Shown here piece after piece: positions 1 to 64,000 of a stretch of 64,000 nt of DNA. The DNA is taken from positions 5,394,430 through 5,458,429 of the forward strand of contig NZ_KQ031391.1 in assembly GCF_000966285.1 (NCBI RefSeq), given 5' to 3'. Position numbers and translations under genes: made by a program. The notes under the pieces are model-generated. The model saw only the letters and a program-made list of their open reading frames with translations. It did no database searches and was not told the DNA's origin. Source of the DNA: Pseudofrankia sp. DC12. GTDB taxonomy: Bacteria; Actinomycetota; Actinomycetes; Frankiales; Frankiaceae. Within the stretch, counting starts at the first letter, position 1. Each line of letters starts with the position of its first letter.

Positions 1-265
1 CCTACCCGGCAACGCGGTTCCTCCTTCGTACTCGACACTCCGCGCGTCTCCGCCGCTGACAGTGACGAAAGGTTACAGATCAACAGTCTCGCAACACAGG
101 TGCGTTCGATGGACCTTCGGTCGAGCGTCATGGCGCCGACGGGTACCCTGCCATGCAGCCCGCTATGCCGAGCTAGTGATGTTTCAGGGTTGTTCGGCTG
201 GTTGATCCCGCTTTGCTGACGGCTGAGCGGGCGTTGCGAATCTCTTGCGATGCTGGGGGTGAGGC
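1..265. other. Leading intergenic region
   Basis: No convincing gene is seen before the first glycosyltransferase. The stretch is less GC-rich than its surroundings and ends in a G-rich ribosome-binding stretch at about 255-264. It presumably carries the promoter of that gene. No clear operator or repeat was found. Confidence 0.4.
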
Positions 266-1168
266 GTGCGGAGGGTTCCCGTCAGCGTTGTGGTTCCGGC
301 CTTCAACGAGGCGCGCCGGCTTCCATTCTCGCTCCCGGCCCTGGTCGCCGCGTTGCGCGAGTTCCCGGGCGCCGAGGTGATCGTCGTCGATGACGGCAGC
401 GCGGACGACACGGCGGGGATCGCGACCAGGCTGCTGCGCGACCTGCCGGCCGGCCAGGTGATCCGGCTTCCCTGGAACAGCGGGAAGGGCACGGCCATCC
501 GGGCCGGCGTGGCCGCCGCGACGGGTGAGGCGATCGTGTTCACCGACGCCGACCTGGCCTCGGACGTCAACGACCTGCCGTTGCTGCTGGCCGCCCTGTC
601 GGACGCCGAGGTCGCGATCGGGTCGCGGCGCGTCGGCGCGGGCGCCTCCCGCCCCTACATCCGCCAGCTGGGCAGCTGGGCGTTCAACCACCTGACCCGG
701 TCGTTCACCGCCATCGACCTGGCGGACACCCAGTGCGGCTTCAAGGCCTTCCGGCGCGCCGAGGCCAAGCTGTTGTTCAGCCTGTCACGGGCCAGCGGCT
801 TCGGCTTCGACGTCGAGGTGCTGGCCATGGCCACGGCGATGGGGTATCGGATCGTCGAGGTGCCGGTGCGCTGGTCGGAGGAGCCGGGTGGCACGTTCAG
901 CGTCATCCGGCACACGCCGTCCATGATCGTGGACCTGGCTCGGGCGCGGCGGTACCTCCATCAGGCTGGCCGACCGGTGACGCTGGGCGCGGGCCAGCCG
1001 GACGGCACGAGGTCCGGTGCCGCCCGGCGCTCGGATGACGCGGCTGGTGCCGACGTCATCCCGCTTGACCGGGGCCATCCGCAGCCGGCACCGACCAGCT
1101 CGGGCAGCCCACTCAGGTCCTCCGCGGCCGAGGACGCCGCGCACGCCCGCCCGTCCAGCTCGGCCTGA
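266..1168 (+). CDS. Family 2 glycosyltransferase (dolichol-phosphate mannose synthase-like)
   Basis: A 300-residue GT-A fold glycosyltransferase that likely moves a sugar from a nucleotide sugar to a polyprenyl phosphate or glycan at the cytoplasmic membrane face. The N-terminus has the family start VSVVVPAFNEARRL, then VDDGS (about 41-45) and the metal-binding TDAD motif (about 93-96). QCGFKAF and EVPVRW are typical of the dolichol-P-mannose synthase group. No transmembrane anchor is evident. The tail after residue 235 is low-complexity. The GTG start is chosen because it begins just before the conserved strand and has a G-rich site about six bases upstream. It is a paralogue of the gene at 5046, with which it brackets a GT4 enzyme and a flippase-like gene. 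Confidence 0.85.
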   Translation: MRRVPVSVVVPAFNEARRLPFSLPALVAALREFPGAEVIVVDDGSADDTAGIATRLLRDLPAGQVIRLPWNSGKGTAIRAGVAAATGEAIVFTDADLASDVNDLPLLLAALSDAEVAIGSRRVGAGASRPYIRQLGSWAFNHLTRSFTAIDLADTQCGFKAFRRAEAKLLFSLSRASGFGFDVEVLAMATAMGYRIVEVPVRWSEEPGGTFSVIRHTPSMIVDLARARRYLHQAGRPVTLGAGQPDGTRSGAARRSDDAAGADVIPLDRGHPQPAPTSSGSPLRSSAAEDAAHARPSSSA

Positions 1169-1189
1169 GCCGCGTTCAGGCCCGAGCCG

Positions 1190-1224
1190 GGCTCAGGACC
1201 GAACCCGGGCTTCGGTCCTGAGCC
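1190..1224. terminator. Bidirectional hairpin terminator
   Basis: A perfect 14-bp inverted repeat (1190-1203 and 1211-1224) encloses a 7-base loop between the convergent glycosyltransferase genes. No U-tract follows, as is usual for high-GC actinobacteria. Confidence 0.7.
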
Positions 1225-1267
1225 AGCGCGCTCGGCCTGAGTCCGCGCGTCCGCGTCGGCGTCCGCG

Positions 1268-2914
1268 TCAGCGCGTGTCGCGGCCGGCCCGCGTGGTTGG
1301 TGATGTTGGGACCACCGGCCGGGCGGCGAGGCCCGGGCTGTCCGTTGCCCAGGCGCGTCCGGTGCCGACGAGCAGGTCCGCTCCGCTGGCCGGCCGCATC
1401 CGCGCCGTGCTCGCCGCGATGCCGAGCCGCGCGAGCGCGGTCCGGGCGGCCGCCTGTGACGCGCCGTAGAGCAGCGCGACGGCGCCAGGCTCGTCGGTGC
1501 CCGGCTCGGGCGCACCGCCGGGCTCGAACCGGCCAGGTTCGGCTCCGGCAGCCTGGAGGGCGCCGGCGGTGACCGGCCTGGTCCGGTACAGCAGGTCGGT
1601 GCCGCGCAGCGGGGGCGGCGGGTCGTCGGGGGCGAGCGGGAACCAGACCCGGGTGACGGCGTCGTCGAGCCGGCGGCGGTCGCGCCGGCCCGCCCTGGTC
1701 AGCTCGCCGGCCAGGACCGTCGCGAGCAGGGCCGCGCTCGTTTCCCAGGTGAACCCGCCCGCCCAGTGGCTGGCCGCCGCCCGCCACGCCCCCGCGCGGG
1801 CGGGGTCGCTCAGCTCGGTCAGGGCCGCGTCGACGACGGCGCCGAACTGGTCGGGGGAGTCCACGAGCCAGCCGGTCTCGCCGTCCCGGACGGCGTCGCG
1901 CAGCCCGGGAACCCGGAACGCGACCGCGGGCACCCCCAGCGCCCCCGCCTCCAGCACGGACAGGCCCCAGCCCTCGCCGTGCGACGGGTTGACGGTCAGC
2001 CAGGCCGACGCCAGCACCGCGTCCCGGGTGGCCGCGTCGACGTGGCCGTGCCAGCGCAGCGCCGCGCCGGTCGCCGGGCCGCCCTGCGAGACCCCCAGCT
2101 CGGCGGCCCGCGTGGCCAGCCGCTCGCGGTCGGGGCCGTCGCCGATGAAGTGCACCACCAGGCCGGGGTGGCGCGCGGCCAGCGTCGGGATCGCCTCGAT
2201 CAGCAGGTGCATCCGCTTGTGGGGCACCAGCCGGCCGACGCACACGATGGTCGGGACAACGGCCCGGCCGCCGGCCGCGGAGCCGGCGGTGGGGGAGGTG
2301 GTCACCCCGTTGGGCACCAGGAAACGCGGCCCGGGCAGGCCCAGCACCGAGCGGGCCTCGTCCCGGGTGGAGGGCGAGACGACCGCGACCGGGCGCCGGC
2401 GGTACACCAGGCGGCTCCCCGGCTTCTCCAGCAGCTGGCCCGCCCGCGCCACCGGGCCGGGGAAGTAGAGCGGGAACTGCTTCTGGTGCACGTGGTGGAG
2501 CACCTGCACCACCGGCGTCCGGCCGGGCAGGACGAGCGGGCTGAAGAACGGGATGCCGTTCTGACAGTCGACCACCGCGTCCACCCCGCGGCCGGACCGG
2601 GCGAGCCTCGCCAGCCGTGCGAGCGTCGCCGGGTAGACGCCGAACGTGCCACCACCGCGGCGCACGGTCACGCCGTCGACGGTCGCCGTCGCCGGCAGGC
2701 CGCGCGGGCGGGCGGTCAGCAGGGTCACCTCGACACCGCCGGCCGCGAACTGGGCGGCCACCGACTGGCAGAACAGCTCGGCGCCGCCGGACTGCGGATG
2801 GTCGAGGTCCCGCCAGTTCAGGAAGACGACATGCCGGCCCGCGAGCGCCTCCAGGGCGCGCCGCGCGGCCGCACCGCCGGCCTGGCCGGTGGTGGCGGGC
2901 GCTGATGAGGGCAC
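1268..2914 (-). CDS. GT4-family glycosyltransferase (GT-B fold)
   Basis: A 548-residue retaining glycosyltransferase of the GT4 type. The N-terminal Rossmann region has HVVFLNWRDLDHPQSGGAE, an acceptor-side GGAE motif typical of GT4. The C-terminal donor-binding half has TIVCVGRLVPHKRMHLLIEA and, later, NPSHGEGWGLSVLEAGALG, the E-x7-E sugar-nucleotide motif. About 150 residues beyond the usual domain end are Ala/Pro-rich and of unknown role. The GTG start sits after a GAGG site. It is convergent with the upstream GT2 gene and divergent from the flippase-like gene, which suggests one glycan assembly locus. The acceptor cannot be told from sequence. Confidence 0.85.
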   Translation of the reverse strand: MPSSAPATTGQAGGAAARRALEALAGRHVVFLNWRDLDHPQSGGAELFCQSVAAQFAAGGVEVTLLTARPRGLPATATVDGVTVRRGGGTFGVYPATLARLARLARSGRGVDAVVDCQNGIPFFSPLVLPGRTPVVQVLHHVHQKQFPLYFPGPVARAGQLLEKPGSRLVYRRRPVAVVSPSTRDEARSVLGLPGPRFLVPNGVTTSPTAGSAAGGRAVVPTIVCVGRLVPHKRMHLLIEAIPTLAARHPGLVVHFIGDGPDRERLATRAAELGVSQGGPATGAALRWHGHVDAATRDAVLASAWLTVNPSHGEGWGLSVLEAGALGVPAVAFRVPGLRDAVRDGETGWLVDSPDQFGAVVDAALTELSDPARAGAWRAAASHWAGGFTWETSAALLATVLAGELTRAGRRDRRRLDDAVTRVWFPLAPDDPPPPLRGTDLLYRTRPVTAGALQAAGAEPGRFEPGGAPEPGTDEPGAVALLYGASQAAARTALARLGIAASTARMRPASGADLLVGTGRAWATDSPGLAARPVVPTSPTTRAGRDTR

Positions 2915-3072
2915 GGGGGCGGTCCTCGCCTTCGTGGTCGGCGGTGCGGGCGCCGGGCGCGCGGGGAGTGCCCGGCCAACCTAGCCGAGGAATATCCCAT
3001 CCGCCCGGGGTCATACGATTGCCCGGGTCCACGGCCAGTACGGCCGGCGGCGACACGACGCGGAGGCGGTCC

Positions 3073-4707
3073 ATGGGACTCGCGGTGGTGATGCGGCGGG
3101 ATCTCGTCGCGGAACTGTTGCGTGGCCCGATGGCACTCGCCGCGGCCGGAACCGTGACCAACGGCTTCAACCTGGTGATGAACCTGGTCCTGGCCCGCGC
3201 GCTGGACCCGGCCGGCTACGGCGCCGTGGGCGTCCAGACGAGCATCTTCATGATCCTGTCGGTGGTCGGCAACTCCGTGCTGACCGCGACCGTGCACCGC
3301 GAGTCGGCCGAAATCGGCGACACCCGTCGTGAGCGGCGGATCTGGATTCGGCGGCTGCGCAACGTGACCCTGGCGGGGGTCGTGCTGGCCTCACTGCTCG
3401 CGCTCGCCCTGTGCGAACCGGTCTCCCTCCTGCTGTCCTACCCACATCCGCTGGCGATCGCCGAGGCGGCCATCGCGGCCGCGATCTGGGTGGGGCTCTG
3501 CGTCGAGCGCGGCCTGCTGCAGGCCAGGGGCAACTACCCGGCGCTGGCACGCAACCTGGTCTTCGAGTCGGCCTTCCGGATCACCTGCGTCGTCGTCCTG
3601 GTCGCCGCGGGCCTGGGGGTCAACGGCGCGGGGATCGGGCTCGCGCTCGGCTGCCTGGCCGGCGGGGAGCACGCCCGGCTGGCCGTCGCCCGCACCCCGT
3701 CGCTGATCCGTCGGTCGCCGTCCGCGCGCGCGCGGCTGCGCGGTGGCGACGACGTGGTCACACCGACCCCGACCGCCACCGGCCCGATCCCGATGATGCC
3801 GCCGGCGGCGGCCCCGCGGCGGACCCGGGACAGCCTGATCGCCGAGGCGTCGGTCGCGCTGGCCACCCTGGTGCCGCTCGCACTGCTGCAGAACATGGAC
3901 ATCGTGATCGTCGGGTGGCGTAACCCCGACGGGGTGGGCAGCTACGCGGCGATCTCCACAGCCTGCAAGGTCCCGGTGTTCATCGGCCTGGCTGTGGCGA
4001 ACTTCCTGCTCCCGGAGGCGGCCCGCCGGCGCAAGGAGGGCCTGCCCGCTGGGCGGGCGCTCACGATGGCGCTGGTCTGCGTGGTGACGCCCGGCCTGTT
4101 CCTGGCCGCGGTCGGCGCGGTGGCGGGCCACCTGATCCTCTCGCTCGTGTTCGGCCCGAAGCTGGCCGGGGCCGCGCCCGACCTGTGGGTGCTGGCCCTC
4201 GCGATGACGTACCTGGCGGCCAGCCTGATGTTCGCCACCTACCTGCTCGGCGCCGGCTACCGCAAGATCGTCTGGGCGCTCGCCTGCTGCACGCCGCTGA
4301 CCGCGGCCGTGCTGACGCTCGCGAACGGCGACATCGGGCGGACCGCCGCCGCGGGCCTCGGCTGCCAGGCGTTCACCGCGGCCGTCGCGGGCGCGTTGGT
4401 GTACCGCCTGGACCGCCGGCACTTCGCCGCGGCGGGCGACCGCGCTGTGGACGGCTCCGCGCGGCCGGCGGACCGTGACCTCACCGGGGCGGCGCGGCCG
4501 TCGGGCGTGGCTGGATCCGCCGCGTCGGCCGAGCCGGAGGCCGGCCGGGCTGGCTCCGCCGGTTACGACAGGACGGTCGCGCGGCGCCGGCCGACGAGCG
4601 GCTCCCGGGTCGTGTTCGCCGAGCTGGCCCCCGCGGCGCCGGCGTCTGGGCGCCGGCCCGGCCCGGCGGCCCCGGCGATGGAGACGCCCGGCCCCGCCTC
4701 CGCCTAG
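3073..4707 (+). CDS. Polysaccharide flippase-like multi-pass membrane protein (MOP superfamily)
   Basis: About 544 residues with many hydrophobic segments, resembling Wzx/MATE-type exporters that flip lipid-linked glycans. The first helices carry ALAAAGTVTNGFNLVMNLVLARALDPAGYGAVGV, a signature start of the polysaccharide-synthase/flippase family. Roughly 12-14 membrane segments run to about residue 440, followed by a 100-residue cytosolic Ala/Gly/Pro tail. The ATG is chosen because GGAGG lies 7 bases upstream. Longer in-frame starts would overlap the divergent GT4 gene. Position between glycosyltransferases supports export of their product. Confidence 0.75.
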   Translation: MGLAVVMRRDLVAELLRGPMALAAAGTVTNGFNLVMNLVLARALDPAGYGAVGVQTSIFMILSVVGNSVLTATVHRESAEIGDTRRERRIWIRRLRNVTLAGVVLASLLALALCEPVSLLLSYPHPLAIAEAAIAAAIWVGLCVERGLLQARGNYPALARNLVFESAFRITCVVVLVAAGLGVNGAGIGLALGCLAGGEHARLAVARTPSLIRRSPSARARLRGGDDVVTPTPTATGPIPMMPPAAAPRRTRDSLIAEASVALATLVPLALLQNMDIVIVGWRNPDGVGSYAAISTACKVPVFIGLAVANFLLPEAARRRKEGLPAGRALTMALVCVVTPGLFLAAVGAVAGHLILSLVFGPKLAGAAPDLWVLALAMTYLAASLMFATYLLGAGYRKIVWALACCTPLTAAVLTLANGDIGRTAAAGLGCQAFTAAVAGALVYRLDRRHFAAAGDRAVDGSARPADRDLTGAARPSGVAGSAASAEPEAGRAGSAGYDRTVARRRPTSGSRVVFAELAPAAPASGRRPGPAAPAMETPGPASA

Positions 4708-5045
4708 GACCACACCGCCGACGGGAGCCGCGCTGGTACGGCGGCCGCGCGGCGGTTCGTGGCCTTGCCTGCGCGCTCGGTCGACTCGGGGTGCCGCGGG
4801 GTTGGGATCTCTTGCGGGCGGTGATGGTGCGTGCCAGTCGTACCGCGTCCCGTGTCAATGCCTGGACCAGCGGGTTTTCGCCCGTGCGCTTCTCGATGAA
4901 GGTTCAACGATCTGCGCGGATCGTTAGCTTCCCAGACAAAGTGCGACACGTGGGGCGTCCTGTGCGATAGTCGACTCCTCCCGAATGATGACAAAGGTCA
5001 ACCGTTTACGGCCGACGGGCAACTGTCGCTGAGGGGGTCTGCGGC
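4708..5045. promoter_or_regulatory. Intergenic region with an inverted repeat upstream of the second GT2 gene
   Basis: No gene is supported here. At 4906-4925 there is a perfect 7-bp inverted repeat AACGATC-N6-GATCGTT, about 120 bases before the GT2 start. This is a possible operator or an RNA hairpin. The following 100 bases are relatively A+T-rich and likely hold the promoter. Confidence 0.4.
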
Positions 5046-6026
5046 GTGGGTCTGGACTTGGACCGAGTACCAGTAAGCGTTGTCATCCCGGCGTTCAACG
5101 AGAGCCGCCGGCTACCGTCATCGCTACCTGTACTTGTGGCGGCCTTACGGCGCTTTCATCTTCACGCCGCCGAGGTGATCATCGTCGATGACGGCAGTCT
5201 CGACGACACGGCACGGATAGCGGCTGACCTGCTGCGCGACGTGCCAAACAGCCAGGTAATCAGGCTTCCTCGCAACCGGGGAAAGGGCGCCGCGGTCCGC
5301 GCGGGCGTGGCCGCCGCCGCGGGCGAGGCGATCGTCTTCATGGACGCTGACCTCGCTTCCGACGTAGCAGACCTGCCGGCGCTGCTGGCGGCGCTGGAGC
5401 ACGCCGAGGTGGCGCTCGGTTCGCGCCGGCTCGGCGGGTGCGCCGACCGTTCCGCCAGGCGCCGATTTGGCAGCTGGGTGTTCCACCAGATCACCCGGAT
5501 GTTCATCCCGCTCGATCTGGCCGACACCCAGTGCGGATTCAAAGCTTTCCGGCACACCGAAGCGGAGATCATCTTCGGCCTTTCGCAGGTCGCCGGCTTC
5601 GCGTTCGACATCGAGGTGCTGGCCGTCGCCCGGTCGCTCGGCTACCGGATCGCCGAGGTGCCGGTGCGCTGGACCGAGCAGCCACACGGAACGTTCAACG
5701 CCCTGCGGCACACCCCGGCGATGCTGGCCGACGTGGTCCGGGCCCGCCGCAACGTCCGCCGGGCGGTCCGGCACGCTGGCCTCGCCGCACCCGAGCCGCC
5801 GCGGCGCGTCCGGCCACGCGGCGAGCTGAACGGATTCGCCTCGGCCCACGAGGTCGGGCTGGCCAGGCGGCGGCCGGCCCGCTGCACCGGCCAGCCTCCA
5901 ACGGCCTGGTGGAGCGGCCGACGCGTCGCCCCGGCCTGGCCATGGACGTCATCACCCGGGTGGAGCGGCCCGCGCGACGCCCTCAGGACCGCTAGGACCG
6001 GGCCAGCCGCCCGCCGCCAGCCCTGA
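5046..6026 (+). CDS. Family 2 glycosyltransferase, paralogue of the first gene
   Basis: A 326-residue GT-A glycosyltransferase with the same block order as the first gene: VSVVIPAFNESRRL, IVDDGS (about 46-51), the MDAD metal motif (about 99-102), TQCGFKAF and EVPVRWTEQPHGTF. It likely glycosylates a polyprenyl phosphate. The domain ends near residue 240. The last 85 residues are Arg/Pro/Ala-rich, with no recognised domain. The GTG start follows a GGGG stretch. Tandem retention of two paralogues around a flippase-like gene suggests different donor or acceptor use in one pathway; this is inference. Confidence 0.85.
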   Translation: MGLDLDRVPVSVVIPAFNESRRLPSSLPVLVAALRRFHLHAAEVIIVDDGSLDDTARIAADLLRDVPNSQVIRLPRNRGKGAAVRAGVAAAAGEAIVFMDADLASDVADLPALLAALEHAEVALGSRRLGGCADRSARRRFGSWVFHQITRMFIPLDLADTQCGFKAFRHTEAEIIFGLSQVAGFAFDIEVLAVARSLGYRIAEVPVRWTEQPHGTFNALRHTPAMLADVVRARRNVRRAVRHAGLAAPEPPRRVRPRGELNGFASAHEVGLARRRPARCTGQPPTAWWSGRRVAPAWPWTSSPGWSGPRDALRTARTGPAARRQP

Positions 6027-6282
6027 CGTGACGGGCCCGGCCAGGACGCCACGCCCGGCCGGCGGCCGCTCCGGCGGCGCCTGGGCCAGGGGGGGCGGGG
6101 CCACCTCGGCCGCGCTGAGTGGCGCGGGCCATGCTCCCGTGGATGCTGGTGCCACTCCTGCGGGCGCTGCGGCCCGCCGACGCCGTGGCTGGCCCCGCTG
6201 GGCTCACGGGCACGGCGGGCGCGTCTGCCGGGAAGCCCATGGACCGATTGGATTCACTGACCTGTCGGGGAAGGCGGGAACC

Positions 6283-6534
6283 GTGAACGCGGCGGCGACC
6301 GGCGGGACACGACGTCCGGCACCCTGCGGCTCAGAGTCCGCGGTCCGCGGGGTGGAGACCGACGAGGTCGACGGAGTGTCGACCGGGTTCGCGATCATTT
6401 CCGGCGACGCGGTCCTGCGCGCGGCGCCGTCGAGGCTGCTCGCCGCCCCGATCCGGGCCGGACTGGTCCGCCAGGACCGCGGCCCCGGCGGCGAGGTCGT
6501 CGTCGCGTCGGCTGACGGCTCCCTGGTGGTGTGA
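6283..6534 (+). CDS. Small hypothetical protein
   Basis: An 83-residue frame beginning at a GTG with an AAGG-like site upstream. The second half (VSTGFAIISGDAVLRAAPSRLLAAPIRAGLVRQ) is less biased than random high-GC translation, which hints it is real. No family is recognised. An in-frame upstream extension to 6028 is possible but very low complexity. It is convergent with the ABC permease gene. Confidence 0.3.
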   Translation: MNAAATGGTRRPAPCGSESAVRGVETDEVDGVSTGFAIISGDAVLRAAPSRLLAAPIRAGLVRQDRGPGGEVVVASADGSLVV

Positions 6535-6565
6535 CGGACGGCCGTCCCGCAGGTGTCTCCCGCTC

Positions 6566-7351
6566 TCAGGAGGTCACGTCCCGGTAGCGGAAGAGCAGCG
6601 CGGTGATGAGGACCGCGACGGCGCCGTAGCACAGGACCCGCAGGCCCGCGTCCGCGTACGCGGTGGCGTAGCCGTAGCCACCGTTGGCGATGTCCTGGAG
6701 CAGCTGGCCGGGCAGCCAGCTCTCGGCGGGCCGCCAGATACCGCTGACGATGATCTCAATGGGCAGGACGTAGGCGACCCCGACCGAGATCGCGGCCGCC
6801 GGTGACCGGAACACGATCGCGGCGAGCGCGCCGAGGACGCCGAACCCCCAGGCGTTCAACACGTTGTTGAGCACCGCCTTGCCGAGCTCGCCCAGCCCGG
6901 CGAGCGAGCTCCAGGCCCCTGTCGGCACGTTCTTGATCGGCGCGAGCGCGAACGACAGCGCGACGCTGACGGCGGCGGCGGCGAGCACCACCAGCGCGAG
7001 GAACGCCCCCAGCGCCAGGCATTTGCCGAGCAGGAGCCGGAGCCGACGCGGCTGGGCGACGAGCTGGTTGCGCAGGGTTCCGCGGCTGTAGTCGCCGGCC
7101 AGCGCCGCGGCGACCACGCACAGCCCGACGACGCCGAGCAGGATGCTGATGGCGTTCAGCCCCTGAACCAGGCCAGCGGGCCGGCCCAGCTCGGCGGCCC
7201 GTGGCGTCTCGCCGTAGATCGCACGCCCGTCGCTGGCGACGAAGGTCAGCACGGCGCCGAGCGCGGCGATGGCCGCCGTCGCGCCGAACGTGCCGACGAC
7301 GAACCGCCGCCGCAGCAGCTGTGGCCATTCGGCCAGGAATGCGCGGAACAT
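6566..7351 (-). CDS. ABC-2 type transporter permease
   Basis: A 261-residue membrane subunit with about six hydrophobic helices (GTFGATAAIAALGAVLTFVA, ISILLGVVGLCVVAAALAGD, ALGAFLALVVLAAAAVSVAL and others). DYSRGTLRNQLVAQPRR is the cytoplasmic loop typical of the ABC-2 permease family. Its ATG overlaps the stop of the ATPase gene upstream (ATGA), so the two subunits are translationally coupled and form one exporter. The in-frame frame continues upstream of this ATG but only antisense to the partner gene. The substrate is unknown; drug or lipid export is typical. Confidence 0.85.
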   Translation of the reverse strand: MFRAFLAEWPQLLRRRFVVGTFGATAAIAALGAVLTFVASDGRAIYGETPRAAELGRPAGLVQGLNAISILLGVVGLCVVAAALAGDYSRGTLRNQLVAQPRRLRLLLGKCLALGAFLALVVLAAAAVSVALSFALAPIKNVPTGAWSSLAGLGELGKAVLNNVLNAWGFGVLGALAAIVFRSPAAAISVGVAYVLPIEIIVSGIWRPAESWLPGQLLQDIANGGYGYATAYADAGLRVLCYGAVAVLITALLFRYRDVTS

Positions 7352-8772
7352 CAGTGACCTCCCCAGAGCCGACCGGCCCCGGTCCGGCGGGTCGCGCCCG
7401 GTCCGGTGGGGTCGCCGTCGTGTGGGTACGGCTCGGCCGCCTGCGGGCGGGCCCAGCGCCGTCGCGGGCGCCCGGCCGCGGCCCGCCGGCCTTCGGATGA
7501 GTAGCGCGGTGCTGCCGGGTCTGGCCCCTGGCCGCCGGTGGCCGCGGCGCGCCCCGGGTCCGCCCTGGGGCCGGTCCCGGCCGCCTGCTCGGTCGCGCCG
7601 AGATCCCCGTCGGCGCCGCCGGTGGCGCGCAGGAAGGTCTCCTCCAGGCTGGGCCGGTGGGTGCGCAGCCCGCGCAGCGCGATGCCGGCGTTCATGGCGG
7701 CCCGGTTCAGGTCGGCCGCCATCCGTTCGGGCGCGTGCGCGACCACGAGCGTGCGCTGGTCGCAGGAGCCGGCGGCCACCTTCGGCGGCCCGTCCAGTCT
7801 GATCTCGGCGCGTACCCCGAACCCGGCCAGCACGTGCAGCAGCCGGCGCGCGTCGGCGCCGCATTCGGGGGACAGCAGGATGTGGGGGTCCCCGACCGCG
7901 AGCAGGTCGCCCGTCCGGCCCTGGTAGAGCAGCCGCCCGCCACGGATCATGACGACGTGGTCGCAGATCTGCTCGATCTCGGAGAGCAGGTGGCTGGAGA
8001 CGAAGACGGTCATCCCGCCGTCCGCCAGCTCACGCAGCAGCGCGCGGATCTCCCGGATGCCCGCGGGGTCCAGCCCGTTCGTCGGCTCGTCGAGGATCAG
8101 CAGCTCCGGGTCGGGAAGCAGCGCGGCGGCGATGCCGAGCCGCTGCTTCATGCCCAGTGAGTAGGTCGCGAACGGGTCGCCGGCCCGGCCGGTCAGCCGG
8201 ACCATCCGCAGCACCTCGTAGATCCGGTGACGGTCGACCCCGCGCAGCAACGCCAGCTGGCGCAGGTTCTGGCGGCCGGACAGCCCGGGGTGAAAGGTCG
8301 GGCCCTCGATCATGGCGCCGACCTGGGACAGGTAGCGCTCCGGATGGCTCACCGGCTCGCCGAGCACATAGCCCACACCCTCGGTGGGGGTGACCAGCCC
8401 GAGCAGCATCCGCAGCGTCGTCGACTTCCCGGCGCCGTTGGGCCCGACGAAACCGGACAACGAGCCGACCGGCACGTCGAGATCCAGGTGGTCGACCGAG
8501 ACCCGGTGATCGTGACACTTGGTCAGCCCACGGGTCCAGATCGCCGCGTCCGGGCGGCGGGCGGCGCCCACGGCCGGGTCCCGGTGCGGGTCCCGGTGTG
8601 GCAGGTGCAGGTGCGGCACGTGCAGGTGGCCGTGAACCGGGTGCGGCAGCCGCAGGTTCTCCAGGTTCGGGAAGATCGAACGGCTCGGCTCCCGGACCTC
8701 GGCGGCCCGGCCGCGGCCGCGCCGGCCCAGGTCTCCGCGCCGGTCCACGTCCCTGCGCTCGCCCGGCGTCAT
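7351..8772 (-). CDS. ABC transporter ATP-binding protein with His-rich N-terminal extension
   Basis: A 473-residue ATPase that powers the coupled ABC-2 permease. Walker A is GPNGAGKST. The signature region is YSLGMKQRLGIAAALL and Walker B is LLILDEPTNGLD, followed by the H-loop FVSSHLL. The C-terminal region after residue 330 is like the regulatory domain of DrrA-type exporters. The N-terminal 95 residues precede the ATPase fold and contain a His/Pro-rich segment (HPVHGHLHVPHLHLPHRDPH). The ATG start is preceded by GGGAGGAA. A longer frame to 9012 lacks a better site. The His cluster could bind metal; that is inference. Confidence 0.85.
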   Translation of the reverse strand: MTPGERRDVDRRGDLGRRGRGRAAEVREPSRSIFPNLENLRLPHPVHGHLHVPHLHLPHRDPHRDPAVGAARRPDAAIWTRGLTKCHDHRVSVDHLDLDVPVGSLSGFVGPNGAGKSTTLRMLLGLVTPTEGVGYVLGEPVSHPERYLSQVGAMIEGPTFHPGLSGRQNLRQLALLRGVDRHRIYEVLRMVRLTGRAGDPFATYSLGMKQRLGIAAALLPDPELLILDEPTNGLDPAGIREIRALLRELADGGMTVFVSSHLLSEIEQICDHVVMIRGGRLLYQGRTGDLLAVGDPHILLSPECGADARRLLHVLAGFGVRAEIRLDGPPKVAAGSCDQRTLVVAHAPERMAADLNRAAMNAGIALRGLRTHRPSLEETFLRATGGADGDLGATEQAAGTGPRADPGRAAATGGQGPDPAAPRYSSEGRRAAAGRPRRRWARPQAAEPYPHDGDPTGPGATRRTGAGRLWGGH

Positions 8773-9191
8773 CGGCGTGCTTCCTCCCGCGAGGTGTCGT
8801 TGTCCCGGCGATCGGTACACGAAGCGCTCGACTGGTAACGGTGGGTGGGTGTGGTCGAGACCTACCCACCGTTGGGTTGGCCGTACCGGGTCGCACGGTC
8901 CGGTGTGGCCTGCGCACCGACGCGGAGCAACCGGCTGCCAGACCGTCCAGAGTCGTGACGGCGCGTCATGGCGCCGGCCCGGCGACGGCCCGGTGAGGTG
9001 GCCGGGCGACAATGGCCCCAGAGCCCGCCTGGCCGGGACCTGCCAGCCCCGGGCAGATGGCGGGCAGCGTGAGAGGCGGGCGAACGACCCAACAGCCGAC
9101 CACAGCGGCCGCGCGCAACGGCGGCAAGGCCGCGCCGAGCGGGCGCCTGCGCAGCGGGTAGCGGCCCGCGGATGCCAGGAGGGGTGAGACC
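8773..9191. promoter_or_regulatory. Divergent promoter region with long inverted repeat
   Basis: This 419-base gap separates the divergent ABC exporter and phosphatase genes. An inverted repeat with 14-bp arms (8837-8850 and 8860-8873, one mismatch) has half-site AACGGTGGGT and lies about 65 bases upstream of the ATPase start. It could be a repressor operator or an RNA hairpin. The rest is featureless GC-rich sequence. Confidence 0.4.
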
Positions 9192-11051
9192 GTGCGTGAA
9201 TCCACGGGACTGCGCCACGGCATCTGGGTGGTCGTCGGGCTCGCCGGCCTCGCGATCGTGGCCACGCTGCTGCTCACGTTGTACTCGTCGGGACGGGCCA
9301 ACCACGCCGCCGCCGAGCGCGCCGACCGGCTCGACCCAGCCGAGACCCTGACGGCCCAGCTCCAGACCGCCTACGTCGACGAGCGCAACGCGCTGCGCGG
9401 CTACCTGATGTCCTCCGCCGGCCCGGTCTCGTCCGACGGTCTGCCGTCCTCCGGTGGCGGGGCGGCCGACCTCGACCGGCTCGATCCCTACCAGAAGGCG
9501 CTCGGCGACATCGCGGCCCGCGGCCGGGACCTGCGCGCGCGGCTGGGTGACTTCCCGACGCTGCTCGCCCAGATCGACCGCGTCGACGCGACCCACCAGC
9601 GCTGGCAGACCGGCTCGGTCACCCCCGAGATCGCTCTGATGGACGCCGGGCAGCCCGCGCAGGCCCAGGCTCTCGAGCTCGGCGCGGACAGCCGGGACCG
9701 CTTCGTCGCCCTGCGTGCGGCGGTCACGAAGCTCGACGGCGCGATCACCGCCGAGCAGGCCGAGGCGGCTGGCCGGGTGCAGAGCTCCGGCGACATCATG
9801 CTCAGCTCTTTCGGCACGATCGTCGCGGTGCTGCTGGCGATGTCCGCGCTGATGCTGATCCTGTCGCGGCGCTGGCTGCTCGTGCCGATCAACGAGCTGC
9901 GGTGGGCGGTCAACGCGGTCGCCGCCGGCCGGTACGACACGACCATCCCCGCCGTCGGCCCCCGCGAGATCATCGACCTGGCCGGCAACGTCGAGGCGAT
10001 GCGGGCCCAGCTGGTCACCCTGGTCCGCCAGAACGAGCGGTCGTGGGAGGCGCTGGCCCAGGAGGGCCCGGCGGTGCTCGCCCTGCGCGACGCGCTCACG
10101 CCGTCCTCGCTGCGCGACACGGCCGGGCTGGAGCTGCTCGGCCGGGTCGATCCGGCCGAGGGCGAACTGGCTGGCGACTGGTTCGACGCGATCGAGCTGT
10201 CCGGAGGCCAGGTGGCGGTGGTCGTCGGCGACGTCGCCGGGCACGGCGCGGCCTCCGGTGTCTTCGCGCTGCGGCTCAAGCAGCTGCTCACCGCCGCGCT
10301 GACCCGTGGCATGGAGCCGGCGGCCGCGGTGCAGTGGGTGGTCGAGGCGCTCGGTGACACCGGGGAGACGTTCGCGACCGCGCTGGTGGCGCTCATCGAC
10401 CCGTTTGACGGTGAGGTGGTCTTCGCCAACGCCGGCCATCCGGACGCGCTGGTGCTGCGGGCCGACTGGACGGCGGCCCGGCCGCCGCGACCGCGCGCCG
10501 GCGCTCACGCGGCCCTCGCCCTCGCGGCGGTCGAGGAGCGTCCGGGCGATCCCGGCGGTCCCGGTGGCGACCTGGATCCTGGGGCGGTCGTCGCCCGCGG
10601 GCTGGTGCACCGTGAGCCGACCGACGGCGCGGCCCTCGACGGAGCCGAGTTCGGCGGCACCGGCTGCGAGGACCTGGCCGGCGAGGTCAACCTGGCTGAT
10701 CTCGACGAGCTGGCCAGGCTGGGCGAGGTGGAGCCGCTGGCGTCGACGGGACCGCTGATGTCCAGCCTGGTCGCCGCGCCCGAGGCGTGGCGGGCCGGCC
10801 GGCTGCGCCTCGGGCCGGGGGACGTGCTGTTCGTCTACACCGACGGCCTCGTCGAGGCCCGCGACGACGAAGGGCGGCTGTTCGGGCGCCACCGCCTGGT
10901 CGACGAGCTGGTCCGGGTCGGCGGGCGGACCCCGGCACAGCTGCTGGACGACGTGTTCGCCGCCGTGCGCCGGCACGCCCCGGGCCGGCCCAGCGACGAC
11001 CGCACCGCGATCGCACTGTCGCTGTCCGGCGACGGCCAGATACAGGCCTGA
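9192..11051 (+). CDS. Membrane-anchored PP2C-type Ser/Thr phosphatase (RsbU/SpoIIE family)
   Basis: A 619-residue signalling phosphatase expected to dephosphorylate anti-sigma-factor antagonists. A first membrane helix (about 12-34) is followed by an extracellular CHASE3-like helical sensor with the motif TAYVDERNALRGYL. A second helix (about 200-222) leads to a HAMP-like linker RWLLVPINELRWAVNAVAAGRYD. The SpoIIE domain starts near residue 300. Metal-binding motifs seen are GDWFDAIEL, VGDVAGHGAASG, FVYTDGLVEARD and SDDRTAIAL. A 70-residue Pro/Gly/Asp-rich insertion sits inside the phosphatase domain (about 425-510). The GTG start has AGGAGGGG just upstream. No partner STAS or kinase gene is adjacent. 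Confidence 0.85.
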   Translation: MRESTGLRHGIWVVVGLAGLAIVATLLLTLYSSGRANHAAAERADRLDPAETLTAQLQTAYVDERNALRGYLMSSAGPVSSDGLPSSGGGAADLDRLDPYQKALGDIAARGRDLRARLGDFPTLLAQIDRVDATHQRWQTGSVTPEIALMDAGQPAQAQALELGADSRDRFVALRAAVTKLDGAITAEQAEAAGRVQSSGDIMLSSFGTIVAVLLAMSALMLILSRRWLLVPINELRWAVNAVAAGRYDTTIPAVGPREIIDLAGNVEAMRAQLVTLVRQNERSWEALAQEGPAVLALRDALTPSSLRDTAGLELLGRVDPAEGELAGDWFDAIELSGGQVAVVVGDVAGHGAASGVFALRLKQLLTAALTRGMEPAAAVQWVVEALGDTGETFATALVALIDPFDGEVVFANAGHPDALVLRADWTAARPPRPRAGAHAALALAAVEERPGDPGGPGGDLDPGAVVARGLVHREPTDGAALDGAEFGGTGCEDLAGEVNLADLDELARLGEVEPLASTGPLMSSLVAAPEAWRAGRLRLGPGDVLFVYTDGLVEARDDEGRLFGRHRLVDELVRVGGRTPAQLLDDVFAAVRRHAPGRPSDDRTAIALSLSGDGQIQA

Positions 11052-11226
11052 GCAGCGGCGCCACCGCGGCCCGGGTGGCCGGGCGGCCTCGTGCGGGCAG
11101 CTCGGGCCGTCGGCTCGCCCAATGGTGGGGGTGGCCGGGCCGGATCTCGGCAAACCTGTAGCCCGCCGTTTGTCTTGCAGGTGACGGACCTGCGTGATAG
11201 CAGGGTTTCTGGGTACTTTCCGCGCC

Positions 11227-11982
11227 ATGAGCGACGAGTCCGGCCGGAGGGACACCAAGTCCACCGGCACCCTGCCTCCCACCACCCCAGATGCCGCATC
11301 CGGCCGCGGTGGCCGGCGCGGCCTGCAGCTGCCCGGCTTCGGGGGCCTGATCAGGCTCGTGGCGCTGTTGGTCGTGCTGGCGGTCGCCGTCGGCGCGATC
11401 AGCTTCGTCGTCGGCTGGCGGCCCTCCTTCCTGCACAACCCCTTCAAGCACCAGACCATCGACCGCAGTGAGCCTGCCGTGCTGCGTTCCCTAGAGACGA
11501 TCAACGACTACCACGCGGCCAGCGGGCACTTCGAGGTCGTCGTCGACACCCAGAGCTCCACCAAGTACATCCCGTCCTGGCTGTCGGGGGAGCAGGTGCT
11601 CTTCGTCGGCGTCGGCACCGTCGACTCGGTCGTCAGCTTCAAGGGGCTCGACGCGAGCCGGGTCAAGGTCTCTCCCGACGGGAAGTCCGTGACGATCACG
11701 CTGCCACCGCCGACGCTGAGCAAACCGAACCTCGACCTGCAGAAGAGCTACGTCGTCGCCCGGCAGCGCGGTGCGCTCACCCGGATCGGCAACTTCTTCG
11801 GCGGGCAGAGCTCCGACAAGAACGTCTACATCAAGGCCACCCAGCAGATGACCTCGGCCGCCTCCGCCGACGGTCAGCTGGTCAACCTGGGCAAGCAGAA
11901 CACGGCCGGGATGCTGCGTGGCCTGCTCGGTGCCCTCGGCTACACGAACGTCACCATCAACTTCGAGGAGGACAAGAAATAG
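11227..11982 (+). CDS. DUF4230 domain protein, single-pass membrane
   Basis: A 251-residue protein with one N-terminal membrane helix (about 38-58, LIRLVALLVVLAVAVGAISFVV) and an exported domain. DUF4230 signs are HFEVVVDTQSSTKYIPSWLSGEQVLFVGVGTVDSVVSFKGL and the following KSVTITLPPPTLSKPNLD. Function of the family is unknown. Arg/Gly-rich residues precede the helix. An in-frame GTG lies 11 codons upstream, but the ATG is preferred for composition. It is followed by a strong GC hairpin and no coupled gene. Confidence 0.75.
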   Translation: MSDESGRRDTKSTGTLPPTTPDAASGRGGRRGLQLPGFGGLIRLVALLVVLAVAVGAISFVVGWRPSFLHNPFKHQTIDRSEPAVLRSLETINDYHAASGHFEVVVDTQSSTKYIPSWLSGEQVLFVGVGTVDSVVSFKGLDASRVKVSPDGKSVTITLPPPTLSKPNLDLQKSYVVARQRGALTRIGNFFGGQSSDKNVYIKATQQMTSAASADGQLVNLGKQNTAGMLRGLLGALGYTNVTINFEEDKK

Positions 11983-12405
11983 GGCGAGGCCTCCCGCGGG
12001 CGCGGAGCGCCCGCGGGGCCCCGCCTGTCGGGCGCCGAGCACCCTCCCAACGCTGGCCGGGCGCGGACCTGGAAGCTTGTGGCCGGTCCCTACCGTTGGT
12101 CGCTACCTCGGTCGAGTTGCGCTGCTGGTCGGGCTCCCGGCTCGGTTGGTCTCTCGGGTGGCCGTCTTCTCGGTCGGGTCGCGGGCTGGGTCCTGGTGGG
12201 CCCAGCCCGCAGATCTGTCTCGAGGTCGAGCGTGGAGCTTGTGGGCGAGGTGAGCCCGGGCGGTGTGTCGAGGGCGTGGGCGGCCTGGGAGGGGAGGCCC
12301 CGGGCGGCGCGGTTGTGCGACGGTAGGCACGGACCGGGTGGGCGTCGGGCGGGCATGGCCCGACGCGGCGCGGTCGCGGGTTCCACGGACCTGGGAGGCG
12401 CCGCG
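11983..12405. other. Intergenic region
   Basis: The stretch between the DUF4230 and crotonase genes starts with a terminator-like hairpin (listed separately) and ends in GGGAGG before the crotonase ATG. The central 300 bases give only low-complexity frames, and no gene is supported. Confidence 0.5.
11993..12017 (+). terminator. GC hairpin terminator with GGA loop
   Basis: Perfect 11-bp stem (CCCGCGGGCGC and its complement) around a three-base GGA loop, 11 bases after the DUF4230 stop codon. There is no U-tract. Confidence 0.6.
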
Positions 12406-13299
12406 ATGACGACGACGGACGACCGCGCGACCGACGGCTCGGTCGGCGAGCTCACCGACTATCCCGTCGCGGCGGGCAAGGCGCTGCGGGTCCAGCGGCG
12501 CGGGCCGGACGGGCCGGTCGCCCAGGTGACGATGCTCGGCCCCGGCAAGGGCAACGCGATGGGCTCCGCGTTCTTCGCGGAGCTCCCTGTGGTGTTCGCC
12601 GCGCTGGACGCGGACCCCTCGGTCCGGGCCGTCGTCCTGACCGGTTCCGGCAAGAACTTCTGCTACGGGCTCGACCTGGCCTCGATGCTCGGTGAGCTGA
12701 CCGGCGCCGGCGAGCGGGACGGCGGGCTTGCCGGCGCCCGCACCGCGATGCTCGGGAACATCCGGGCCCTGCAGCGCGCCATCGACACGGTGGCCGACTG
12801 CCGCAAGCCGGTCGCCGCGGCGGTCTCGGGCTGGTGCATCGGTGGGGGTGTCGACCTCCTGGCGGCCTGCGACGTCCGGTTCGCCAGCCAGGACGCCCGG
12901 TTCAGCATCCGGGAGGTGCGCGTCGCGATCGTCGCCGACCTCGGCAGCCTCCAGCGGCTCCCGGCGATCATCGGAGACGGCCACCTGCGCGAGCTGGCCC
13001 TGACCGGCAAGGACATCGACGCCGCCCGGGCCGAGAAGATCGGCCTGGTCAACGATGTGCTGCCCGACCAGGCCGCGGCCCTGGCCGCGGCGCACGAGTT
13101 CGCCGACGCGGCCGCCGCGAACCCGCCGCTGGTCGTCCAGGGGGTGAAGGAGATTCTGGACGCCGGCCGAGCCGGTGCGGTCGGCGCCGGGTTGCGCTAC
13201 GTCTCCACCTGGAACGCGGCCTTCCTGCCCTCCCACGATCTGGACGAGGCGGTCACCGCCTTCCTCGAGCGCCGGCCACCGCACTATGAGGGCCGCTGA
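12406..13299 (+). CDS. Crotonase / enoyl-CoA hydratase family protein
   Basis: A 297-residue crotonase-fold enzyme acting on acyl-CoA thioesters, probably a hydratase or dienoyl-CoA isomerase. The oxyanion-hole region is SGKNFCYGLDLASML. The second hallmark is VAAAVSGWCIGGGVDLLAACDVRFAS, with ARFSIREVRVAIVADLGSLQRLP following. Asp or Glu at these active-site positions separates isomerases from hydratases, and this sequence looks closer to dienoyl-CoA isomerases (VADLGSLQRLP). The ATG has GGGAGG 8 bases upstream. A longer frame is unsupported. No partner beta-oxidation gene is adjacent. Confidence 0.85.
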   Translation: MTTTDDRATDGSVGELTDYPVAAGKALRVQRRGPDGPVAQVTMLGPGKGNAMGSAFFAELPVVFAALDADPSVRAVVLTGSGKNFCYGLDLASMLGELTGAGERDGGLAGARTAMLGNIRALQRAIDTVADCRKPVAAAVSGWCIGGGVDLLAACDVRFASQDARFSIREVRVAIVADLGSLQRLPAIIGDGHLRELALTGKDIDAARAEKIGLVNDVLPDQAAALAAAHEFADAAAANPPLVVQGVKEILDAGRAGAVGAGLRYVSTWNAAFLPSHDLDEAVTAFLERRPPHYEGR

Positions 13300-13575
13300 C
13301 CGGCCGCCGCCGGAAGATGATCACCGCGCGGGTGGTGTGCGGGCGGCGGATTTGGCACGATCAGGGGAGGTGTTCCGCTGACGTTCCATGACCTCGGGCA
13401 GGCGCCGCGGGAACCGTCCGGACCACGGCCGGCTGGCTGGCGGCCGCACCGCCGTCGCCGATCGTCATCCGCGACAGCGAATTCAGGGCGTGCGCCCAGT
13501 GGGAGCACCGAGCAGGAACCGATCCGAACTCCGCCGGCCGCGCCGAGCCGGCGGACCGTGAGGGGGCCGCGCGCC

Positions 13576-14769
13576 ATGTCCACCTTTCCGCTTTACACCG
13601 CTCCCGTCGCGCCGCGGACCTGGGACGTGCCCTCCTTCGGGGCCGCTCGGTTCAGCTGGGAGTACGACGACGGGCGTGAGCGGCTGTTGGCCCTGTACCA
13701 GAAGGGCAAGGACAAGCAGTGGGACGCGGGCACCCGGATCGACTGGTCGCTCGACGTCCCCTACGGCAGGCCGCTGGGCCTGCCCGACGAGTCGGTCGCC
13801 CTGTTCGGCACCGCCGTCTGGGACAAGATGAACGACCGCCAGCGCGACGAGGTGCGCCGCCACCTGGCCAGCTGGCAGTTCAGCCAGTTCCTGCACGGCG
13901 AGCAGGGCGCGATGATCTGCAGCGCCCGGATCGTCGAGTCGGTCCCCGACCTGGACGCGAAGTTCTACGCGACGACGCAGACCATCGACGAGGCGCGCCA
14001 CGTCGAGGTGTACTCCCGCTTCCTGCACGAGAAGCTCGGCCTCGTCTACCCCATCAACGACCATCTGAAGGCTTTGCTGGACCAGACGCTCTCCGACAGC
14101 CGCTGGGACATCCCGTACCTGGGCATGCAGGTGCTCATCGAGGGGCTGGCGCTGGCCGCGTTCGGCGTGCTGCGGGATCTGACGCCGCTGCCACTGCCCA
14201 AGCAGGTCCTCGCCTACGTCATGCAGGACGAGGCACGGCACGTCGCGTTCGGCCGGCTCGCCCTGCGGGACTACTACCGGCAGCTGTCCGACGCCGAGCG
14301 GGCTGAGCGCGAGGAGTTCGCGGCCGAGGGCTGCTATCTGATGTACGAGCGGATCAACGGCGCCGAGGTGTGGGCGACCCTGGGGCTCGACATCGCCGAG
14401 AGCACCGAGCTGGTCAAGCGGTCCGACTACATGCGCATGTTCCAGACGTTGCTGTTCAGCCGGATCGTGCCGTGCATGCGGGACATCGGGCTGTGGGGGC
14501 CGACGATCCGGGACGCCTACGAGAAGCTCGGCGTGCTGGAGATGGCGAACGTCGACCTCGGCGCGCTGATGGCCGCCGACGAGCGGTCCGCCGACGACCT
14601 CGACCGCGAGCGCGAGCGGGTCAGGGCCGAGGCCGGCCTCGCCGCCCGCCGCGCCGAGGTCGCCGCGACGATCGCCGGGGCGGACGGCACCGCCGGGGCG
14701 GCGGACCCTGACGCCCGGCTCGAGGTCCTGCACTCCCTACCCGACGTGCCCGCGCAGGCCAGCATCTGA
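13576..14769 (+). CDS. Ferritin-like di-iron protein
   Basis: A 397-residue all-helical protein of the ferritin/ribonucleotide-reductase-like group. Carboxylate/His ligands are visible as HGEQGAMIC, TIDEARHVEVYSRFLHE and MQDEARHVAFGRLALRDYY, giving two E-x-x-H type half-sites expected to bind two irons. Such actinobacterial proteins are oxygenases or oxidases of unknown substrate, distantly related to AurF-like N-oxygenases. The ATG six codons into a longer GTG frame is preferred. The C-terminal 60 residues are charged and Ala-rich. It stands alone. Confidence 0.75.
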   Translation: MSTFPLYTAPVAPRTWDVPSFGAARFSWEYDDGRERLLALYQKGKDKQWDAGTRIDWSLDVPYGRPLGLPDESVALFGTAVWDKMNDRQRDEVRRHLASWQFSQFLHGEQGAMICSARIVESVPDLDAKFYATTQTIDEARHVEVYSRFLHEKLGLVYPINDHLKALLDQTLSDSRWDIPYLGMQVLIEGLALAAFGVLRDLTPLPLPKQVLAYVMQDEARHVAFGRLALRDYYRQLSDAERAEREEFAAEGCYLMYERINGAEVWATLGLDIAESTELVKRSDYMRMFQTLLFSRIVPCMRDIGLWGPTIRDAYEKLGVLEMANVDLGALMAADERSADDLDRERERVRAEAGLAARRAEVAATIAGADGTAGAADPDARLEVLHSLPDVPAQASI

Positions 14770-15159
14770 TCCCCGCTCGCGCGGGCCAGCCGTGAGCCTC
14801 GCACCGGTCAGCCAGGCGTTCGTCCAGCCTGATCGGCGTTGCGGACCTCCCGCGGTCGCGCCAGCCGCCGGTTCGCAACCAGCCGAGACCCTGCTGGTTC
14901 ATTCAGGAGAGCCTCGGTGATCTAGAAGAGGCGCCCAGGCATACGCCGCATAACGGACGCCGGAGCGGCCGCTCGCCCCCTGATCGGCGGCCAGCCCCGG
15001 CCGAATCGTAGCTGCGTGTAATTGGCCAGCAGGATCAGCCGAGGGTGGAAACGGCGAGCAGGCTGACGCCGCGGAGCTGCCGGCCCCGGCCCCGCCCTCC
15101 CGTCACAGTTCCGGGTGGGATCTCGGGGGCTGTCGGACCGGGGGACTAACGTTCTCGAT
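14770..15159. other. Intergenic region
   Basis: About 390 bases between the ferritin-like gene and exonuclease III. Two mildly A+T-rich patches (near 14905-14930 and 15010-15045) may carry the promoter. No gene, repeat or strong hairpin is seen. Confidence 0.4.
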
Positions 15160-16077
15160 GTGCGGATCGCGACGTGGAACATCAACTCGGCCAGGGCGCG
15201 GCAGGCTCGGCTGATCGAATGGCTCGACCTCGCCCAGCCCGACGTGCTCTGTCTGCAGGAGACGAAGCTCGACGACGAGACGTTCGCGGAGACCTTCGAC
15301 GAGGACCTGTTCCGCCGCGGCTATCGCTACGCGCATCACGGCGACGGCCGGTGGAACGGGGTGGCGCTGTTGTCGCGCGCGGGCCTCGACGACGTCGCGC
15401 GTGGCTTCGCCGACGACCCGGGCTTCCCCGACCCGGAGCCGCGGGCGATCGCGGCGACCTGCGGCGGCATCCGGATCTGGTCGCTCTACGTGCCGAACGG
15501 GCGTGCTCCCGACGACCCGCACTACGCCTACAAGCTGCGGTGGCTGGCCGCGCTGCGCGACACCGTGGCTGAGGTGGCCGAGCACCAGCCGGCGATCGCC
15601 CTCGGCGACTTCAACATTGCCCCGACGGACGCCGACGTCTGGGATCCGGCCGACTTCGTCGGCGCCACCCACGTCACCGAGCCGGAGCGGGCCGCGCTGC
15701 GCGAGCTGACCGACGTCGGCCTCATCGACGTGCTGCGGGCCCGCTGGCCGGACGAGGCCGTCTACACCTACTGGGACTACCGCGCGTTGTGCTTCCCCAA
15801 GAACATGGGGATGCGCATCGACCTGACCTTGGCGAGCGCCGACGTGGCCAAGCGGGTCGCGGCGGTCTACGTGGACCGAGCCGCCCGCAAGGGCACCGGC
15901 ACGTCCGACCACGCCCCGGTGATCGTCGATCTCGACACGGCGCCCGACGGCGACATCGGCCCGATGGTCCCGCCCCCGTCCGCCCGCAGCTCCTCCGGCC
16001 GGGGCTCGGGCCAGCGTGACCGTGCCGCCGCGACCATGCGCCGCAAGGCGGCGAGCCCACCCGCCACCGACGACTGA
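15160..16077 (+). CDS. xth: Exodeoxyribonuclease III (AP endonuclease family 1)
   Basis: A 305-residue endonuclease/exonuclease/phosphatase-fold DNA repair enzyme that cuts 5' to abasic sites. Motifs are ATWNINSARARQ, DVLCLQETKLDD (metal Glu), WSLYVPNGRAPDDPHYAYKLRWL, GDFNIAPTDADVWDP, RIDLTLAS and SDHAPVIVDL (catalytic His). The usual length is about 265; the extra C-terminal 40 residues are Ser/Arg-rich. The GTG start begins directly at the first strand. An upstream ATG overlapping it is out of frame. It is convergent with hsp20 across a perfect hairpin. Confidence 0.9.
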   Translation: MRIATWNINSARARQARLIEWLDLAQPDVLCLQETKLDDETFAETFDEDLFRRGYRYAHHGDGRWNGVALLSRAGLDDVARGFADDPGFPDPEPRAIAATCGGIRIWSLYVPNGRAPDDPHYAYKLRWLAALRDTVAEVAEHQPAIALGDFNIAPTDADVWDPADFVGATHVTEPERAALRELTDVGLIDVLRARWPDEAVYTYWDYRALCFPKNMGMRIDLTLASADVAKRVAAVYVDRAARKGTGTSDHAPVIVDLDTAPDGDIGPMVPPPSARSSSGRGSGQRDRAAATMRRKAASPPATDD

Positions 16078-16090
16078 CCGGAGCGCACGC

Positions 16091-16132
16091 GCAACGGGCC
16101 GGGCACCCTGGCCAGGGTGCCCGGCTCGTTGC
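16091..16132. terminator. Bidirectional terminator hairpin
   Basis: Two 21-base arms (16091-16111 and 16112-16132) form a near-perfect palindrome with one G-U wobble pair. It lies between convergent xth and hsp20. Confidence 0.75.
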
Positions 16133-16226
16133 CGCCGGGGAGACACTGGCGGCGCGGTCCCGGGCCGTCCGGGGGACGCGGACGGCTGGCCCTGCGCCGC
16201 CGAGCGGACCGCCATCTGGTCCTGCG

Positions 16227-16889
16227 TCAGGCCGCGGCCTGGTCGCCGGACTCCACGGAGGTACCGACCTCGGCCGCCGGGCCGACCGCGACCGGCTCAT
16301 CAGCGGGAACCTCGGCGGCGGGCACCGTGGTGGCCACCGGGGCTGGCTCGCTGGCGTAAGCCTCGGCGGCCGGGACTGCGGTCGTCACCGGAACCCGGGT
16401 GCTCGCGGGCGCCGCTCCCGCGCCTGGCAGGCGGACGGACAGCACGCCGCGGTCATAGGTCGCGACGACCTTGTCGGCCGCGACGCTCTCCGGCAGCGAG
16501 AACTCGCGACGGAACGAACCGTGCCAGCTCTCGCGACGGATCCGGCTGCCCTCCGTCGACTCGGTGGAGCTTCCGCGCTCGCCACGCACGACCAGTCGGC
16601 CACGGGCGATCTCGACCGCAACGTCCTTCTCGACGTCCAGACCCGGCAACTCCAGGTTGATCACGATGTCGCCCCCGGTGGTCACGACGTCCGCTGACGG
16701 GACGACGCTCCGGAACCCGGGGCCGAAGGCCGCCACGGCCTTGCCGGCCGGCGCGGTCCGCGCTGCCGGGGCGAGGCTCGCGCGCCGCGCACGCGGCCGG
16801 TCCCACCCGAGCGAACCACGCACGACGGCGTCGAACTCCCGGTCCAGACGGTCCAGTACCGCGAACGGGTCCCACACGTAGGTGTTCAT
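16227..16889 (-). CDS. Hsp20-family small heat shock protein
   Basis: A 220-residue alpha-crystallin chaperone that holds unfolding proteins. The N-terminal arm begins MNTYVWDPFAVLDRLDREFD. The crystallin domain (about 60-155) has VINLELPGLDVEKDVAVEIARGRLVVRGER, SFRREFSLPESVAADKVVATYDRGVLSVRLPG. The C-terminal 60 residues are an Ala/Val/Pro/Glu tail without a clear IxI motif, longer than usual. The start is supported by GAGAGGGG upstream. A partial HAIR-like element lies upstream (16956-16976), suggesting HspR control. Confidence 0.88.
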   Translation of the reverse strand: MNTYVWDPFAVLDRLDREFDAVVRGSLGWDRPRARRASLAPAARTAPAGKAVAAFGPGFRSVVPSADVVTTGGDIVINLELPGLDVEKDVAVEIARGRLVVRGERGSSTESTEGSRIRRESWHGSFRREFSLPESVAADKVVATYDRGVLSVRLPGAGAAPASTRVPVTTAVPAAEAYASEPAPVATTVPAAEVPADEPVAVGPAAEVGTSVESGDQAAA

Positions 16890-16955
16890 TCCACGACGCC
16901 CCTCTCGTTGCCCGGGCGCGCCCGGGTCGGCTACCACTCCTGAAGGCTACCAAAT

Positions 16956-16976
16956 ATTGAGTCCAGAACGCTCAGT
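16956..16976 (-). promoter_or_regulatory. HAIR-like HspR operator (partial match)
   Basis: ATTGAGT-N7-GCTCAGT resembles the HspR element CTTGAGT-N7-ACTCAAG: six of seven bases match in one arm and four of seven in the other. It lies about 67-87 bases upstream of the hsp20 start. HspR control is inferred. Confidence 0.4.
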
Positions 16977-17164
16977 CTTACAACTGTCGATCACGCAGGT
17001 TGATTCGTCGAACGGCAGCAATCTGGCGCCACTGGCCCAGGTCCGACGCCGTCCTGCCACGTGGGCGCGGGTACGGGCGGCGCGCGGGCCAAGATCGTGG
17101 CCGGTGACGGATCGCGGTGGCGTCGAAACCGGGGGCGGTGCGCCACCAGTTCCCCTGCGCAGTC

Positions 17165-17209
17165 AGTGATCAAGGCGGTCGCGCGCCCCATCGCGACGCT
17201 TTGATCACT
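17165..17209 (-). terminator. Hairpin downstream of the leftmost element gene
   Basis: Arms 17165-17183 and 17192-17209 pair over 18 bases with one bulge and one G-U pair, closing with AGTGATCAA/TTGATCACT. It lies about 100 bases beyond the stop of the minus-strand gene ending at 17306. It could instead be a recombination or operator site. Confidence 0.5.
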
Positions 17210-17305
17210 AGCCGCGCAGGCGGGGCGGCGTTCTATACCCCAATTTGTCCTCTTTATCTCTGCCCATCTTTCATTTAGGACATGTGACCTGGTGTGAGGA
17301 TTGGT

Positions 17306-17758
17306 CTATTGGGGCTGGCAGTGGCAGCCTGGCGGCCGGGTGATGCTGGCGAGTGCGATGACGGCGTTTGGGTCTTCGCGTTGGATGAGTCCGAAGATCC
17401 GGGCGCCGATGGCCGGGTCGTCGGTGGCGGTCAGAAGTGTTCCTACCGCGACCTGGTAGGGGGTCAGGCCTCGGTCGGGCATGCCGGTGACGTCGGGCGT
17501 CCAGCCGTCGGCCACAGTCTGCGCGTCGGGGTCGGCGTGGTGGGTGGTGTCGGGTGCGGAGGGGTCGGGCACGCCGCGTGGGAATCGGCGGAAGAGCAGT
17601 GTGGTCCCGCCGTCTAGGGAGGTGTGGTCGATGAACGCGGCCGGTGGGAGTCCTGCCGCGACGGTGGCGATCTCGGCGGGGGTCGCTCCGGTGAGGATCT
17701 CCAGGCCGTAGCCGTTGCCGGGGAGGGGCACGACGCGGGCCAGTGGCCAGCTACTCAT
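17306..17758 (-). CDS. Hypothetical protein coupled to resolvase-like gene
   Basis: 150 residues with no family I recognise. It starts MSSWPLARVVPLPGNGYGLEILTG and carries the stretch GLPPAAFIDHTSLDGGTTLLFRRFPRG. No membrane helix is seen. The C-terminus ends CHCQPQ. The start ATG overlaps the stop of the resolvase-like gene upstream (ATGA), so both are probably made together. It is the leftmost gene of the element. Confidence 0.6.
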   Translation of the reverse strand: MSSWPLARVVPLPGNGYGLEILTGATPAEIATVAAGLPPAAFIDHTSLDGGTTLLFRRFPRGVPDPSAPDTTHHADPDAQTVADGWTPDVTGMPDRGLTPYQVAVGTLLTATDDPAIGARIFGLIQREDPNAVIALASITRPPGCHCQPQ

Positions 17759-18162
17759 GCCGCGACCGCCGTCAGGGCGACGCTGGCGCCGAACGCGGCG
17801 GCCTGGGGGCCGAACGATGCGGTGTCGGCGGTGTCCCACCCGAATTCGCTGATCAGTAGCCGGACACCGGCATGCCGCAGCAACACCAGCTCCCGGGCGA
17901 TGTCGCGCTCGGTCGCGCCGATCGTCTCCAACGTGTCGACCAGGACGACATCCGCCCGGCGGGTCCGGACCATCCGGCGGACTGCTGCCCAGGCCCGGCC
18001 GTCGCCGCCACCCCGTCCGAGTTGGCAGACCACGGTGCCCGCGATCCAGCCACGCGCCGCGCACTCGGTCTCGAACGCTGCCCGCTGCTCCGCGAGCGAA
18101 GCCGCTCCGGCTCCGCGACGGGCGAAGCACACGGCCCGTACCCCATCTGACATACTCGCCAT
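17755..18162 (-). CDS. Resolvase-fold protein lacking serine recombinase catalytic residues
   Basis: A 135-residue protein aligning with the N-terminal domain of serine recombinases from strand 1 (VRAVCFARRG) through SLAEQRAAFETECAARGW, the second strand, VVLVDTLETIGATERDIARELVLLRHAGVRLLI and the DTAD segment that matches the DTST loop. The nucleophile position (normally Y-x-R-x-S) reads F-A-R-R-G, and the usual D-R-L-S-R arginines are replaced by D-T-L-E-T. No DNA-binding half follows. It is therefore probably a non-catalytic regulator or accessory factor. The start is backed by AAGGAGTGG. Confidence 0.65.
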   Translation of the reverse strand: MASMSDGVRAVCFARRGAGAASLAEQRAAFETECAARGWIAGTVVCQLGRGGGDGRAWAAVRRMVRTRRADVVLVDTLETIGATERDIARELVLLRHAGVRLLISEFGWDTADTASFGPQAAAFGASVALTAVAA

Positions 18163-18929
18163 CAGGTTCCACTCCTTCTGCGTAAGGATTGGGATCTAGG
18201 CCCGGGATTGGTGTTGGTAGCACCTTCCCGGGCCGCTTTATTGATTTATCTTTCGTGTCTCACGATACCGGATCGGGCCGTATGGTGCAGCCGATTCGGA
18301 GAATTCGAGCGGCCAAAAGGCGAACATTTACCGGCCCTCGGATGCCGCATTCCCTGCGCTTTCCTGGTTTCACGTGGAACCTTTCTCGTGCTCTCTTGCG
18401 GGACTTTCCGCGCCGTGCGGCGTGGGGTTTCCCGGCTGCGTGGCGTTTCTTTCTCCGTGCGCTAGTAGCGTCCAGCCCTTTCCGCTTCCGCGCAGGTAGA
18501 CGGCCTGGAGCGGCTGTCTTCGGCCCTCCCATTTTTCCTCCCCCATCCCCCATAGGTGCCGCACTTAGCGGCATGGTGGCGGTGTCAAGGGTCGCCCGAA
18601 GGGTGATCGCGTAGCGACGGGCGTAGCCCGCCCTTGATACCGTCGCCATGCCGTTAGATCATCGGCACAGCCGGGGAATGGGCAACCCTCTGCTACCCGC
18701 CGCGCGACGCGGTGTGGCCGTCCTCGCCGTGCGACGTCGCCTGTCGGTCACGTCTGGATTCCGGCGGTAAGCCGTTGAATCGGTCGACGCCGCGAATGGG
18801 GGATCTGCTGGCGCACGCAGGAACGGCTCAGAGTGGGTCCGGGCTCCATCGCGCCGACTGGGCCGGCTGTACCTAGTCGTTCTCGGAGGGAGTTTCCGAG
18901 GTGCGCGGCCCTGTTGGCATAATCGGTCG
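18163..18929. other. Long non-coding region with strong secondary structure
   Basis: A 767-base gap whose frames on both strands are unconvincing (an Arg/Lys-rich minus-strand frame at 18260-18649 runs straight through the structure). It is lower in GC at 18170-18330, has a pyrimidine tract at about 18525-18551, and then the four-way-junction fold at 18566-18656. Likely roles are a single-strand origin, transfer locus or non-coding RNA of the element. Confidence 0.5.
18557..18656. ncRNA. Four-way-junction structured locus (RNA or single-stranded DNA element)
   Basis: A long stem pairs 18569-18591 with 18631-18653, with only three non-Watson-Crick positions, all G-U/G-T wobbles. It can extend outward to 18565-18657. 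Inside it three hairpins follow with no unpaired base between them: 18592-18606 (6 bp, GAA loop), 18607-18617 (4 bp, GTA loop) and 18618-18630 (5 bp, GTA loop). A competing hairpin TGCCGC-N5-GCGGCA at 18557-18573 overlaps the base of the long stem. The wobble pattern favours an RNA or ssDNA function. Whether it is transcribed is unknown. Confidence 0.55.
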
Positions 18930-19409
18930 ATGGAGGACACGGGGGATGCGCTTGCACCAGACCGCCGGGGCCCAGGCGGTAGCCGCAAGGGCTCGGGTGG
19001 GGGGATGGTCACCGCCGATGAGCTTGCTCGACTCAAGCCAGAGGTAGAGCGGCGGCGGATCGCACTCGGGTTGACGATGGGCCAAGTGCTGGCTCCTGGC
19101 ACCTACCAGCGGCTTCTGCGGCTTCAACCGATCCAGGCTGGGACGCTTAAGCGGCTTGACGAGTCCCTGGCTGGGACAGATGGTGGTTGGCCTGCCGGCA
19201 CGGCCTACCGCCTCGCCGTGGGTACGATCACCCGGCTCGATGAGGCGAGCGCGGGTCCAGCCCATTCGGGCAGCGACGAGCGAGACCTTCTGTACGCGGC
19301 TCTGGGCGAAATCTTGATCGGGCTGGCGTCAGCGTCAGAGGAGCAGGTATATGCGGCGGGTGTGCTGGTGCGGAGCGCTCGGGACTTGCTAATCGGCACG
19401 ACGATCTAG
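18930..19409 (+). CDS. XRE-like helix-turn-helix protein
   Basis: A 159-residue small regulator candidate. The segment LARLKPEVERRRIALGLTMGQVL...TLKRLDESLAG...WPAGTAYRLAVG matches the actinobacterial XRE pattern in which TLxRLDxALxWxPGSA follows the recognition helix. After this come a charged spacer and a C-terminal helix pair (ERDLLYAALGEILIGLA). An internal ATG at 19005, close to the HTH, is a possible start after GGGTGGGGGG. Its location beside the structured region suggests control of element functions. Confidence 0.6.
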   Translation: MEDTGDALAPDRRGPGGSRKGSGGGMVTADELARLKPEVERRRIALGLTMGQVLAPGTYQRLLRLQPIQAGTLKRLDESLAGTDGGWPAGTAYRLAVGTITRLDEASAGPAHSGSDERDLLYAALGEILIGLASASEEQVYAAGVLVRSARDLLIGTTI

Positions 19410-19724
19410 AACCGTCAGGTCCCGCGACGGTAGGGGCAAGGCATGGCGGGCGCTTGGCGACGCACGGGCGGATCCCGGTGGTGCGTGATCGCTGTCCGAT
19501 GGGAGCTGCCGACCGCCGACGGATTTCACTGGGCCGCTTTCGGTCGTCAGCGACGGGCCGACGTCTCCGACACGCGCGGGCGGGGTGGCAGCCCGACACG
19601 TCCGGGGTGCCGAGCGAAGCGAGGCGGGGCCCCGGGGCGTGGCGGGCTGACGGGGCCCCGGCCGTGCGTGGCGCGTGCGGCGGCACGGCGCGGCCGGCGG
19701 AGCCGGCCCTTGAAGTAGTACAGA
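19410..19724. other. GC-rich, hairpin-rich intergenic region
   Basis: About 315 bases between convergent regulator genes. The 19540-19710 part has several self-complementary words, including a perfect GCCGGC-GGA-GCCGGC hairpin near 19692-19706 and paired GGGGCCCC blocks. It probably includes terminators for both genes. No gene is seen. Confidence 0.4.
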
Positions 19725-21146
19725 TTATTGGCGACGATCTTCGCTTGCACCGTCTCGGTGCGGGAATGACTCAATGCCAGCCGTATGTGTCTGCATAGTG
19801 GTGGTGAACGACTCGATGGCGGCTGCGGTGTCGCGGGCGGCGGTCGAGTCGCGGAATCGGTCGTCCCTGAGGGCATGGGCGACGCGGGCGACGCTGGTCC
19901 GGATCTGGTGTACGCGACGCTCAGGTGGGATGTCGAGGATCGGAGTGACCGCGTCGGCGGCACCGTCCAGGACTCCTTGCCGGAGACGGGCTAGGGCCAG
20001 GTCGGCGCGCGCTATCGCTTCGGAGTTGTAGGAGCGTTCGTGTGGGGCGGCGGTCTGGAACGCTTCTACGGCTCTCTGGGCCGCGCGTTCGGCGTTGGGA
20101 GCGTCGGGAAGCCAAGCGGCGGTTCCCGCGACGATGCCGAGTTGTTCGGGTAGGGGCAGAGCGAGGATGCCGCCGATGGCGTCGAGGTCGTCCAAGCGGA
20201 CGTGGTCACGGAGGTCGGTGGCCTTGCCGATGGCGGCGGCTGAGAGGTCGGCTCGACCGGCAGCGGCCCAGGCGCGGGCTTCCTGGATGGCTGGCAGGAC
20301 AGAGAGTGATCCCGTGAACGACGGGGCTTCGGCTGCGGCAAGCATGGCGAGGTTGGCGGACTCGGTGTAATCGCCAGTCCAGTAGGCGGTGGCGGACTGT
20401 TCCGTTCGCACGAAGACACGCAGCCCGTGATGGCCGGATCTCTCGGCGCATAGAAGGGCGCTCTGTTGGTAGGACAAGGCGGCTTCGCGTTGTCCCATGT
20501 CGCGGGCTGTGTGGGCAAGCATGGCGCAGATGGTGCCGGCAAGGAAGTAGAGGTCACGACCGCGCGCTGGCGAGTTCGATCGGTCAAGAAGACGGAACGC
20601 GGCGCGACGGGCCACAACCAGGTCATCCGCTAGGAAGGTCAGTTGATCTCCGTACGCACGTGCGAGACGGCGGACGTCGGAGGACAGGAGGTCAACGAAC
20701 TCGGCCGGCAGGGCATCGTCGACGCGCACGAGGAAGCGCAGGGCGTCCCCAGCGTCGCCTGTCACGAGAGATGCCCTCTCTGCTGGACCGCGCGGCTCGG
20801 ATAGCTCTGCCTGCCGGGGTACGTCAGCGCCCCTCTCGCCACGGTAGGTCGGAGCCTGGACGTGTGGCTCCGCCCGGCCTACCTGTTGTGAGGCAACTCG
20901 CGGCTTCGGCGGGGCCAATAGGTCATCGGCAGATACTCCGAAGATCCGTTCGAGAACCCGGCATGCGGACTCATGGGGACGGCCTACGGCACCGGCTCGC
21001 CAGTGCTTTACGGTCCGCTCGCTGGCGGTGACGTTCAGGCCCATCGTCTGGGCGGTGTCGTTGAAACGCCGGCAGAACGGCGCGACGGACCAGGCTCGCT
21101 CGTTCATGAGCTGAGCGAGCAGGGTGCGCGGTGGCCTGGGCGGCAT
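19725..21146 (-). CDS. Large XRE-type regulator with helical repeat (TPR-like) domain
   Basis: A 473-residue protein. The N-terminal HTH is LLAQLMNERAWSVAPFCRRFNDTAQTMGLNVTASERTVKHWRAGAVGRPHESACRVLERIFGVSADDLL, the pattern of NsdA-like and related Streptomyces regulators. The rest is helical, with repeats such as AYGDQLTFLADDLVVARRAAFRLLDR and AALSYQQSALLCAERSGHHGLRVFVRTEQSATAYWTGDY that resemble tetratricopeptide repeats. Such proteins often sense a small ligand or partner. It is divergent from the DUF397 gene, an arrangement typical of XRE-DUF397 pairs. GGAG lies just before the ATG. Confidence 0.75.
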   Translation of the reverse strand: MPPRPPRTLLAQLMNERAWSVAPFCRRFNDTAQTMGLNVTASERTVKHWRAGAVGRPHESACRVLERIFGVSADDLLAPPKPRVASQQVGRAEPHVQAPTYRGERGADVPRQAELSEPRGPAERASLVTGDAGDALRFLVRVDDALPAEFVDLLSSDVRRLARAYGDQLTFLADDLVVARRAAFRLLDRSNSPARGRDLYFLAGTICAMLAHTARDMGQREAALSYQQSALLCAERSGHHGLRVFVRTEQSATAYWTGDYTESANLAMLAAAEAPSFTGSLSVLPAIQEARAWAAAGRADLSAAAIGKATDLRDHVRLDDLDAIGGILALPLPEQLGIVAGTAAWLPDAPNAERAAQRAVEAFQTAAPHERSYNSEAIARADLALARLRQGVLDGAADAVTPILDIPPERRVHQIRTSVARVAHALRDDRFRDSTAARDTAAAIESFTTTMQTHTAGIESFPHRDGASEDRRQ

Positions 21147-21421
21147 CTGGGCTCCAGGGTGGTCGGCTACTGCTGCTGATCGTGGCGCGTTGGTGTCGTC
21201 ATGTCACTAGCGGGGCCACGCGATGGCCCTCGGTGCGTGGCTAAGCCGCCTTTCTGTGGCCCATGGTTGCCCTTGACTGCCCTCGGTCTGTCACTGGCAG
21301 ACGGCGAGAAGCGACGGATAGTGACTCTTGTCGGCCGTTTGGCCGCGATGACTCGCCCGGTCCGCGTCCCTCCTCGCCTGGCGCGCGGGCCGGGCGGCCC
21401 CCTCAGCGAAAGGGATTGATC

Positions 21422-21706
21422 ATGGACGAGCGGCATGAGTATTCGGCTGCGCAGCGTCGGAAGCCTGACCTGTCGGGTGTGTCGGCTGGGGATCTGGACT
21501 GGTTTCACTCGGCGGAGAGCAACGGCGCGGGCGGGATGTGCGTGGAGATCGCACCCATCCCGGGTGGCGGGTTCGCCATGCGCGACTCGATGGACCCGGA
21601 CCGGCTGTTGGCGTTCTCGGCCGGTGAGTTGGACAGCCACATTCGGGCAGCCAAGGGCGGGGAGCTGGATCGGTTCCTGATCGCGGCGGAGCGCGCGACG
21701 TCCTAG
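21422..21706 (+). CDS. DUF397 domain protein
   Basis: 94 residues with the DUF397 layout: LDWFHSAESNGAGGMCVEIAPIPGGGFAMRDSMDPDRLLAFSAGELDSHIRAAKGGELD, that is W-x-S, a central CVE, RDS-x-D and a final FS-x-x-E helix. DUF397 proteins are partners of XRE regulators, as in the WhiJ-type systems of Streptomyces. The ATG has GAAAGGG about eight bases upstream. It is divergent from the large XRE regulator. Confidence 0.75.
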   Translation: MDERHEYSAAQRRKPDLSGVSAGDLDWFHSAESNGAGGMCVEIAPIPGGGFAMRDSMDPDRLLAFSAGELDSHIRAAKGGELDRFLIAAERATS

Positions 21707-21792
21707 CCGGCCGGGTGCCGGGTCGGTCTGCTCGTGGGGGCCGGCTCGGCACCTGCGGGCGGGTGTGGCCGGCGGACTGGGGGTGCCCGGTG

Positions 21793-22311
21793 ATGTGGAT
21801 GGCGGCGTTGGCGGACGGGTCCGGCGCGGTGTTCGTCCCGGTGCTGCCGGTCGAGCTGCCGGCGGACCGGTCGGGGCTGTTGGTGCGCCCGGCGGGTCCG
21901 GTCGCGGCGCATAGCCCGTTGTCCGTGTTGGAACAGAACGCGGCGGCGGTCGTCGGGGATCCGGCGGATCTGCATTTCATCGCGGCGGAACGGTCGTCGT
22001 TGACGCGGGTGGGTCTGGGCCTGGTGGCGTCGTCGGCGGTCGCGGTGTCGGTGGTGGTGCTGTGCCCGGTCGGGGTGTCGGCGCAGCGGTCGGCGCTGGC
22101 GTTGGCGGTCGGTGACGTGCTCTACGCCCGGACGGGGCGCCCGGCGGTGATGTGCGAGGTGATGCCGCGCATGGTGTCGGGTCCTGGGGCGACGGGGCAT
22201 CCGGTCCTGGTCCGGGATGCGGCGGGTGCGGTCACGGCGGCGTTGGTGTGGCAGGTCGTCCCGTGGGCGCCGGTACGCGGCTGGCTGGACCGACTGGCCG
22301 GTTCCGGATGA
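21793..22311 (+). CDS. Orphan protein A of the methyltransferase module
   Basis: 172 residues, unrecognised. The C-terminal half, AALALAVGDVLYARTGRPAVMCEV, later LVWQVVPWAPVRGWLDRLAG, resembles the same region of the gene at 23360 (ALALAVADVL..., AVWEVTPEWYAPDWLAGL), so the two appear related. A GTG directly precedes the chosen ATG. The stop overlaps the methyltransferase ATG (ATGA). No membrane helix or catalytic motif is clear. Confidence 0.55.
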   Translation: MWMAALADGSGAVFVPVLPVELPADRSGLLVRPAGPVAAHSPLSVLEQNAAAVVGDPADLHFIAAERSSLTRVGLGLVASSAVAVSVVVLCPVGVSAQRSALALAVGDVLYARTGRPAVMCEVMPRMVSGPGATGHPVLVRDAAGAVTAALVWQVVPWAPVRGWLDRLAGSG

Positions 22312-23363
22312 GGGCCGGGCCGGTAGCCGTGTGGCGGGATGTGCCGGCGGTGTTCGCAACCGACCTGGTCACGCTGCGGCGGGTCGCGGACCGGCTGCGC
22401 GCTACCGGGCCGGCGTCGGCGGGAAGTGTTCGGCCGGTCTGCGTGGCGCGGGCCGGTGGTTCTAGGAGACGGGACGGAACGGGCGTGGTCAGGATCGGTT
22501 CCGGCGGGTTTGAGGGCGTCGGGCCTGACGGTGAGTACGGGCCGCTGAGCGGCCTGTCCGGGTCTCGGGCCGTGACGGCGGTCGATCTGCGCACGGATGT
22601 GGCGCATGCGGCGCGGGTCTACAACTACCTGACCGGCGGGAAAGATCACTTCCCGGCGGACCGGCTGGCGGCCGAGAGAGCGCTGGCGGTGGTGCCGGAC
22701 CTGCGAACCGGAGCGTTGGAGAACCGGGCGTTCCTGCTGCGGGCGGCGCGTGTCCTGGCGGAGGACGGGATCGATCAGTACCTGGACGTCGGTACCGGTC
22801 TGCCGGCGGATCCGAACCTGCACGAGGTCGTGCAACGGCTGATTCCGGCGGCACGGGTCGCCTACGTCGACAACGACCCGCTGGTGTTGGCTCATGCCCG
22901 CGCGCTGCTGACCAGCCGGCCGGAAGGTGTGACGGCCTACGTGGATGCGGACGTGCGTCGGCCGGCGGACATCCTGCGGGACGCGGGGCACTGGCTGGAC
23001 CTGTCGCGGCCGGTGGCGGTCTGCGTCGGCGCGCTGCTGCACTTCATCCCGGACGAGGACGACCCGGCCGGCATGGTCGCCGATCTGCTGGGCGCGCTGG
23101 CGCCGGGAAGCTGCCTGGTGCTGAGCCATGGCACGGGGGACTTCCGCCCGAAGGAGGCCGACGCGGGTGTGCGGGCCTACCGGGATAGCGGGATCACCGT
23201 GCGGGTCCGTAGCCGGGCCGAGGTCACGGCGCTGGTGCCGGCTGGGATGCGGATCGGCGCTCCGGGGGTCGTGCCGGTGCAGCGCTGGCGGCCGGACCAT
23301 GGACCCGGCGGGGTCACAGACGGGCAGGTCGGTCTCTACGGGCTGCTGGCGCGTAAGCCATGA
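22308..23363 (+). CDS. SAM-dependent methyltransferase, SAV2177/DUF574 family
   Basis: A Rossmann methyltransferase of the actinobacterial SAV2177 family. Family hallmarks are TDVAHAARVYNYLTGGKDHFPADR, FLLRAARVLAEDGIDQYLDVGTGLP (SAM-binding glycine loop), VAYVDNDPLVLAHARALL (acidic loop) and PVAVCVGALLHFIPDEDDP. Substrates of this family are unknown. The coupled ATG (overlap with the previous stop) gives 351 residues. A GTG at 22485 would give 292, closer to the family length of about 270. Its stop overlaps the ATG of the next gene, so four genes are coupled in a row. Confidence 0.85.
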   Translation: MRAGPVAVWRDVPAVFATDLVTLRRVADRLRATGPASAGSVRPVCVARAGGSRRRDGTGVVRIGSGGFEGVGPDGEYGPLSGLSGSRAVTAVDLRTDVAHAARVYNYLTGGKDHFPADRLAAERALAVVPDLRTGALENRAFLLRAARVLAEDGIDQYLDVGTGLPADPNLHEVVQRLIPAARVAYVDNDPLVLAHARALLTSRPEGVTAYVDADVRRPADILRDAGHWLDLSRPVAVCVGALLHFIPDEDDPAGMVADLLGALAPGSCLVLSHGTGDFRPKEADAGVRAYRDSGITVRVRSRAEVTALVPAGMRIGAPGVVPVQRWRPDHGPGGVTDGQVGLYGLLARKP

Positions 23364-23887
23364 GCAGGCCGGGAACCCCGGTGACGGTGACGGTGGCCCG
23401 GGAGGGCGGCGGCGAGATCACCGTGCCGGTGCCGCGCCTGACGGTGGAGCTTCCGGCCCGGCGGGGCGGTGTGGTGTACCGCAACCGTGATCCCGAACTG
23501 GATCTGTCGCTGTCGGCCACGGCTGACGGGGTCGGGTTCGTGCCGGTCGTGTGGTCGGAACGGACCCGGGTCGCGTGGGACCTGCGCCGGTCGTCGTCGG
23601 TGGCATCGGCGGTCATCTGCGGGGCCGGCGCGTGGCCGGTGCGGGTGGCGCTCGCGCTGGCGGTCGCGGACGTACTGCGGGCCGGACGCGATGACCTGCG
23701 CACGGTGGTGACCTACGCGGACCGGCCGCTACCGGCTCCGCGTCAGCTCGCGATCCCTCATGAGGTCCTCGTGTCCCACGGCGGTCACACCCGGGTCCGG
23801 GCAGTCTGGGAAGTCACCCCGGAGTGGTACGCGCCGGACTGGCTGGCGGGCCTGTCGCCCGACCGGGCCACGGCGGCGACCGCGTGA
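23360..23887 (+). CDS. Orphan protein B, related to protein A
   Basis: 175 residues, unrecognised. The N-terminus is beta-rich (VTVTVAREGGGEITVPVPRLTVELPAR). The C-terminal part, VRVALALAVADVLRAGRDDLRTVVTY...VLVSHGGHTRVRAVWEVTPEWYAPDWLAGL, parallels protein A on the other side of the methyltransferase. ATGA overlap joins it to the methyltransferase, and GTGA overlap joins it to the next small gene. Confidence 0.6.
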   Translation: MSRPGTPVTVTVAREGGGEITVPVPRLTVELPARRGGVVYRNRDPELDLSLSATADGVGFVPVVWSERTRVAWDLRRSSSVASAVICGAGAWPVRVALALAVADVLRAGRDDLRTVVTYADRPLPAPRQLAIPHEVLVSHGGHTRVRAVWEVTPEWYAPDWLAGLSPDRATAATA

Positions 23888-24078
23888 ACGACCGGACCAT
23901 ACCGATCAGCCTGCCGTGGTCAGACGGGTGGCGAGTGCCGCCGTACCTGGCGCCGGTGTCGTTCGTGGAACAGCTCGCGGCGGCCCGGCTCTACGCGGCG
24001 GCCGAGAAGAAGACTGCCCGGCCTGGTGACCAACCAGGCGCGGGTACGGACGCGACAGGTCGTGAGGGTTCACGCTGA
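23884..24078 (+). CDS. Small protein, last gene of the coupled module
   Basis: 64 residues starting at a GTG that overlaps the preceding stop. The sequence VNDRTIPISLPWSDGWRVPPYLAPVSFVEQLAAARLYAAAEKK is less repetitive than non-coding frames here. No family is known. It is followed by a strong terminator. Confidence 0.5.
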   Translation: MNDRTIPISLPWSDGWRVPPYLAPVSFVEQLAAARLYAAAEKKTARPGDQPGAGTDATGREGSR

Positions 24079-24139
24079 AAATGTGGTCCGACAAGGCCAC
24101 CACACAGGAGATGGGCCTTCGGCTGCGCGTTCCGTCGGG

Positions 24140-24171
24140 CAGGGGCACAGACAACGATGTCTGTGCCCCTG
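24140..24171. terminator. Bidirectional terminator hairpin
   Basis: Perfect 14-bp stem (24140-24153 and 24158-24171) with a 4-base loop, between the convergent methyltransferase module and kinase gene. It is followed by TCTCGTGTC. Confidence 0.75.
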
Positions 24172-24221
24172 TCTCGTGTCCGGGGATGGCTCGGGTGCGG
24201 ATCGGGTCGGCGTCGTGCGGG

Positions 24222-26252
24222 TCAGGTGGGGCGGTGCCAGAGAGCGACGGTGCCGTCGGTGGAGCCGGTGGCGATGGTCGTGGCGTCGGCGCTGATGGCG
24301 AGGTCGGTGACGGGGGCGCCTGCGGTGGCGAACGCGCCTGCGTCGGTGGGGGCCTTCGGGTCGTCGATGTGGATGAGGTAGAGGTCGGGGCCGGCGGCTA
24401 TCGCGGCGAGCGTGCCGTCGTGGCTGAGCGCGATCGCAGTTCCGGCGGGTGCGACGACCGCGATGCCAGATGCGGTGAGGTGGGCGGGGTCGGCGATGTT
24501 CCAGAGGAAGACGGTGCCGTCGTCCTGGGCCGCGATGGCGCGGGTTCCGTCGGCGGCCATCGCGATGCTGGTGGGGTGCCCGGTGGTGGCCGCGTCGGAG
24601 GTGTCGATGGTGAACGTGTCGGCGTGGCGGAGTTGCATGCCGTCGGGGACGGTGATGAGGAAGTCATCGGCGCGGGAGTCGTAGGCGAGGCCGGTCACGG
24701 CGCGGCCGGGGAACTGGAGTGCGCCGTTGGGGGTGAGGGTGGCCGCGTTGGTGATGTTCCAGAGGGAGACACGTCCGGCGTTGTTGCCGGCGGCGAGGAT
24801 TTTCCCGTCGTCGCTGATCGCGATGTGGTGGTCGGCGGTGTCGGGCATCGACGCGGTGAGTGTGGGGTGCGTGGGGTCGGAGACGTCCCAGAGCCGGACT
24901 GTCCCGCTGTCGGTCGTCGCAAGGGTCCGCCCGTCGGGCGTGAAGACGGCGGCGAGCGTAGGCGGGCCGGGTAGGTAGCCGAGGGTGAGGGGGTGGGCGG
25001 GGTCGTGGATGTCGACCAGGCGGGCGCTGCCCCCGGTCGAGGCGACGAGAAGCGCCGGGGCGCCTGGTAGGTAGCGCACGGCGGTGATCGCGCCGGGGGC
25101 TTTCAGGGTCGCGAGAGGCTTGGCGCTGGTCAGCGGCGAGAGTGAGACGTCCGGGCCGGGGGTTGTGGTCTGGCTGGTGGGTGTGCCTGCCACGACACGG
25201 GAGCGTTGCGGGTCTGCCCGGTGGGGGCGGGTGAGGGTGAGCGTGAGGACGACGGCGAGAACGCCCGCGGTGAGGGTCGCGGCGGCGAGAGCGGCACGCC
25301 CGCGGCTTGGCCGGTGGCGTGGGGGTGCGGGTGGGTCTGGCCATAGCGGGGTGAGCGCGGCCGGGCCGGGATGCTGGGGTGGCTCGTCGTGGGTGACCGG
25401 GCCGGCGGGGAGCTGGTGGGCGGCGGGCAGATCGACCAGGGTGTGGTGCAGGTCGGTGGCGCTGGGCCGGCGGGTGGGGTCTTTCGCCATCGCGGCCGCG
25501 ACGACGGCTGCCAGCGGGGCGTCGATCCCGGTCAGGTCGACCGGCTCGAACAGGATCTTCTCGATCAGATCCTCGGCGGTGGTAGCCCGGCCGAAGGGGT
25601 AGCGGCCGGTGGCGGCGTAGAGGACCAGGCCACCCCAGGCGAACACGTCGACGGCTGAGGTGATGGGTAGGGCGTCGGCTTGTTCGGGGGCCATGAACGG
25701 CAGGCTCCCGACGCGGGCGCCCTCGACGGTCAGGCGCGTGACGTCGGTGTCTGTGGCCCGGGAAATCCCGAAGTCGATGACCCGGGGGCCGGACGGCGAC
25801 AGGATCACGTTTGACGGTTTGAGGTCGCGGTGGATCAGCCCGGCGCCGTGGATCGCGGAGAGGGCTGCGGCGACGTTGACGGCCAGGCCGAGGACTTCCA
25901 ATGGCGGGAGCGGCCCGGTTGTACGGACGGCGTCGGCCAGCGTGGCGCCGGGGATGTAGTCGGTGACGTAGTACGGCGGCGTCGCCTCGACCACCGCATC
26001 CAACACAGCGGCGGTGTAGAAGCGTGGGACGCGGCGGGCGTAGGCAACCTCGCGGGCCAGGCGGGCGCGGGCTCCGGGGCCGCTGGGGGTGTGGATGACT
26101 TTGACGGCGACCAGGTAGCCGTCGGGGTTGCGGGCCAGATAGACGGTGCCCATGCCGCCTGTGCCGAGGCGGCGGCGGATCAGGTAGGGGCCGACCCAAC
26201 GCGGGTCCGTGTCGCCGAGGGGCTCACCTCCTGGCCCGTCGGGCACGGTCAC
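24222..26252 (-). CDS. Ser/Thr protein kinase with C-terminal WD40-like beta-propeller
   Basis: 676 residues. The kinase domain (about 20-275) has the glycine loop RRLGTGGMGTVYLARN, catalytic Lys in LVAVKVIH, HRDLKPSNVILSP, DFGISRATDTD and APEQ, so it looks active. A Pro-rich linker and one membrane helix (RAALAAATLTAGVLAVVLTLTL, about 320-341) lead to an outside domain with repeats ending in VRLWDVSDP, VSLWNITN, VFLWNIADP and VALWHRPT, a WD40-like propeller expected to sense ligand or protein. The GTG start overlaps the upstream gene stop (GTGA). Cargo or regulatory role in the element is inferred. Confidence 0.88.
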   Translation of the reverse strand: MTVPDGPGGEPLGDTDPRWVGPYLIRRRLGTGGMGTVYLARNPDGYLVAVKVIHTPSGPGARARLAREVAYARRVPRFYTAAVLDAVVEATPPYYVTDYIPGATLADAVRTTGPLPPLEVLGLAVNVAAALSAIHGAGLIHRDLKPSNVILSPSGPRVIDFGISRATDTDVTRLTVEGARVGSLPFMAPEQADALPITSAVDVFAWGGLVLYAATGRYPFGRATTAEDLIEKILFEPVDLTGIDAPLAAVVAAAMAKDPTRRPSATDLHHTLVDLPAAHQLPAGPVTHDEPPQHPGPAALTPLWPDPPAPPRHRPSRGRAALAAATLTAGVLAVVLTLTLTRPHRADPQRSRVVAGTPTSQTTTPGPDVSLSPLTSAKPLATLKAPGAITAVRYLPGAPALLVASTGGSARLVDIHDPAHPLTLGYLPGPPTLAAVFTPDGRTLATTDSGTVRLWDVSDPTHPTLTASMPDTADHHIAISDDGKILAAGNNAGRVSLWNITNAATLTPNGALQFPGRAVTGLAYDSRADDFLITVPDGMQLRHADTFTIDTSDAATTGHPTSIAMAADGTRAIAAQDDGTVFLWNIADPAHLTASGIAVVAPAGTAIALSHDGTLAAIAAGPDLYLIHIDDPKAPTDAGAFATAGAPVTDLAISADATTIATGSTDGTVALWHRPT

Positions 26253-26821
26253 GGCCGGTCCACGCCCGCCACCCGCTCACCGGCCGGCGCCGGGTACTGG
26301 CTCGGCGGCGGCGGGCCGGCGGTGGGGAAACGGTCGGCCGGTGGCGGGGTGTGGTCGGGCTGCGGGTCGGTGGCGTGGGTGGTGGCCTCGCCGAGGTGTG
26401 CCCGCTGGTACAGCTCCACCGCGAGCCGGTGGATCAGACGGTCTTCATGGTGGCGGCGGACCGTTTCGCTCGTGACGCGGTAGTAGGTGCCGGCCTGCTC
26501 GCGGCGCTCCGTCCTGGTCAACGGCGCCCGTCGTGATACGGGCCGCGCGGCCGGGTGCAGGTCGAGCAACGCTTCCAACGCGGGTGTGGCGGGCCGGCCG
26601 AGCGCGGCGACGGCGGCGACCAGGACCCGGTGCGCCCGGATCGCCCGGTCATGACGACTCCCAGCTCCCTGCGCGGGCGGGCAGAGCAGGTCGGTCAGCG
26701 CCTGGCCCGGATCAGTCGCGACCAGGTCAGCCGCGTGGGACACCCCATAGGCCAACAGCTCGTGCAGGAGCCCGTCGAGCAGGTCAACAGGGTCGGCGGC
26801 GGGCGGGTCAGGCTGTGGCAC
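26249..26821 (-). CDS. Hypothetical protein coupled to the kinase
   Basis: About 190 residues from a GTG with GGGAG upstream. It is mostly helical: PVDLLDGLLHELLAYGVSHAADLVATDPGQALTDLL and RAIRAHRVLVAAVAALG, then EQAGTYYRVTSETVRRHHEDRLIHRLAVELYQR, a possible DNA- or partner-binding helix, and a Pro-rich tail. No family is recognised. A longer frame to 27058 would run through the 11-bp repeat array and is rejected. Overlap with the kinase start suggests a joint function, perhaps as kinase substrate. Confidence 0.6.
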   Translation of the reverse strand: MPQPDPPAADPVDLLDGLLHELLAYGVSHAADLVATDPGQALTDLLCPPAQGAGSRHDRAIRAHRVLVAAVAALGRPATPALEALLDLHPAARPVSRRAPLTRTERREQAGTYYRVTSETVRRHHEDRLIHRLAVELYQRAHLGEATTHATDPQPDHTPPPADRFPTAGPPPPSQYPAPAGERVAGVDRP

Positions 26822-27185
26822 GGCTACTCCCGGATGATCAGTCCGCGTACGGAAGACACATCGAACACCTATCGCGATCAGACAGCTACACCACGGCGTT
26901 CGCGGGTGGCTTGTCGCGGTGTTGTGACGGCGGCGCCCACTTCCCGCCGGATCCACGCCGGATCCACGCCGGATCGGCGCCGGGTTCGCGCCGGGTTCGC
27001 GCCGCCGGATCGGCGCCGGTTCTGCGCCGGGTTGGCGCCGGGTTGGCGCCGGAAACACCTGGCCATATTTGACGGTCTGCGTACTGCGCGATCCACGCGG
27101 GCAGCGGAACCTGAAAGGGCACCGGCACGGGCCACCACCGGCCGGGGGTCGTTTCCGTTTGTCTGACGCTGGGAGGTTTCCTTTG
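26822..27185. promoter_or_regulatory. Divergent intergenic region containing the 11-bp repeat array
   Basis: This gap separates the kinase operon from the small-membrane-protein/transfer operon. It contains the tandem array at 26945-27057, then about 120 bases with the likely promoter of the rightward operon, ending in GGGAGG before the ATG at 27186. Confidence 0.5.
26945..27057. repeat. Array of 11-bp direct repeats (iteron- or clt-like)
   Basis: Nine head-to-tail copies of CGCCGG(G/A)T(T/C)NN with a tenth partial copy. Units start at 26945, 26956, 26967, 26978, 26989, 27000 (with 3 extra bases), 27014, 27025, 27036 and 27047. Neighbouring copies are often identical in pairs (CGCCGGATCCA twice, CGCCGGGTTCG twice, CGCCGGGTTGG twice). 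The 11-bp period puts each core on the same DNA face, as in protein-binding iterons. Confidence 0.85.
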
Positions 27186-27350
27186 ATGCTGCCCTCAGAG
27201 CGGCGGCCGTTGTTCCGGCCGCTGGTTCTCGGGTTCTGCGGCCTGTATCTGACGCTCGCGGGCCTGGACGGTCAGCTCCCGTGGCCGGTCGCGCTGCTCG
27301 GCGGCGGGATGTGCTGGTTCGGGCTGCGGCTACGCCGGGGCCGACCATGA
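27186..27350 (+). CDS. Small membrane protein
   Basis: 54 residues with one or two hydrophobic helices (RPLVLGFCGLYLTLAGL and WPVALLGGGMCWFGLRL) and an Arg-rich end. The ATG follows GGGAGG by about 9 bases. The stop overlaps the next ATG. Small membrane proteins like this occur near the translocase genes of Streptomyces plasmids (Spd proteins for spreading); assignment is by context. Confidence 0.6.
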   Translation: MLPSERRPLFRPLVLGFCGLYLTLAGLDGQLPWPVALLGGGMCWFGLRLRRGRP

Positions 27351-27547
27351 CCAGCCCGAGACAGCAGGCCCGTGACGAGCGGGAACGCCGCGCCGCCGAA
27401 CGTATCGCGGCTACCGCGCTGATCCTCTACGTGCTGTGCATGATCGCGGTCGGTGCGGCGGGGATCATGCTCGGCTGGCTCGCGGCCCGGTACGAGGAAC
27501 GCGCGGCGCCGCCGGCACCTAACCCGGTCTACCTCATCCAGACCTAA
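27347..27547 (+). CDS. Small single-pass membrane protein
   Basis: 66 residues: a charged N-terminus (RQQARDERERRAAERIAA), one helix (ALILYVLCMIAVGAAGIMLGWLAA) and a short outside tail. It is coupled to the previous gene by ATGA. Probably a transfer or spreading accessory protein by position. Confidence 0.6.
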   Translation: MTSPRQQARDERERRAAERIAATALILYVLCMIAVGAAGIMLGWLAARYEERAAPPAPNPVYLIQT

Positions 27548-27663
27548 CCCCTTCTCTCTCCCCCCTCTTTCCCTTTCCCTAGCCGGGGCGCTGGTTTCGT
27601 GCGCCCTGAAACCGGCCGGTACCCGGCTGGCCGGAACCTTTTTCCTTTCGTATTGGAGTGGTC

Positions 27664-28011
27664 ATGAACGTTATTCCGGTCGACATGTCGAAGGTGATTT
27701 CGGCGGTCGTGATGTCGGACCCGGTGCCGTCGCTGTACGACGGCAAGCAGCGGACGAACTTCGACGGGGTTCCGCTGTGGGACCTGGACGTGACGGTCGC
27801 GGTGAGCGGGGCCGGCGCGTCGGTGCTGAAGCTGCGGGTCGCGTTGGCGTCGGCTCCGAAGGTCGAGATGTGCCAGCCCGTGACGCTGTCCGGGCTGCGG
27901 GCGCGGGTCTGGGAGATGAACGGCCGCCACGGCGTCGCGTGGAGCGTCGAGACGGTGGCTCCGCTGGGCGCGACGCCCCCGGCGGGCAACCCCGGTAAGC
28001 GCGAGAACTGA
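27664..28011 (+). CDS. Pra-like replication/integration/excision activator
   Basis: 115 residues resembling the small activator annotated in Streptomyces AICEs: LPVDMSKV-type start, VPLWDLDVTVAVSGAG (conserved W-x-x-D-V), VLKLRVALASAPKV and PVTLSGLRARVWEMNGRHGVAWSVETV, matching the pattern of a VKI strand followed by PVxFxGLT and a final YS strand. GGAG lies just before the ATG. It sits upstream of the translocase, as in pSAM2-like elements. Resemblance is from memory of the family and needs a profile search. Confidence 0.5.
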   Translation: MNVIPVDMSKVISAVVMSDPVPSLYDGKQRTNFDGVPLWDLDVTVAVSGAGASVLKLRVALASAPKVEMCQPVTLSGLRARVWEMNGRHGVAWSVETVAPLGATPPAGNPGKREN

Positions 28012-28133
28012 TCACTGCGGCGGGCGGCGGCCCTGGCCTTCGGGCCTTGGGCTGGCCGCCCGTCGTCGTCTCCCGGCCCTTCGCGCCGGTTCGTCCTGGT
28101 CTTCGGTCTGTGATCGGAAGTGGGGTGCGGGTG

Positions 28134-29903
28134 ATGTCAAGGATGTTCACGGTGGGCTCGGCGCGGATGACGTCGCGGGGGTTTCGCCTTCTGGTGCGCC
28201 CGTCGGTGGCCTGGATGGTCGGGCGGGTGGTGGCCCGGTGGGTGTGGGACTGGCGGCGTGAGCTGACCCTCGGGGTCGGTGTGCTGCTGACGCTGGGCAT
28301 GTTCAGCGGCTCGACCGGCGGCCGGGTGGTGCTGGTGGTGGCCGGCGGGCTGGTCCTGGGCGTGGGCCGGCTACGCGCGGGCCTGGCCGGGTGGCTGGCC
28401 GGGGGCCGGTGGCGGCGGCGGTGGGCGGGAGCGTGCCGGGCGTGCCGGCTGTCGGTGGCCTGGGAGCGAACCCCTCGGGTCCGCCGGATACGCACGACCC
28501 CGGCCGGCTTGGAGCTGGCGGTCCAGGTCCGCGCCGGCCAGTCCCTCGGCGACCTCGACAACGCCCGTCCGGCGCTCGCGGCGGCACTCGGCGTCCGGTC
28601 ACTGGCCCTGTCCGGTGACCCGCTGCACGCCGGGCGGGCCACGGTCCTGCTGCGGATGCACGACCCGCTGGCCCGGACGGTGGACCCGGACCCACTGCCA
28701 GCCACGACGGACAGCAACGACGGATCGGGCGTGCCGGCGGCGCGGTCGCTGCCGGGGTCGGGTTCGCGGCCGGCGACACGGTCTGCCGGGTCGGGTCTGG
28801 TGGACCTGCGGGCGGTGCCGGTGGGGCGGCGGGAGGACGGCCGTCCGTGGCTGCTGCCGCTGGCCGGCTCCCACGTCCTGGTCGCCGGAGCGACCGGGGC
28901 CGGTAAGGGCTCGGTGTTGTGGGCGATCGTGCGGGCACTCGCCCCGGCGGTCCGTGCCGGGCTCGTCGAGATCTGGGCGTGTGATCCCAAGGGCGGGATG
29001 GAACTCGCCTTCGGCGCACCCCTGTTCGCGAAGTTCGCCTACACGTTGGACGACATCGCCGATCTCCTCGATGAGGCGGTGGAGCGGATGCAGGCCCGTG
29101 CTGGGCGGCTGCGCGGGGTCGCGCGGACACATGTGCCGGCGCCGGGTGATCCGCTGGTGGTCATCCTGCTCGATGAGCTGGCGCATGCCGCGTCGTATGC
29201 GCCGTCGGCGATTCGTCAGCGGGTGGCGTTGTCGGTGCCGCTGCTGCTCGCGGAAGGCCGCGCACCCGGCTTCGTCGTAGTCGCTGGGGTGCAGGACCCG
29301 CGTAAGGAGACGGTCCCGTTCCGGGACCTGTTCCCTACCCGGGTTGCGCTGCGGATGACCGAAGCCGGGCAGGCGGACCTTGTCCTTGGCCGGGGGTCGT
29401 GGGCGGCCGGCGCGCACGCCGAGACGATCGCGATGGACGCGGGCGGCACGGGCTACGTCCGCACCGATGACCAGCCGGTGCCCTCGCTGGTCCGGGCGGC
29501 CTGGCAGGACGACGACGACATACGTCTAGTCGCGCGGATCTTCGGCACTGGGGACCCGTTCCCCGCACCCGACCGGCCCGACCTAGCCGACGCGCCGGAC
29601 ATGCCCGGGGTGCCGGATGTGCCGGCGCTGCCGGGGCCGGTGGGCGGCTGGGTACCGGACCTGACTCCTTACCAGGCGGCGCCTGGCAGTGGTGTGGCGT
29701 GGGCGGACGGCGGCGGCCTGGCCGATCCGCCGACGGTGCCGCTGCGTGGTTGGTGGCCCCCGCCCCCGCCGGCGGCTCTGCCCCCTGCCGAGCCGGCTGG
29801 TCCGCCCCGGATCGACGAGGACGATGTAGACGGCTGGGAGCGGTGGGCGGCCGACTGGCGGCGCCGCAACGGCCTCGACGGTCTCGACGGCGGCGGGGCC
29901 TGA
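28134..29903 (+). CDS. FtsK/SpoIIIE-type DNA translocase (TraB/TraSA-like)
   Basis: About 589 residues. Two N-terminal membrane helices (LTLGVGVLLTLGMFSG and VVLVVAGGLVLGVGRLRAG) are followed by a motor domain with Walker A GATGAGKGS (about 252-260), the WACDPKGGMEL strand, Walker B VVILLDELAH and the PGFVVVAGVQDPRKE segment typical of FtsK-like Tra proteins. These move double-stranded plasmid DNA between mycelial cells as a hexamer and recognise short repeats (TRS/clt) through a C-terminal winged helix. The C-terminal 90 residues here are Pro/Asp-rich. Start choice is uncertain (a GTG lies 8 codons upstream). Confidence 0.85.
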   Translation: MSRMFTVGSARMTSRGFRLLVRPSVAWMVGRVVARWVWDWRRELTLGVGVLLTLGMFSGSTGGRVVLVVAGGLVLGVGRLRAGLAGWLAGGRWRRRWAGACRACRLSVAWERTPRVRRIRTTPAGLELAVQVRAGQSLGDLDNARPALAAALGVRSLALSGDPLHAGRATVLLRMHDPLARTVDPDPLPATTDSNDGSGVPAARSLPGSGSRPATRSAGSGLVDLRAVPVGRREDGRPWLLPLAGSHVLVAGATGAGKGSVLWAIVRALAPAVRAGLVEIWACDPKGGMELAFGAPLFAKFAYTLDDIADLLDEAVERMQARAGRLRGVARTHVPAPGDPLVVILLDELAHAASYAPSAIRQRVALSVPLLLAEGRAPGFVVVAGVQDPRKETVPFRDLFPTRVALRMTEAGQADLVLGRGSWAAGAHAETIAMDAGGTGYVRTDDQPVPSLVRAAWQDDDDIRLVARIFGTGDPFPAPDRPDLADAPDMPGVPDVPALPGPVGGWVPDLTPYQAAPGSGVAWADGGGLADPPTVPLRGWWPPPPPAALPPAEPAGPPRIDEDDVDGWERWAADWRRRNGLDGLDGGGA

Positions 29904-29905
29904 CG

Positions 29906-31291
29906 ATGGCCACCGACACGGCAGGCGGCGGGGAGTGTGTCCGTCCGATCCGGCTGGCCGGACAGACCGATCACGTTGACCTGGCGACGGGGGAGATCCG
30001 CCGGGCGTCGGGTCCGCCGGTGGTGCATGTGCGGTGCAGCAACCGGCGGGCGTCGGCGTGCCCTACCTGCTCCAAGCTTTACCAGCGCGACGCGCGGCGG
30101 ATCGTCGTGACCGGCCTGGCCGGCGGGAAAGACAGCGCGGCCCGGCTCGCGGGATGTCCCGCCTGGTTCGTGACGTTGACCGCTCCGTCGTTCGGGGCGG
30201 TGCATTCCCGCCGGGCCGGCAAGGGCGCCGAATCGCAGGTGTGCCGGCAACGACGCGGGACCTGTGAACACGGCCGGGCGCTCGGCTGCACCGTGCGCCA
30301 CGGCGCCGATGACCGGCGCCTCGGGGAACCGCTCTGTCCGCGCTGCTTTGACTACGGCCGGGCGGTCGTCTGGAACAGCATGCTGCCCACGTTGTGGAAG
30401 GCGACGCGGGATCGGTTGGAATCCGCGGTGGCGTCTGCTGCCGGTCTGACGGTCACCGGGCTGCGCCGTGCGGTCCGGGTGTCGTTTATCAAGGTTGCGG
30501 AGATGCAGCGGCGGGGCCTGGTCCACCTGCATGTGGTGATCCGGGTTGATGGGCGGGACGGTGATGGCGGGCTGACGGTCGCGCCGGGCTGGGCGGCCGG
30601 GGAGCTGGTCGCGGACTGCCTGCGTGACGTGCTCGCGACGGTGGCCGTGGATGCTCCCGACCCTGCCGGGGTGGCGTTGCTGGACACGGCCGGAGCGCTG
30701 CCCGTGCAGCCTGCGACGGATGGCCGGTACGCGGTGGGCTGGGGCCGACAGGTCGATATCCGCCGTATCCGCCTCGGTGGGGACACGGACGCGGGGAAGG
30801 TCGCGAACTACCTCGCGAAGTATCTGACGAAATCGACGCTCGACGGCGGCGCGCTCGACTCCCGGGTCCGGTCGCTGGCGCACCTGGCGCGGCTGCGGCT
30901 GCGGGATCACCCTCGGCGGTTGGTGCAAGCGTGCTGGCGGCTGGGCACCGACCGGGCCTTTGCCGAAGCGCTCGACGCTGCGGCGGGCCGTGCTCCGGGC
31001 CGTACCGTCGGGCTGTTGCGCTGGTCGCACGGTTTCGGGTTCGGCGGCCACTGGATCACGAAAAGTCGGCGGTACTCGACGACGTTCGGGGCGGTGCGGT
31101 CGGTGCGGCGCCGGTGGGCGCGGATGCTCGCGGCGGCCCTGACCGGCCGTCCGTTCGCCACCGATGAGACCGGCGGCTATGTGGCGGTCGATGAGTTCGG
31201 CCGGCTCGACGGTGACCCACAGACCGTGGTTCTCGGGTCCTGGCGGTATGCCGGCCGTGGCCGTGACCCCGTGCGGGGTGGTGGGTCATGA
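29906..31291 (+). CDS. Rolling-circle replication initiator (RepSA-like, HUH nuclease)
   Basis: A 461-residue replication initiator. An N-terminal Cys/His region (VHVRCSNRRASACPTCSKLYQRDARR) is probably zinc-binding. HUH signature HLHVVIRVDGRD lies near residue 206, and the tyrosine motif KVANYLAKYLTKS near 300 is expected to hold the nicking Tyr. It nicks the double-strand origin to start rolling-circle replication of the excised element. The ATG lies two bases after the translocase stop, so they share a transcript. Its stop overlaps the next gene. Confidence 0.88.
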   Translation: MATDTAGGGECVRPIRLAGQTDHVDLATGEIRRASGPPVVHVRCSNRRASACPTCSKLYQRDARRIVVTGLAGGKDSAARLAGCPAWFVTLTAPSFGAVHSRRAGKGAESQVCRQRRGTCEHGRALGCTVRHGADDRRLGEPLCPRCFDYGRAVVWNSMLPTLWKATRDRLESAVASAAGLTVTGLRRAVRVSFIKVAEMQRRGLVHLHVVIRVDGRDGDGGLTVAPGWAAGELVADCLRDVLATVAVDAPDPAGVALLDTAGALPVQPATDGRYAVGWGRQVDIRRIRLGGDTDAGKVANYLAKYLTKSTLDGGALDSRVRSLAHLARLRLRDHPRRLVQACWRLGTDRAFAEALDAAAGRAPGRTVGLLRWSHGFGFGGHWITKSRRYSTTFGAVRSVRRRWARMLAAALTGRPFATDETGGYVAVDEFGRLDGDPQTVVLGSWRYAGRGRDPVRGGGS

Positions 31292-31821
31292 GAGGGCGTC
31301 GGTCTGGTCCGCTGCCGGGAGAGAACGCGTTGCCGTTCGACGTCGAACCGGAGCCCTCCGGCGAACCTGGCGGGCTGTTGGCCGGGGTGGAGGTGAGCAC
31401 CGTAGGTGCCGCTCTGGCTGTTGACCCTGACCCTGTCCCTGTGCCGGTGGTGTCGGTCGACGAGGTGGGAGCGGACGTGTCGGGGGTGGGTGGGTGGGCC
31501 CCCGCCGCGGCGGCGGAGGTCACGGCGGCGGGCCGATCGGCCCGGTCCGCGTCTGCCCGGCGGGCGGGTCGCCGTGCGGCTGGGCCTGGTGGGCGTGGTG
31601 CTCGGCCGGTGGCGCGGGCGGCTGGCTCGCCGGTCCTGGCCGGCGATGACGGGGCGGTGACGGCTGCCGGTGTGTCTGAGTCGGATGCGGTCGGGCGGTG
31701 GGTGGCTGCGCAGCTCGCGCGGGCTCCTGCGCCGAGTGCTGCCCGGGTGGCGTCGATCGTGGATGTTCTGACGGCGTTGGCGGACGGTGAGACCGGCGAA
31801 CCTTCTGCGGGTCGCCGCTGA
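31288..31821 (+). CDS. Hypothetical protein coupled to Rep
   Basis: 177 residues with an acidic, Val/Pro-rich front half and an Ala/Arg/Gly-rich centre. Only the end (SESDAVGRWVAAQLARAPAPSAARVASIVDVLTAL) looks folded. It overlaps the Rep stop by ATGA. In AICEs an excisionase often follows Rep, but no winged-helix excisionase motif is visible here. Confidence 0.5.
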   Translation: MRGRRSGPLPGENALPFDVEPEPSGEPGGLLAGVEVSTVGAALAVDPDPVPVPVVSVDEVGADVSGVGGWAPAAAAEVTAAGRSARSASARRAGRRAAGPGGRGARPVARAAGSPVLAGDDGAVTAAGVSESDAVGRWVAAQLARAPAPSAARVASIVDVLTALADGETGEPSAGRR

Positions 31822-31845
31822 CGGGTCGGGCGCCTGGGGGCCGGT

Positions 31846-31874
31846 GCCCCCGATCCTGGCTGGGGATCGGGGGC
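31846..31874. terminator. Terminator between the Rep operon and integrase
   Basis: An 11-bp stem (GCCCCCGATCC and its complement) with a 7-base loop lies between the convergent genes ending at 31821 and 31908. Confidence 0.65.
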
Positions 31875-31907
31875 CGCTGCGACCGGACGGTGTGGGGTGC
31901 CGGCGGG

Positions 31908-33476
31908 TTAGGTGTGCGCGGTGTCGCTGTCGGGGCGCTCGGCGCGGTCTGGGTCCTGGCCGTCGTTGTCGGGGAGTTCGTCGGCCCAGCGGATACGGAC
32001 ACGGGTGACGTCGAATGCCCGGCGGCTTTGCAGGCCCGGGGTGATCTCGACGCGGTCGACCACGTCGGTGAGGACCTTGCGGGCGGCGGCCAGTCCCTGC
32101 GGGGTGGTCGTGTTCGCGGTCGCCCACGTCTTCGCGGCGTCTGGCCCGGCGAGTGAGCGGCGGACCTGGCGGCGTCCTCGGATCTTGCGGTCGAGTTCGG
32201 CGATCTCGGCGAGGATGATTTTCTCGGTGCGGCCGGCTAGCTCCAACGTCATCGTCTCGGCGGCGACCTGGGCGGCGAGTTCGTCCAGGCGGCGTTCCTT
32301 CGCGGCTTTCTGCTCGACCAGACCTGCCGGGGTGTCCTCGGGCCGGTCCCAGCGCTCGCGGGCCAGGTAGCCGGTTACGGCCTTGCGGACGGCGTTCTCC
32401 AGGGCTGGGCCGTCGATCGACGTCGGCCCGGCGCAGTCCTTCACGGTCCGTTTGCGCGACATCGTCAACAGGGCGTGGTGGTACCGGTAGCCCTCGCCCA
32501 GCGGGACGGCCCGTAGCTTCGACTGGCATACCGCACAGACCACGATCCCGGACAGCAGCCGGCGCGCGGCCGTACCCGTGGCCCGCCGGCGGCTGACCGC
32601 GTCCAACGCGACTTGGACCGCGTCGAACTCGGCGTCAGACAGCAGGGCGGGGAACCGGTCGGTCCGCTCGACCCGTGACCAGCCACCATCACCCGTGCGT
32701 TCGGCGTACCAGCCGGCCAGACGCGGGTTCCGCATGATCTGACGCATCGACGTCATCGCCCACCACGTCTGTTCATGGTCGTGGTGGGTCTTACCCGGCC
32801 CGGGGATACCCCGGCGGTTCAGGTCGGAGCAGATCGTCCCCGTAGCCTCACCACCGGTCAGACGACGGGCGATCTCCCGCACGACCGCCGCGGCCTCGTC
32901 GTCGACCACCCACGTCACAATGATCTTCTTGCCGTTCGGGGACAGCGCCGCTGTCCGGCGCCACCCATACGGCCGTCCGCCACCGGACCACTCGTGCGCG
33001 GCCCGCTTACGGGCGTGCCACCGGTACATCCGGTCAGAGATCTGCTCGGACTCGTTGACCGCATCCGTCGCCTTGTCACGGAACGCCACCCGTCCGGCTG
33101 TCGTCGCCAGGTCATAGACCGTGGCCCCGCCGGTGATGTCGATCGCCACGACCGAACCGCCGGCCTGGCGCATCAACTTGGAGAACGCGGCGACCGCGAC
33201 CTCTTCCCGGTTCAGCCGGGACGCCTCCACCACGAGCACCATCGGCACATCGGCGCTGGCAGCGACCTCCGCGATCATCCGCTCATAGTCCGGCCGCACG
33301 ACATCGTCACGGCTCGCCGTGATCCCGTTGTCGCAGTAGAACTCGGCGATCTCCACACCCTGGACCGCAGCCCACGACAAGATCAGTTGCCGCTGCGCCT
33401 CGACGCCCAACGCTTCGCCCGTCTGGTCAACCGACCGACGAAGATACGCGACATACCGTGACCGACGGTGCGCCAT
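31908..33476 (-). CDS. Large serine recombinase (element integrase)
   Basis: 522 residues. The resolvase-type catalytic domain (about 1-150) starts YVAYLRRSVDQTGEALGVEAQR with the nucleophile Ser in Y-L-R-R-S and the VVEASRLNREEVAVA arginine region. The recombinase domain follows (AAHEWSGGGRPYGWRR, IARRLTGGEATGTICSDLNRRGIPGPG). The zinc-ribbon is SGIVVCAVCQSKLRAV, with a later KDCAGP, and a coiled-coil segment follows (EQKAAKERRLDELAAQVAAETMTLE). It should integrate the element at attB. The ATG gives a normal N-terminus; the longer frame to 33800 is not supported. Its 5' end faces the right junction. Confidence 0.9.
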   Translation of the reverse strand: MAHRRSRYVAYLRRSVDQTGEALGVEAQRQLILSWAAVQGVEIAEFYCDNGITASRDDVVRPDYERMIAEVAASADVPMVLVVEASRLNREEVAVAAFSKLMRQAGGSVVAIDITGGATVYDLATTAGRVAFRDKATDAVNESEQISDRMYRWHARKRAAHEWSGGGRPYGWRRTAALSPNGKKIIVTWVVDDEAAAVVREIARRLTGGEATGTICSDLNRRGIPGPGKTHHDHEQTWWAMTSMRQIMRNPRLAGWYAERTGDGGWSRVERTDRFPALLSDAEFDAVQVALDAVSRRRATGTAARRLLSGIVVCAVCQSKLRAVPLGEGYRYHHALLTMSRKRTVKDCAGPTSIDGPALENAVRKAVTGYLARERWDRPEDTPAGLVEQKAAKERRLDELAAQVAAETMTLELAGRTEKIILAEIAELDRKIRGRRQVRRSLAGPDAAKTWATANTTTPQGLAAARKVLTDVVDRVEITPGLQSRRAFDVTRVRIRWADELPDNDGQDPDRAERPDSDTAHT

Positions 33477-34257
33477 GGGATCAAACCTACGGCCTGACCT
33501 CGACCGACCGGAAGCGTGTACCACCTGAGACATGGGTGCGCAGTTCTCGATCAAAGTGCAGCAGAATGCCCAGGTAGCCGCTTGATCGGCGTCTGCGCAG
33601 GCAAGTCGGCGCCTGGGATCAGGCGGGACGGCGCCGGTGACCGGGGGAGCCCAGGCACGGGCGTCGGGGGGCTGGCGGATCATGGGGCCGGGCATCGGGA
33701 GTGCGGGCGGGCGGACGGGGGCCGGGGTCCGGGCCGGGCGTCGGAAGCGCCGCGGTGCAGCAGGCACTGGGGCGATGTTTCTTGGAATCTCTGTGTTCAC
33801 TCATGTGCCCTGGCTGTGGTGGCGGCCTGGTTGGTGACCGCCAGGTCTGGGCCGAGCTGGGACAGCGCGCGTGCTGGCGGAATGGGGCGAGGTCCGAACC
33901 GGGGAGGGACACCGCAGGTGCTGGCGGCTCCGGGGCACCGCCGATGTAGGCGCGACGCTCCGCGGAATGTCTCGTCACTCATCTGCTGTGGCTGTGGCTG
34001 GGGCTTGGCCAGTGACCGCCACGTATGAGTCGAGCCGGCCTCGCGGGCACGCTGAGACAGGCCTCGCGCGGGCGGCCCGCGGCGACGTGGGGCACGACCG
34101 GGCCGGGGCGGACTTCTGCCGATAGCGCGAGGTAACTGGATGCCGGAGGCCTTTCGGGTCGCAAACGAGACAGGCTGGGGGGCATCTGTCCGTTCCGTCA
34201 GCTACCCAGGCGCACTAGCCTGTCAGGCCAAAGGTCGACTTCTTTGGGGGAATCCGG
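33477..34257. other. Right flank of the element, with a diverged direct duplication
   Basis: About 780 bases with no convincing gene. The integrase promoter and probably the right att site lie here. A partly conserved direct duplication occurs at 33784-33857 and 33963-34035. Frames across the region are short and low in complexity. Confidence 0.5.
33784..34035. repeat. Diverged direct repeat pair of about 74 bp
   Basis: Copy 1 (33784-33857) and copy 2 (33963-34035) share GGAATNTCT, TCACTCAT, TGGCTGTGG, GTGACCGCCA and CGAGC in the same order with small gaps, roughly three-quarters identical by eye. It may be an old duplication near the insertion junction. Confidence 0.55.
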
Positions 34258-37167
34258 GTGGGCAGCACCACGCTTCGAGTGACGACATCTTCTGGCGAGG
34301 TGCGGCTCCAGGGCTCCGAACCCGCGTTCATCGGCCGGTCCCGGGACTCGGCCGTGCGGGTCAATGACAGCAAGGTGTCGCGGCAGCACGTGCAGCTCTC
34401 GCCGTCCGCCGCCGGCTGGCGGGCCGTCGACAAGAGTGCCAATGGGATCTGGCGCGACGGCCGGCAAATTACCGAGCTGGAGCTGTCCCTCGGTGAAGAG
34501 GCCCGGATCCGGCTCGGCGGCGTCGACGGCCCGGAGGTCGTACTCGCCGCTGTCTCCGCGACCGCGTCGCCGGCCGCACCGCCGGTCTCGCCGCCTGTGG
34601 CGAGCGGGCGGCTGACGCCGTCCGCCGCCCCGGCCTCACCCTCGGCCCCGACCGAGCGACCATGGAACAGCGCCACCCCTGCCGGCCTGTCTGGCTCTGC
34701 CAGCCCCGCCAGCCCCGCTAGCTCCGCCGGCCCCGCCGGACCGCCCAGACCCGTCAGACCCGTCAGCCCCGCCGCTGCGCCGCTGTCGCCCGCGGCGAGT
34801 AGCGCGCCGGTGCCATCGGATGCGGCCGATCTCTCGGCCCGCGGCACGGCCCGGCACGACCAGCCGGGCCAGCACGGCCCGGGTGGCCCGGCGAGCGGTG
34901 CGATCGACCTGCCGACCGGCGCGAACCCGTCCGTGCCCACCGCCCGTAAGTTCCACGCGATCACGGCCGGGCGGATTCGGCTCGGCCGGTCGCGGGACAA
35001 CGACGTGACCGTCCCCGACCTGCTCGCCTCCCGCCACCACGCGGAGATCTACCTGCACCCGAACGGTGCGGCCGAGGTCGTCGACCTGGGCACGGCCAAC
35101 GGCACGTTCGTCAACGGCCAGCGGGTGGCGCGGGCCCCGATCAGTCAGCGGGACGTGATCGCGGTCGGGCATCACCTCTTCCAGCTCGACGGCGCGTCGC
35201 TGGTCGAGTACCGCGACTCGGGCGACGTCGCGTTCGAGGCCCAGAGCCTCAACGTCTGGGCGGGCACGAAACAGCTCATGCACGACATGACGTTCCGGCT
35301 GCCGGCCCGTTCGCTGCTCGGCGTCGTCGGGCCGTCCGGCGCGGGCAAGTCGACGCTGCTGAACGCGCTCACCGGCTTCCGGCCGGCCGACGCGGGCACC
35401 GTCCGTTACGCCGGCCGCGACCTCTACGACGAGTACGACGAGCTGCGCCGCCGGATCGGCTATGTGCCGCAGGCCGACCCGCTGCACGCCCAGCTGACCG
35501 TCCGGGAGGCGCTGGAGTACGGGGCCGAGCTGCGGTTCCCGGCCGACACCACCGCGGACGAGCGCCGCGTCCGGGTCGAGGAGGTGATCGGCGAGCTCGG
35601 ACTCACCCAGCACGCCGACACCCCGGTCTCGCGGCTGTCGGGCGGCCAGAAGAAGCGCACCAGCGTGGCCCTCGAGCTGCTGACGCGGCCGTCGCTGCTG
35701 TTCCTCGACGAGCCGACCTCCGGCCTCGACCCGGCCAACGACAAGGCCGTCATGGACACGCTGCGCAACCTGGCGAAGGGCGGTGGCGCGGGCTCCGCGG
35801 ACGAGCAGGGCCGCACCGTCATCGTCGTCACCCACAGCGTGCTGTTCCTCGACCGCTGCGACTACGTGCTGGTGCTCTCGCCGGGCGGGTACATCGCCTA
35901 CTTCGGGCCGCCGGAAGGCGCGCTGACGTACTTCCAGCGCACCGACTTCAAGGACTTCGTCGACACCTTCCGCGAGCTGGAGGAGACCCCGGGCGAGCAG
36001 ATGGCGGCCCGGTTCCGCGGCTCGGAGTACTACGTGCCGTCGGCGATGGTCGCGCCGCTCGTGCGCACGGCCCCACCCGCGCTGCCGAGCGTGCGCCAGC
36101 AGCCGGTGTCCTTCCAGCTGTCGACGCTGACCCGCCGGTATTTGAAGGTCATCGTCGCCGACCGTTCGTACCTGCGGCTGATCGCGCTGTTCCCGATCCT
36201 GCTGGGCGTGATCCCCCGGGTGATCCCGGCACCGCACGGGCTGGGCGTCATCGCCAACCGGCCCAACGGGGACGCGGCCAAGGTGCTGGTCGTGCTCGTG
36301 CTGTGCGCGTCGTTCATGGGCATGGCGAACTCGGTCCGCGAGATCGTCAAGGAACGGGACATCTATCGCCGAGAACGCACGATAGGCCTGTCCAGAACGG
36401 CCTACCTCGGCTCGAAGGTCGTCGTCCTTACCGGCATCACCACGCTGCAGTGCTTCGTGTTCACGCTGATCGGCCTGCTCGGCCGCACGCCGCCCGAGGC
36501 CGCCGCGCTCGGCTCGCCGCTGCTGGAATGCCTCATCGCGATCATCGTCGCCGCGCTCGCGTCGATGATGATCGGCCTGCTCGTCTCGACGCTGGTCGAC
36601 AATGCCGACAAGACGATGCCGTTCCTGGTGCTGGTGACCATGGCGCAGCTGGTGCTCTCCGGAGGTCTGATCACCGTCAGCAACTCGGTCGGGCTGGCCC
36701 AGCTGAGCTGGCTCGCCCCGGCCCGCTGGGGCTTCGCGGCGATGGCCTCCACCGACGACCTGAACGCCGTGGAGTTCCTCGGCCGCACGCCGGACAGCGA
36801 CCCGCGTGACGCGCTGTGGAACCACACCGCCGGGGTGTGGTTCCTGGACATCATCCTGGCCGCGGTGATCGGCGCGGCGATGCTCTACCTGACCACCGTC
36901 ATGCTGCGCCGGATCGAGCCGAAGGTGGGCCGCCCGGCCGCCGTCGGCGTCGCCGCCGGGGCCGTGGCCGCCTACGGGGCCGCGCCGGCTCCCGGCTACG
37001 GGCCGCCCGCGGGTGGCCCCGGCTACACCGCCCCCGGCTACGCGCCGCCGGCCGGCCCCAGCCCGTACCCGCCGGTCACCGGCCCGCCGAGCGGCGCCAT
37101 CCCGTGGCCCCAGCAGCAGCCAGGCTCGCCGCAGCCCCCCGGCCAATGGGGCGGCCCCGCCACCTGA
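34258..37167 (+). CDS. ABC transporter with two FHA domains fused to ATPase and ABC-2 permease (Rv1747-like)
   Basis: A 969-residue exporter half. FHA-1 (about 1-85) has PAFIGRSRDSAVRVNDSKVSRQHVQL. After a Pro/Ala/Ser linker (100-225), FHA-2 (about 235-310) has IRLGRSRDNDVTVPDLLASRHHAEI and DLGTANGTFVNG. The ATPase has Walker A GPSGAGKST (about 358), signature LSGGQKKRTSVAL and LLFLDEPTSGLD. The ABC-2 permease with about six helices spans about 640-890. The Gly/Pro/Tyr tail follows. FHA domains bind phosphothreonine, so Ser/Thr kinases probably control it, as known for Rv1747. GTG start after a GGGGGAATCC stretch. Confidence 0.9.
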   Translation: MGSTTLRVTTSSGEVRLQGSEPAFIGRSRDSAVRVNDSKVSRQHVQLSPSAAGWRAVDKSANGIWRDGRQITELELSLGEEARIRLGGVDGPEVVLAAVSATASPAAPPVSPPVASGRLTPSAAPASPSAPTERPWNSATPAGLSGSASPASPASSAGPAGPPRPVRPVSPAAAPLSPAASSAPVPSDAADLSARGTARHDQPGQHGPGGPASGAIDLPTGANPSVPTARKFHAITAGRIRLGRSRDNDVTVPDLLASRHHAEIYLHPNGAAEVVDLGTANGTFVNGQRVARAPISQRDVIAVGHHLFQLDGASLVEYRDSGDVAFEAQSLNVWAGTKQLMHDMTFRLPARSLLGVVGPSGAGKSTLLNALTGFRPADAGTVRYAGRDLYDEYDELRRRIGYVPQADPLHAQLTVREALEYGAELRFPADTTADERRVRVEEVIGELGLTQHADTPVSRLSGGQKKRTSVALELLTRPSLLFLDEPTSGLDPANDKAVMDTLRNLAKGGGAGSADEQGRTVIVVTHSVLFLDRCDYVLVLSPGGYIAYFGPPEGALTYFQRTDFKDFVDTFRELEETPGEQMAARFRGSEYYVPSAMVAPLVRTAPPALPSVRQQPVSFQLSTLTRRYLKVIVADRSYLRLIALFPILLGVIPRVIPAPHGLGVIANRPNGDAAKVLVVLVLCASFMGMANSVREIVKERDIYRRERTIGLSRTAYLGSKVVVLTGITTLQCFVFTLIGLLGRTPPEAAALGSPLLECLIAIIVAALASMMIGLLVSTLVDNADKTMPFLVLVTMAQLVLSGGLITVSNSVGLAQLSWLAPARWGFAAMASTDDLNAVEFLGRTPDSDPRDALWNHTAGVWFLDIILAAVIGAAMLYLTTVMLRRIEPKVGRPAAVGVAAGAVAAYGAAPAPGYGPPAGGPGYTAPGYAPPAGPSPYPPVTGPPSGAIPWPQQQPGSPQPPGQWGGPAT

Positions 37168-37336
37168 CGCGCCGTCCGCCGCCGGGCGAATAGGACCCAA
37201 GATCCCGAGTAGGAACAGCTCCGGCCCCTGGCTTCCAGCTTCACCACGAACCGCGTAGGGGAGGGCGCTCAGCGCTTGACCAGGCGGAGCCGGGGTCCCT
37301 GCCGGATCGACGGAGTCGATCTGGGAGGTCTGCGAA

Positions 37337-37351
37337 GGGCGCTCCGCGCCC
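37337..37351. terminator. Small GC hairpin between convergent genes
   Basis: GGGCGC-TCC-GCGCCC, a 6-bp stem with a 3-base loop, between the FHA transporter and the TetR gene. It is a weak terminator candidate. Confidence 0.35.
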
Positions 37352-37368
37352 GGTTCCGGCCGATCGCC

Positions 37369-38217
37369 CTAGATGACGCGGGGGACCTTCGGGCCGGTGA
37401 CGCCCCAGAAGACCAGCCGGACCATGGCCTCGCGCAGCTCGCTGACGTGGATGTCCCAGGACTCGAAGCCGGGCTGGTGCGCGGCGACGTGCGCGAGCAT
37501 CGAGACGAGCGCTCCGGCCATCGCCATCGGCTCCAGCTCGGCGCTGCGGCCGGCCCGGGTCTGCGCCTCCTCGATCACCGCGGCGAGCGCTCGGGTGATC
37601 GCGTTGAGCATCCGTACCCTGGCCCGGCGGAACCGCTGGTCGCCCTCCTCGGTGAGCAGGTCGACGACCCGCAGCACCGGCTGGTGGTTCGTCCAGAACG
37701 ACAGGAACCCGTCGACGAGAACCTCGGCGCCGCGCCACCCCGTCACGCCCCGCCAGGGCCTGTCGCCGACGAGGCCGGACAGCTGCGCGCCCTGGTCGGC
37801 GACCTGCTCGGCGAGCACCAGCATCGCCGTCTCCATGTCGACGAAGTACTGGTAGAACGTCGCGGGCGACGTTCCCGCCTCGCGGCTGATGTCGGTGACG
37901 GTCAGCTCGCGGTACGGGGTGCTCTCCAGCATCGCCGCGGCGCACTCCAGCAGACGGGCCCTCGTCGCGAGCCCGCGGCGGCCCGGGACCCGGCCGTCGG
38001 CCGCGCGTGGCGCCGGTCCGCTCGCGGTCGTCCGCGGGTCCGGCCCGGCGCCCGCGGCGCTCTCGGGGCCGGCCTCCGGCGCCGCCGCCGCGCCGGCCGG
38101 GCCGGGCTGGTGGCCGGGTTCCGTGCCGACCTTGAGCCGCGCTGCCGCGGTACCGGCCCCGGCTCGGGACCGCGCGCGGGCGGGCTTGTCCAGGGCGGGT
38201 GCGTCGGTAGGAGACAC
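37369..38217 (-). CDS. TetR-family transcriptional regulator
   Basis: 282 residues. A disordered Ala/Pro/Gly N-terminal extension (about 1-75) precedes the HTH: GLATRARLLECAAAMLESTPYRELTVTDISREAGTSPATFYQYFVDMETAMLVLAEQV. The ligand domain is helical, with FLSFWTNHQPVLRVVDLLTEEGDQRFRRARVRML. It probably represses nearby catabolic genes. A palindrome GTGACCGTGTTCAC lies at 38265-38278, about 50 bases upstream of its own start, and could be its operator. Confidence 0.85.
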   Translation of the reverse strand: MSPTDAPALDKPARARSRAGAGTAAARLKVGTEPGHQPGPAGAAAAPEAGPESAAGAGPDPRTTASGPAPRAADGRVPGRRGLATRARLLECAAAMLESTPYRELTVTDISREAGTSPATFYQYFVDMETAMLVLAEQVADQGAQLSGLVGDRPWRGVTGWRGAEVLVDGFLSFWTNHQPVLRVVDLLTEEGDQRFRRARVRMLNAITRALAAVIEEAQTRAGRSAELEPMAMAGALVSMLAHVAAHQPGFESWDIHVSELREAMVRLVFWGVTGPKVPRVI

Positions 38218-38264
38218 ACGGTAAGCGTAAGGCGACGACCCGACGGTGCGTCAGAACCCGGCAT

Positions 38265-38278
38265 GTGACCGTGTTCAC
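38265..38278. promoter_or_regulatory. Candidate TetR operator
   Basis: Inverted repeat GTGA-N6-TCAC located about 50 bases upstream of the TetR start, consistent with autoregulation. Imperfect centre. Confidence 0.35.
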
Positions 38279-38387
38279 CAGTCACCGCGTATTGCCCGGC
38301 CTGAGGCCCGTGACCGGCGTGGCCATCGGCTTCCAGGGTGGTCAGGCCGGGCGCCGCCGGGGGCCGCCCTGCTGACGCCCGGTCAGG

Positions 38388-39446
38388 TCAGCTGGCCGGT
38401 GACGGCGCTTCGGCCTCGTCACGGACCAGGTGCGGGTGGCGCGATGCGATCATCGCGCGCACTCCCTCCTTCCAGGGCACCAGGGCGATGCCGACCCGCT
38501 CGTGCAGCGTCCTGAGGTCCATGACGACGCTGCCGAGGGTCGCCGTGGTGTAGTCGAACGTCGCCGGGATGCCGGTCAGTGCGGTTAGCTCGGCGCACCA
38601 CTCCTGGACGCTGACCGTCTCCGGCCCGGCCCAGTTCAGCGTCGTCGCCGGCACGCCGGCGACCGCCAGCAGCCCGGGGATCATGGCGACGGTGTCGTCG
38701 TCGTGCAGGAGCTGGTAGCGGGTAGGGGTCGCGTCCGCCTCGTTCGGGCCGAAGACCGGCACCGCCATCCCGGCGGCCATCATCTGCAGGTGGTAGTCCG
38801 GCAGGCCGCCGGCCGTCGGCCCGTACGGGACGTTGAGCCGGGCGATCGTGGTCGGCAGGTTGTGGCGGCGCGCGGCGTACCGGGCTGCGGCCTCGGACGC
38901 GATCTTGCTGATGCTGTAGGTGTGCAGGAACGGCCAGACCGCGTGGCTGTCGCCCAGGTCGTGGCTCTCGGCGAGCAGGCCGTCGTGGTCCGGCGCGTAG
39001 ACCGCTCCCGAGCTGCAGTGCAGGAACGCGGTCGCGATCCCGGCGTACCGCTCGGCCAGCGCCAGCGTGCCCCCGGTGTTGCCGTCCAGGTCGACGGTCC
39101 ACCGGTTCGACTTGACGACGCCGAAGTTCAGCACGAACTCGACCCGCTCGGGCAGCTGGGTGAGGTCACCGCTGACGAGGTCGACCGGGGTGCAGCGCAC
39201 CCCCGCGGCCGTCAGCTCGTCGCGCAGCGCGGCGTCCTTGAACCGGGCCGCGCCGTAGACGGTGTTGGTGCGGGCGAGCGCGATCGCCAGCGGCCTGGCG
39301 ACCTGGCCGGTGACGCCCGTGACCAGGATCGTCCGGTCGACCAGGCCGACCGGGCCGGCGCCGTGGGCCGGCTCGGCCTGGTCCTGCGGGCCGGTGGCGC
39401 CGCCGGAGAGCCGGTCGTAGCTGGTGGGTTCCGCCGTGTCAGCCAT
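38388..39446 (-). CDS. NAD-dependent epimerase/dehydratase (extended SDR)
   Basis: 352 residues. The nucleotide-binding loop is ILVTGVTGQVARPLAIALA. A serine-rich strand FLHCSSGAVYAP is followed by the catalytic YSISKIASE (Tyr-x-x-x-Lys), then ARLNVPYGP. Such SDRs reduce or epimerise carbonyl substrates, here probably lipid-like from context. It is the last gene of the four-gene minus-strand operon (ALDH, EthD-like, alcohol dehydrogenase, this gene), about 30 bases after the alcohol dehydrogenase. Confidence 0.8.
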   Translation of the reverse strand: MADTAEPTSYDRLSGGATGPQDQAEPAHGAGPVGLVDRTILVTGVTGQVARPLAIALARTNTVYGAARFKDAALRDELTAAGVRCTPVDLVSGDLTQLPERVEFVLNFGVVKSNRWTVDLDGNTGGTLALAERYAGIATAFLHCSSGAVYAPDHDGLLAESHDLGDSHAVWPFLHTYSISKIASEAAARYAARRHNLPTTIARLNVPYGPTAGGLPDYHLQMMAAGMAVPVFGPNEADATPTRYQLLHDDDTVAMIPGLLAVAGVPATTLNWAGPETVSVQEWCAELTALTGIPATFDYTTATLGSVVMDLRTLHERVGIALVPWKEGVRAMIASRHPHLVRDEAEAPSPAS

Positions 39447-39476
39447 GCCCGCCTCCGTCAGCCATGCCCGCCTCCG

Positions 39477-40595
39477 TCAGCCCACGTCGTGCACGATGAC
39501 GCCGCGGATGTTGCGTCCCGCGAGCATGTCCGCGTAACCGGTGTTGATCTCCCCGAGTGGGTAGCGGTGGGTGATCAGCTCGTCCAGCTTGAGTTGGCCG
39601 GACCGGTACAGGCAGAACAGCACCGGTAGGTCGGCACGTGCGTTGCAGGCACCGAACAGGCTGCCCCGCAGCTCCTTCTGGAAGATCGTCAGATCGAACA
39701 GCGAGAGCTTCACGTCCGCGTCGAAGACCGGCGTCACCCCGGTGACGACGACCCGGCCGCCCTTGGAGACCAGCGCCATCGTCGGTGCGATGTGCTCCTC
39801 GCCCCGGACGACGCCGATGGTGATGATCGCGGCGTCCGCCATCACACCCTGGGTCAGGTCGCGGACCAGGGCGGTCGCCTCGTCGAAGCCGGCCGCGGTG
39901 TGGGTCGCGCCGAACAGCTTCGACGAGTCCCGCTTGCCGGCCACCGGGTCGACGGCGACGATCCGCTCCGCGCCGGCGATCCGCGCGCCCTGGATGGCGT
40001 TCATGCCGACCCCGCCGGCGCCGACGACGACGACGGTCTCGCCCGGCCCGACCTTCGCCGTGTGGACCGCCGAGCCGTAGCCGGTCGGGACACCGCAGGA
40101 GACGAGCGCCGCGACGTCCATCGGGATGTCCTCGTCGATCTTCACGACGCTGCGCTCGTGCAGCACGGCGTACTCGCTGAACGTCCCGAGGAAGCAGATC
40201 GCCGAGCAGTCCTGGCCGCGGGCGTGGAACCGGGGGGTGCCGTCGACGCCGTAGCCCATCATCAGGTTCGCGCCGAGGTCGCACAGGTTCGACCGGCCGC
40301 TGGCGCACCAGCGGCACTGGCCGCAGCTGGGCATGAACGTGCAGATGACGTGGTCGCCCTCGGCCAGGGTGGTGACGCCCGGGCCGACGGCCTCGATCAC
40401 GCCGGCACCCTCGTGGCCGCCGACGATCGGGGTGCCCGCGCCCATGTCCCCGGTGCGCAGATGGTCGTCGGAGTGGCACATGCCGGCGGTGTGCCACCGG
40501 ACCAGCACCTCACCGGCCTTCGGCGGGTCGAGCTCGATCTCCTCGACCACCCATGGCTGGTTCAGCTCCCACATCACGGCAGCCTTGGTCTTCAT
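39477..40595 (-). CDS. Zinc-containing alcohol dehydrogenase, NDMA-dependent type
   Basis: 372 residues. Catalytic zinc ligands lie in GMCHSDDHLRTGD and GGHEGAGVIEAVG. Structural zinc cysteines are in CGQCRWCASGRSNLC. The Rossmann loop is VVVVGAGGVGMNAIQGARIAGAERIVAVD. ANLMMGYGVDGTPRFHARG and FLGTFSEYAVLHE are hallmarks of actinobacterial nicotinoprotein (NDMA-dependent) dehydrogenases, which keep NAD tightly bound. It probably oxidises an alcohol to the aldehyde used by the operon ALDH. There is no strong purine site before the ATG, but length and start match the family. Confidence 0.88.
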   Translation of the reverse strand: MKTKAAVMWELNQPWVVEEIELDPPKAGEVLVRWHTAGMCHSDDHLRTGDMGAGTPIVGGHEGAGVIEAVGPGVTTLAEGDHVICTFMPSCGQCRWCASGRSNLCDLGANLMMGYGVDGTPRFHARGQDCSAICFLGTFSEYAVLHERSVVKIDEDIPMDVAALVSCGVPTGYGSAVHTAKVGPGETVVVVGAGGVGMNAIQGARIAGAERIVAVDPVAGKRDSSKLFGATHTAAGFDEATALVRDLTQGVMADAAIITIGVVRGEEHIAPTMALVSKGGRVVVTGVTPVFDADVKLSLFDLTIFQKELRGSLFGACNARADLPVLFCLYRSGQLKLDELITHRYPLGEINTGYADMLAGRNIRGVIVHDVG

Positions 40596-40652
40596 GGCCT
40601 CAGGGCCTCGCTCTCTGCTGACGAGCCGGCGGGAAGGTGCATCTCACGTCTT

Positions 40653-41324
40653 CTACGGCTGCTGCACGTACTCACCGAGCACGTACGCGTGCGAGCGGTA
40701 GCGCGCCGCCGTCGCGTCCGGCAGCGTCACCAGGTCGACGGCGTGCACCGGCGGGGCGTCGGGGCTGAGCGTGCCGAGCACCCGGTAACGGACGGTGCCC
40801 GGGATCGCGGCGGGGCCGGCGGCCTCGTCGGTCGCGTCCTGCGCCGCGGCGCCGTCCAGGAAGATCTGGGCGAGCACGACCCCGGGCGTGCGTGCCCGCA
40901 CGGTGGTCGGCTCGGCCGCGCCGGCGGCCGGGACGAGCACCTCGCGGCTCACCCGGTACATGTGGAAACCGGCCAGGAAGCTCGCCGCGTCGTCGATCAC
41001 CAGCTTCCAGTTCTCCGCCGAGTCCCAGCCCTGCTCCGGGTCGACGAAGGCGTCGACGGACGCCGTGTGGATCTCGGTGATCGCGTCGACCGGCAGCGGC
41101 AGCGAGCCGTGGCCGCCCTCGACCAGGCGGACGACGTAGCGGCCGGTCGCCGTCGAGTGCGCCACGCTCATCGGCGCGTGCACGCCGAGGTAGTGCTCGC
41201 GGAACTGCTCCTCGGACATGCCGTCCCTGCGGGTGAACAGGAACAGCAGGATCTCGCCGGGGGAAGGCCCGTCGAGGCCTGCCCCGGTGGCGGCCAAGGC
41301 GGCGGGGGCCGCGTCGGCGCTCAC
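40653..41324 (-). CDS. EthD-domain protein
   Basis: 223 residues. The first half has EILLFLFTRRDGMSEEQFREHYLGVHAPM, the EthD ferredoxin-like fold signature (dimeric alpha/beta barrel). The second half repeats the theme weakly. EthD-like proteins accompany P450 and aromatic or lipid catabolism operons with poorly defined roles. The GTG start overlaps the ALDH stop (GTGA), showing translational coupling. Confidence 0.7.
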   Translation of the reverse strand: MSADAAPAALAATGAGLDGPSPGEILLFLFTRRDGMSEEQFREHYLGVHAPMSVAHSTATGRYVVRLVEGGHGSLPLPVDAITEIHTASVDAFVDPEQGWDSAENWKLVIDDAASFLAGFHMYRVSREVLVPAAGAAEPTTVRARTPGVVLAQIFLDGAAAQDATDEAAGPAAIPGTVRYRVLGTLSPDAPPVHAVDLVTLPDATAARYRSHAYVLGEYVQQP

Positions 41325-42826
41325 CCCTGCGCTCCGGCGGAGCCAGTTCCCTCGGCTGTCGGCGCGGCTTGCCCCGGCGCGGGAGCCCAGCCCGCCGGGA
41401 GGCTCACCGACTGGTACTCCAGGTACGCGGACAGGCCCTCCGGCCCGAGCTCGCGGCCGACGCCGGACTCCTTGAACCCGCCGAACGGGGCCGCGTTCTC
41501 CAGCATGAACGTGTTGACGTTGAACGTTCCGGTGCGAATCCGGGCGGAGACCTCGAGGCCGCGGTCGGTGTCGGCCGTCCACACCGAGCCCGACAGGCCG
41601 TAGCGGGAGTCGTTGGCGATCGCGACCGCCTCGTCGACGCCCGAGTAGGGGATCACCGCCAGCACCGGCCCGAAGATCTCCTCCTGGGCGATCTTCATGC
41701 CGTTGTCGACCTCGGAGAACACGGTCGGCTCGACGTAGAAGCCGCGTTCTAGCTCGGCTGGCCGGCCGCCGCCGAGCGCGACCTTGGCGCCTGCCTCCCG
41801 GCCGGCGGCGATGTAGCCCTCGACCCGCTCGCGTTGGCGGGCGGCTACCAGCGGGCCGATCTCGGTGGCGGCGTCCAACGGGTCGCCGACCTTCATGGCG
41901 CCCACCTTGGCGACCACCGCCTCGACGATCTCGTCGTAGCGTTCCCGCGGCGCGAGCAGCCGGGTCTGCGCGACGCAGGCCTGCCCGTTGTTCATCAGCG
42001 CGGCCGGCAGCAGGCCCGGCAGCGCGGCGTCGAGGTCGACGTCAGGGAGCAGCAGAGCCGCCGACTTGCCGCCGAGCTCCAGGGTGCAGCGGGCCAGCCG
42101 CTCGCCGCAGATCGCCGCGATGCGCCGGCCGGCCGCGGTGGAGCCGGTAAAGCTGATCTTGTCGACGGCGGGATGGCGGACCAGGTGCTCGGCGACCTCG
42201 CGGTGCGCCGGCACGATGTTGACGACGCCCGGCGGGAGGCCGGCCTCCTCGACCGCCTCGGCGAGCAGGATCGCGGACAGCGGCGTCTCCGGCGCCGGCT
42301 TGATCACGATCGTCGACCCGGACGCCAGCGCCGGGCCGAGCTTGAGTGCTGTCACGTAGAGCGGCACGTTCCACGGCACGATCGCCCCGACGACGCCGAC
42401 CGGCAGCCGCCGGACCAGCGCCGGGCCGAGCATGCCCGCGCGCACCTCGCTGAACGGGAAGGTCCGCGCCAGGCCTGCGAAGTAGTCCAGCGCGAACGTC
42501 GCCGAGTAGACCTGGCCGAACAGGGCCCAGCTGACCGGGCTGCCCATCTCGGTGCTGATCACCTGGGCGGCCTCCTCGGCGCGCCGGTTCAGCACCGCCG
42601 TGAGCCGGCCGATGGCGCCGGCCCGCTCCGCCGGTAAAAGCCGCGGCCAGGGGCCGTTGTCGAAGGCGTCCCGGGCGGCGGCGACGGCGGCGTCGAGGTC
42701 GGCGACGGTACCTTCCGGCACCCGGCCGACGACCTGTTCGCTGTGCGGCGAGACCACCTCGATCGTGCTCGTCCCGGCCGGCGCCACCCAGCCGCCGCCG
42801 ATGAACAGCCGGTCCTGGACCTGCAT
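41321..42826 (-). CDS. Aldehyde dehydrogenase
   Basis: 501 residues, NAD(P)-dependent. Seen are the WNVPLY motif, the coenzyme loop FTGSTAAGRRIA, the catalytic Glu in LELGGKSAALLLPD (about 247) and the nucleophile Cys in NNGQACVAQTRLL (about 283). The start MQVQDRLFIGG follows GGAGG. First gene of the minus-strand operon, divergent from an LLM oxidoreductase. A degenerate KstR-like box (42900-42913) lies in the shared promoter region. Confidence 0.9.
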   Translation of the reverse strand: MQVQDRLFIGGGWVAPAGTSTIEVVSPHSEQVVGRVPEGTVADLDAAVAAARDAFDNGPWPRLLPAERAGAIGRLTAVLNRRAEEAAQVISTEMGSPVSWALFGQVYSATFALDYFAGLARTFPFSEVRAGMLGPALVRRLPVGVVGAIVPWNVPLYVTALKLGPALASGSTIVIKPAPETPLSAILLAEAVEEAGLPPGVVNIVPAHREVAEHLVRHPAVDKISFTGSTAAGRRIAAICGERLARCTLELGGKSAALLLPDVDLDAALPGLLPAALMNNGQACVAQTRLLAPRERYDEIVEAVVAKVGAMKVGDPLDAATEIGPLVAARQRERVEGYIAAGREAGAKVALGGGRPAELERGFYVEPTVFSEVDNGMKIAQEEIFGPVLAVIPYSGVDEAVAIANDSRYGLSGSVWTADTDRGLEVSARIRTGTFNVNTFMLENAAPFGGFKESGVGRELGPEGLSAYLEYQSVSLPAGWAPAPGQAAPTAEGTGSAGAQG

Positions 42827-42899
42827 CGTCGCCTCCGTGTACCGGGCGGCCCGGCGAGGTGGGGGAGTGGCATGCGTCACTGGTTCAGCAGCGGAAAAC

Positions 42900-42913
42900 T
42901 AGTACGAGTTCTA
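42900..42913. promoter_or_regulatory. KstR-like box, shared ALDH/LLM promoter
   Basis: TAGTACGAGTTCTA fits T-nn-AAC-nn-GTT-nn-A except for one base in the first half (TAC for AAC). It is centred about 80 bases from both divergent starts. See the matching boxes at 46499, 56406 and 61857. Confidence 0.5.
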
Positions 42914-42987
42914 GAAATCCGCAACGCTGTCCGGGTACGCGCACGTCCGGCCGACGACGCCTGGCGGGATCGAGACGAGGAGACGCG

Positions 42988-44001
42988 ATGACCGCGGACC
43001 TGAAGTTGGGCCTCAACCTCGGCTACTGGCCGGCGAGCCCGCCCCCCCAGCTGGAGCTGGTGCGGGCTGCCGACGACTGCGGGTACGACTCGCTGTGGAC
43101 CGCCGAGGCCTGGGGGTCCGACGCCGTCAGCCCGCTGGCCTGGTACGGCGCCCACACGAAGCGGATCAAGCTCGCCACCGGCCTGATCCAGCTCTCGGCC
43201 CGCACCCCCGCGTGCACCGCGATGACGGTGGCCACGCTCGACCACCTGTCCGGCGGCCGGGTCATCCTCGGGCTCGGCGTCTCCGGGCCGCAGGTGGTCG
43301 AGGGCTGGTACGGCGTCCCGTTCCCGAAGCCGCTGGCACGCACCCGCGAGTACGTCGACATCGTCCGCAGGGCGCTGGCCCGCGAGGATCCGGTGACGGC
43401 CGACGGACCGCACTACCCGCTGCCGTACCCGGGTGGCACCGGCCTGGGCAAGCCGCTGAAGATGATCCTGCACCCGTTGCGCGCCCAGGTGCCGATCTAT
43501 CTCGGTGCCGAGGGGCCCCGCAACGTCGCGCTGGCCGCCGAGATCGCCGACGGCTGGGTGCCGGTCTTCTACCACGCCGACCGCGGCCCGAAGACGTACG
43601 CCGACGCGCTGGCCGCCGCCAGGCCGGGCTTCGAGATCGCCTGCCCGGTGACGGTGTCGATCACCGACGACGTCGCCGCCGGCCTGGAGCTGGTCAAGTG
43701 GATGGTGGCGTTCTACATCGGCGGGATGGGTGCGAAAACGGCCAACTTCCACTTCGACCTGATCGGCCGGCTCGGCTACGCGCAGGAGGCCGCCGAGGTG
43801 CAGCGGCTGTTCCTCGCCGGCGACCGGGCCGCGGCGGCAGCGGCCGTTCCCGACGACCTCGCGGACGGCATCGCGCTGGTCGGCCCGCTCGCCCGCATCC
43901 GCGAGCGGCTGGCCCTCTGGCGCGACTCTCCGGTCACGACGCTCCTCGTCGGCGGAATCCGCGACCCAGCCCAGCTGCGAGTACTTGCGGACCTGCTCTG
44001 A
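42988..44001 (+). CDS. LLM-class F420-dependent oxidoreductase
   Basis: 337 residues of the luciferase-like TIM barrel. Signs are LGLNLGYWPASPPPQLELVRAADDCGYDSLWTAEAWGSDAVSPLAWYGAHTKRIKLATGLIQLSARTPACTAMTVATLDHLSGGRVILGLGVSGPQVVEGWYG, the classic F420-binding family pattern. The ATG has GAGGAG upstream. It is divergent from the ALDH operon. Substrate unknown, probably a ketone or alcohol intermediate of lipid-like compounds. Confidence 0.88.
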   Translation: MTADLKLGLNLGYWPASPPPQLELVRAADDCGYDSLWTAEAWGSDAVSPLAWYGAHTKRIKLATGLIQLSARTPACTAMTVATLDHLSGGRVILGLGVSGPQVVEGWYGVPFPKPLARTREYVDIVRRALAREDPVTADGPHYPLPYPGGTGLGKPLKMILHPLRAQVPIYLGAEGPRNVALAAEIADGWVPVFYHADRGPKTYADALAAARPGFEIACPVTVSITDDVAAGLELVKWMVAFYIGGMGAKTANFHFDLIGRLGYAQEAAEVQRLFLAGDRAAAAAAVPDDLADGIALVGPLARIRERLALWRDSPVTTLLVGGIRDPAQLRVLADLL

Positions 44002-44117
44002 GGGCAGGAGGACGCGGGCGTAGGTCTTGTCCGTAGCTTGCGGAGGACGGGGCTGTAGCTCGCGGCCGACGGAGCGAAGCAGGTGCTCTGAGCGGCACGG
44101 CGAGCCGCGCGTGGTTC

Positions 44118-45089
44118 TCAGCCGGCGAGCAGGGGGCCGACCTCGGCGCCAAACGCGGCGACCTGGTCGACGAGCTCGGCCTGGGTGCGGCTGGGGAACC
44201 GTACCTGCAGGTGGGTGACGCCGAGTGCCGCGTACTCACGCAGGTTCTCGGCCAGCCGCGCGGGCGGGCCGCTCACGCACGGCCGGTCGACGTCCCAGCC
44301 GGCAGCGCCGACGTAGAGCCACTCGGTGACGGTGCCGATCGCGGCCGGCGCCTCGAACCCGGCGGCGGCGCGCTCCTTGGCGAACAGCTCGACCAACGGG
44401 CGCATCTCGCCGCGCGGGGTGCCCTGCGGCAGCCAGCCCTCGTACCGGGCCGCCCGGCGGACCGCCGCGGGCGACGACCCGCCGACCCAGATCGGTGGCC
44501 GCGGCGCCTGGACCGGTCGGGGCGCCTGGCCGAGGCCGCCGTCGAGACCGGGGGTCTCGCCGCCGGCCACCGCCGGGAACTCGTCGCGCAGGGCGGCGTC
44601 GACGCCCGCGAGCCCCGCGTCGAGAAGCCGGCCGCGGTGGCGGAAGTCCACGCCGAGCGCGGCGAACTCCTCCGGCACGTGCCCGGCGCCGGCGCCGAGG
44701 ATCACCCGGCCGCCGGACAGCGCGTCCAGGGTCGCGAACGCCTTCGCGGTCAGGAGCGGATGCCGGTAGGTGATGTTGAAGACGTGCGAGAGCAGCCGGG
44801 TGCGGGTCGTTCGCGCGGCCAGCCAGCCGAGCGTGGCGACCGTGTCATACCAGACCGTGCCCATCGCCGGGGCGAGCCGGCGGGGGATCGCGACGTGGTC
44901 GCACACGCCGACGTAGTCGAAGCCGGCCTCGTCCGCGGCCACGGCCACGGCGGCGAGCTCGGTGGGTCCGGCGGTCCGCTCCCACGGCTCGGCGAACAGC
45001 GTGCTCTGTGCCTGGACCGGCAGCTGCATGCCGAAGGCGAGAGAACCGGGGGCGGGCAGGGGCGCCGGCTGCGGCGCGGTCGCGTTCAC
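44118..45089 (-). CDS. LLM-class F420-dependent oxidoreductase
   Basis: 323 residues. TELAAVAVAADEAGFDYVGVCDHVAIPR, TRLLSHVFNITYRHPLLTAKAFATLDALSGGRVILGAGAGHVPEEFAALGVDFRHRGR and PIWVGGSSPAAVRRAARYEGW mark the family. It is from a different subgroup than the previous LLM gene. The GTG start follows a GGGGCG region. It is divergent from the gene at 45227, with a degenerate box between. Confidence 0.87.
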   Translation of the reverse strand: MNATAPQPAPLPAPGSLAFGMQLPVQAQSTLFAEPWERTAGPTELAAVAVAADEAGFDYVGVCDHVAIPRRLAPAMGTVWYDTVATLGWLAARTTRTRLLSHVFNITYRHPLLTAKAFATLDALSGGRVILGAGAGHVPEEFAALGVDFRHRGRLLDAGLAGVDAALRDEFPAVAGGETPGLDGGLGQAPRPVQAPRPPIWVGGSSPAAVRRAARYEGWLPQGTPRGEMRPLVELFAKERAAAGFEAPAAIGTVTEWLYVGAAGWDVDRPCVSGPPARLAENLREYAALGVTHLQVRFPSRTQAELVDQVAAFGAEVGPLLAG

Positions 45090-45101
45090 GGGGCGGGAGT
45101 G

Positions 45102-45115
45102 TAGAAGATTTTCTG
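45102..45115. promoter_or_regulatory. Degenerate KstR-like box between divergent genes
   Basis: TAGAAGATTTTCTG keeps the AGAA-N4-TTCT dyad but loses the inner C-G pair of the box. Located 13 bases upstream of the LLM start and 112 bases before the gene at 45227. Weak match. Confidence 0.3.
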
Positions 45116-45226
45116 ACGGGTCGACAGATTCGCCCGGACATGGTGGCCTACGCTTCCCAGGCCCGCGACGTGGCCTGGCCGGCGGCCTCCGTCGGGTGCT
45201 CGGGTGATCTTCACGAAGGAGCCCCC

Positions 45227-46171
45227 ATGACGACGACCAGCGAGCCAGGCCAGACGACTGGCCAGCCGGGGCGCCACACCGGGCCGGTGGCCTGGGCCGA
45301 GCCCGACCAGGCCTACACGGACCTGGCCGCGGCCGGCCCGTACGCGGTGGAGATCGGTTCGGCCCTGATCACGATGGTCGAGCCGCGGCCGGGCCACGAG
45401 CGCGCCTACAACCGCTGGTACGAGGACGACCACTTCTTCGCGGGCGCCATGGCGATGCCGTGGATGTTCACCGGCCGTCGCTGGGTCGCCACCCGCGAGC
45501 TGCAGCTGCTGCGCCGGCCGCACGACTCGGTGATCGCCCAGCCGGTCACGCTCGGCTGCTACATCGCGACCTACTGGATCACGAAGGGCCGCCAGGAGGA
45601 CCACATGCGCTGGACGGTGGCCACCAACCAGCGCCTGCTCCCCGACGGCCGGGTCTACCTGGACCGCGACCACGTGTTCACCGCGTTCCAGCGCTACCTG
45701 GGGGCCGCCTACCGGGACACGCCGGCGCCGGGAGCCGCGGCCCAGCCGCGTGACATCCACGCGTTGGAGTACCCGTACCAGGGGCTGGTGGTCGAGGTCA
45801 TCGACGCGCCGGCCGAGTCGGCGGACGTCAGCGAGGGAGGCGGCGGCACGGGGGTGGCCCGGGTCCTGGACTGGCTCCGGACCAGGCGGGCGCCGCGGGT
45901 GCTCGGTGGGTCGGGCGTCGCGATGGGCCTGTTCTTCACGCCGCTGCCGCTGCCGGACAACCGGATGTCCTACGTCAAGCAGGTCGAGGGCCTGGGCCGG
46001 CGGGTCACCGTGCTGTGGTTCCTGGGGACCGACCCGCGGCAGGTGTGGGACGAGTCCTTCGCCCGGGCGGGCGAGGAGGCCGAGCGGGGCGGCGTCGGCC
46101 GCCTTGAGCTCGTCGCGCCGTTCATCCCGACCCTGCCGGGCACCGACGCCTACGTCGACGAGCTGCGCTGA
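45227..46171 (+). CDS. Hypothetical dimeric alpha/beta-barrel-like protein
   Basis: 314 residues. ALITMVEPRPGHERAYNRWYEDDHFFAGAMAMPWMFTGRRWVATRELQ resembles EthD/DUF-type ferredoxin-like barrels that accompany catabolic genes. The C-terminus has a second such segment (MSYVKQVEGLGRRVTVLWFLGTDPRQVWDESF). No catalytic motif is known. ATG after GAAGGA. Context suggests a substrate-binding or isomerase helper of the surrounding pathway. Confidence 0.55.
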   Translation: MTTTSEPGQTTGQPGRHTGPVAWAEPDQAYTDLAAAGPYAVEIGSALITMVEPRPGHERAYNRWYEDDHFFAGAMAMPWMFTGRRWVATRELQLLRRPHDSVIAQPVTLGCYIATYWITKGRQEDHMRWTVATNQRLLPDGRVYLDRDHVFTAFQRYLGAAYRDTPAPGAAAQPRDIHALEYPYQGLVVEVIDAPAESADVSEGGGGTGVARVLDWLRTRRAPRVLGGSGVAMGLFFTPLPLPDNRMSYVKQVEGLGRRVTVLWFLGTDPRQVWDESFARAGEEAERGGVGRLELVAPFIPTLPGTDAYVDELR

Positions 46172-46377
46172 GCCCAGCCGGTCCCAGCCCAGCCCGGCCC
46201 GCCCCTGCCGGCACGTCACGGCTGGCACCGTCCGGGCGTCGGCCACCGTCGCCGAGGCTCGCCACGACCGCTCTGGCCCGGACGCCGGCGGTCGGCCTGC
46301 CTCGGCGACGTCGTGTTTCCCCAGGTGAACGGTGCACCGGCCGGGCCGGTGGCGCGGGTGGGCCAGCCGGTCGTTGG

Positions 46378-46471
46378 CTTTACAAAACTGCTCCGTGCTG
46401 ACAGGGCCGTAGGGGTCTTGGCAACTTTACAAACTTGCCCTTTACTGGAAGGCCCGTAGGGGTTGCAACCT
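46378..46471. repeat. Tandem imperfect 47-bp repeat
   Basis: Two copies share CTTTACAAA near their start and GGCCGTAGGGGT / GCCCGTAGGGGT 33 bases later, with the same 47-base offset for both words. It lies upstream of the P450 and may bind a regulator. Confidence 0.5.
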
Positions 46472-46498
46472 GACGGCTACTCAGGTCTCATAGCAAGT

Positions 46499-46512
46499 GA
46501 GAACGTGTTCTA
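46499..46512 (+). promoter_or_regulatory. KstR-like box before the P450
   Basis: AGAAC-GT-GTTCTA fits T-nn-AAC-nn-GTT-nn-A except for the first T (G here). It is 124 bases upstream of the P450 start. Confidence 0.55.
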
Positions 46513-46635
46513 GTGACGGCCATCGGGAGGGCGGGAGCGCCAGCGCCGGCCATCACGAGCACCGCCCCCACGGGACCGTGGTCCCCGCCCACCCGTTGTT
46601 CGGCGTACCGGTCGCCGCCGCACCCGGAGGTCCCC

Positions 46636-47862
46636 ATGGCAGCTCGGATCAGCCTCGACAGCATCGACATCTACGACCCGGAGCTGTACGTCAAGGGCCT
46701 GCCACACGGCCAGTTCGCCGTGCTGCGCACCGAGGCCCCGGTCTTCCGTCACCCGGACTTCGAGCAGCCGAACGGGTTCTGGTCGGTGACCCGGCATGCC
46801 GACGTCAACTTCGTCTCGCGCAACCCGGAGATCTTCTCGTCGTACCGGCAGACCTGCTTCCTCAACGAACAGACGCCGACGTCGCTGGCCGAGCAGCAGA
46901 TGATGATGGTCAACCTGGACCCGCCGGACCACACCCGACTGCGCAGCCTGCTCAACCGCGGCTTCACGCCGCGCTCCGCCGCCCGGATGGCCGAGAAGAT
47001 CGAACATGCCTGCGAAGTAATTGTGGACAAGGCGTTGGCCACGGGCTCCGGCGACTTCGTGACGATGTGCGCGGCCGAGCTGCCGCTCGTCGTCATCGCG
47101 GAGCTGATGGGGGTCCCCAACGCGGACCGCTACAAGATCTTCGAATGGTCGAACCGGATGCTCTCGGCCGACGACCCGGAGCTGGCACCGGCCCCCGACG
47201 AGGGCCTGCAGGCCGCGGTGGAGGCCTATGCCTACGCCAACGAGCTCGGTGCCGCCAAGCGCGCCTGCCCGGTCGACGACATCGTCAGCAAGCTGGTGGT
47301 GCCGGACGAGAACGGCCGCGAGCTCTCCGAGCTGGAGTTCGACCTGTTCTTCATCCTGCTGATCGTCGCCGGCAACGAGACGACCCGCAACGCTATCTCC
47401 GGCGGCATGCAGGCGATGATCGAAAGCCCGGACCAGTGGGAGTGGCTGCGCGCAGACCCGGCCGGGCTCGCCCGCAAGGCGGCCGACGAGATGGTCCGCT
47501 GGGTCAGCCCGGTGATGGCCTTCCGGCGCACCGCCACCCGCGACGTCGAGCTAGGTGGCCAGCTCATCCGCGAGAACGACAAGATCCTCATGTACTACAC
47601 GGCGGCCAACTTCGACGAGACCGTGTTCGAGAACCCGCACACGTTCGACGTGGGCCGGGACCCGAACCCGCACGTCGGCTTCGGCGGCGGTGGCCCGCAC
47701 TTCTGCCTGGGCCGCCACCTCGCCCTGCTGGAGATCGAGATCATGTACCGGACCCTCGCCCGCCGCGTCGCCCGGGTCGAGCCGCTGGCCGCGCCGCGCC
47801 GCCTGCGCTCGAACTTCATCAACGGCATCAAGGAGATGCAGGTCAGGCTCGTCCCCGCCTGA
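46636..47862 (+). CDS. Cytochrome P450 (CYP125/CYP142-like group)
   Basis: 408 residues. I-helix AGNETTRNAISGG (about 245), the ExxR pair in ADEMVRWVSPVMAFRRTA, and the heme loop FGGGGPHFCLGRHLAL (Cys about 357). The N-terminus IDIYDPELYVKGLPHGQFAVLRTEAPVFRHP and FWSVTRHADVNFVSRNPEIFSSYRQT resemble the CYP125/124/142 group that oxidises steroid side chains and branched lipids. Membership is from pattern, not alignment. Start after GGAGG. No redox partner is adjacent. Confidence 0.88.
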   Translation: MAARISLDSIDIYDPELYVKGLPHGQFAVLRTEAPVFRHPDFEQPNGFWSVTRHADVNFVSRNPEIFSSYRQTCFLNEQTPTSLAEQQMMMVNLDPPDHTRLRSLLNRGFTPRSAARMAEKIEHACEVIVDKALATGSGDFVTMCAAELPLVVIAELMGVPNADRYKIFEWSNRMLSADDPELAPAPDEGLQAAVEAYAYANELGAAKRACPVDDIVSKLVVPDENGRELSELEFDLFFILLIVAGNETTRNAISGGMQAMIESPDQWEWLRADPAGLARKAADEMVRWVSPVMAFRRTATRDVELGGQLIRENDKILMYYTAANFDETVFENPHTFDVGRDPNPHVGFGGGGPHFCLGRHLALLEIEIMYRTLARRVARVEPLAAPRRLRSNFINGIKEMQVRLVPA

Positions 47863-47998
47863 TCGTCCGCGTCGTCGCCGGCCCGGCTGGTAACCAGGTG
47901 AGACCGGTCCGTCCGGGACTGTCGTCGACGGTGGCCGTTGACGGCGCGGGGTCGACAATGAACGGAACCTCGGTCGCTTTCTGTGTCAACATCGCGAC

Positions 47999-49516
47999 AT
48001 GAGGACGCTCGGCGACGTACTGGCCGCGATGGTCACCTGCGGCGAGCGGTGGCCCTCCGTCCACGCCGAGCTCGTGCACCGGTTCGACCCCGGCGCCGCG
48101 GCGGACGCCCGCCGCGCCCAGCAGGTGCGTGATCTGGACGGCCAGGGCGCCGAGAACGGCGCCGGGCTGCCCGACGGGCCGGGATCGGCGGTTGTCGCCC
48201 CGCCGATCCCCGCCTTCGGCTTCGTTCCGGTGCCGGCGGCGCCCGCCCCGGGCGAGGACGCGACCGACCCGGTGGTGCGCCGCGGCCGGCTGCTCGCCGC
48301 CGCCGGGATGCTGCGGGTCGAGTGGCCGGACGAGGACGAGGTCACCGTCGTGCACGGCGAGCTGTGGCGCCGCCGGCGCGGCGAGGAGATCAGCGGAACC
48401 GGCACCGTCGGCGCGGCCACGGCCAGGCCAGGCTCGCCGCGCCGTCCTGGCGTCGTCGTGCGCGAGCAGTTGCTCGTGCGGCCCTGGCTGCTGCTGGCCT
48501 GGCTGCGGCCTCGGCTCACCGCGTCGACCGAGGTCGCGGGCCGTGCGTCGACGCGGCTGGCCGCGGTGCCGCGTCCCGGCGCGCGCCCGCCGGTGCTGGC
48601 CGGGCTGGCCGACGGGGCACAGCGGTTCGATCTCGTCGTCGACGACGCGACCGGCGTCGTCGTCGAGCTCGCCGCCTTCTTCCGTGGCCGGCCCATCGAG
48701 CGGGTCGCGCTGCGCCGGCTCACGGTCGGCGACACCGCCGATCCCCGCCTGTTCGACCTCGCGGCCCTGGACCTCGGCGTGGCCGGCCGGCCCGGGGCCA
48801 GGTCGCCTTCGGCGGCCGGCGCGTTGGGCGAGGCCGCTTCGCCAGGCGAAGCCGTGCCGCGCGGCGAGCCTGTGCCGTCTGGCGAGCCTGTGCCGCGCGG
48901 CGAGGCCGTGCCGCGCGGCGAGCCTGTGCCGTCTGGCGAGCCTGTGCCGTCTGGCGAGCCTGTGCCGTCTGGCGAGCCTGTGCCGCCCGGCGAGGCCGGG
49001 CTGGCTGCTGAGGACGGGCGGCCAGGCGAGGAAATGCCGCCGGAGCCGGGGTCGTCAGGTCCGCCCAACCCGGTCGCGCTCGTGCCCTCTCGTGGCGTCG
49101 CCGAGCCGGCTGGCCTGCGGAATCCGGGCGCCGGCGAGCCCGTGGTGCCGGCCCGCCCGCGCCCGCTCGCCCAGCTGGCAGACGAGGTCGATTTCACGCT
49201 GTGCGTCCCGGTCGGGCGAGCGTTCGTCGGCCGGATCGAACGGCGGCCGGAGGGTGCGGTCGTGGTCGCCTTCCCGGCGGCCAACAACGGCGAGCTGCTC
49301 ACCGTCAGCCAGTCCACCGGCGCCGGCATCGCGGACACCGCCGGCTGGGAGCGGATCCGGCTGCCGGACGGCACCCCCGCCAGCTGGTGGCCCCCGGACG
49401 GCCTGCTGTTGCAGGGCCACCTCGTCTTCGACCGCGCCGGTACGCGCATCTGGGTCCGCGGCGTAGACCGCCACGCCATGACCGCCCTGGCTCTCTCCCT
49501 GCACCCCGCCCGCTGA
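47999..49516 (+). CDS. Hypothetical protein with internal hexapeptide repeats
   Basis: 505 residues, function unknown. The N-terminus (MRTLGDVLAAMVTCGERWPSVHAELVHRFD) and the region to about 270 are plain alpha/beta-type sequence. Residues about 282-335 carry tandem GEPVPSG-type hexapeptides. The C-terminal domain (DEVDFTLCVPVGRAFVGRIERRPEG...) looks folded. The end is followed directly by a truncated antitoxin frame. Low-complexity repeats may make the linker flexible. Confidence 0.6.
   Translation: MRTLGDVLAAMVTCGERWPSVHAELVHRFDPGAAADARRAQQVRDLDGQGAENGAGLPDGPGSAVVAPPIPAFGFVPVPAAPAPGEDATDPVVRRGRLLAAAGMLRVEWPDEDEVTVVHGELWRRRRGEEISGTGTVGAATARPGSPRRPGVVVREQLLVRPWLLLAWLRPRLTASTEVAGRASTRLAAVPRPGARPPVLAGLADGAQRFDLVVDDATGVVVELAAFFRGRPIERVALRRLTVGDTADPRLFDLAALDLGVAGRPGARSPSAAGALGEAASPGEAVPRGEPVPSGEPVPRGEAVPRGEPVPSGEPVPSGEPVPSGEPVPPGEAGLAAEDGRPGEEMPPEPGSSGPPNPVALVPSRGVAEPAGLRNPGAGEPVVPARPRPLAQLADEVDFTLCVPVGRAFVGRIERRPEGAVVVAFPAANNGELLTVSQSTGAGIADTAGWERIRLPDGTPASWWPPDGLLLQGHLVFDRAGTRIWVRGVDRHAMTALALSLHPAR
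48837..48998 (+). repeat. 18-bp tandem repeat in a coding region
   Basis: About nine units of GGCGAGCCTGTGCCGTCT and close variants (GGCGAGGCCGTGCCGCGC), each encoding six residues of the type GEPVPS/GEAVPR. The period keeps the frame. Confidence 0.8.
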
Positions 49517-49550
49517 CCTGCGCGACAACCTGAGTCGCTACCTCGCCGAA

Positions 49551-49751
49551 GTGCGCACGGGGCGCACCCTGACCATCACCGACCACGGCCGCCCCGTCGC
49601 CCGCCTCATGCCCGTCACGGAGCCCACCCAGCTCGAACAACTGATCGCGGAGGGACTGGTGGAGCCGGCCCGGTCGGGCACCTGGACGAGACCTCGACCG
49701 ATCGCGGCGACTGGCACTGTCAGCGATCTCGTCAGCGAGCAGCGCGGATGA
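49551..49751 (+). CDS. Phd/YefM-type antitoxin, N-terminally truncated
   Basis: The frame encodes RTGRTLTITDHGRPVARLMPVTEP, the core of Phd/YefM antitoxins that pair with PIN toxins. Upstream in-frame codons 49518-49550 (LRDNLSRYLAEV) still match the family, but no ATG, GTG or TTG precedes them before a stop at 49479. The usual first 5-6 residues are lost at the junction with the previous gene. It may be dead or start at an unusual codon. The stop overlaps the toxin ATG (ATGA). Confidence 0.6.
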   Translation: MRTGRTLTITDHGRPVARLMPVTEPTQLEQLIAEGLVEPARSGTWTRPRPIAATGTVSDLVSEQRG

Positions 49752-50180
49752 TCTGCTATCCCGATACGTCGGCGTCTGTTGCGTTGCTGATCGACGAGCC
49801 GGGTTCGGCCAAGGCGATCCGGGTCTGGGAGGCGGCCGACCGGATGGTGTCGTCCAGGTTGTTGCACGTGGAGGCCGCCGCCGCGCTAGCCCAGGCGAAT
49901 CGGCTCGGGAAGCTGAGCACGCGCGCACCAGGCGGCACTCCTCCAGCTGGACGACCTGTACGCCGAGCTCGACATTCTGGCCGTGACCGACAGTCTCGTT
50001 GCGAAGGCGGCAACGCTCGCTCGACAACTGGCGTTGCGCGCCTACGACGCCGTGCACTGTGCGGCTGCGCTGCTCCTGGCCTCCGCTGATCTCGTGGTCG
50101 TCAGCGGCGACAAGAAGCTGCTCTCCGCCTGCCGAACGCTGGGCCTGGCGACAGCGGACACCGGCGCCATCATTGACTGA
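49748..50180 (+). pseudogene. VapC-type PIN-domain toxin, frameshifted
   Basis: The first frame has MICYPDTSASVALLIDEPGSA and SRLLHVEAAAALAQANRLG, holding the first acidic residues. After about 49920 the match continues in another frame: HQAALLQLDDLYAELDILAVTDSLVAKAATLARQLALRAYDAVHCAAALLL and VVVSGDKKLLSACRTLGL, with the later Asp residues. One frame change near 49918-49930 breaks the gene. PIN toxins are RNases; here it is probably inactive unless frameshifting or a sequencing error is involved. Confidence 0.75.
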
Positions 50181-50209
50181 CGCCTCGGCGGTCTCTGGCG
50201 CGGGAACGG

Positions 50210-51577
50210 TCAGGTGTAGATGCCGGGTTCGGGGGCTTGGCCGGTGAGGAGGTACTGGCCCAGCTCGGCGTGCTTCCAGTCGACGGGGTCGTGCAGGGAC
50301 AGGATGCGGGCGTTGCGCCAGTGGCGGTCGAGGCCGTGGCCGGCTGCGGTGGAACGGGTGCCCATCAGGGCGTAGATCTCGCTGGTGGCGCGGACGGCGG
50401 CGCGGGAGGCGGCCGCCTTGGCCGCGTAGATCGGGATGGCCAGCGCCGTGCGGTCGAGCTCGCCGCGTTCGAAGGCGTCGAGGAGGTCGCCAGTGGCCAG
50501 GGTCAGCGCGTAGGCGGCCGCGAGGTCGGTGGCCAGCTCGCCGGTCAGCCGGCGGACCATCGGGTCGTCGGCGGCCCGCGTGACGCCGGCCGTCACCCAG
50601 GGCCGGGTGCCCGTGGCGACGAAGCCACTCGCGGCCCTCAGCGCGCCGATACCGATGCCGAGCAGCGCCGCGGCGAAGCCGGCCTGGTAGCGGACCGAGT
50701 TCTGGGGCAGCGGTGCCCGGCCGGGCACGCTGCCGGCGAGGGCCGGGTCGACCGTGACGTCCTCGAAGGTGATCGTCCCGCTGTCGGTGGCCCGCTGGCC
50801 GAGCGCGTCCCAGTCGCGGTGGACGGTCATCCCGGGAGTGCCGGCGGGGACGAGGGTCAGCGCGAACCCGAGGAACGGGTCGCCGGCCCCGGCGACCGGG
50901 TCGAACGCCCAGGTGGCGACGTAGTCGGCCTCGGCCGCGCCGGTGGTGTAGATCTTCGTTCCGTTGATCACCCGGCGGCCGTCGTCGGCGGTCATGACGA
51001 CGGTCTTCCACGGGTCGGCGGCGGTCTTGCCGGTCTCGGCGACCGCGAGGCCGAGCATCTTCCCCGCCAGGAGCTCCCCGGCCAGCCATGGGCGCAGGTC
51101 GTCCGGGCAGTAGACCAGGATCTCCCGGGTCAGCTCGTCGTGGACCTTCCAGACCTGCGCCACCGCGCTGTCGACGGCGGCCAGGCGGACCAGCGCCTCC
51201 AGGAAGAACCGGTGCGAGACGCCCGGCCCGCCGAGATCCACCGGCACGCTGACCGCGGTCAGGCCGGCGGCGCGCAGGGCGGCGATGCTTGCCGTGGGAT
51301 AGCGGCCGGCCGCGTCGTTCGCGGCCGCGCGTGGTGCCAGCTCCGTCTCGGCGACCCGGTCGAGCTCGGCGAGCAGCGCGGTCTCCGCCGGGCTCCAGCG
51401 CTGGGCGGGCAGCAGTGCGCCGAGCAGTCCCGCCGCGCCGCTCGTGCGGACGGCCTCGACGCCGCTCGCGGCCTCGACACGGCTGCTGAGCTCGGCATCG
51501 GGGATCGATGCCCCGTGCACGGCACGGCCCGAGGTCTCGGTGCCGGTCAGTGCCTCGGCCATGGGTACATCCGTCAT
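50210..51577 (-). CDS. Acyl-CoA dehydrogenase-like flavoenzyme (SfnB/DszC group)
   Basis: 455 residues. LAELDRVAETELAPRAAANDAAGRYP starts the helical domain. VHDELTREILVYCP, LGLAVAETGKTAADPWKTVVMTADDGRRVINGTKIYTTGAAEADYVATWA is the central beta domain. SEIYALMGTRSTAAGHGLDRHWRNARILSLHDPVDWKHAELGQYLL is the C-terminal flavin site of the dibenzothiophene monooxygenase/SfnB branch. Such enzymes use reduced flavin rather than dehydrogenating acyl-CoA. A flavin reductase lies at 57715. ATG choice uncertain by three codons upstream or five downstream. Confidence 0.8.
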   Translation of the reverse strand: MTDVPMAEALTGTETSGRAVHGASIPDAELSSRVEAASGVEAVRTSGAAGLLGALLPAQRWSPAETALLAELDRVAETELAPRAAANDAAGRYPTASIAALRAAGLTAVSVPVDLGGPGVSHRFFLEALVRLAAVDSAVAQVWKVHDELTREILVYCPDDLRPWLAGELLAGKMLGLAVAETGKTAADPWKTVVMTADDGRRVINGTKIYTTGAAEADYVATWAFDPVAGAGDPFLGFALTLVPAGTPGMTVHRDWDALGQRATDSGTITFEDVTVDPALAGSVPGRAPLPQNSVRYQAGFAAALLGIGIGALRAASGFVATGTRPWVTAGVTRAADDPMVRRLTGELATDLAAAYALTLATGDLLDAFERGELDRTALAIPIYAAKAAASRAAVRATSEIYALMGTRSTAAGHGLDRHWRNARILSLHDPVDWKHAELGQYLLTGQAPEPGIYT

Positions 51578-51761
51578 GACCGGCATTCTGGGCCGGGCTC
51601 GGCCGGCGGTCGGCGACCGGACCCCGAGCATTTCCGGCGGGACACTCGCGAGGTTGCCGGGCCTTTGCCAGAACGGCCCGCTGAGCTGCGCGTATTGCCG
51701 TGACGTAACGTCTGTCCCCGTCCGTTGACAGGGCCCGGGCGCCTTACGAAGGCTCACGGTC

Positions 51762-52999
51762 GTGACTCTGGAGACCGCTGGCCCGGCCATCGACGAGACG
51801 CTGGTCAGGGCGCTGCCGAAGGCCGAGGTACACGTCCATCTGGAGGGGTGCTTCGACCTCGCCGACCTGCTGGAGCTGGCCAAGGCCGCCGGCGAACGGC
51901 TGCCCGGCCCGGCCGCGACGCTGTTCGACGTCGACACGCACGACGTGCCGGCGGGTGCACCCAGTGCTCGGCCGGAGGAGGCGCGACGCTCTTCCTTCGC
52001 ACCTCCGGAGGCCCCCCAGTCGACCCGGAGGCCCCCCAGTCGACATTGTCGGCGTTCCTGCGGTTCCTGGACTGGGAGGGCGGGCTGGTCCGGACGCCGG
52101 AGCAGGCGGCTCGGGCGGCCTACCGGTTCGCGGCCCGGGAGAGTGCCTCCGGCGTCCGGTACGCCGACGTGATCATCAACCCGACTCACTGGGGCGCCTG
52201 GCACGGCCGGCTCGGCGCGCTGTTCGGCGCGTTCGCGGCCGGCCTCGACGAGGCCGAGCAGGACGGCCTGTGCGTCGTCAACCTGTGCGCGTCGCTGCTG
52301 CGCCAGCAGTCCCCGGCCGAGGCGGCCGAGCTGGTCGACTGGATCGTCGAGGCCCGCCCGCCGCGCCTGGTGGCGCTCTCGATCGACGGCGACGAGCGGG
52401 CCGCCGGGCGCACCGGCCCGCGGTTCGCCGAGGCCTTCGGCCGCGCGGCGGGCGCCGGGCTGCGCCGGACCGTCCACGCCGGCGAGTCCTCCGGCCCGCA
52501 GGGCGTCTGGGACGCGCTCGACCTGCTGCAGGCCGAGCGGATCGACCACGGGGTCCGCGCCGCGGAGGATCCAGCGCTGCTGCACCGCCTCGCGGACTCC
52601 CAGGTGCCGCTGGGGGTCTGCCCGCGCTCGAACCTGGCGCTCGGGCTCTACCCCGACCGGGCGAGCCACCCGCTGCCCGCCCTGCGCGCCGCCGGCGTCG
52701 CCGTCACTGTCAACACCGACGACCCGGCGGCGATGGGCTACCGGCTGGAGTCCGAGTGGGTGGCCTGCGCGGACGCGTACGGCTGGGGCCTGCCCGAGCT
52801 CGCCGGCCTCGCCCGTGCGTCGGTCACCGCCAGCTTCGCGGCACTGGAGCTGCAGGCCGCCCTGCTGGCCGACGTGGACCGTTTCGTCGCGGACCGGACC
52901 CGGTCGCCGAACGGGAGCCCCGGCCCAGCCGGCGGCCCGGCACTGCCCGAGGGCCCCAACGCGTCCGATGGCCCGGCACCGGCGGGCGACGCGGGATGA
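51762..52999 (+). pseudogene. add: Adenosine deaminase, disrupted by a 20-bp tandem duplication
   Basis: Adenosine-to-inosine deaminase family. The first part has LPKAEVHVHLEGCFDLADLLELAK (zinc HxH) and ends out of frame after about residue 94. The rest continues in the +2 frame: LSAFLRFLDWEGGLVRTPEQAARAAYRFAARE, VIINPTHWG, the HAGESSGPQGVWDALDLLQAERIDHGVR catalytic region and TVNTDDPAAM. The break is at 52005-52044, where a 20-bp unit occurs twice. Removing one copy joins both frames exactly. GTG start. The stop overlaps the ATG of the next gene. Confidence 0.88.
52005..52044 (+). repeat. 20-bp tandem duplication causing the adenosine deaminase frameshift
   Basis: Two identical copies, 52005-52024 and 52025-52044, beginning CCGGAGGCCC and ending AGTCGAC. 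Length is not a multiple of three, so the downstream frame moves by two. Loss of one copy by slippage would restore the gene. Confidence 0.9.
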
Positions 53000-54040
53000 G
53001 CGGCCAGCTGCGGCCCGAGCTGCTGCCGGCCGTCGACGAGCTGCTGCTGGCCCGCCGGGTCGCGACGGGCGCGGCGCCGGCCGACCTGATCGTGCGTGGC
53101 GGCCGGGTCCTCGCCGTGCACACCGGCGAGCTGCTCGAACGCGACGTCGTCGTCTCCGGCCGCCACATCGCCGCCGTCACCCCCCTTCGGCCGGATGACC
53201 GCCGGGGCGGCCACCGTCGAGATCGACGCGGCCGGCCTGCACGTCGCCCCGACGTTCGTCGACGCGCACCTGCACATCGAGTACACGATGCTCACCCCGG
53301 GCGAGCTGGCCCGCCTCACGGTCCCGCGCGGGACCGTCTGCGTGCTCACCGACCCGGACTGCATGGCCAACGTCGCCGGGACGGCGGGGATGGACGTCAT
53401 GCGCAGCTACTTCAAGCGGGCGTTCCACGTCGAGCTGCCGGTGCTCGACGGTCTGGTCCAGCCGGACGTCGACCGTGACGTCCTGAAGATCGCGGTGGTC
53501 GACCGCCACCACGGCGACGGGCTGACCGGGGTCGGGTTCGTGCGCGGCTTCACGCTGCGGTCCGGGGCGGTGGCGATCTCGACGAACTGCACCAACGCCA
53601 ACGTCGTGGCCGTCGGGACGAGCGACGCCGACCTGGTCGCCGCGGTGCGGGCGCTGCGCGAGCTGGGCGGCGGGTTCGTCGCCGTGGCGGACGGCGCGGT
53701 GCTCGCCGCGGTCCCGCTCCCGGTCGGCGGGCTGATGAGCGACGCCCCGTTCGAGCAGACCCGGGACGCGCTCGCCGCCGCGCAGGACGCGGCGGTGGCG
53801 CTCGGTTGCGGCATCCGTTCGCCCTATCTGGTGCTGTCGTTCGTCGGCCTGGCCGTCGTCCCCGACCTGGGGCTGACCGAGCTGGGCCTGGTCGACGCGG
53901 TCGCGCAGCGGTTCACCGACGTGGTCCTCGACCTCCGCGAGACCGGTGTGACCTGCCGCTGCCCGAGCCACGGTTACCCAGTCCACGCCCTGATGGACCC
54001 GAGCACCGCCGACGGCGGGCTCGGTCAGCGGGCGCCGTAG
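52996..54040 (+). pseudogene. ade: Adenine deaminase, frameshifted and internally deleted
   Basis: An amidohydrolase-superfamily enzyme that deaminates adenine. The first frame has LARRVATGAAPADLIVRGGRVLAVHTGELLERDVVVSGRHIAAV. After the C-run near 53189-53194 the match moves to another frame: VEIDAAGLHVAPTFVDAHLHIEYTMLTPGELARLTVPRGT. DPDCMANVAGTAGMDVM is joined directly to FKRAFHVELPVLDGLVQPDVDRDVLKIAVVDRHHG, skipping roughly 200 residues of the usual ~570-residue protein, including metal-site parts. The C-terminus (STNCTNANVVAVGTSDADLVAAVRALRELGGGFV, CRCPSHGYPVHALMDPS) is intact. Almost certainly non-functional. Confidence 0.85.
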
Positions 54041-54762
54041 GCGTCGAGGCCGAGCCAGACCGCGAGGCCGAGCGCGGCGACGGCGACCAGCAGGCGGATC
54101 ACGGTGGCAGGGGCGAGGCGCACGACCGCGGGCCCGGCGTAGCCGCCGGCGAGCAGACCGACGGCGAGCGGGCCGGCCGCGGCCCAGTGCACCGGGCCGG
54201 AGAACGCGAAGATGATCGTGGCCAACAGGTTCGCGAAGCCCGACGAGACGGTCTTGACCGCGTTGACCCGGGCCAGCGGCTCCGGCAGTGTCAGCGCGAG
54301 GACGGCGAGCATCGCGACGCCGCCACCGGCGCCGAAGTAGCCGAGATAGACCCCCACCCCGAGCACCGCCAGCCGGATCGGCAGCCCGTGCTCCTCCAAC
54401 GCGCCGGTGCCCCGGCGCACCAGGCGCGGCTGCAGCGCCAGCAGCACCCCGGCGGCCGCGATCAGCCAGGGCACCGCGAGCCGGAACGCGCCAGGCGGGG
54501 TGGTCAGCAGCAGGACGGCGCCGGCCGAGCCACCGACCAGGGTCAGCGCCCCGAACCGCAGCACGCGCGGGGCCTGCCCGGCGAGCTCGGGCCGTGAGCC
54601 GCCGACCGCGCCGAGCGCGATGAACACCAGGGCCACGGTGTTGGTGACGTTGGCGTCCAGCGGCGGCAGCCCGACCGCGAGCAGCGCCGGGTAGGACACC
54701 AGCGACGCGAGCCCAACCGTCCCGGTGATCCCCGCGAGGACTCCGGCGACGACCAGGAACAT
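54025..54762 (-). CDS. TauE/SafE-family membrane permease
   Basis: About 245 residues, eight hydrophobic helices. The two-fold pseudo-repeat of the family is seen: VLAGITGTVGLASLVSYPALLAVGLPPLDANVTNTVALVF and VGVYLGYFGAGGGVAMLAVLALTLPEPLARVNAVKTVSSGFANLLATI. These permeases move sulfite, sulfonates or other small anions out or in. Its 3' end overlaps the adenine deaminase remnant by 16 bases. A GTG six codons upstream is an alternative start; neither has a good ribosome site. Confidence 0.85.
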   Translation of the reverse strand: MFLVVAGVLAGITGTVGLASLVSYPALLAVGLPPLDANVTNTVALVFIALGAVGGSRPELAGQAPRVLRFGALTLVGGSAGAVLLLTTPPGAFRLAVPWLIAAAGVLLALQPRLVRRGTGALEEHGLPIRLAVLGVGVYLGYFGAGGGVAMLAVLALTLPEPLARVNAVKTVSSGFANLLATIIFAFSGPVHWAAAGPLAVGLLAGGYAGPAVVRLAPATVIRLLVAVAALGLAVWLGLDAYGAR

Positions 54763-55214
54763 TACGGCGGCGCCGCTCACCGCCGCGCACACGGCCCCGC
54801 GGGGGCCTCGACCTTCCCAGTTCCGGACAACTGGGCCGATCGCACCCGGCGACGCTATCCACCCGCCAGCCCGAGCGGAGCCGCTAGGAACCCCGATGTG
54901 AGCAACGAGTCCGCCTCCGGCAGCGTGGCTACTGAGGCTCCTCGCGGCGGCGAGGTTCCGTGCACGCGAGTCATACCCGGTGGTCAGAAAGATCCAGAAC
55001 GCACGACCACCAGGTCCTTCGGTCCTCCAGGCCGACGGCGACGTGCGAGTTTGGTGCTGCTGCGAGTTGCCATCCGCCGTGGTCGCGGCCCCATTCGCGC
55101 GCTCCGGAGCTGAAACGATCTCTGGGTTTCCGCTCCACCGGATCCTGGTGTGGTGGTGCACACCGGCCAAGCGGCGGCTGGCGTCAGACAGATCCTGGTT
55201 CAGGACGGTGCTGA
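54763..55214. other. Intergenic region, lower GC
   Basis: About 450 bases between the TauE-like gene and a Gfo/Idh gene. Composition is flatter than the neighbours, especially 54960-55200. A minus-strand frame through it (…LNQDLSDASRRLAGVHHHTRIRWSG…) is not GC-biased and could be decayed foreign sequence. No family recognised and no gene called. Confidence 0.4.
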
Positions 55215-56255
55215 CTACGCGATCTGCTCGTCGTCCGGGTAGTGGACGCCGACCGCGGCGCGGATGGCGTCCAGCGTCTCGGCGATCCGGATGCTCTCGG
55301 CCAGCGGCATGACGTCGCTGTCGAGGTGGCCGGCGCGCAGCCGGTCGTGGACATGCCGGACCTGATAGTGCAGCCCGATGCCGTCCAGCGGCGTGTCGAT
55401 CCGGCGCGGGGGCACCGGTTCCGCGTCGTCCGCGCCGATCCTGCTCGGCGCCGCGGGAGCGTGGACGACGACGGCCTCGGGCGCCCACATCGAGCTGGGC
55501 AGCTCGATCGAGCCGAGCGTGCCGACGACCCGGGCCGCGCCCGGCAGGTCGGCCCGCAGCGAGGACTTCGCCACGGCGAGCGCGCCGTCGGCGTAGCGCA
55601 GCACGGCGACGACGTGCTCGTCGACGCCGGTCGAGCCCAGCACCCCGCTCGCGGTCACCGCGACCGGCGTGCCGAGCAGCAGGTGCGCGAACTGGACCGG
55701 ATAGATGCCGATGTCCAGCACACTGCCGCCGGCCAGGTCCGGGTTGAACAGCCGATGGGCCGGGTCGAAGCCGGCTCGGAAGCCGAACTCGGCCTCGACG
55801 AGGAGCAGGTCGCCGATCTCCCCGGCGTCGAGGACCGAGCGCAGCGCGCGGTAACCCGGAGTGAACCGGCTCCAGACGGCCTCCATCAGGAATCGCCCGG
55901 CCTGGCGCGCGGCGGCGGCCATCGCGGCGGCCTGCGCCGCGTTCACGGCGAGCGGCTTCTCGCACAGCACGTGCCTGCCGGCGCCGAGGAACCGCAGCGT
56001 GTGAGCCAGGTGCCCGGTGTGCGGCGAGGCCACGTAGACGACGTCGACCTCGGGGTCGTCGGCCAGCGCCGCGTACGAGGCGTGCCGGCGAGGTATGCCG
56101 AGCTCGGCGCCGAACGCCTCGGCGCTCGCCGCGGCCCGCGAGCCCACGGCGACCAGCTCCGCGTCCTTGACGAGGGCGAGGTCACGGGCGAAGTCCCGCG
56201 CGATCATTCCCGTGCCGGCGATGCCCCACCGGATCCGCTCTGCCACGCCAGCCAT
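55215..56255 (-). CDS. Gfo/Idh/MocA-family oxidoreductase
   Basis: 346 residues. N-terminal Rossmann: IRWGIAGTGMIARDFARDLALVKDAELVAVGSR, then DVVYVASPHTGHLAHTLRFLGAGRHVLCEKPLAVNAAQA, where the EKP motif is the family signature. The C-terminal alpha/beta domain has GGSVLDIGIYPVQFAHLLLG. Uses NAD(P) on a sugar or related polyol; substrate unknown. GGAGCAGG precedes the ATG. It is divergent from the nitronate monooxygenase gene with a KstR-like box between. Confidence 0.88.
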   Translation of the reverse strand: MAGVAERIRWGIAGTGMIARDFARDLALVKDAELVAVGSRAAASAEAFGAELGIPRRHASYAALADDPEVDVVYVASPHTGHLAHTLRFLGAGRHVLCEKPLAVNAAQAAAMAAAARQAGRFLMEAVWSRFTPGYRALRSVLDAGEIGDLLLVEAEFGFRAGFDPAHRLFNPDLAGGSVLDIGIYPVQFAHLLLGTPVAVTASGVLGSTGVDEHVVAVLRYADGALAVAKSSLRADLPGAARVVGTLGSIELPSSMWAPEAVVVHAPAAPSRIGADDAEPVPPRRIDTPLDGIGLHYQVRHVHDRLRAGHLDSDVMPLAESIRIAETLDAIRAAVGVHYPDDEQIA

Positions 56256-56405
56256 CCTGCTCCGCCCGGCGGCCGGCCGGCAGGTGGTTCGCCCGGGGCC
56301 GGCCGGCAGGCGGCCCGCGCCTCCGCTGCTACCCGCAGGCGCCCGGACCAGGACGCGGCGACGTCCAGCACCGGTCACGGCAAAAACCGGCCGTCGCGAA
56401 AAAAC

Positions 56406-56419
56406 TAGAACGGGTTCCA
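56406..56419 (+). promoter_or_regulatory. KstR-like box
   Basis: TAGAACGGGTTCCA matches T-nn-AAC-nn-GTT-nn-A at every fixed position. It lies about 145 bases upstream of the nitronate monooxygenase start and about 150 bases upstream of the divergent oxidoreductase. Confidence 0.6.
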
Positions 56420-56563
56420 TTTGAGGGCGAAAGATGCTTGTATGCCCTCACTACCTGGCCACCGGGGCACAACCGCCGACGGGGCTGCCGGCGCCTGCGC
56501 GCCCTCGGCGCCGCCCATCCCCGGCGACATCCACCGACCGACATTCACCGACAAGGGGCCGTG

Positions 56564-57679
56564 GTGCGAACACCCATCTGTGACCAGCTCGGCATCGAGT
56601 TCCCGATCTTCGCGTTCTCCCACTGCCGGGACGTCGTGGCGGCCGTGAGCCGCGCGGGCGGGTTCGGGGTGCTCGGCGCGCTCGCGTTCAACGCCGAGGA
56701 GCTCGAGGTCGAGCTGTCCTGGATCGACGATCACGTCGACGGCAGGCCCTACGGGGTCGACATCGTCATGCCCAACGCGTACATGGGCAAGGGCGAGGGC
56801 TTCACCCGGGAGAAGATCTCCGGCCTGGTGCCCCCGGAGCACCGGGCTTTCGTGGACGGTGTCCTCGCCGAGTACGGCGTGCCGCCGCTGCCGGACGAGG
56901 CGGAGGACGGCCGGGACATCAAGGCCGCCGGGCTCGCCGTCGACCTGGAAGGCCCCGGCCAGGTCGAGGTGGCGCTCAAGCACCCGATCCGGCTGCTCGT
57001 CAACGCGCTGGGCCCGCCGCCGAAGGAGATCGTCGACCGGGCCCATGAGCACGGCATCCTGGTCGGCGCGCTCGTCGGCAGCCCTCGGCACGCCGTCAAG
57101 CAGGTCGAGCAGGGCGTCGACATCATCGTCGCCCAGGGCACCGAGGCCGGCGGGCACACCGGCGAGATCTCGACGATGGTGCTCATCCCGGACGTCGTCG
57201 ACGCGGTCGGGCCGGACGTGCCCGTGCTCGCCGCCGGCGGGATCGGCTCAGGCCGGCAGATGGCGGCGGCGCTGGCCCTGGGCGCCCAGGGCGCCTGGAC
57301 CGGCTCGATCTGGCTGACGGTCGCCGAGGCGGACACGAACCCGGTCGTGGTCGACAACCTGTTGCGGGCCGGCTCGCGGGACACCGTCCGGTCGCGCTCG
57401 ATGACCGGCAAGCCGGCCCGGCTGCTGCGCAACGCCTGGACCGACGCCTGGGAGCGGCCGGACGCGCCGAAGACGCTGCCGATGCCGCTGCAGGGCGTGG
57501 TCTGGGCCGAGGCGGCCCGCCGGTTCACCCGGGCCGGCACGCCGGAGCTCAACGGCTTCCCGGTCGGGCAGATCGTCGGCCGGATGAACGCGCGCCGGCC
57601 CGCCGACGAGGTCGTGCACGGCCTCGTCGAGGAATGGGTCGCGACCACCCAGCGCCTGTCCGGCCTGATCGAGGACTGA
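56564..57679 (+). CDS. Nitronate monooxygenase / 2-nitropropane dioxygenase-like flavoprotein
   Basis: About 371 residues, FMN TIM barrel. VRTPICDQLGIEFPIFAFSHCRDVVAAVSRAGGFGVLGALAF, VDIIVAQGTEAGGHTGEISTMVLIPDVVDAVGPDVPVLAAGGIGSGRQMAAALALGAQGAWTGSIWL are FMN-binding signatures of the family. In actinobacteria these are often lipid- or steroid-catabolic enzymes rather than nitronate oxidases. The start is the second of two adjacent GTG codons. A flavin reductase follows 35 bases after the stop. Confidence 0.87.
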   Translation: MRTPICDQLGIEFPIFAFSHCRDVVAAVSRAGGFGVLGALAFNAEELEVELSWIDDHVDGRPYGVDIVMPNAYMGKGEGFTREKISGLVPPEHRAFVDGVLAEYGVPPLPDEAEDGRDIKAAGLAVDLEGPGQVEVALKHPIRLLVNALGPPPKEIVDRAHEHGILVGALVGSPRHAVKQVEQGVDIIVAQGTEAGGHTGEISTMVLIPDVVDAVGPDVPVLAAGGIGSGRQMAAALALGAQGAWTGSIWLTVAEADTNPVVVDNLLRAGSRDTVRSRSMTGKPARLLRNAWTDAWERPDAPKTLPMPLQGVVWAEAARRFTRAGTPELNGFPVGQIVGRMNARRPADEVVHGLVEEWVATTQRLSGLIED

Positions 57680-57714
57680 GGCGGGGCTCGACATCCGGTT
57701 GGAGGCACCTCGCC

Positions 57715-58962
57715 ATGACATCGCAACCGTCGAACGACGCGAGACCAGTCGCCACGGCCTCCGGGCCGCCTCGGCCGGTCATGATCGACCCAGGGCTCTT
57801 CCGCCGGGTGCTTGGGAACTTCCCAACCGGCGTCGCGGTCATCACCGGCCTCGACGCCGGCGGTGCGCCGGTCGGGCTCGCCGTCGGGTCGTTCGTTTCG
57901 GCGTCGCTCGACCCACCGCTGGTCGCCTTCTTCCCGGACCGCTCCTCGTCGAGCTGGCCGCGGATCGCCGCCACCGGCCGGTTCTGCGTCAACATCCTCG
58001 GCTTCGACCAGGAGGCGGTCTGCCGGACGTTCGCCGTCCGGGGCGGCGACAAGTTCACCGAGCTGTCCTGGCGCTCGGCGCCGTCGGGGGCACCCGTCGT
58101 CGACGGCGTCGTCGCCTGGATCGACTGTGACCTGGAGGCGGTGCATCCCGCCGGCGACCACGACCTCGTGCTCGGGCGGGTCAGGACCCTCGACGTCGGG
58201 CGCTCCGTGCTGCCGCTGGTGTTCTTCCAGGGTGGCTATGGCCGGTTCTCGCCGCTGTCGCTCGCGGCCTGGGAAGGCGACCTGGCCGTCCAGCTGCGCA
58301 CCGCCGACCTGGCCCGGCCGCAGTTCGAGGACCTGGCCGCCCGGTTCGCCGCCGAGTGCGTCGCCAGCGCCGCGGTCGGGGACGAGATGGTCCTGGTCGC
58401 GAACGCCAGCGCCGGGTCGTCGGGGGAGCTCGCGCCCCGGGTCGGGCAGCGCATCCCGTTCCTGCCGCCGTTGGGCACCGCGTTCGTCGCCTGGGCCGGC
58501 CCGCTGGCGCGCCGGGCCTGGCTGGACCGGGCCGGCAAGGACAGCCCGCCCGGCACCGTCGCCGCGCTGGAGGAGACGCTCGCGCAGGTACGCGCGGCGG
58601 GCTACTCGGTCGGCCGTGGTCGCGACTGGCACGGCGCGCTGAACACGGTCCTCGCGAAGGCCGACCCGACCGACCCCGCCGACCCGGGCCACGACGCCAT
58701 CCGCCGGCTGATCCGGTCGCTGCCGCCCGGCTACGAGTCGCCCGCGGCGGCGTCGCCCGCGGCGGACGGGGCACGCCAGCACGCGGACGAGCTGCGCACC
58801 CTGTCCGCGCCGGTCTTCGGCCGGGACGGCACCGCCGTCCTCGTCCTCACCCTGATCGGCGTCCACCGCCCGCTCGACGGCGGCGCCGGCGACCCGGTCG
58901 CCGCGCTGCGCGCTGCCGCCGCGACCGTCACCGCCGCTCTCGGCGGCACCCAGCCGGCCTGA
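57715..58962 (+). CDS. Flavin reductase domain fused to an IclR-type ligand domain
   Basis: 415 residues. N-terminal flavin reductase (about 20-190): FRRVLGNFPTGVAVITGLDAGGAPVGLAVGSFVSASLDPPLVAFFPDRSSSSWPRI and FCVNILGFDQEAV, the pattern of HpaC/DIM6-type FMN reductases that supply reduced flavin. The C-terminal part resembles the IclR effector domain: VGQRIPFLPPLGTAFVAWAG, LAQVRAAGYSVGRGRDWHGALNTVL and ELRTLSAPVFGRDGTAVLVLTLIG. No HTH is present. It follows the nitronate monooxygenase, start after GGAGG, same transcript likely. Confidence 0.82.
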   Translation: MTSQPSNDARPVATASGPPRPVMIDPGLFRRVLGNFPTGVAVITGLDAGGAPVGLAVGSFVSASLDPPLVAFFPDRSSSSWPRIAATGRFCVNILGFDQEAVCRTFAVRGGDKFTELSWRSAPSGAPVVDGVVAWIDCDLEAVHPAGDHDLVLGRVRTLDVGRSVLPLVFFQGGYGRFSPLSLAAWEGDLAVQLRTADLARPQFEDLAARFAAECVASAAVGDEMVLVANASAGSSGELAPRVGQRIPFLPPLGTAFVAWAGPLARRAWLDRAGKDSPPGTVAALEETLAQVRAAGYSVGRGRDWHGALNTVLAKADPTDPADPGHDAIRRLIRSLPPGYESPAAASPAADGARQHADELRTLSAPVFGRDGTAVLVLTLIGVHRPLDGGAGDPVAALRAAAATVTAALGGTQPA

Positions 58963-58972
58963 CGCCAGGCCG

Positions 58973-60328
58973 CTAGCCGGTCAGCTCGGCCCGCGCCTGG
59001 CGGTGCGGACGGTCGGCCCGCAGCAGGAAGATGACCGTCGCGACCACCAGCAGCGGGCCGCAGACCAGGAGGCCGGCCTTCGGCCCGACCAGCGTCCACA
59101 GACCGCCGGCCGTGAGCGTCGCGAGCACCCGGCCGGCGCTCTGGATGCCGGCGAGCGCCCCGAACGCGGCCCGGCAGCTCTCCGGCCCGGCGAGCCGGGC
59201 CACGCCGGTGTACTCGGCGGTGTCGACCGCGCCGGCCGCCGCGCCCGCGAGCAGGAAGCAGACGGCGAGCGTGACGTTGTGGTCGGCCGTGATGGTGGCC
59301 AGGCCCAGGTAGGCCAGCAGCAGGCTCACCCCGCCGGCGGCGAGCACGAGGCCGGTCCCGGCGCGGTCCACCAGCCGCCCCACCCAGGCCGCGCAGACGG
59401 CGGCGGTCAACTGGTAGAGCCCATAGCACAGCGCCACCCGCTGGGCGGTCACGAGCGTGCCACTGGAGCCGACGACCTTGGACGCCCGCAGCAGGAGCAG
59501 GACCACCGCGATGTTGGACGCCTCGTAGCACGCGACTCCGACGAGCAGGGTGCCCAGCGCCCGGCCGCGCAGCTGGGTGATCGTGATCTGGGTCGGCGCC
59601 GTGGGCGCCTCCGGTGCGTTGGAGCGACCTCGGACCATGGCCACGGCGCTCACCACCACTGCCAGCGCGATCGGGATCGCGGCGAAGCCGATGACACCGC
59701 GCGGGCTGGTGAAACTGAGGAGAGCCACCGTGACCAGCGCGCCCACGGCCCCACCGAGGGCCCCGACCGAACGCTCGAAACCCAGCCGGCGGCCGAGCCG
59801 GGCCGGGCCGGCCGCGCTCGCCTGCTCCTCCAGCGCCGGCGTGCCCAGCCCGCGCGCCGCCCACGAGCCGGCCCGGCAGGCACCGGCCTGCCACAACGCA
59901 CCGCTGGCCGCGAGGAACCCGGCGGCCAGGGCCAGCCCGGCGCTGGCCGCCAGGTCCAGCGCGCCCCGCAGGCCGGGACGCCGGTCGGCGAGCTGGTTGC
60001 GGCCATACCGGGCGGCCGCGCCGCCGGCCCGGCCGGCCGCCTCGACGCCCGCGAGCGCGAACGGCGCGGCCCGCAGCGTGCGGGAGAAGAACGGAGCGGC
60101 CACCGCCGTCATGCACGCCAGCCCGACCGTCGACAGCAGGTAGGGCAGCCGCACGGGGTCGCGGTAGCGAATCTGGTTCCGTGCGGGCACTGCGGCGGGA
60201 GCCCCGGCCGACCGTGCGGATCCCGGCGGCCGGGCCGTTCCCGCCGGCTGGGCGGTGCCGGCCGGCTGGGTGGCCACCGCGCGGCCGTCGTCGGTGCTGT
60301 CCCGCGCGTCGGCGGGTGGGGCTGACAT
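58973..60328 (-). CDS. MFS transporter
   Basis: 451 residues with about 12 hydrophobic helices. A disordered Ala/Pro/Thr N-terminus (about 1-50) precedes the first helix. Central segments include GVIGFAAIPIALAVVVSAVAMV and ALCYGLYQLTAAVCAAWVGRLVDRAGTGLVLAAGGVSLLLAYLGL, the DRxG loop typical of major facilitator proteins. Substrate unknown. ATG chosen before the disordered region; alternatives upstream lack support. Convergent with the flavin reductase gene. Confidence 0.75.
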   Translation of the reverse strand: MSAPPADARDSTDDGRAVATQPAGTAQPAGTARPPGSARSAGAPAAVPARNQIRYRDPVRLPYLLSTVGLACMTAVAAPFFSRTLRAAPFALAGVEAAGRAGGAAARYGRNQLADRRPGLRGALDLAASAGLALAAGFLAASGALWQAGACRAGSWAARGLGTPALEEQASAAGPARLGRRLGFERSVGALGGAVGALVTVALLSFTSPRGVIGFAAIPIALAVVVSAVAMVRGRSNAPEAPTAPTQITITQLRGRALGTLLVGVACYEASNIAVVLLLLRASKVVGSSGTLVTAQRVALCYGLYQLTAAVCAAWVGRLVDRAGTGLVLAAGGVSLLLAYLGLATITADHNVTLAVCFLLAGAAAGAVDTAEYTGVARLAGPESCRAAFGALAGIQSAGRVLATLTAGGLWTLVGPKAGLLVCGPLLVVATVIFLLRADRPHRQARAELTG

Positions 60329-60442
60329 GGCGTGATCGTAGAGCCGCCGCCCCGGTCCCGAGCACGAAAGCCCCAGCCAGGACATCCGGGACGCCCAGGC
60401 TCATGATCATTGAACGACGCCAGTGGGACCGGAGGTCTGGGC

Positions 60443-61522
60443 CTAAGGCGTGACGACGGCGCGGCCGCGCAGGGTGGCCTCGTCGAGGGCGCGGTAGGCG
60501 TCGGCGACCTGGTCGAGCGTGAAGACCTCGACCAGGCTGCGGATCCGGCCGGCGGCGGCCAGCGCGATCACGGCGTGCGCGTCGGCGATCGTCGAGCCCT
60601 GGAAGGTGAAGACCTCCGCCTCGCGGGGCAGGCCGCCGTACCAGCCGGCCCGCAGCCTGCCGCCGGCGGAGCCGACCAGGCCGAACGCGCCGCAGGGGCG
60701 GACTGCGCCGATGCCTGCCGCGATCGTCGCGTCGGTGCCGACGAAGTCGAGCACGGCGGCCGCGCCGCCGCCGGTCAGCTCCTTGATCGCACCTGTGGTC
60801 ATGCCCGGGTCGTCGCCGACGCCCGGCACTGTCTCGTCCGCGCCCAGTTCCGCCGCCGTGACGAGCCGGGCGGGGGAGACGTCGACGGCGACGACGCGGG
60901 CCGGGGAACAGGCCTTCAGGTGCTGGATCGCGAACCCGCCGAGCCCGCCCGCGCCCAGCACGACCGCGGTGCTGCCCGGTTCCAGCACCGGCAGCACCCG
61001 GCGGACCGCGTGGTACGACGTGGCGCCGGCGTCGGTCAGTGGCGCGGCGGCGACCGGGTCGAGCCCGTTCAGCGGGATCAGCCCACGCACCGGCGCGACC
61101 ACGTACGGCGCGAGACCCCCGTCGCGGCCGTAGCCCCGGCCGGCGAGGCCATTCGGGCAGGCGCTGTCCCGGCCGGCCAGACAGTAGGCGCACCGGCCGC
61201 AGGACGTCGGCGAGACCAGCGCCACGGCGGTGCCGACGTCCGGCACGTCCGGCACGTCCGGCGCGTCCGGCGCGTCCGGTCCGGCCTCGACGACGGTGCC
61301 GGCGATCTCGTGCCCGAGGGTGAACGGCATCCGCCAGCCGATCAGCTCGCCGATCTCGCCGGGAATCTGGCACATCGTCAGGTCGGAGTGGCACAGCCCG
61401 CTGGCCGCGACCGCGACCAGCACCTCGCCGGGGCCAGGCTTCGGAACCTGCGTGTCGACCAGGTGCGGCGACTGTAGCCAGGCGGTGATCCGGTAGGCCG
61501 GCATGTCGCCGGTACGGGTCAT
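60443..61522 (-). CDS. Zinc-binding alcohol dehydrogenase
   Basis: 359 residues. Catalytic zinc: GLCHSDLTMCQ and LGHEIAGTVVE. Structural zinc: SCGRCAYCLAGRDSAC. Rossmann loop VVLGAGGLGGFAIQHLKACSPARVVAVDVS. A short PDAPDAPDVPDVPD insertion, made by 9-bp repeats at 61236-61280, sits between the catalytic and structural zinc regions. GGAGG precedes the ATG. A 10-bp-arm palindrome lies upstream (61544-61564). Confidence 0.87.
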   Translation of the reverse strand: MTRTGDMPAYRITAWLQSPHLVDTQVPKPGPGEVLVAVAASGLCHSDLTMCQIPGEIGELIGWRMPFTLGHEIAGTVVEAGPDAPDAPDVPDVPDVGTAVALVSPTSCGRCAYCLAGRDSACPNGLAGRGYGRDGGLAPYVVAPVRGLIPLNGLDPVAAAPLTDAGATSYHAVRRVLPVLEPGSTAVVLGAGGLGGFAIQHLKACSPARVVAVDVSPARLVTAAELGADETVPGVGDDPGMTTGAIKELTGGGAAAVLDFVGTDATIAAGIGAVRPCGAFGLVGSAGGRLRAGWYGGLPREAEVFTFQGSTIADAHAVIALAAAGRIRSLVEVFTLDQVADAYRALDEATLRGRAVVTP

Positions 61523-61543
61523 GGGACCTCCTGCGCGCGAGAC

Positions 61544-61564
61544 GACCTGACGGTCCGTCAGGTC
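61544..61564 (-). promoter_or_regulatory. Palindromic TetR-type operator upstream of the alcohol dehydrogenase
   Basis: Perfect 10-base arms GACCTGACGG and CCGTCAGGTC around one base. It lies 22 bases upstream of the alcohol dehydrogenase ATG. The TGACGG-N-CCGTCA core is typical of actinobacterial TetR operators. Confidence 0.6.
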
Positions 61565-61620
61565 TGATGTTAGCGTCGGGGCGCGCCGAGCGGACCAGCC
61601 GCGCCGCGCGTCCGTCGGCG

Positions 61621-61681
61621 CTGGTCGGCACGGAAGGACCTGGTCGGCACGGAAGGACCTGGTCGGCACGGAAGGACCTGG
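61621..61681. repeat. 19-bp tandem repeat, three copies
   Basis: CTGGTCGGCACGGAAGGAC occurs three times head to tail (61621, 61640, 61659), with a partial fourth start. It sits immediately before the amidohydrolase remnant, overlapping where its ribosome site would be. Confidence 0.85.
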
Positions 61682-61683
61682 CG

Positions 61684-61860
61684 ATGACGACGGACGGCGG
61701 GCACTCGTTCGGCGAGCTGCCGAGGATCATCAGCGTGGACGACCACGTCGTGGAGCCCGCGCACCTGTGGCGGACCGCTGCCGGCCCGGTTCCGTGACGC
61801 CGGCCCGCGGATGGAGCGGCGCCATCCGGATGCTCGGGCTCGACCTGGCCACTGGATAGA
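61684..61860 (+). pseudogene. Amidohydrolase N-terminal remnant
   Basis: MTTDGGHSFGELPRIISVDDHVVEPAHLW is the start of the actinobacterial amidohydrolase-2 family (metal-binding D-H). The frame stops at 61797, but another frame continues LPARFRDAGPRMERR (about 61768-61815), which also belongs to the family. After that the match ends. The rest of the ~350-residue protein is gone, and the acyl-CoA synthetase gene follows. Confidence 0.7.
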
Positions 61861-61870
61861 ACAGGTTCTA
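61857..61870 (+). promoter_or_regulatory. KstR-like box upstream of acyl-CoA synthetase
   Basis: TAGAACAGGTTCTA is a perfect fit to T-nn-AAC-nn-GTT-nn-A, with fully symmetric arms. It lies 36 bases upstream of the acyl-CoA synthetase start. Confidence 0.65.
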
Positions 61871-61906
61871 TATTGCTGCCGGGAGCGAGGACTGGAGGGC
61901 ACGCGG

Positions 61907-63523
61907 ATGGCGAGCACCCCGACGGCGGCACCGGCCACGGGCGCGGCCGAGGCGGCGGGCATGATCACTGGCGCCGACGTGAAGACGCTGTGGGACCTGC
62001 TCGCGCGCCGCGCGGCGCTCACCCCGGACGCGCCGCTGCTACTCGCCGACGGCGACGACGGTCCGGTGCGGGTCGGCTGTGCCGAGCTGGCCGCCCGAGC
62101 CGAGCGGGTCGCGGCCGGGCTGCTCGACGAGTACGCCGTCGGGCCGGGCGCCCGGGTCTGCTGGCAGCTCCCGACCCGGGTCGAGACGGTCGTGCTGTCG
62201 ATGGCGCTCGCCCGCCTCGGCGCCGTCCAGGTGCCGATCATCCACATCTACCGGGAGCGCGAGGTCGCCGTCGCGCTGCGCCAGACCGGCGCGCGGCTGT
62301 TCTGCGTCCCCGGGACCTGGCGCGGGACCGACTACGTCGAGCTGGCCGCCGCGGCGAGCGCGGACCTGGTCTACCGGCCGCGGGTGCTGGTGGTCGGCAC
62401 CGGCGCGGACGCCCTCCCGCAGGGCGACCCGGCGCTGCTGCCCGCGCCGCCCACCGACGGCGAGAAGATCCGCTGGATCTACTACACCTCCGGCACGACC
62501 TCGCAGCCCAAGGGCGTGCGGCACCGGGACTCCTCGCTGATCGCGGCCGGCGTCGGCCTCGCGCTGGCGCTGGGCGCCCGTCCGGACGACGTGGGCTCGA
62601 TCGCCTTCCCGGTGGCGCACATCGGCGGGCCGGACTACCTGGCGATGATGCTGTCCGTCGGGTTCCCGGCGCTGCTGCTCGAGGCGTTCGTCCCGGCCGA
62701 CGCGATCGCCGCCTTCCGCCGCCACGGGGTCACCCTCGCGGGCGGTTCGACCACTTTCTACACCGCGCTTCTCGCCGCGAGCCGGCAGTCGCCGACGCCC
62801 GGCGAGCCGCTGGTCCCGACGCTGCGCCTGCTCGCCGGCGGCGGCGCGCCCAAGCCACCGGAGCTGTTCACCGACGTGCGGCGGGCGCTCGGCATCCCGA
62901 TCGCCCACGGCTACGGAATGACCGAGATCCCGATGATCACCCAGGGCTCGCCGACCGACAGCGACGACGCGCTGATGTACTCCGAAGGCGCCCCGCTGCC
63001 CGGCGTCGAGGTGCGTGTCGTCGGCGCCGACGGTGTGGTCACGCCCGTCGGCGTGGAGGGCGAGGTCCGGGTCCGCGGCTCGACTGTCTGCGCCGGCTAC
63101 ACCGACGCCGAGGCGACCGCCGCCGCGTTCGACGAGGACGGCTGGTTCCGGACCGGAGACCTGGGCGTCATCCGCCCGGACGGGCACGTGACCCTGACCG
63201 GCCGGCTCAAGGATGTGATCATCCGCAAGGGCGAGAACGTCTCGGCCAAGGAGGTCGAGGACCTGCTCTACCAGCACCCGAAGGTCGGCGCGGTCGCGGT
63301 CGTCGGGCTGCCGGACGCTGAGCGTGGCGAGCTGGTCTGCGCCGTCGTCGAGCCTGTGGCAGGTGGGCCGGAACCCTCGCTGGCCGAGCTGGTGGCGTTC
63401 CTGCGTGCCGCCGGGCTGATGACGCAGAAGATTCCAGAGCGCCTGGAGATCCTCGACGCGCTGCCCAGAAACGCGACGCTTAAGATTCTCAAGCACGAGC
63501 TGCGCGCCCGCTACACGGCCTGA
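61907..63523 (+). CDS. Acyl-CoA synthetase (AMP-forming)
   Basis: 538 residues. ATP/AMP loop IYYTSGTTSQPKGV, then GYGMTEIPM (A5), DEDGWFRTGDLGVIRPDGHVTLTGRLKDVIIRKGENVSAKEVED (A7-A8) and the A10 lysine in PRNATLKILKHELR. It activates a carboxylic acid to its CoA ester, likely of fatty acid or steroid-side-chain type by context. GGAGG precedes the ATG. A perfect KstR-like box lies just upstream. Confidence 0.9.
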   Translation: MASTPTAAPATGAAEAAGMITGADVKTLWDLLARRAALTPDAPLLLADGDDGPVRVGCAELAARAERVAAGLLDEYAVGPGARVCWQLPTRVETVVLSMALARLGAVQVPIIHIYREREVAVALRQTGARLFCVPGTWRGTDYVELAAAASADLVYRPRVLVVGTGADALPQGDPALLPAPPTDGEKIRWIYYTSGTTSQPKGVRHRDSSLIAAGVGLALALGARPDDVGSIAFPVAHIGGPDYLAMMLSVGFPALLLEAFVPADAIAAFRRHGVTLAGGSTTFYTALLAASRQSPTPGEPLVPTLRLLAGGGAPKPPELFTDVRRALGIPIAHGYGMTEIPMITQGSPTDSDDALMYSEGAPLPGVEVRVVGADGVVTPVGVEGEVRVRGSTVCAGYTDAEATAAAFDEDGWFRTGDLGVIRPDGHVTLTGRLKDVIIRKGENVSAKEVEDLLYQHPKVGAVAVVGLPDAERGELVCAVVEPVAGGPEPSLAELVAFLRAAGLMTQKIPERLEILDALPRNATLKILKHELRARYTA

Positions 63524-63548
63524 GCGAGGCCCTCACCCGCAAAACAGA

Positions 63549-63582
63549 ACGGGCCCGGACGGCGAATACCGTCCGGGCCCGT
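63549..63582. terminator. Bidirectional terminator
   Basis: Perfect 14-bp stem (63549-63562 and 63569-63582) with a 6-base loop, between the convergent acyl-CoA synthetase and protease genes. Confidence 0.85.
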
Positions 63583-63611
63583 CAAATGTCGTGCTCAGAC
63601 CACTCGGGTGC

Positions 63612-64000
63612 TCAGCGCAGTTTGGCCACGTTCGACGCGTTGATGATGCCGTACCCGTAGAAACCGTTGTCCTTCACTGTCCCCTGGCAGACCGGCGCGT
63701 AGCCGGCATGGTCGGGCTCGGGGTACTGGTTGGCGGTCGGGCAGGCCACCGGAGTCGCCGTCTGCTCGAGCGCCCGCATCACGACCTTCGGGTCGAGCGT
63801 CAGCCCGCCATGGGCCCGGTCGGGGCGCCCGAGCTGGCTGACGATCAGCGCCGCGACCCCGACCGCGTGCGGTGAGGCCATCGACGTGCCCTGCAGGTAC
63901 TGGTAGTACGACGTGACGCCCTTGCTGTCGTCACGGATCACGAAGGGCGTCGTCGGGTTGCCGGCGGCGTCGATGTCGCCGACCGCGGCCGCGACGTTCT
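63612..64000 (-). CDS. Subtilisin-family (S8) serine peptidase, C-terminal part only
   Basis: The gene enters from the right edge, so only about 130 residues are seen. The catalytic serine motif GTSMASPHAVGVAALIVSQLG is clear, followed by LDPKVVMRALEQTATPV and GYGIINASNVAKL, as at the end of secreted or cell-wall subtilases. In-frame codons continue upstream of 63941 to the window end (NVAAAVGDIDAAGNPTTPF). Function: extracellular protein degradation. Confidence 0.85.
   Translation of the reverse strand, partial: NVAAAVGDIDAAGNPTTPFVIRDDSKGVTSYYQYLQGTSMASPHAVGVAALIVSQLGRPDRAHGGLTLDPKVVMRALEQTATPVACPTANQYPEPDHAGYAPVCQGTVKDNGFYGYGIINASNVAKLR

Follow-up and report, generated by a model that had tools for sequence, protein, structure and literature searches.

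A conserved folding element of actinobacterial AICEs and plasmids and its possible role as a single-strand origin

The AICE and its folded locus

The window (the whole stretch of 64,000 nucleotides that was analysed) contains an AICE, an integrated element of ~16.3 kb. Its bounds (17264-33536) follow from comparison with a relative whose corresponding site is empty (G002 contig 77); there, window positions 17130-17263 and 33537-33703 align to adjacent sequence with an overlap of 3 nt. The AICE encodes an FtsK/SpoIIIE-type (TraB-like) transfer ATPase (28215-29903, + strand, PF01580), a RepSA rolling-circle initiator (29906-31291, + strand, PF20199, E 2e-126) and a serine integrase (31908-33476, - strand, PF00239, PF07508 and PF13408). 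A small serine-resolvase-like gene with a weak PF00239 match (17755-18162, - strand) adjoins the element described below in several relatives. The AICE is inserted mid-way in a ~220-nt interspersed repeat (window 17130-17263 and 33537-33640) that has many copies in this genus, and both halves of the repeat match identical places in G001 and G002. It is possible that the serine integrase targets a copy of this repeat.

The element lies on the + strand, the strand of RepSA, in a gap (about 18163-18929) that is non-coding as the original prediction had stated. In the excised circle it would fall ~3.5 kb downstream of RepSA. Its main stem, P2, pairs 18569-18591 with 18631-18653 over 23 bp without any A-C or other mismatch, and is supported by sequence, fold and covariation; the 5' arm, which is also supported by relatives, ends in the near-invariant GTCAAGGG and the 3' arm starts with CCCTTGA. 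P2 encloses three abutting hairpins with no unpaired base between them. Hairpins H1 (TCGCCCGAAGGGTGA, 18592-18606, 6 bp, loop C-GAA-G) and H3 (CGGGCGTAGCCCG, 18618-18630, 5 bp, loop C-GTA-G) are supported by the fold, covariation and parsed relatives. Hairpin H2 (TCGCGTAGCGA, 18607-18617, 4 bp, loop C-GTA-G) is supported by the fold, a motif count and parsed relatives, and holds a TAGCGA that is not conserved in the family. The four-way junction formed by this stem and the three triloop hairpins had been predicted and was confirmed from sequence and fold, but its extent was understated. With flanks folded, in the window and in relatives, the structure enlarges to ~18542-18682 (141 bases) through an internal loop and outer stems. 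In the minimum free energy fold, the outermost stem pairs 18542-18551 (CCCAT, CCCC) with 18673-18682, and the outer stem P1 pairs GTGCCG (18556-18561) with CGGCAC (18663-18668).

Two promoter-like sequences lie on the same strand. A motif search identified TTGATA (18634-18639; TTGACN or TGGACN in the family) as a -35-like hexamer within P2. GATCAT (18657-18662), 17 nt from TTGATA, matches RAYNMT, a motif shown by count to be conserved in the internal loop, and is -10-like except for its first base. The RNA fold of the + strand has an energy of -70.1 kcal/mol (z -8.9) and was equalled by none of 200 shuffles, while that of the minus strand is much weaker (-49.6, z -3.7). Folded as DNA, the locus scores -37.3 (z -7.2).

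The original prediction also included an upstream hairpin (GCCGC-ACTTA-GCGGC) that competes with the base of the stem to give two exclusive folds. This hairpin is kept in several close relatives, is lost in others (e.g. GCCGAACTTAGCGGA) and is missing from other classes of the element; therefore, the two exclusive folds are not conserved in the family.

Distribution and covariation of the family

Relatives of the locus were found by blastn in the genus and the family. A covariance model built from 20 cores of these relatives detected the element in 32 of the 58 relatives and, across the class, in 64 of 297 genomes (about a fifth), with up to 16 copies per genome. A blastn search of plasmids with the whole locus gave no match, but the core as query matched 32 plasmid records from several orders. 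The twenty listed plasmid matches are all in unannotated intergenic DNA, so a conserved protein frame, which would have refuted the original prediction, is not indicated; most are from actinobacteria and three are from Acidiphilium. The copy on pACRY03 (Acidiphilium, L058:6984-7049), an alphaproteobacterial conjugative plasmid, is convincing at 47 bits and lies near IS elements. It may point to spread beyond actinobacteria. An exact pattern scan of viral contigs gave no match, and Rfam 15 contains no family that reaches gathering score, with weak chance matches only.

The absence of a homologous structure with compensatory changes would also have refuted the original prediction, and this check revealed strong covariation instead. 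Across 77 distinct elements 92.4% of cells are paired, and double (compensatory) changes occur in 24 of the 31 core pairs. None of 500 shuffles was comparable, and structures slid along the alignment were only 31-45% paired. The 77-core alignment was fitted to the covariance model and so leans towards it; a separate test on the starting MAFFT alignment also showed strong covariation. The three-hairpin array lacks any unpaired base in 54 of 62 parsed relatives. Together with the compensatory changes, this shows that the four-way junction is not due to chance.

The element is not universal. Plasmids pIJ101 and pJV1 gave no covariance-model match at E up to 1, and it is also absent from four Streptomyces-type RepSA records. 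In G050 (L091:6803, 10785 and 13757), three tandem copies in one orientation are spaced 3-4 kb apart upstream of a RepSA gene.

Strand polarity and genomic context

The wobble pairs of the stem are strongly polar. Read on the motif strand there are 195 G-T pairs and 16 A-C pairs (p 3e-40, with each pair counted as independent). This count was restricted to the stem and used symmetric scoring, in which G-T and A-C are treated alike. An initial count of G-U pairs on the covariance-model alignment (122:7) is possibly biased, and the signal is diluted in a local alignment that crosses the internal loop (333:226). The large excess of G-T over A-C under symmetric scoring indicates that one strand acts in single-stranded form.

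The hairpin loops suggest that this strand is DNA. DNA mini-hairpins of extraordinary stability are known to follow a rule of GNA or GNNA loops with a closing G-C pair (PMC4686876). C-GNA-G accounts for 149 of 186 hairpin loops, with all four bases occurring at N, and GNNA accounts for 12 more (161/186 together). Loops typical of RNA are nearly missing from the same set (GNRA 2, UNCG 0), and the opposite strand has no GNA loops. From the wobble polarity, the DNA mini-hairpin loops and the coupling to the RepSA strand described below, it is very likely that the element is a conserved folded single-strand DNA element of the + strand, and not an RNA or a double-stranded palindrome. While each of these signals is shown, the reading itself is inferred and not proven.

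Orientation was examined for 105 copies in 40 genomes. Forty of these copies, from 9 genera in 7 families, have a RepSA gene within 20 kb. Every one of the 40 shares the strand of that gene, with positions that range from 3 kb downstream of it to 18 kb upstream. Collapsed to genera, the result is 9 of 9. The RepSA proteins that the element accompanies fall into two sequence clusters, and it also occurs with Rep_1 and with MobA/VirD2 relaxases, on the same strand each time, showing that it is independent of any one kind of replicon.

The surroundings differ among classes. The Frankia-type tyrosine-integrase class has a near-constant order of transfer ATPase, rep, small gene, element and integrase; the small gene, of ~99 aa, precedes the element at a nearly fixed 131-140 nt and the tyrosine integrase lies ~0.3 kb downstream. 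Just upstream of the 99-aa gene, AICEs of this class (L098:9480-9560 and equivalents) contain a second, highly conserved non-coding inverted repeat (GGTCCCGGCGGGTGC...AACACCCGACCGGGACCTGA), which may be an operator or a leader RNA. It was considered as an alternative double-strand origin and rejected, as it is without a conserved CTTG. In pPA43082 the element is ~200 nt upstream of an unrelated Rep_1 gene.

In Micrococcales and related conjugative plasmids the element has one orientation and is placed before mobC and the relaxase, in most cases after a VbhA-Fic-recombinase operon. The stop codon of the serine recombinase is 20-60 nt upstream of the element in most relaxase plasmids, and a Verrucosispora plasmid likewise has the element upstream of a relaxase. 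A set of related Micrococcales and Cutibacterium conjugative plasmids (L055, L059, L156-L161) shares the order VbhA-Fic-(Abi)-serine recombinase, element, small gene, mobC and relaxase, and a conserved putative oriT (GAGCAAGCTATA) with an inverted repeat upstream of mobC. In the MOBP plasmids, the minus strand has an inverted repeat with TATAGCTTG/CTC after it. This site resembles a nic consensus and is taken here as a putative oriT, and the genes run towards it. Inferred from this putative oriT and the gene order, the transferred strand could be the complement of the fold strand.

Two Streptomyces-like genomes carry the fold in another setting, away from any Rep. G158 has three ~770-bp palindromic units (L138:9850-10622, L139:9266-10009 and L140:9530-10330) that are 82-86% identical, have the fold at both ends and carry a central palindrome (L138: AAATGGATGACACTT...AAGTGTCATCCATTT). 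In G167 (L136, L137, L141, L142 and L143) the fold ends ~380-500 nt inverted repeats which flank different chromosomal genes, with 0.5-3 kb of cargo and no evident target duplication. Paired inverted copies that bound a unit are seen in these two genomes and not in AICEs or plasmids, where a single copy is the usual state.

Proposed single-strand origin and rival readings

The best fit among the roles first proposed is a single-strand origin (sso). The element may represent a new family of sso on the displaced strand, possibly acting as a hairpin promoter, to which a probability of roughly 0.5 is assigned on sequence evidence alone. When the excised AICE or a plasmid replicates by rolling circle, the displaced + strand (rep sense) would become single-stranded, and folding of the element would give a rigid four-way junction topped by the three DNA mini-hairpins. 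A host priming enzyme would then recognise the long duplex, which contains the TTGAC hexamer, beside the RAYNMT internal loop. This enzyme might be RNA polymerase, acting as it does on hairpin promoters, or equally DnaG. A primer copied from the 5' arm would allow the complementary strand to be made and the circle to become double-stranded. Exposure of the displaced strand, second-strand priming, the identity of the reading enzyme and conversion to double-stranded DNA in vivo are all inferred.

Two properties of an sso are satisfied: a strong intramolecular fold on one strand of a non-coding site, and a fixed orientation to the initiator with free position (40/40 on the RepSA strand). The element follows the strand of the initiator irrespective of initiator type or distance, as would suit a single-strand origin but not a double-strand origin. 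The sso1 of ICEBs1 is likewise orientation-specific (PMC4595007). AICEs are believed to be transferred as double-stranded DNA (PMC3218068), which weighs against the reading in that only the replication cycle, and not transfer, would call for an sso. TTGACN in the 3' arm is followed 15-18 nt further by RAYNMT in the internal loop in 37 of 54 non-redundant elements, compared to a mean of 0.56 and a maximum of 4 in 1000 shuffles. These motifs are positioned as the -35 and -10 elements of a hairpin promoter would be, with the 5' arm as its putative template. However, the first base of the -10-like motif is a purine instead of the T of promoters, and TANNNT occurs in only 2 of 54; priming by RNA polymerase therefore remains a proposal. 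Other observations also count against an sso. The MOBP plasmids may transfer the complement of the fold strand, the units in G158 and G167 have the fold at both ends away from Rep, and pIJ101, pJV1 and the four Streptomyces-type RepSA records are without the element. These objections keep the sso claim near one half.

If the element were a double-strand origin (dso), Rep would nick at CCCTTGA(C/T) in the 3' arm and would recognise the site by its cruciform. The window reads CCCTTGATA, to be compared with the pC194-type nick site CTTGATA (PMC10378824); others have placed RepSA in the pC194 family from its motifs and nick site (PMC3218068), and the strand is fixed relative to Rep. CTTGATA is what raises this reading, and the independence of the element from the replicon is what lowers it. 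A dso has to be specific to its cognate Rep, whereas this element occurs alongside RepSA, Rep_1 and relaxases, and some RepSA replicons have no copy of it. In addition, one class reads CCCTGGAC with CTTG altered, and the distance to rep is highly variable. A dso is thus unlikely. A single-strand recombination or transposon-end site, in which a recombinase or HUH transposase would act on the folded strand for integration or module exchange (like integron attC or folded ssDNA-transposon ends), is also considered improbable, though it is not excluded. Recombinases are frequent neighbours (a tyrosine integrase in the Frankia-type class, a serine recombinase in most relaxase plasmids and the resolvase-like gene in the class of the window), and two genomes have inverted-repeat units with variable cargo bounded by the fold, without obvious target duplication. 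However, these recombinases belong to families that are unrelated to one another, and many copies have none nearby. The AICE of the window is integrated at 17263/33537 and not at the fold, and no evidence of crossover was seen at the element itself.

A structured RNA (a regulatory RNA, leader or 3'-end structure) from the + strand, another of the roles first proposed, would account for the stable RNA fold with its G-U asymmetry and for the position of the element shortly after the recombinase stop codon or the ~99-aa gene. It is disfavoured because the loops obey the DNA GNA/GNNA rule and are almost never RNA tetraloops, and because coupling to the RepSA strand over distances up to 18 kb is unexpected of a local RNA. 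In addition, the genes upstream in the window are on the other strand and no Rfam family matches at gathering score. An RNA is therefore not likely. Least likely is a double-stranded cruciform, a protein-binding palindrome or a functionless spreading repeat. The element is palindromic and multi-copy in several genomes, but the 195:16 polarity, the restriction of GNA loops to one strand and the strict location and orientation in AICEs and plasmids argue against this reading.

The single-strand origin reading can also be compared with known systems. Like the ssos of Gram-positive rolling-circle plasmids and ICEs (ssoA with RSB and CS-6; sso1 of ICEBs1), the element is non-coding, forms long imperfect hairpins, is orientation-specific to the initiator and is modular across replicons. 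One hairpin in the window holds TAGCGA, as in ssoA. In contrast to known ssos, the element, whose sso activity is inferred, has a four-way junction and GNA loops. Identity with ssoA, and CS-6 (consensus TAGCGA/T; PMC10378824, PMC4598088) as a defining motif, were rejected since TAGCGA/T is found in only 33 of 113 copies, although it is present in the window. The element resembles the Frpo/ssi ssDNA promoters of enterobacterial conjugative plasmids as a folded single strand with -35-like and -10-like sequences and a proposed primer or transcript start. It differs from them in its fold, in its purine-first -10-like motif and in not being upstream of leading-region genes in relaxase plasmids. The sti of pIJ101 has a single-strand conversion role. 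This and other conversion sites of Streptomyces plasmids share the host group and the proposed role of the element, but its covariance model has no match in pIJ101 or pJV1.

Integron attC and other folded single-strand recombination sites are also DNA folded on one strand with conserved ends and variable hairpins. Unlike attC, the element has a constant four-way junction, and no integron integrase or attC core sites were seen. The fold-backs of Streptomyces telomeres and parvovirus-type hairpins are branched ssDNA with purine-rich mini-loops, like the element; however, the element is internal to circular or integrated elements.

A bolder reading, to which only a low probability is given, is that the element is a general-purpose folded ssDNA module of Actinomycetota, recognised by one host factor and recruited by unrelated HUH systems (RepSA, Rep_1 and relaxases) and by transposon-like units. 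If true, a single DNA fold would be a replication start, a transfer signal and a transposon end.

In the open-access literature searched, no single-strand origin of actinomycete integrative elements was found. The family is new to Rfam, although about one in five of the sampled genomes in the class contains it. Selection acting on DNA folds, as opposed to RNA folds, is seldom documented, and three independent signals of it agree for this element. The element offers a handle on how AICEs and plasmids complete their replication, and it may serve as a module for stable actinobacterial vectors and as a marker for finding new mobile elements.
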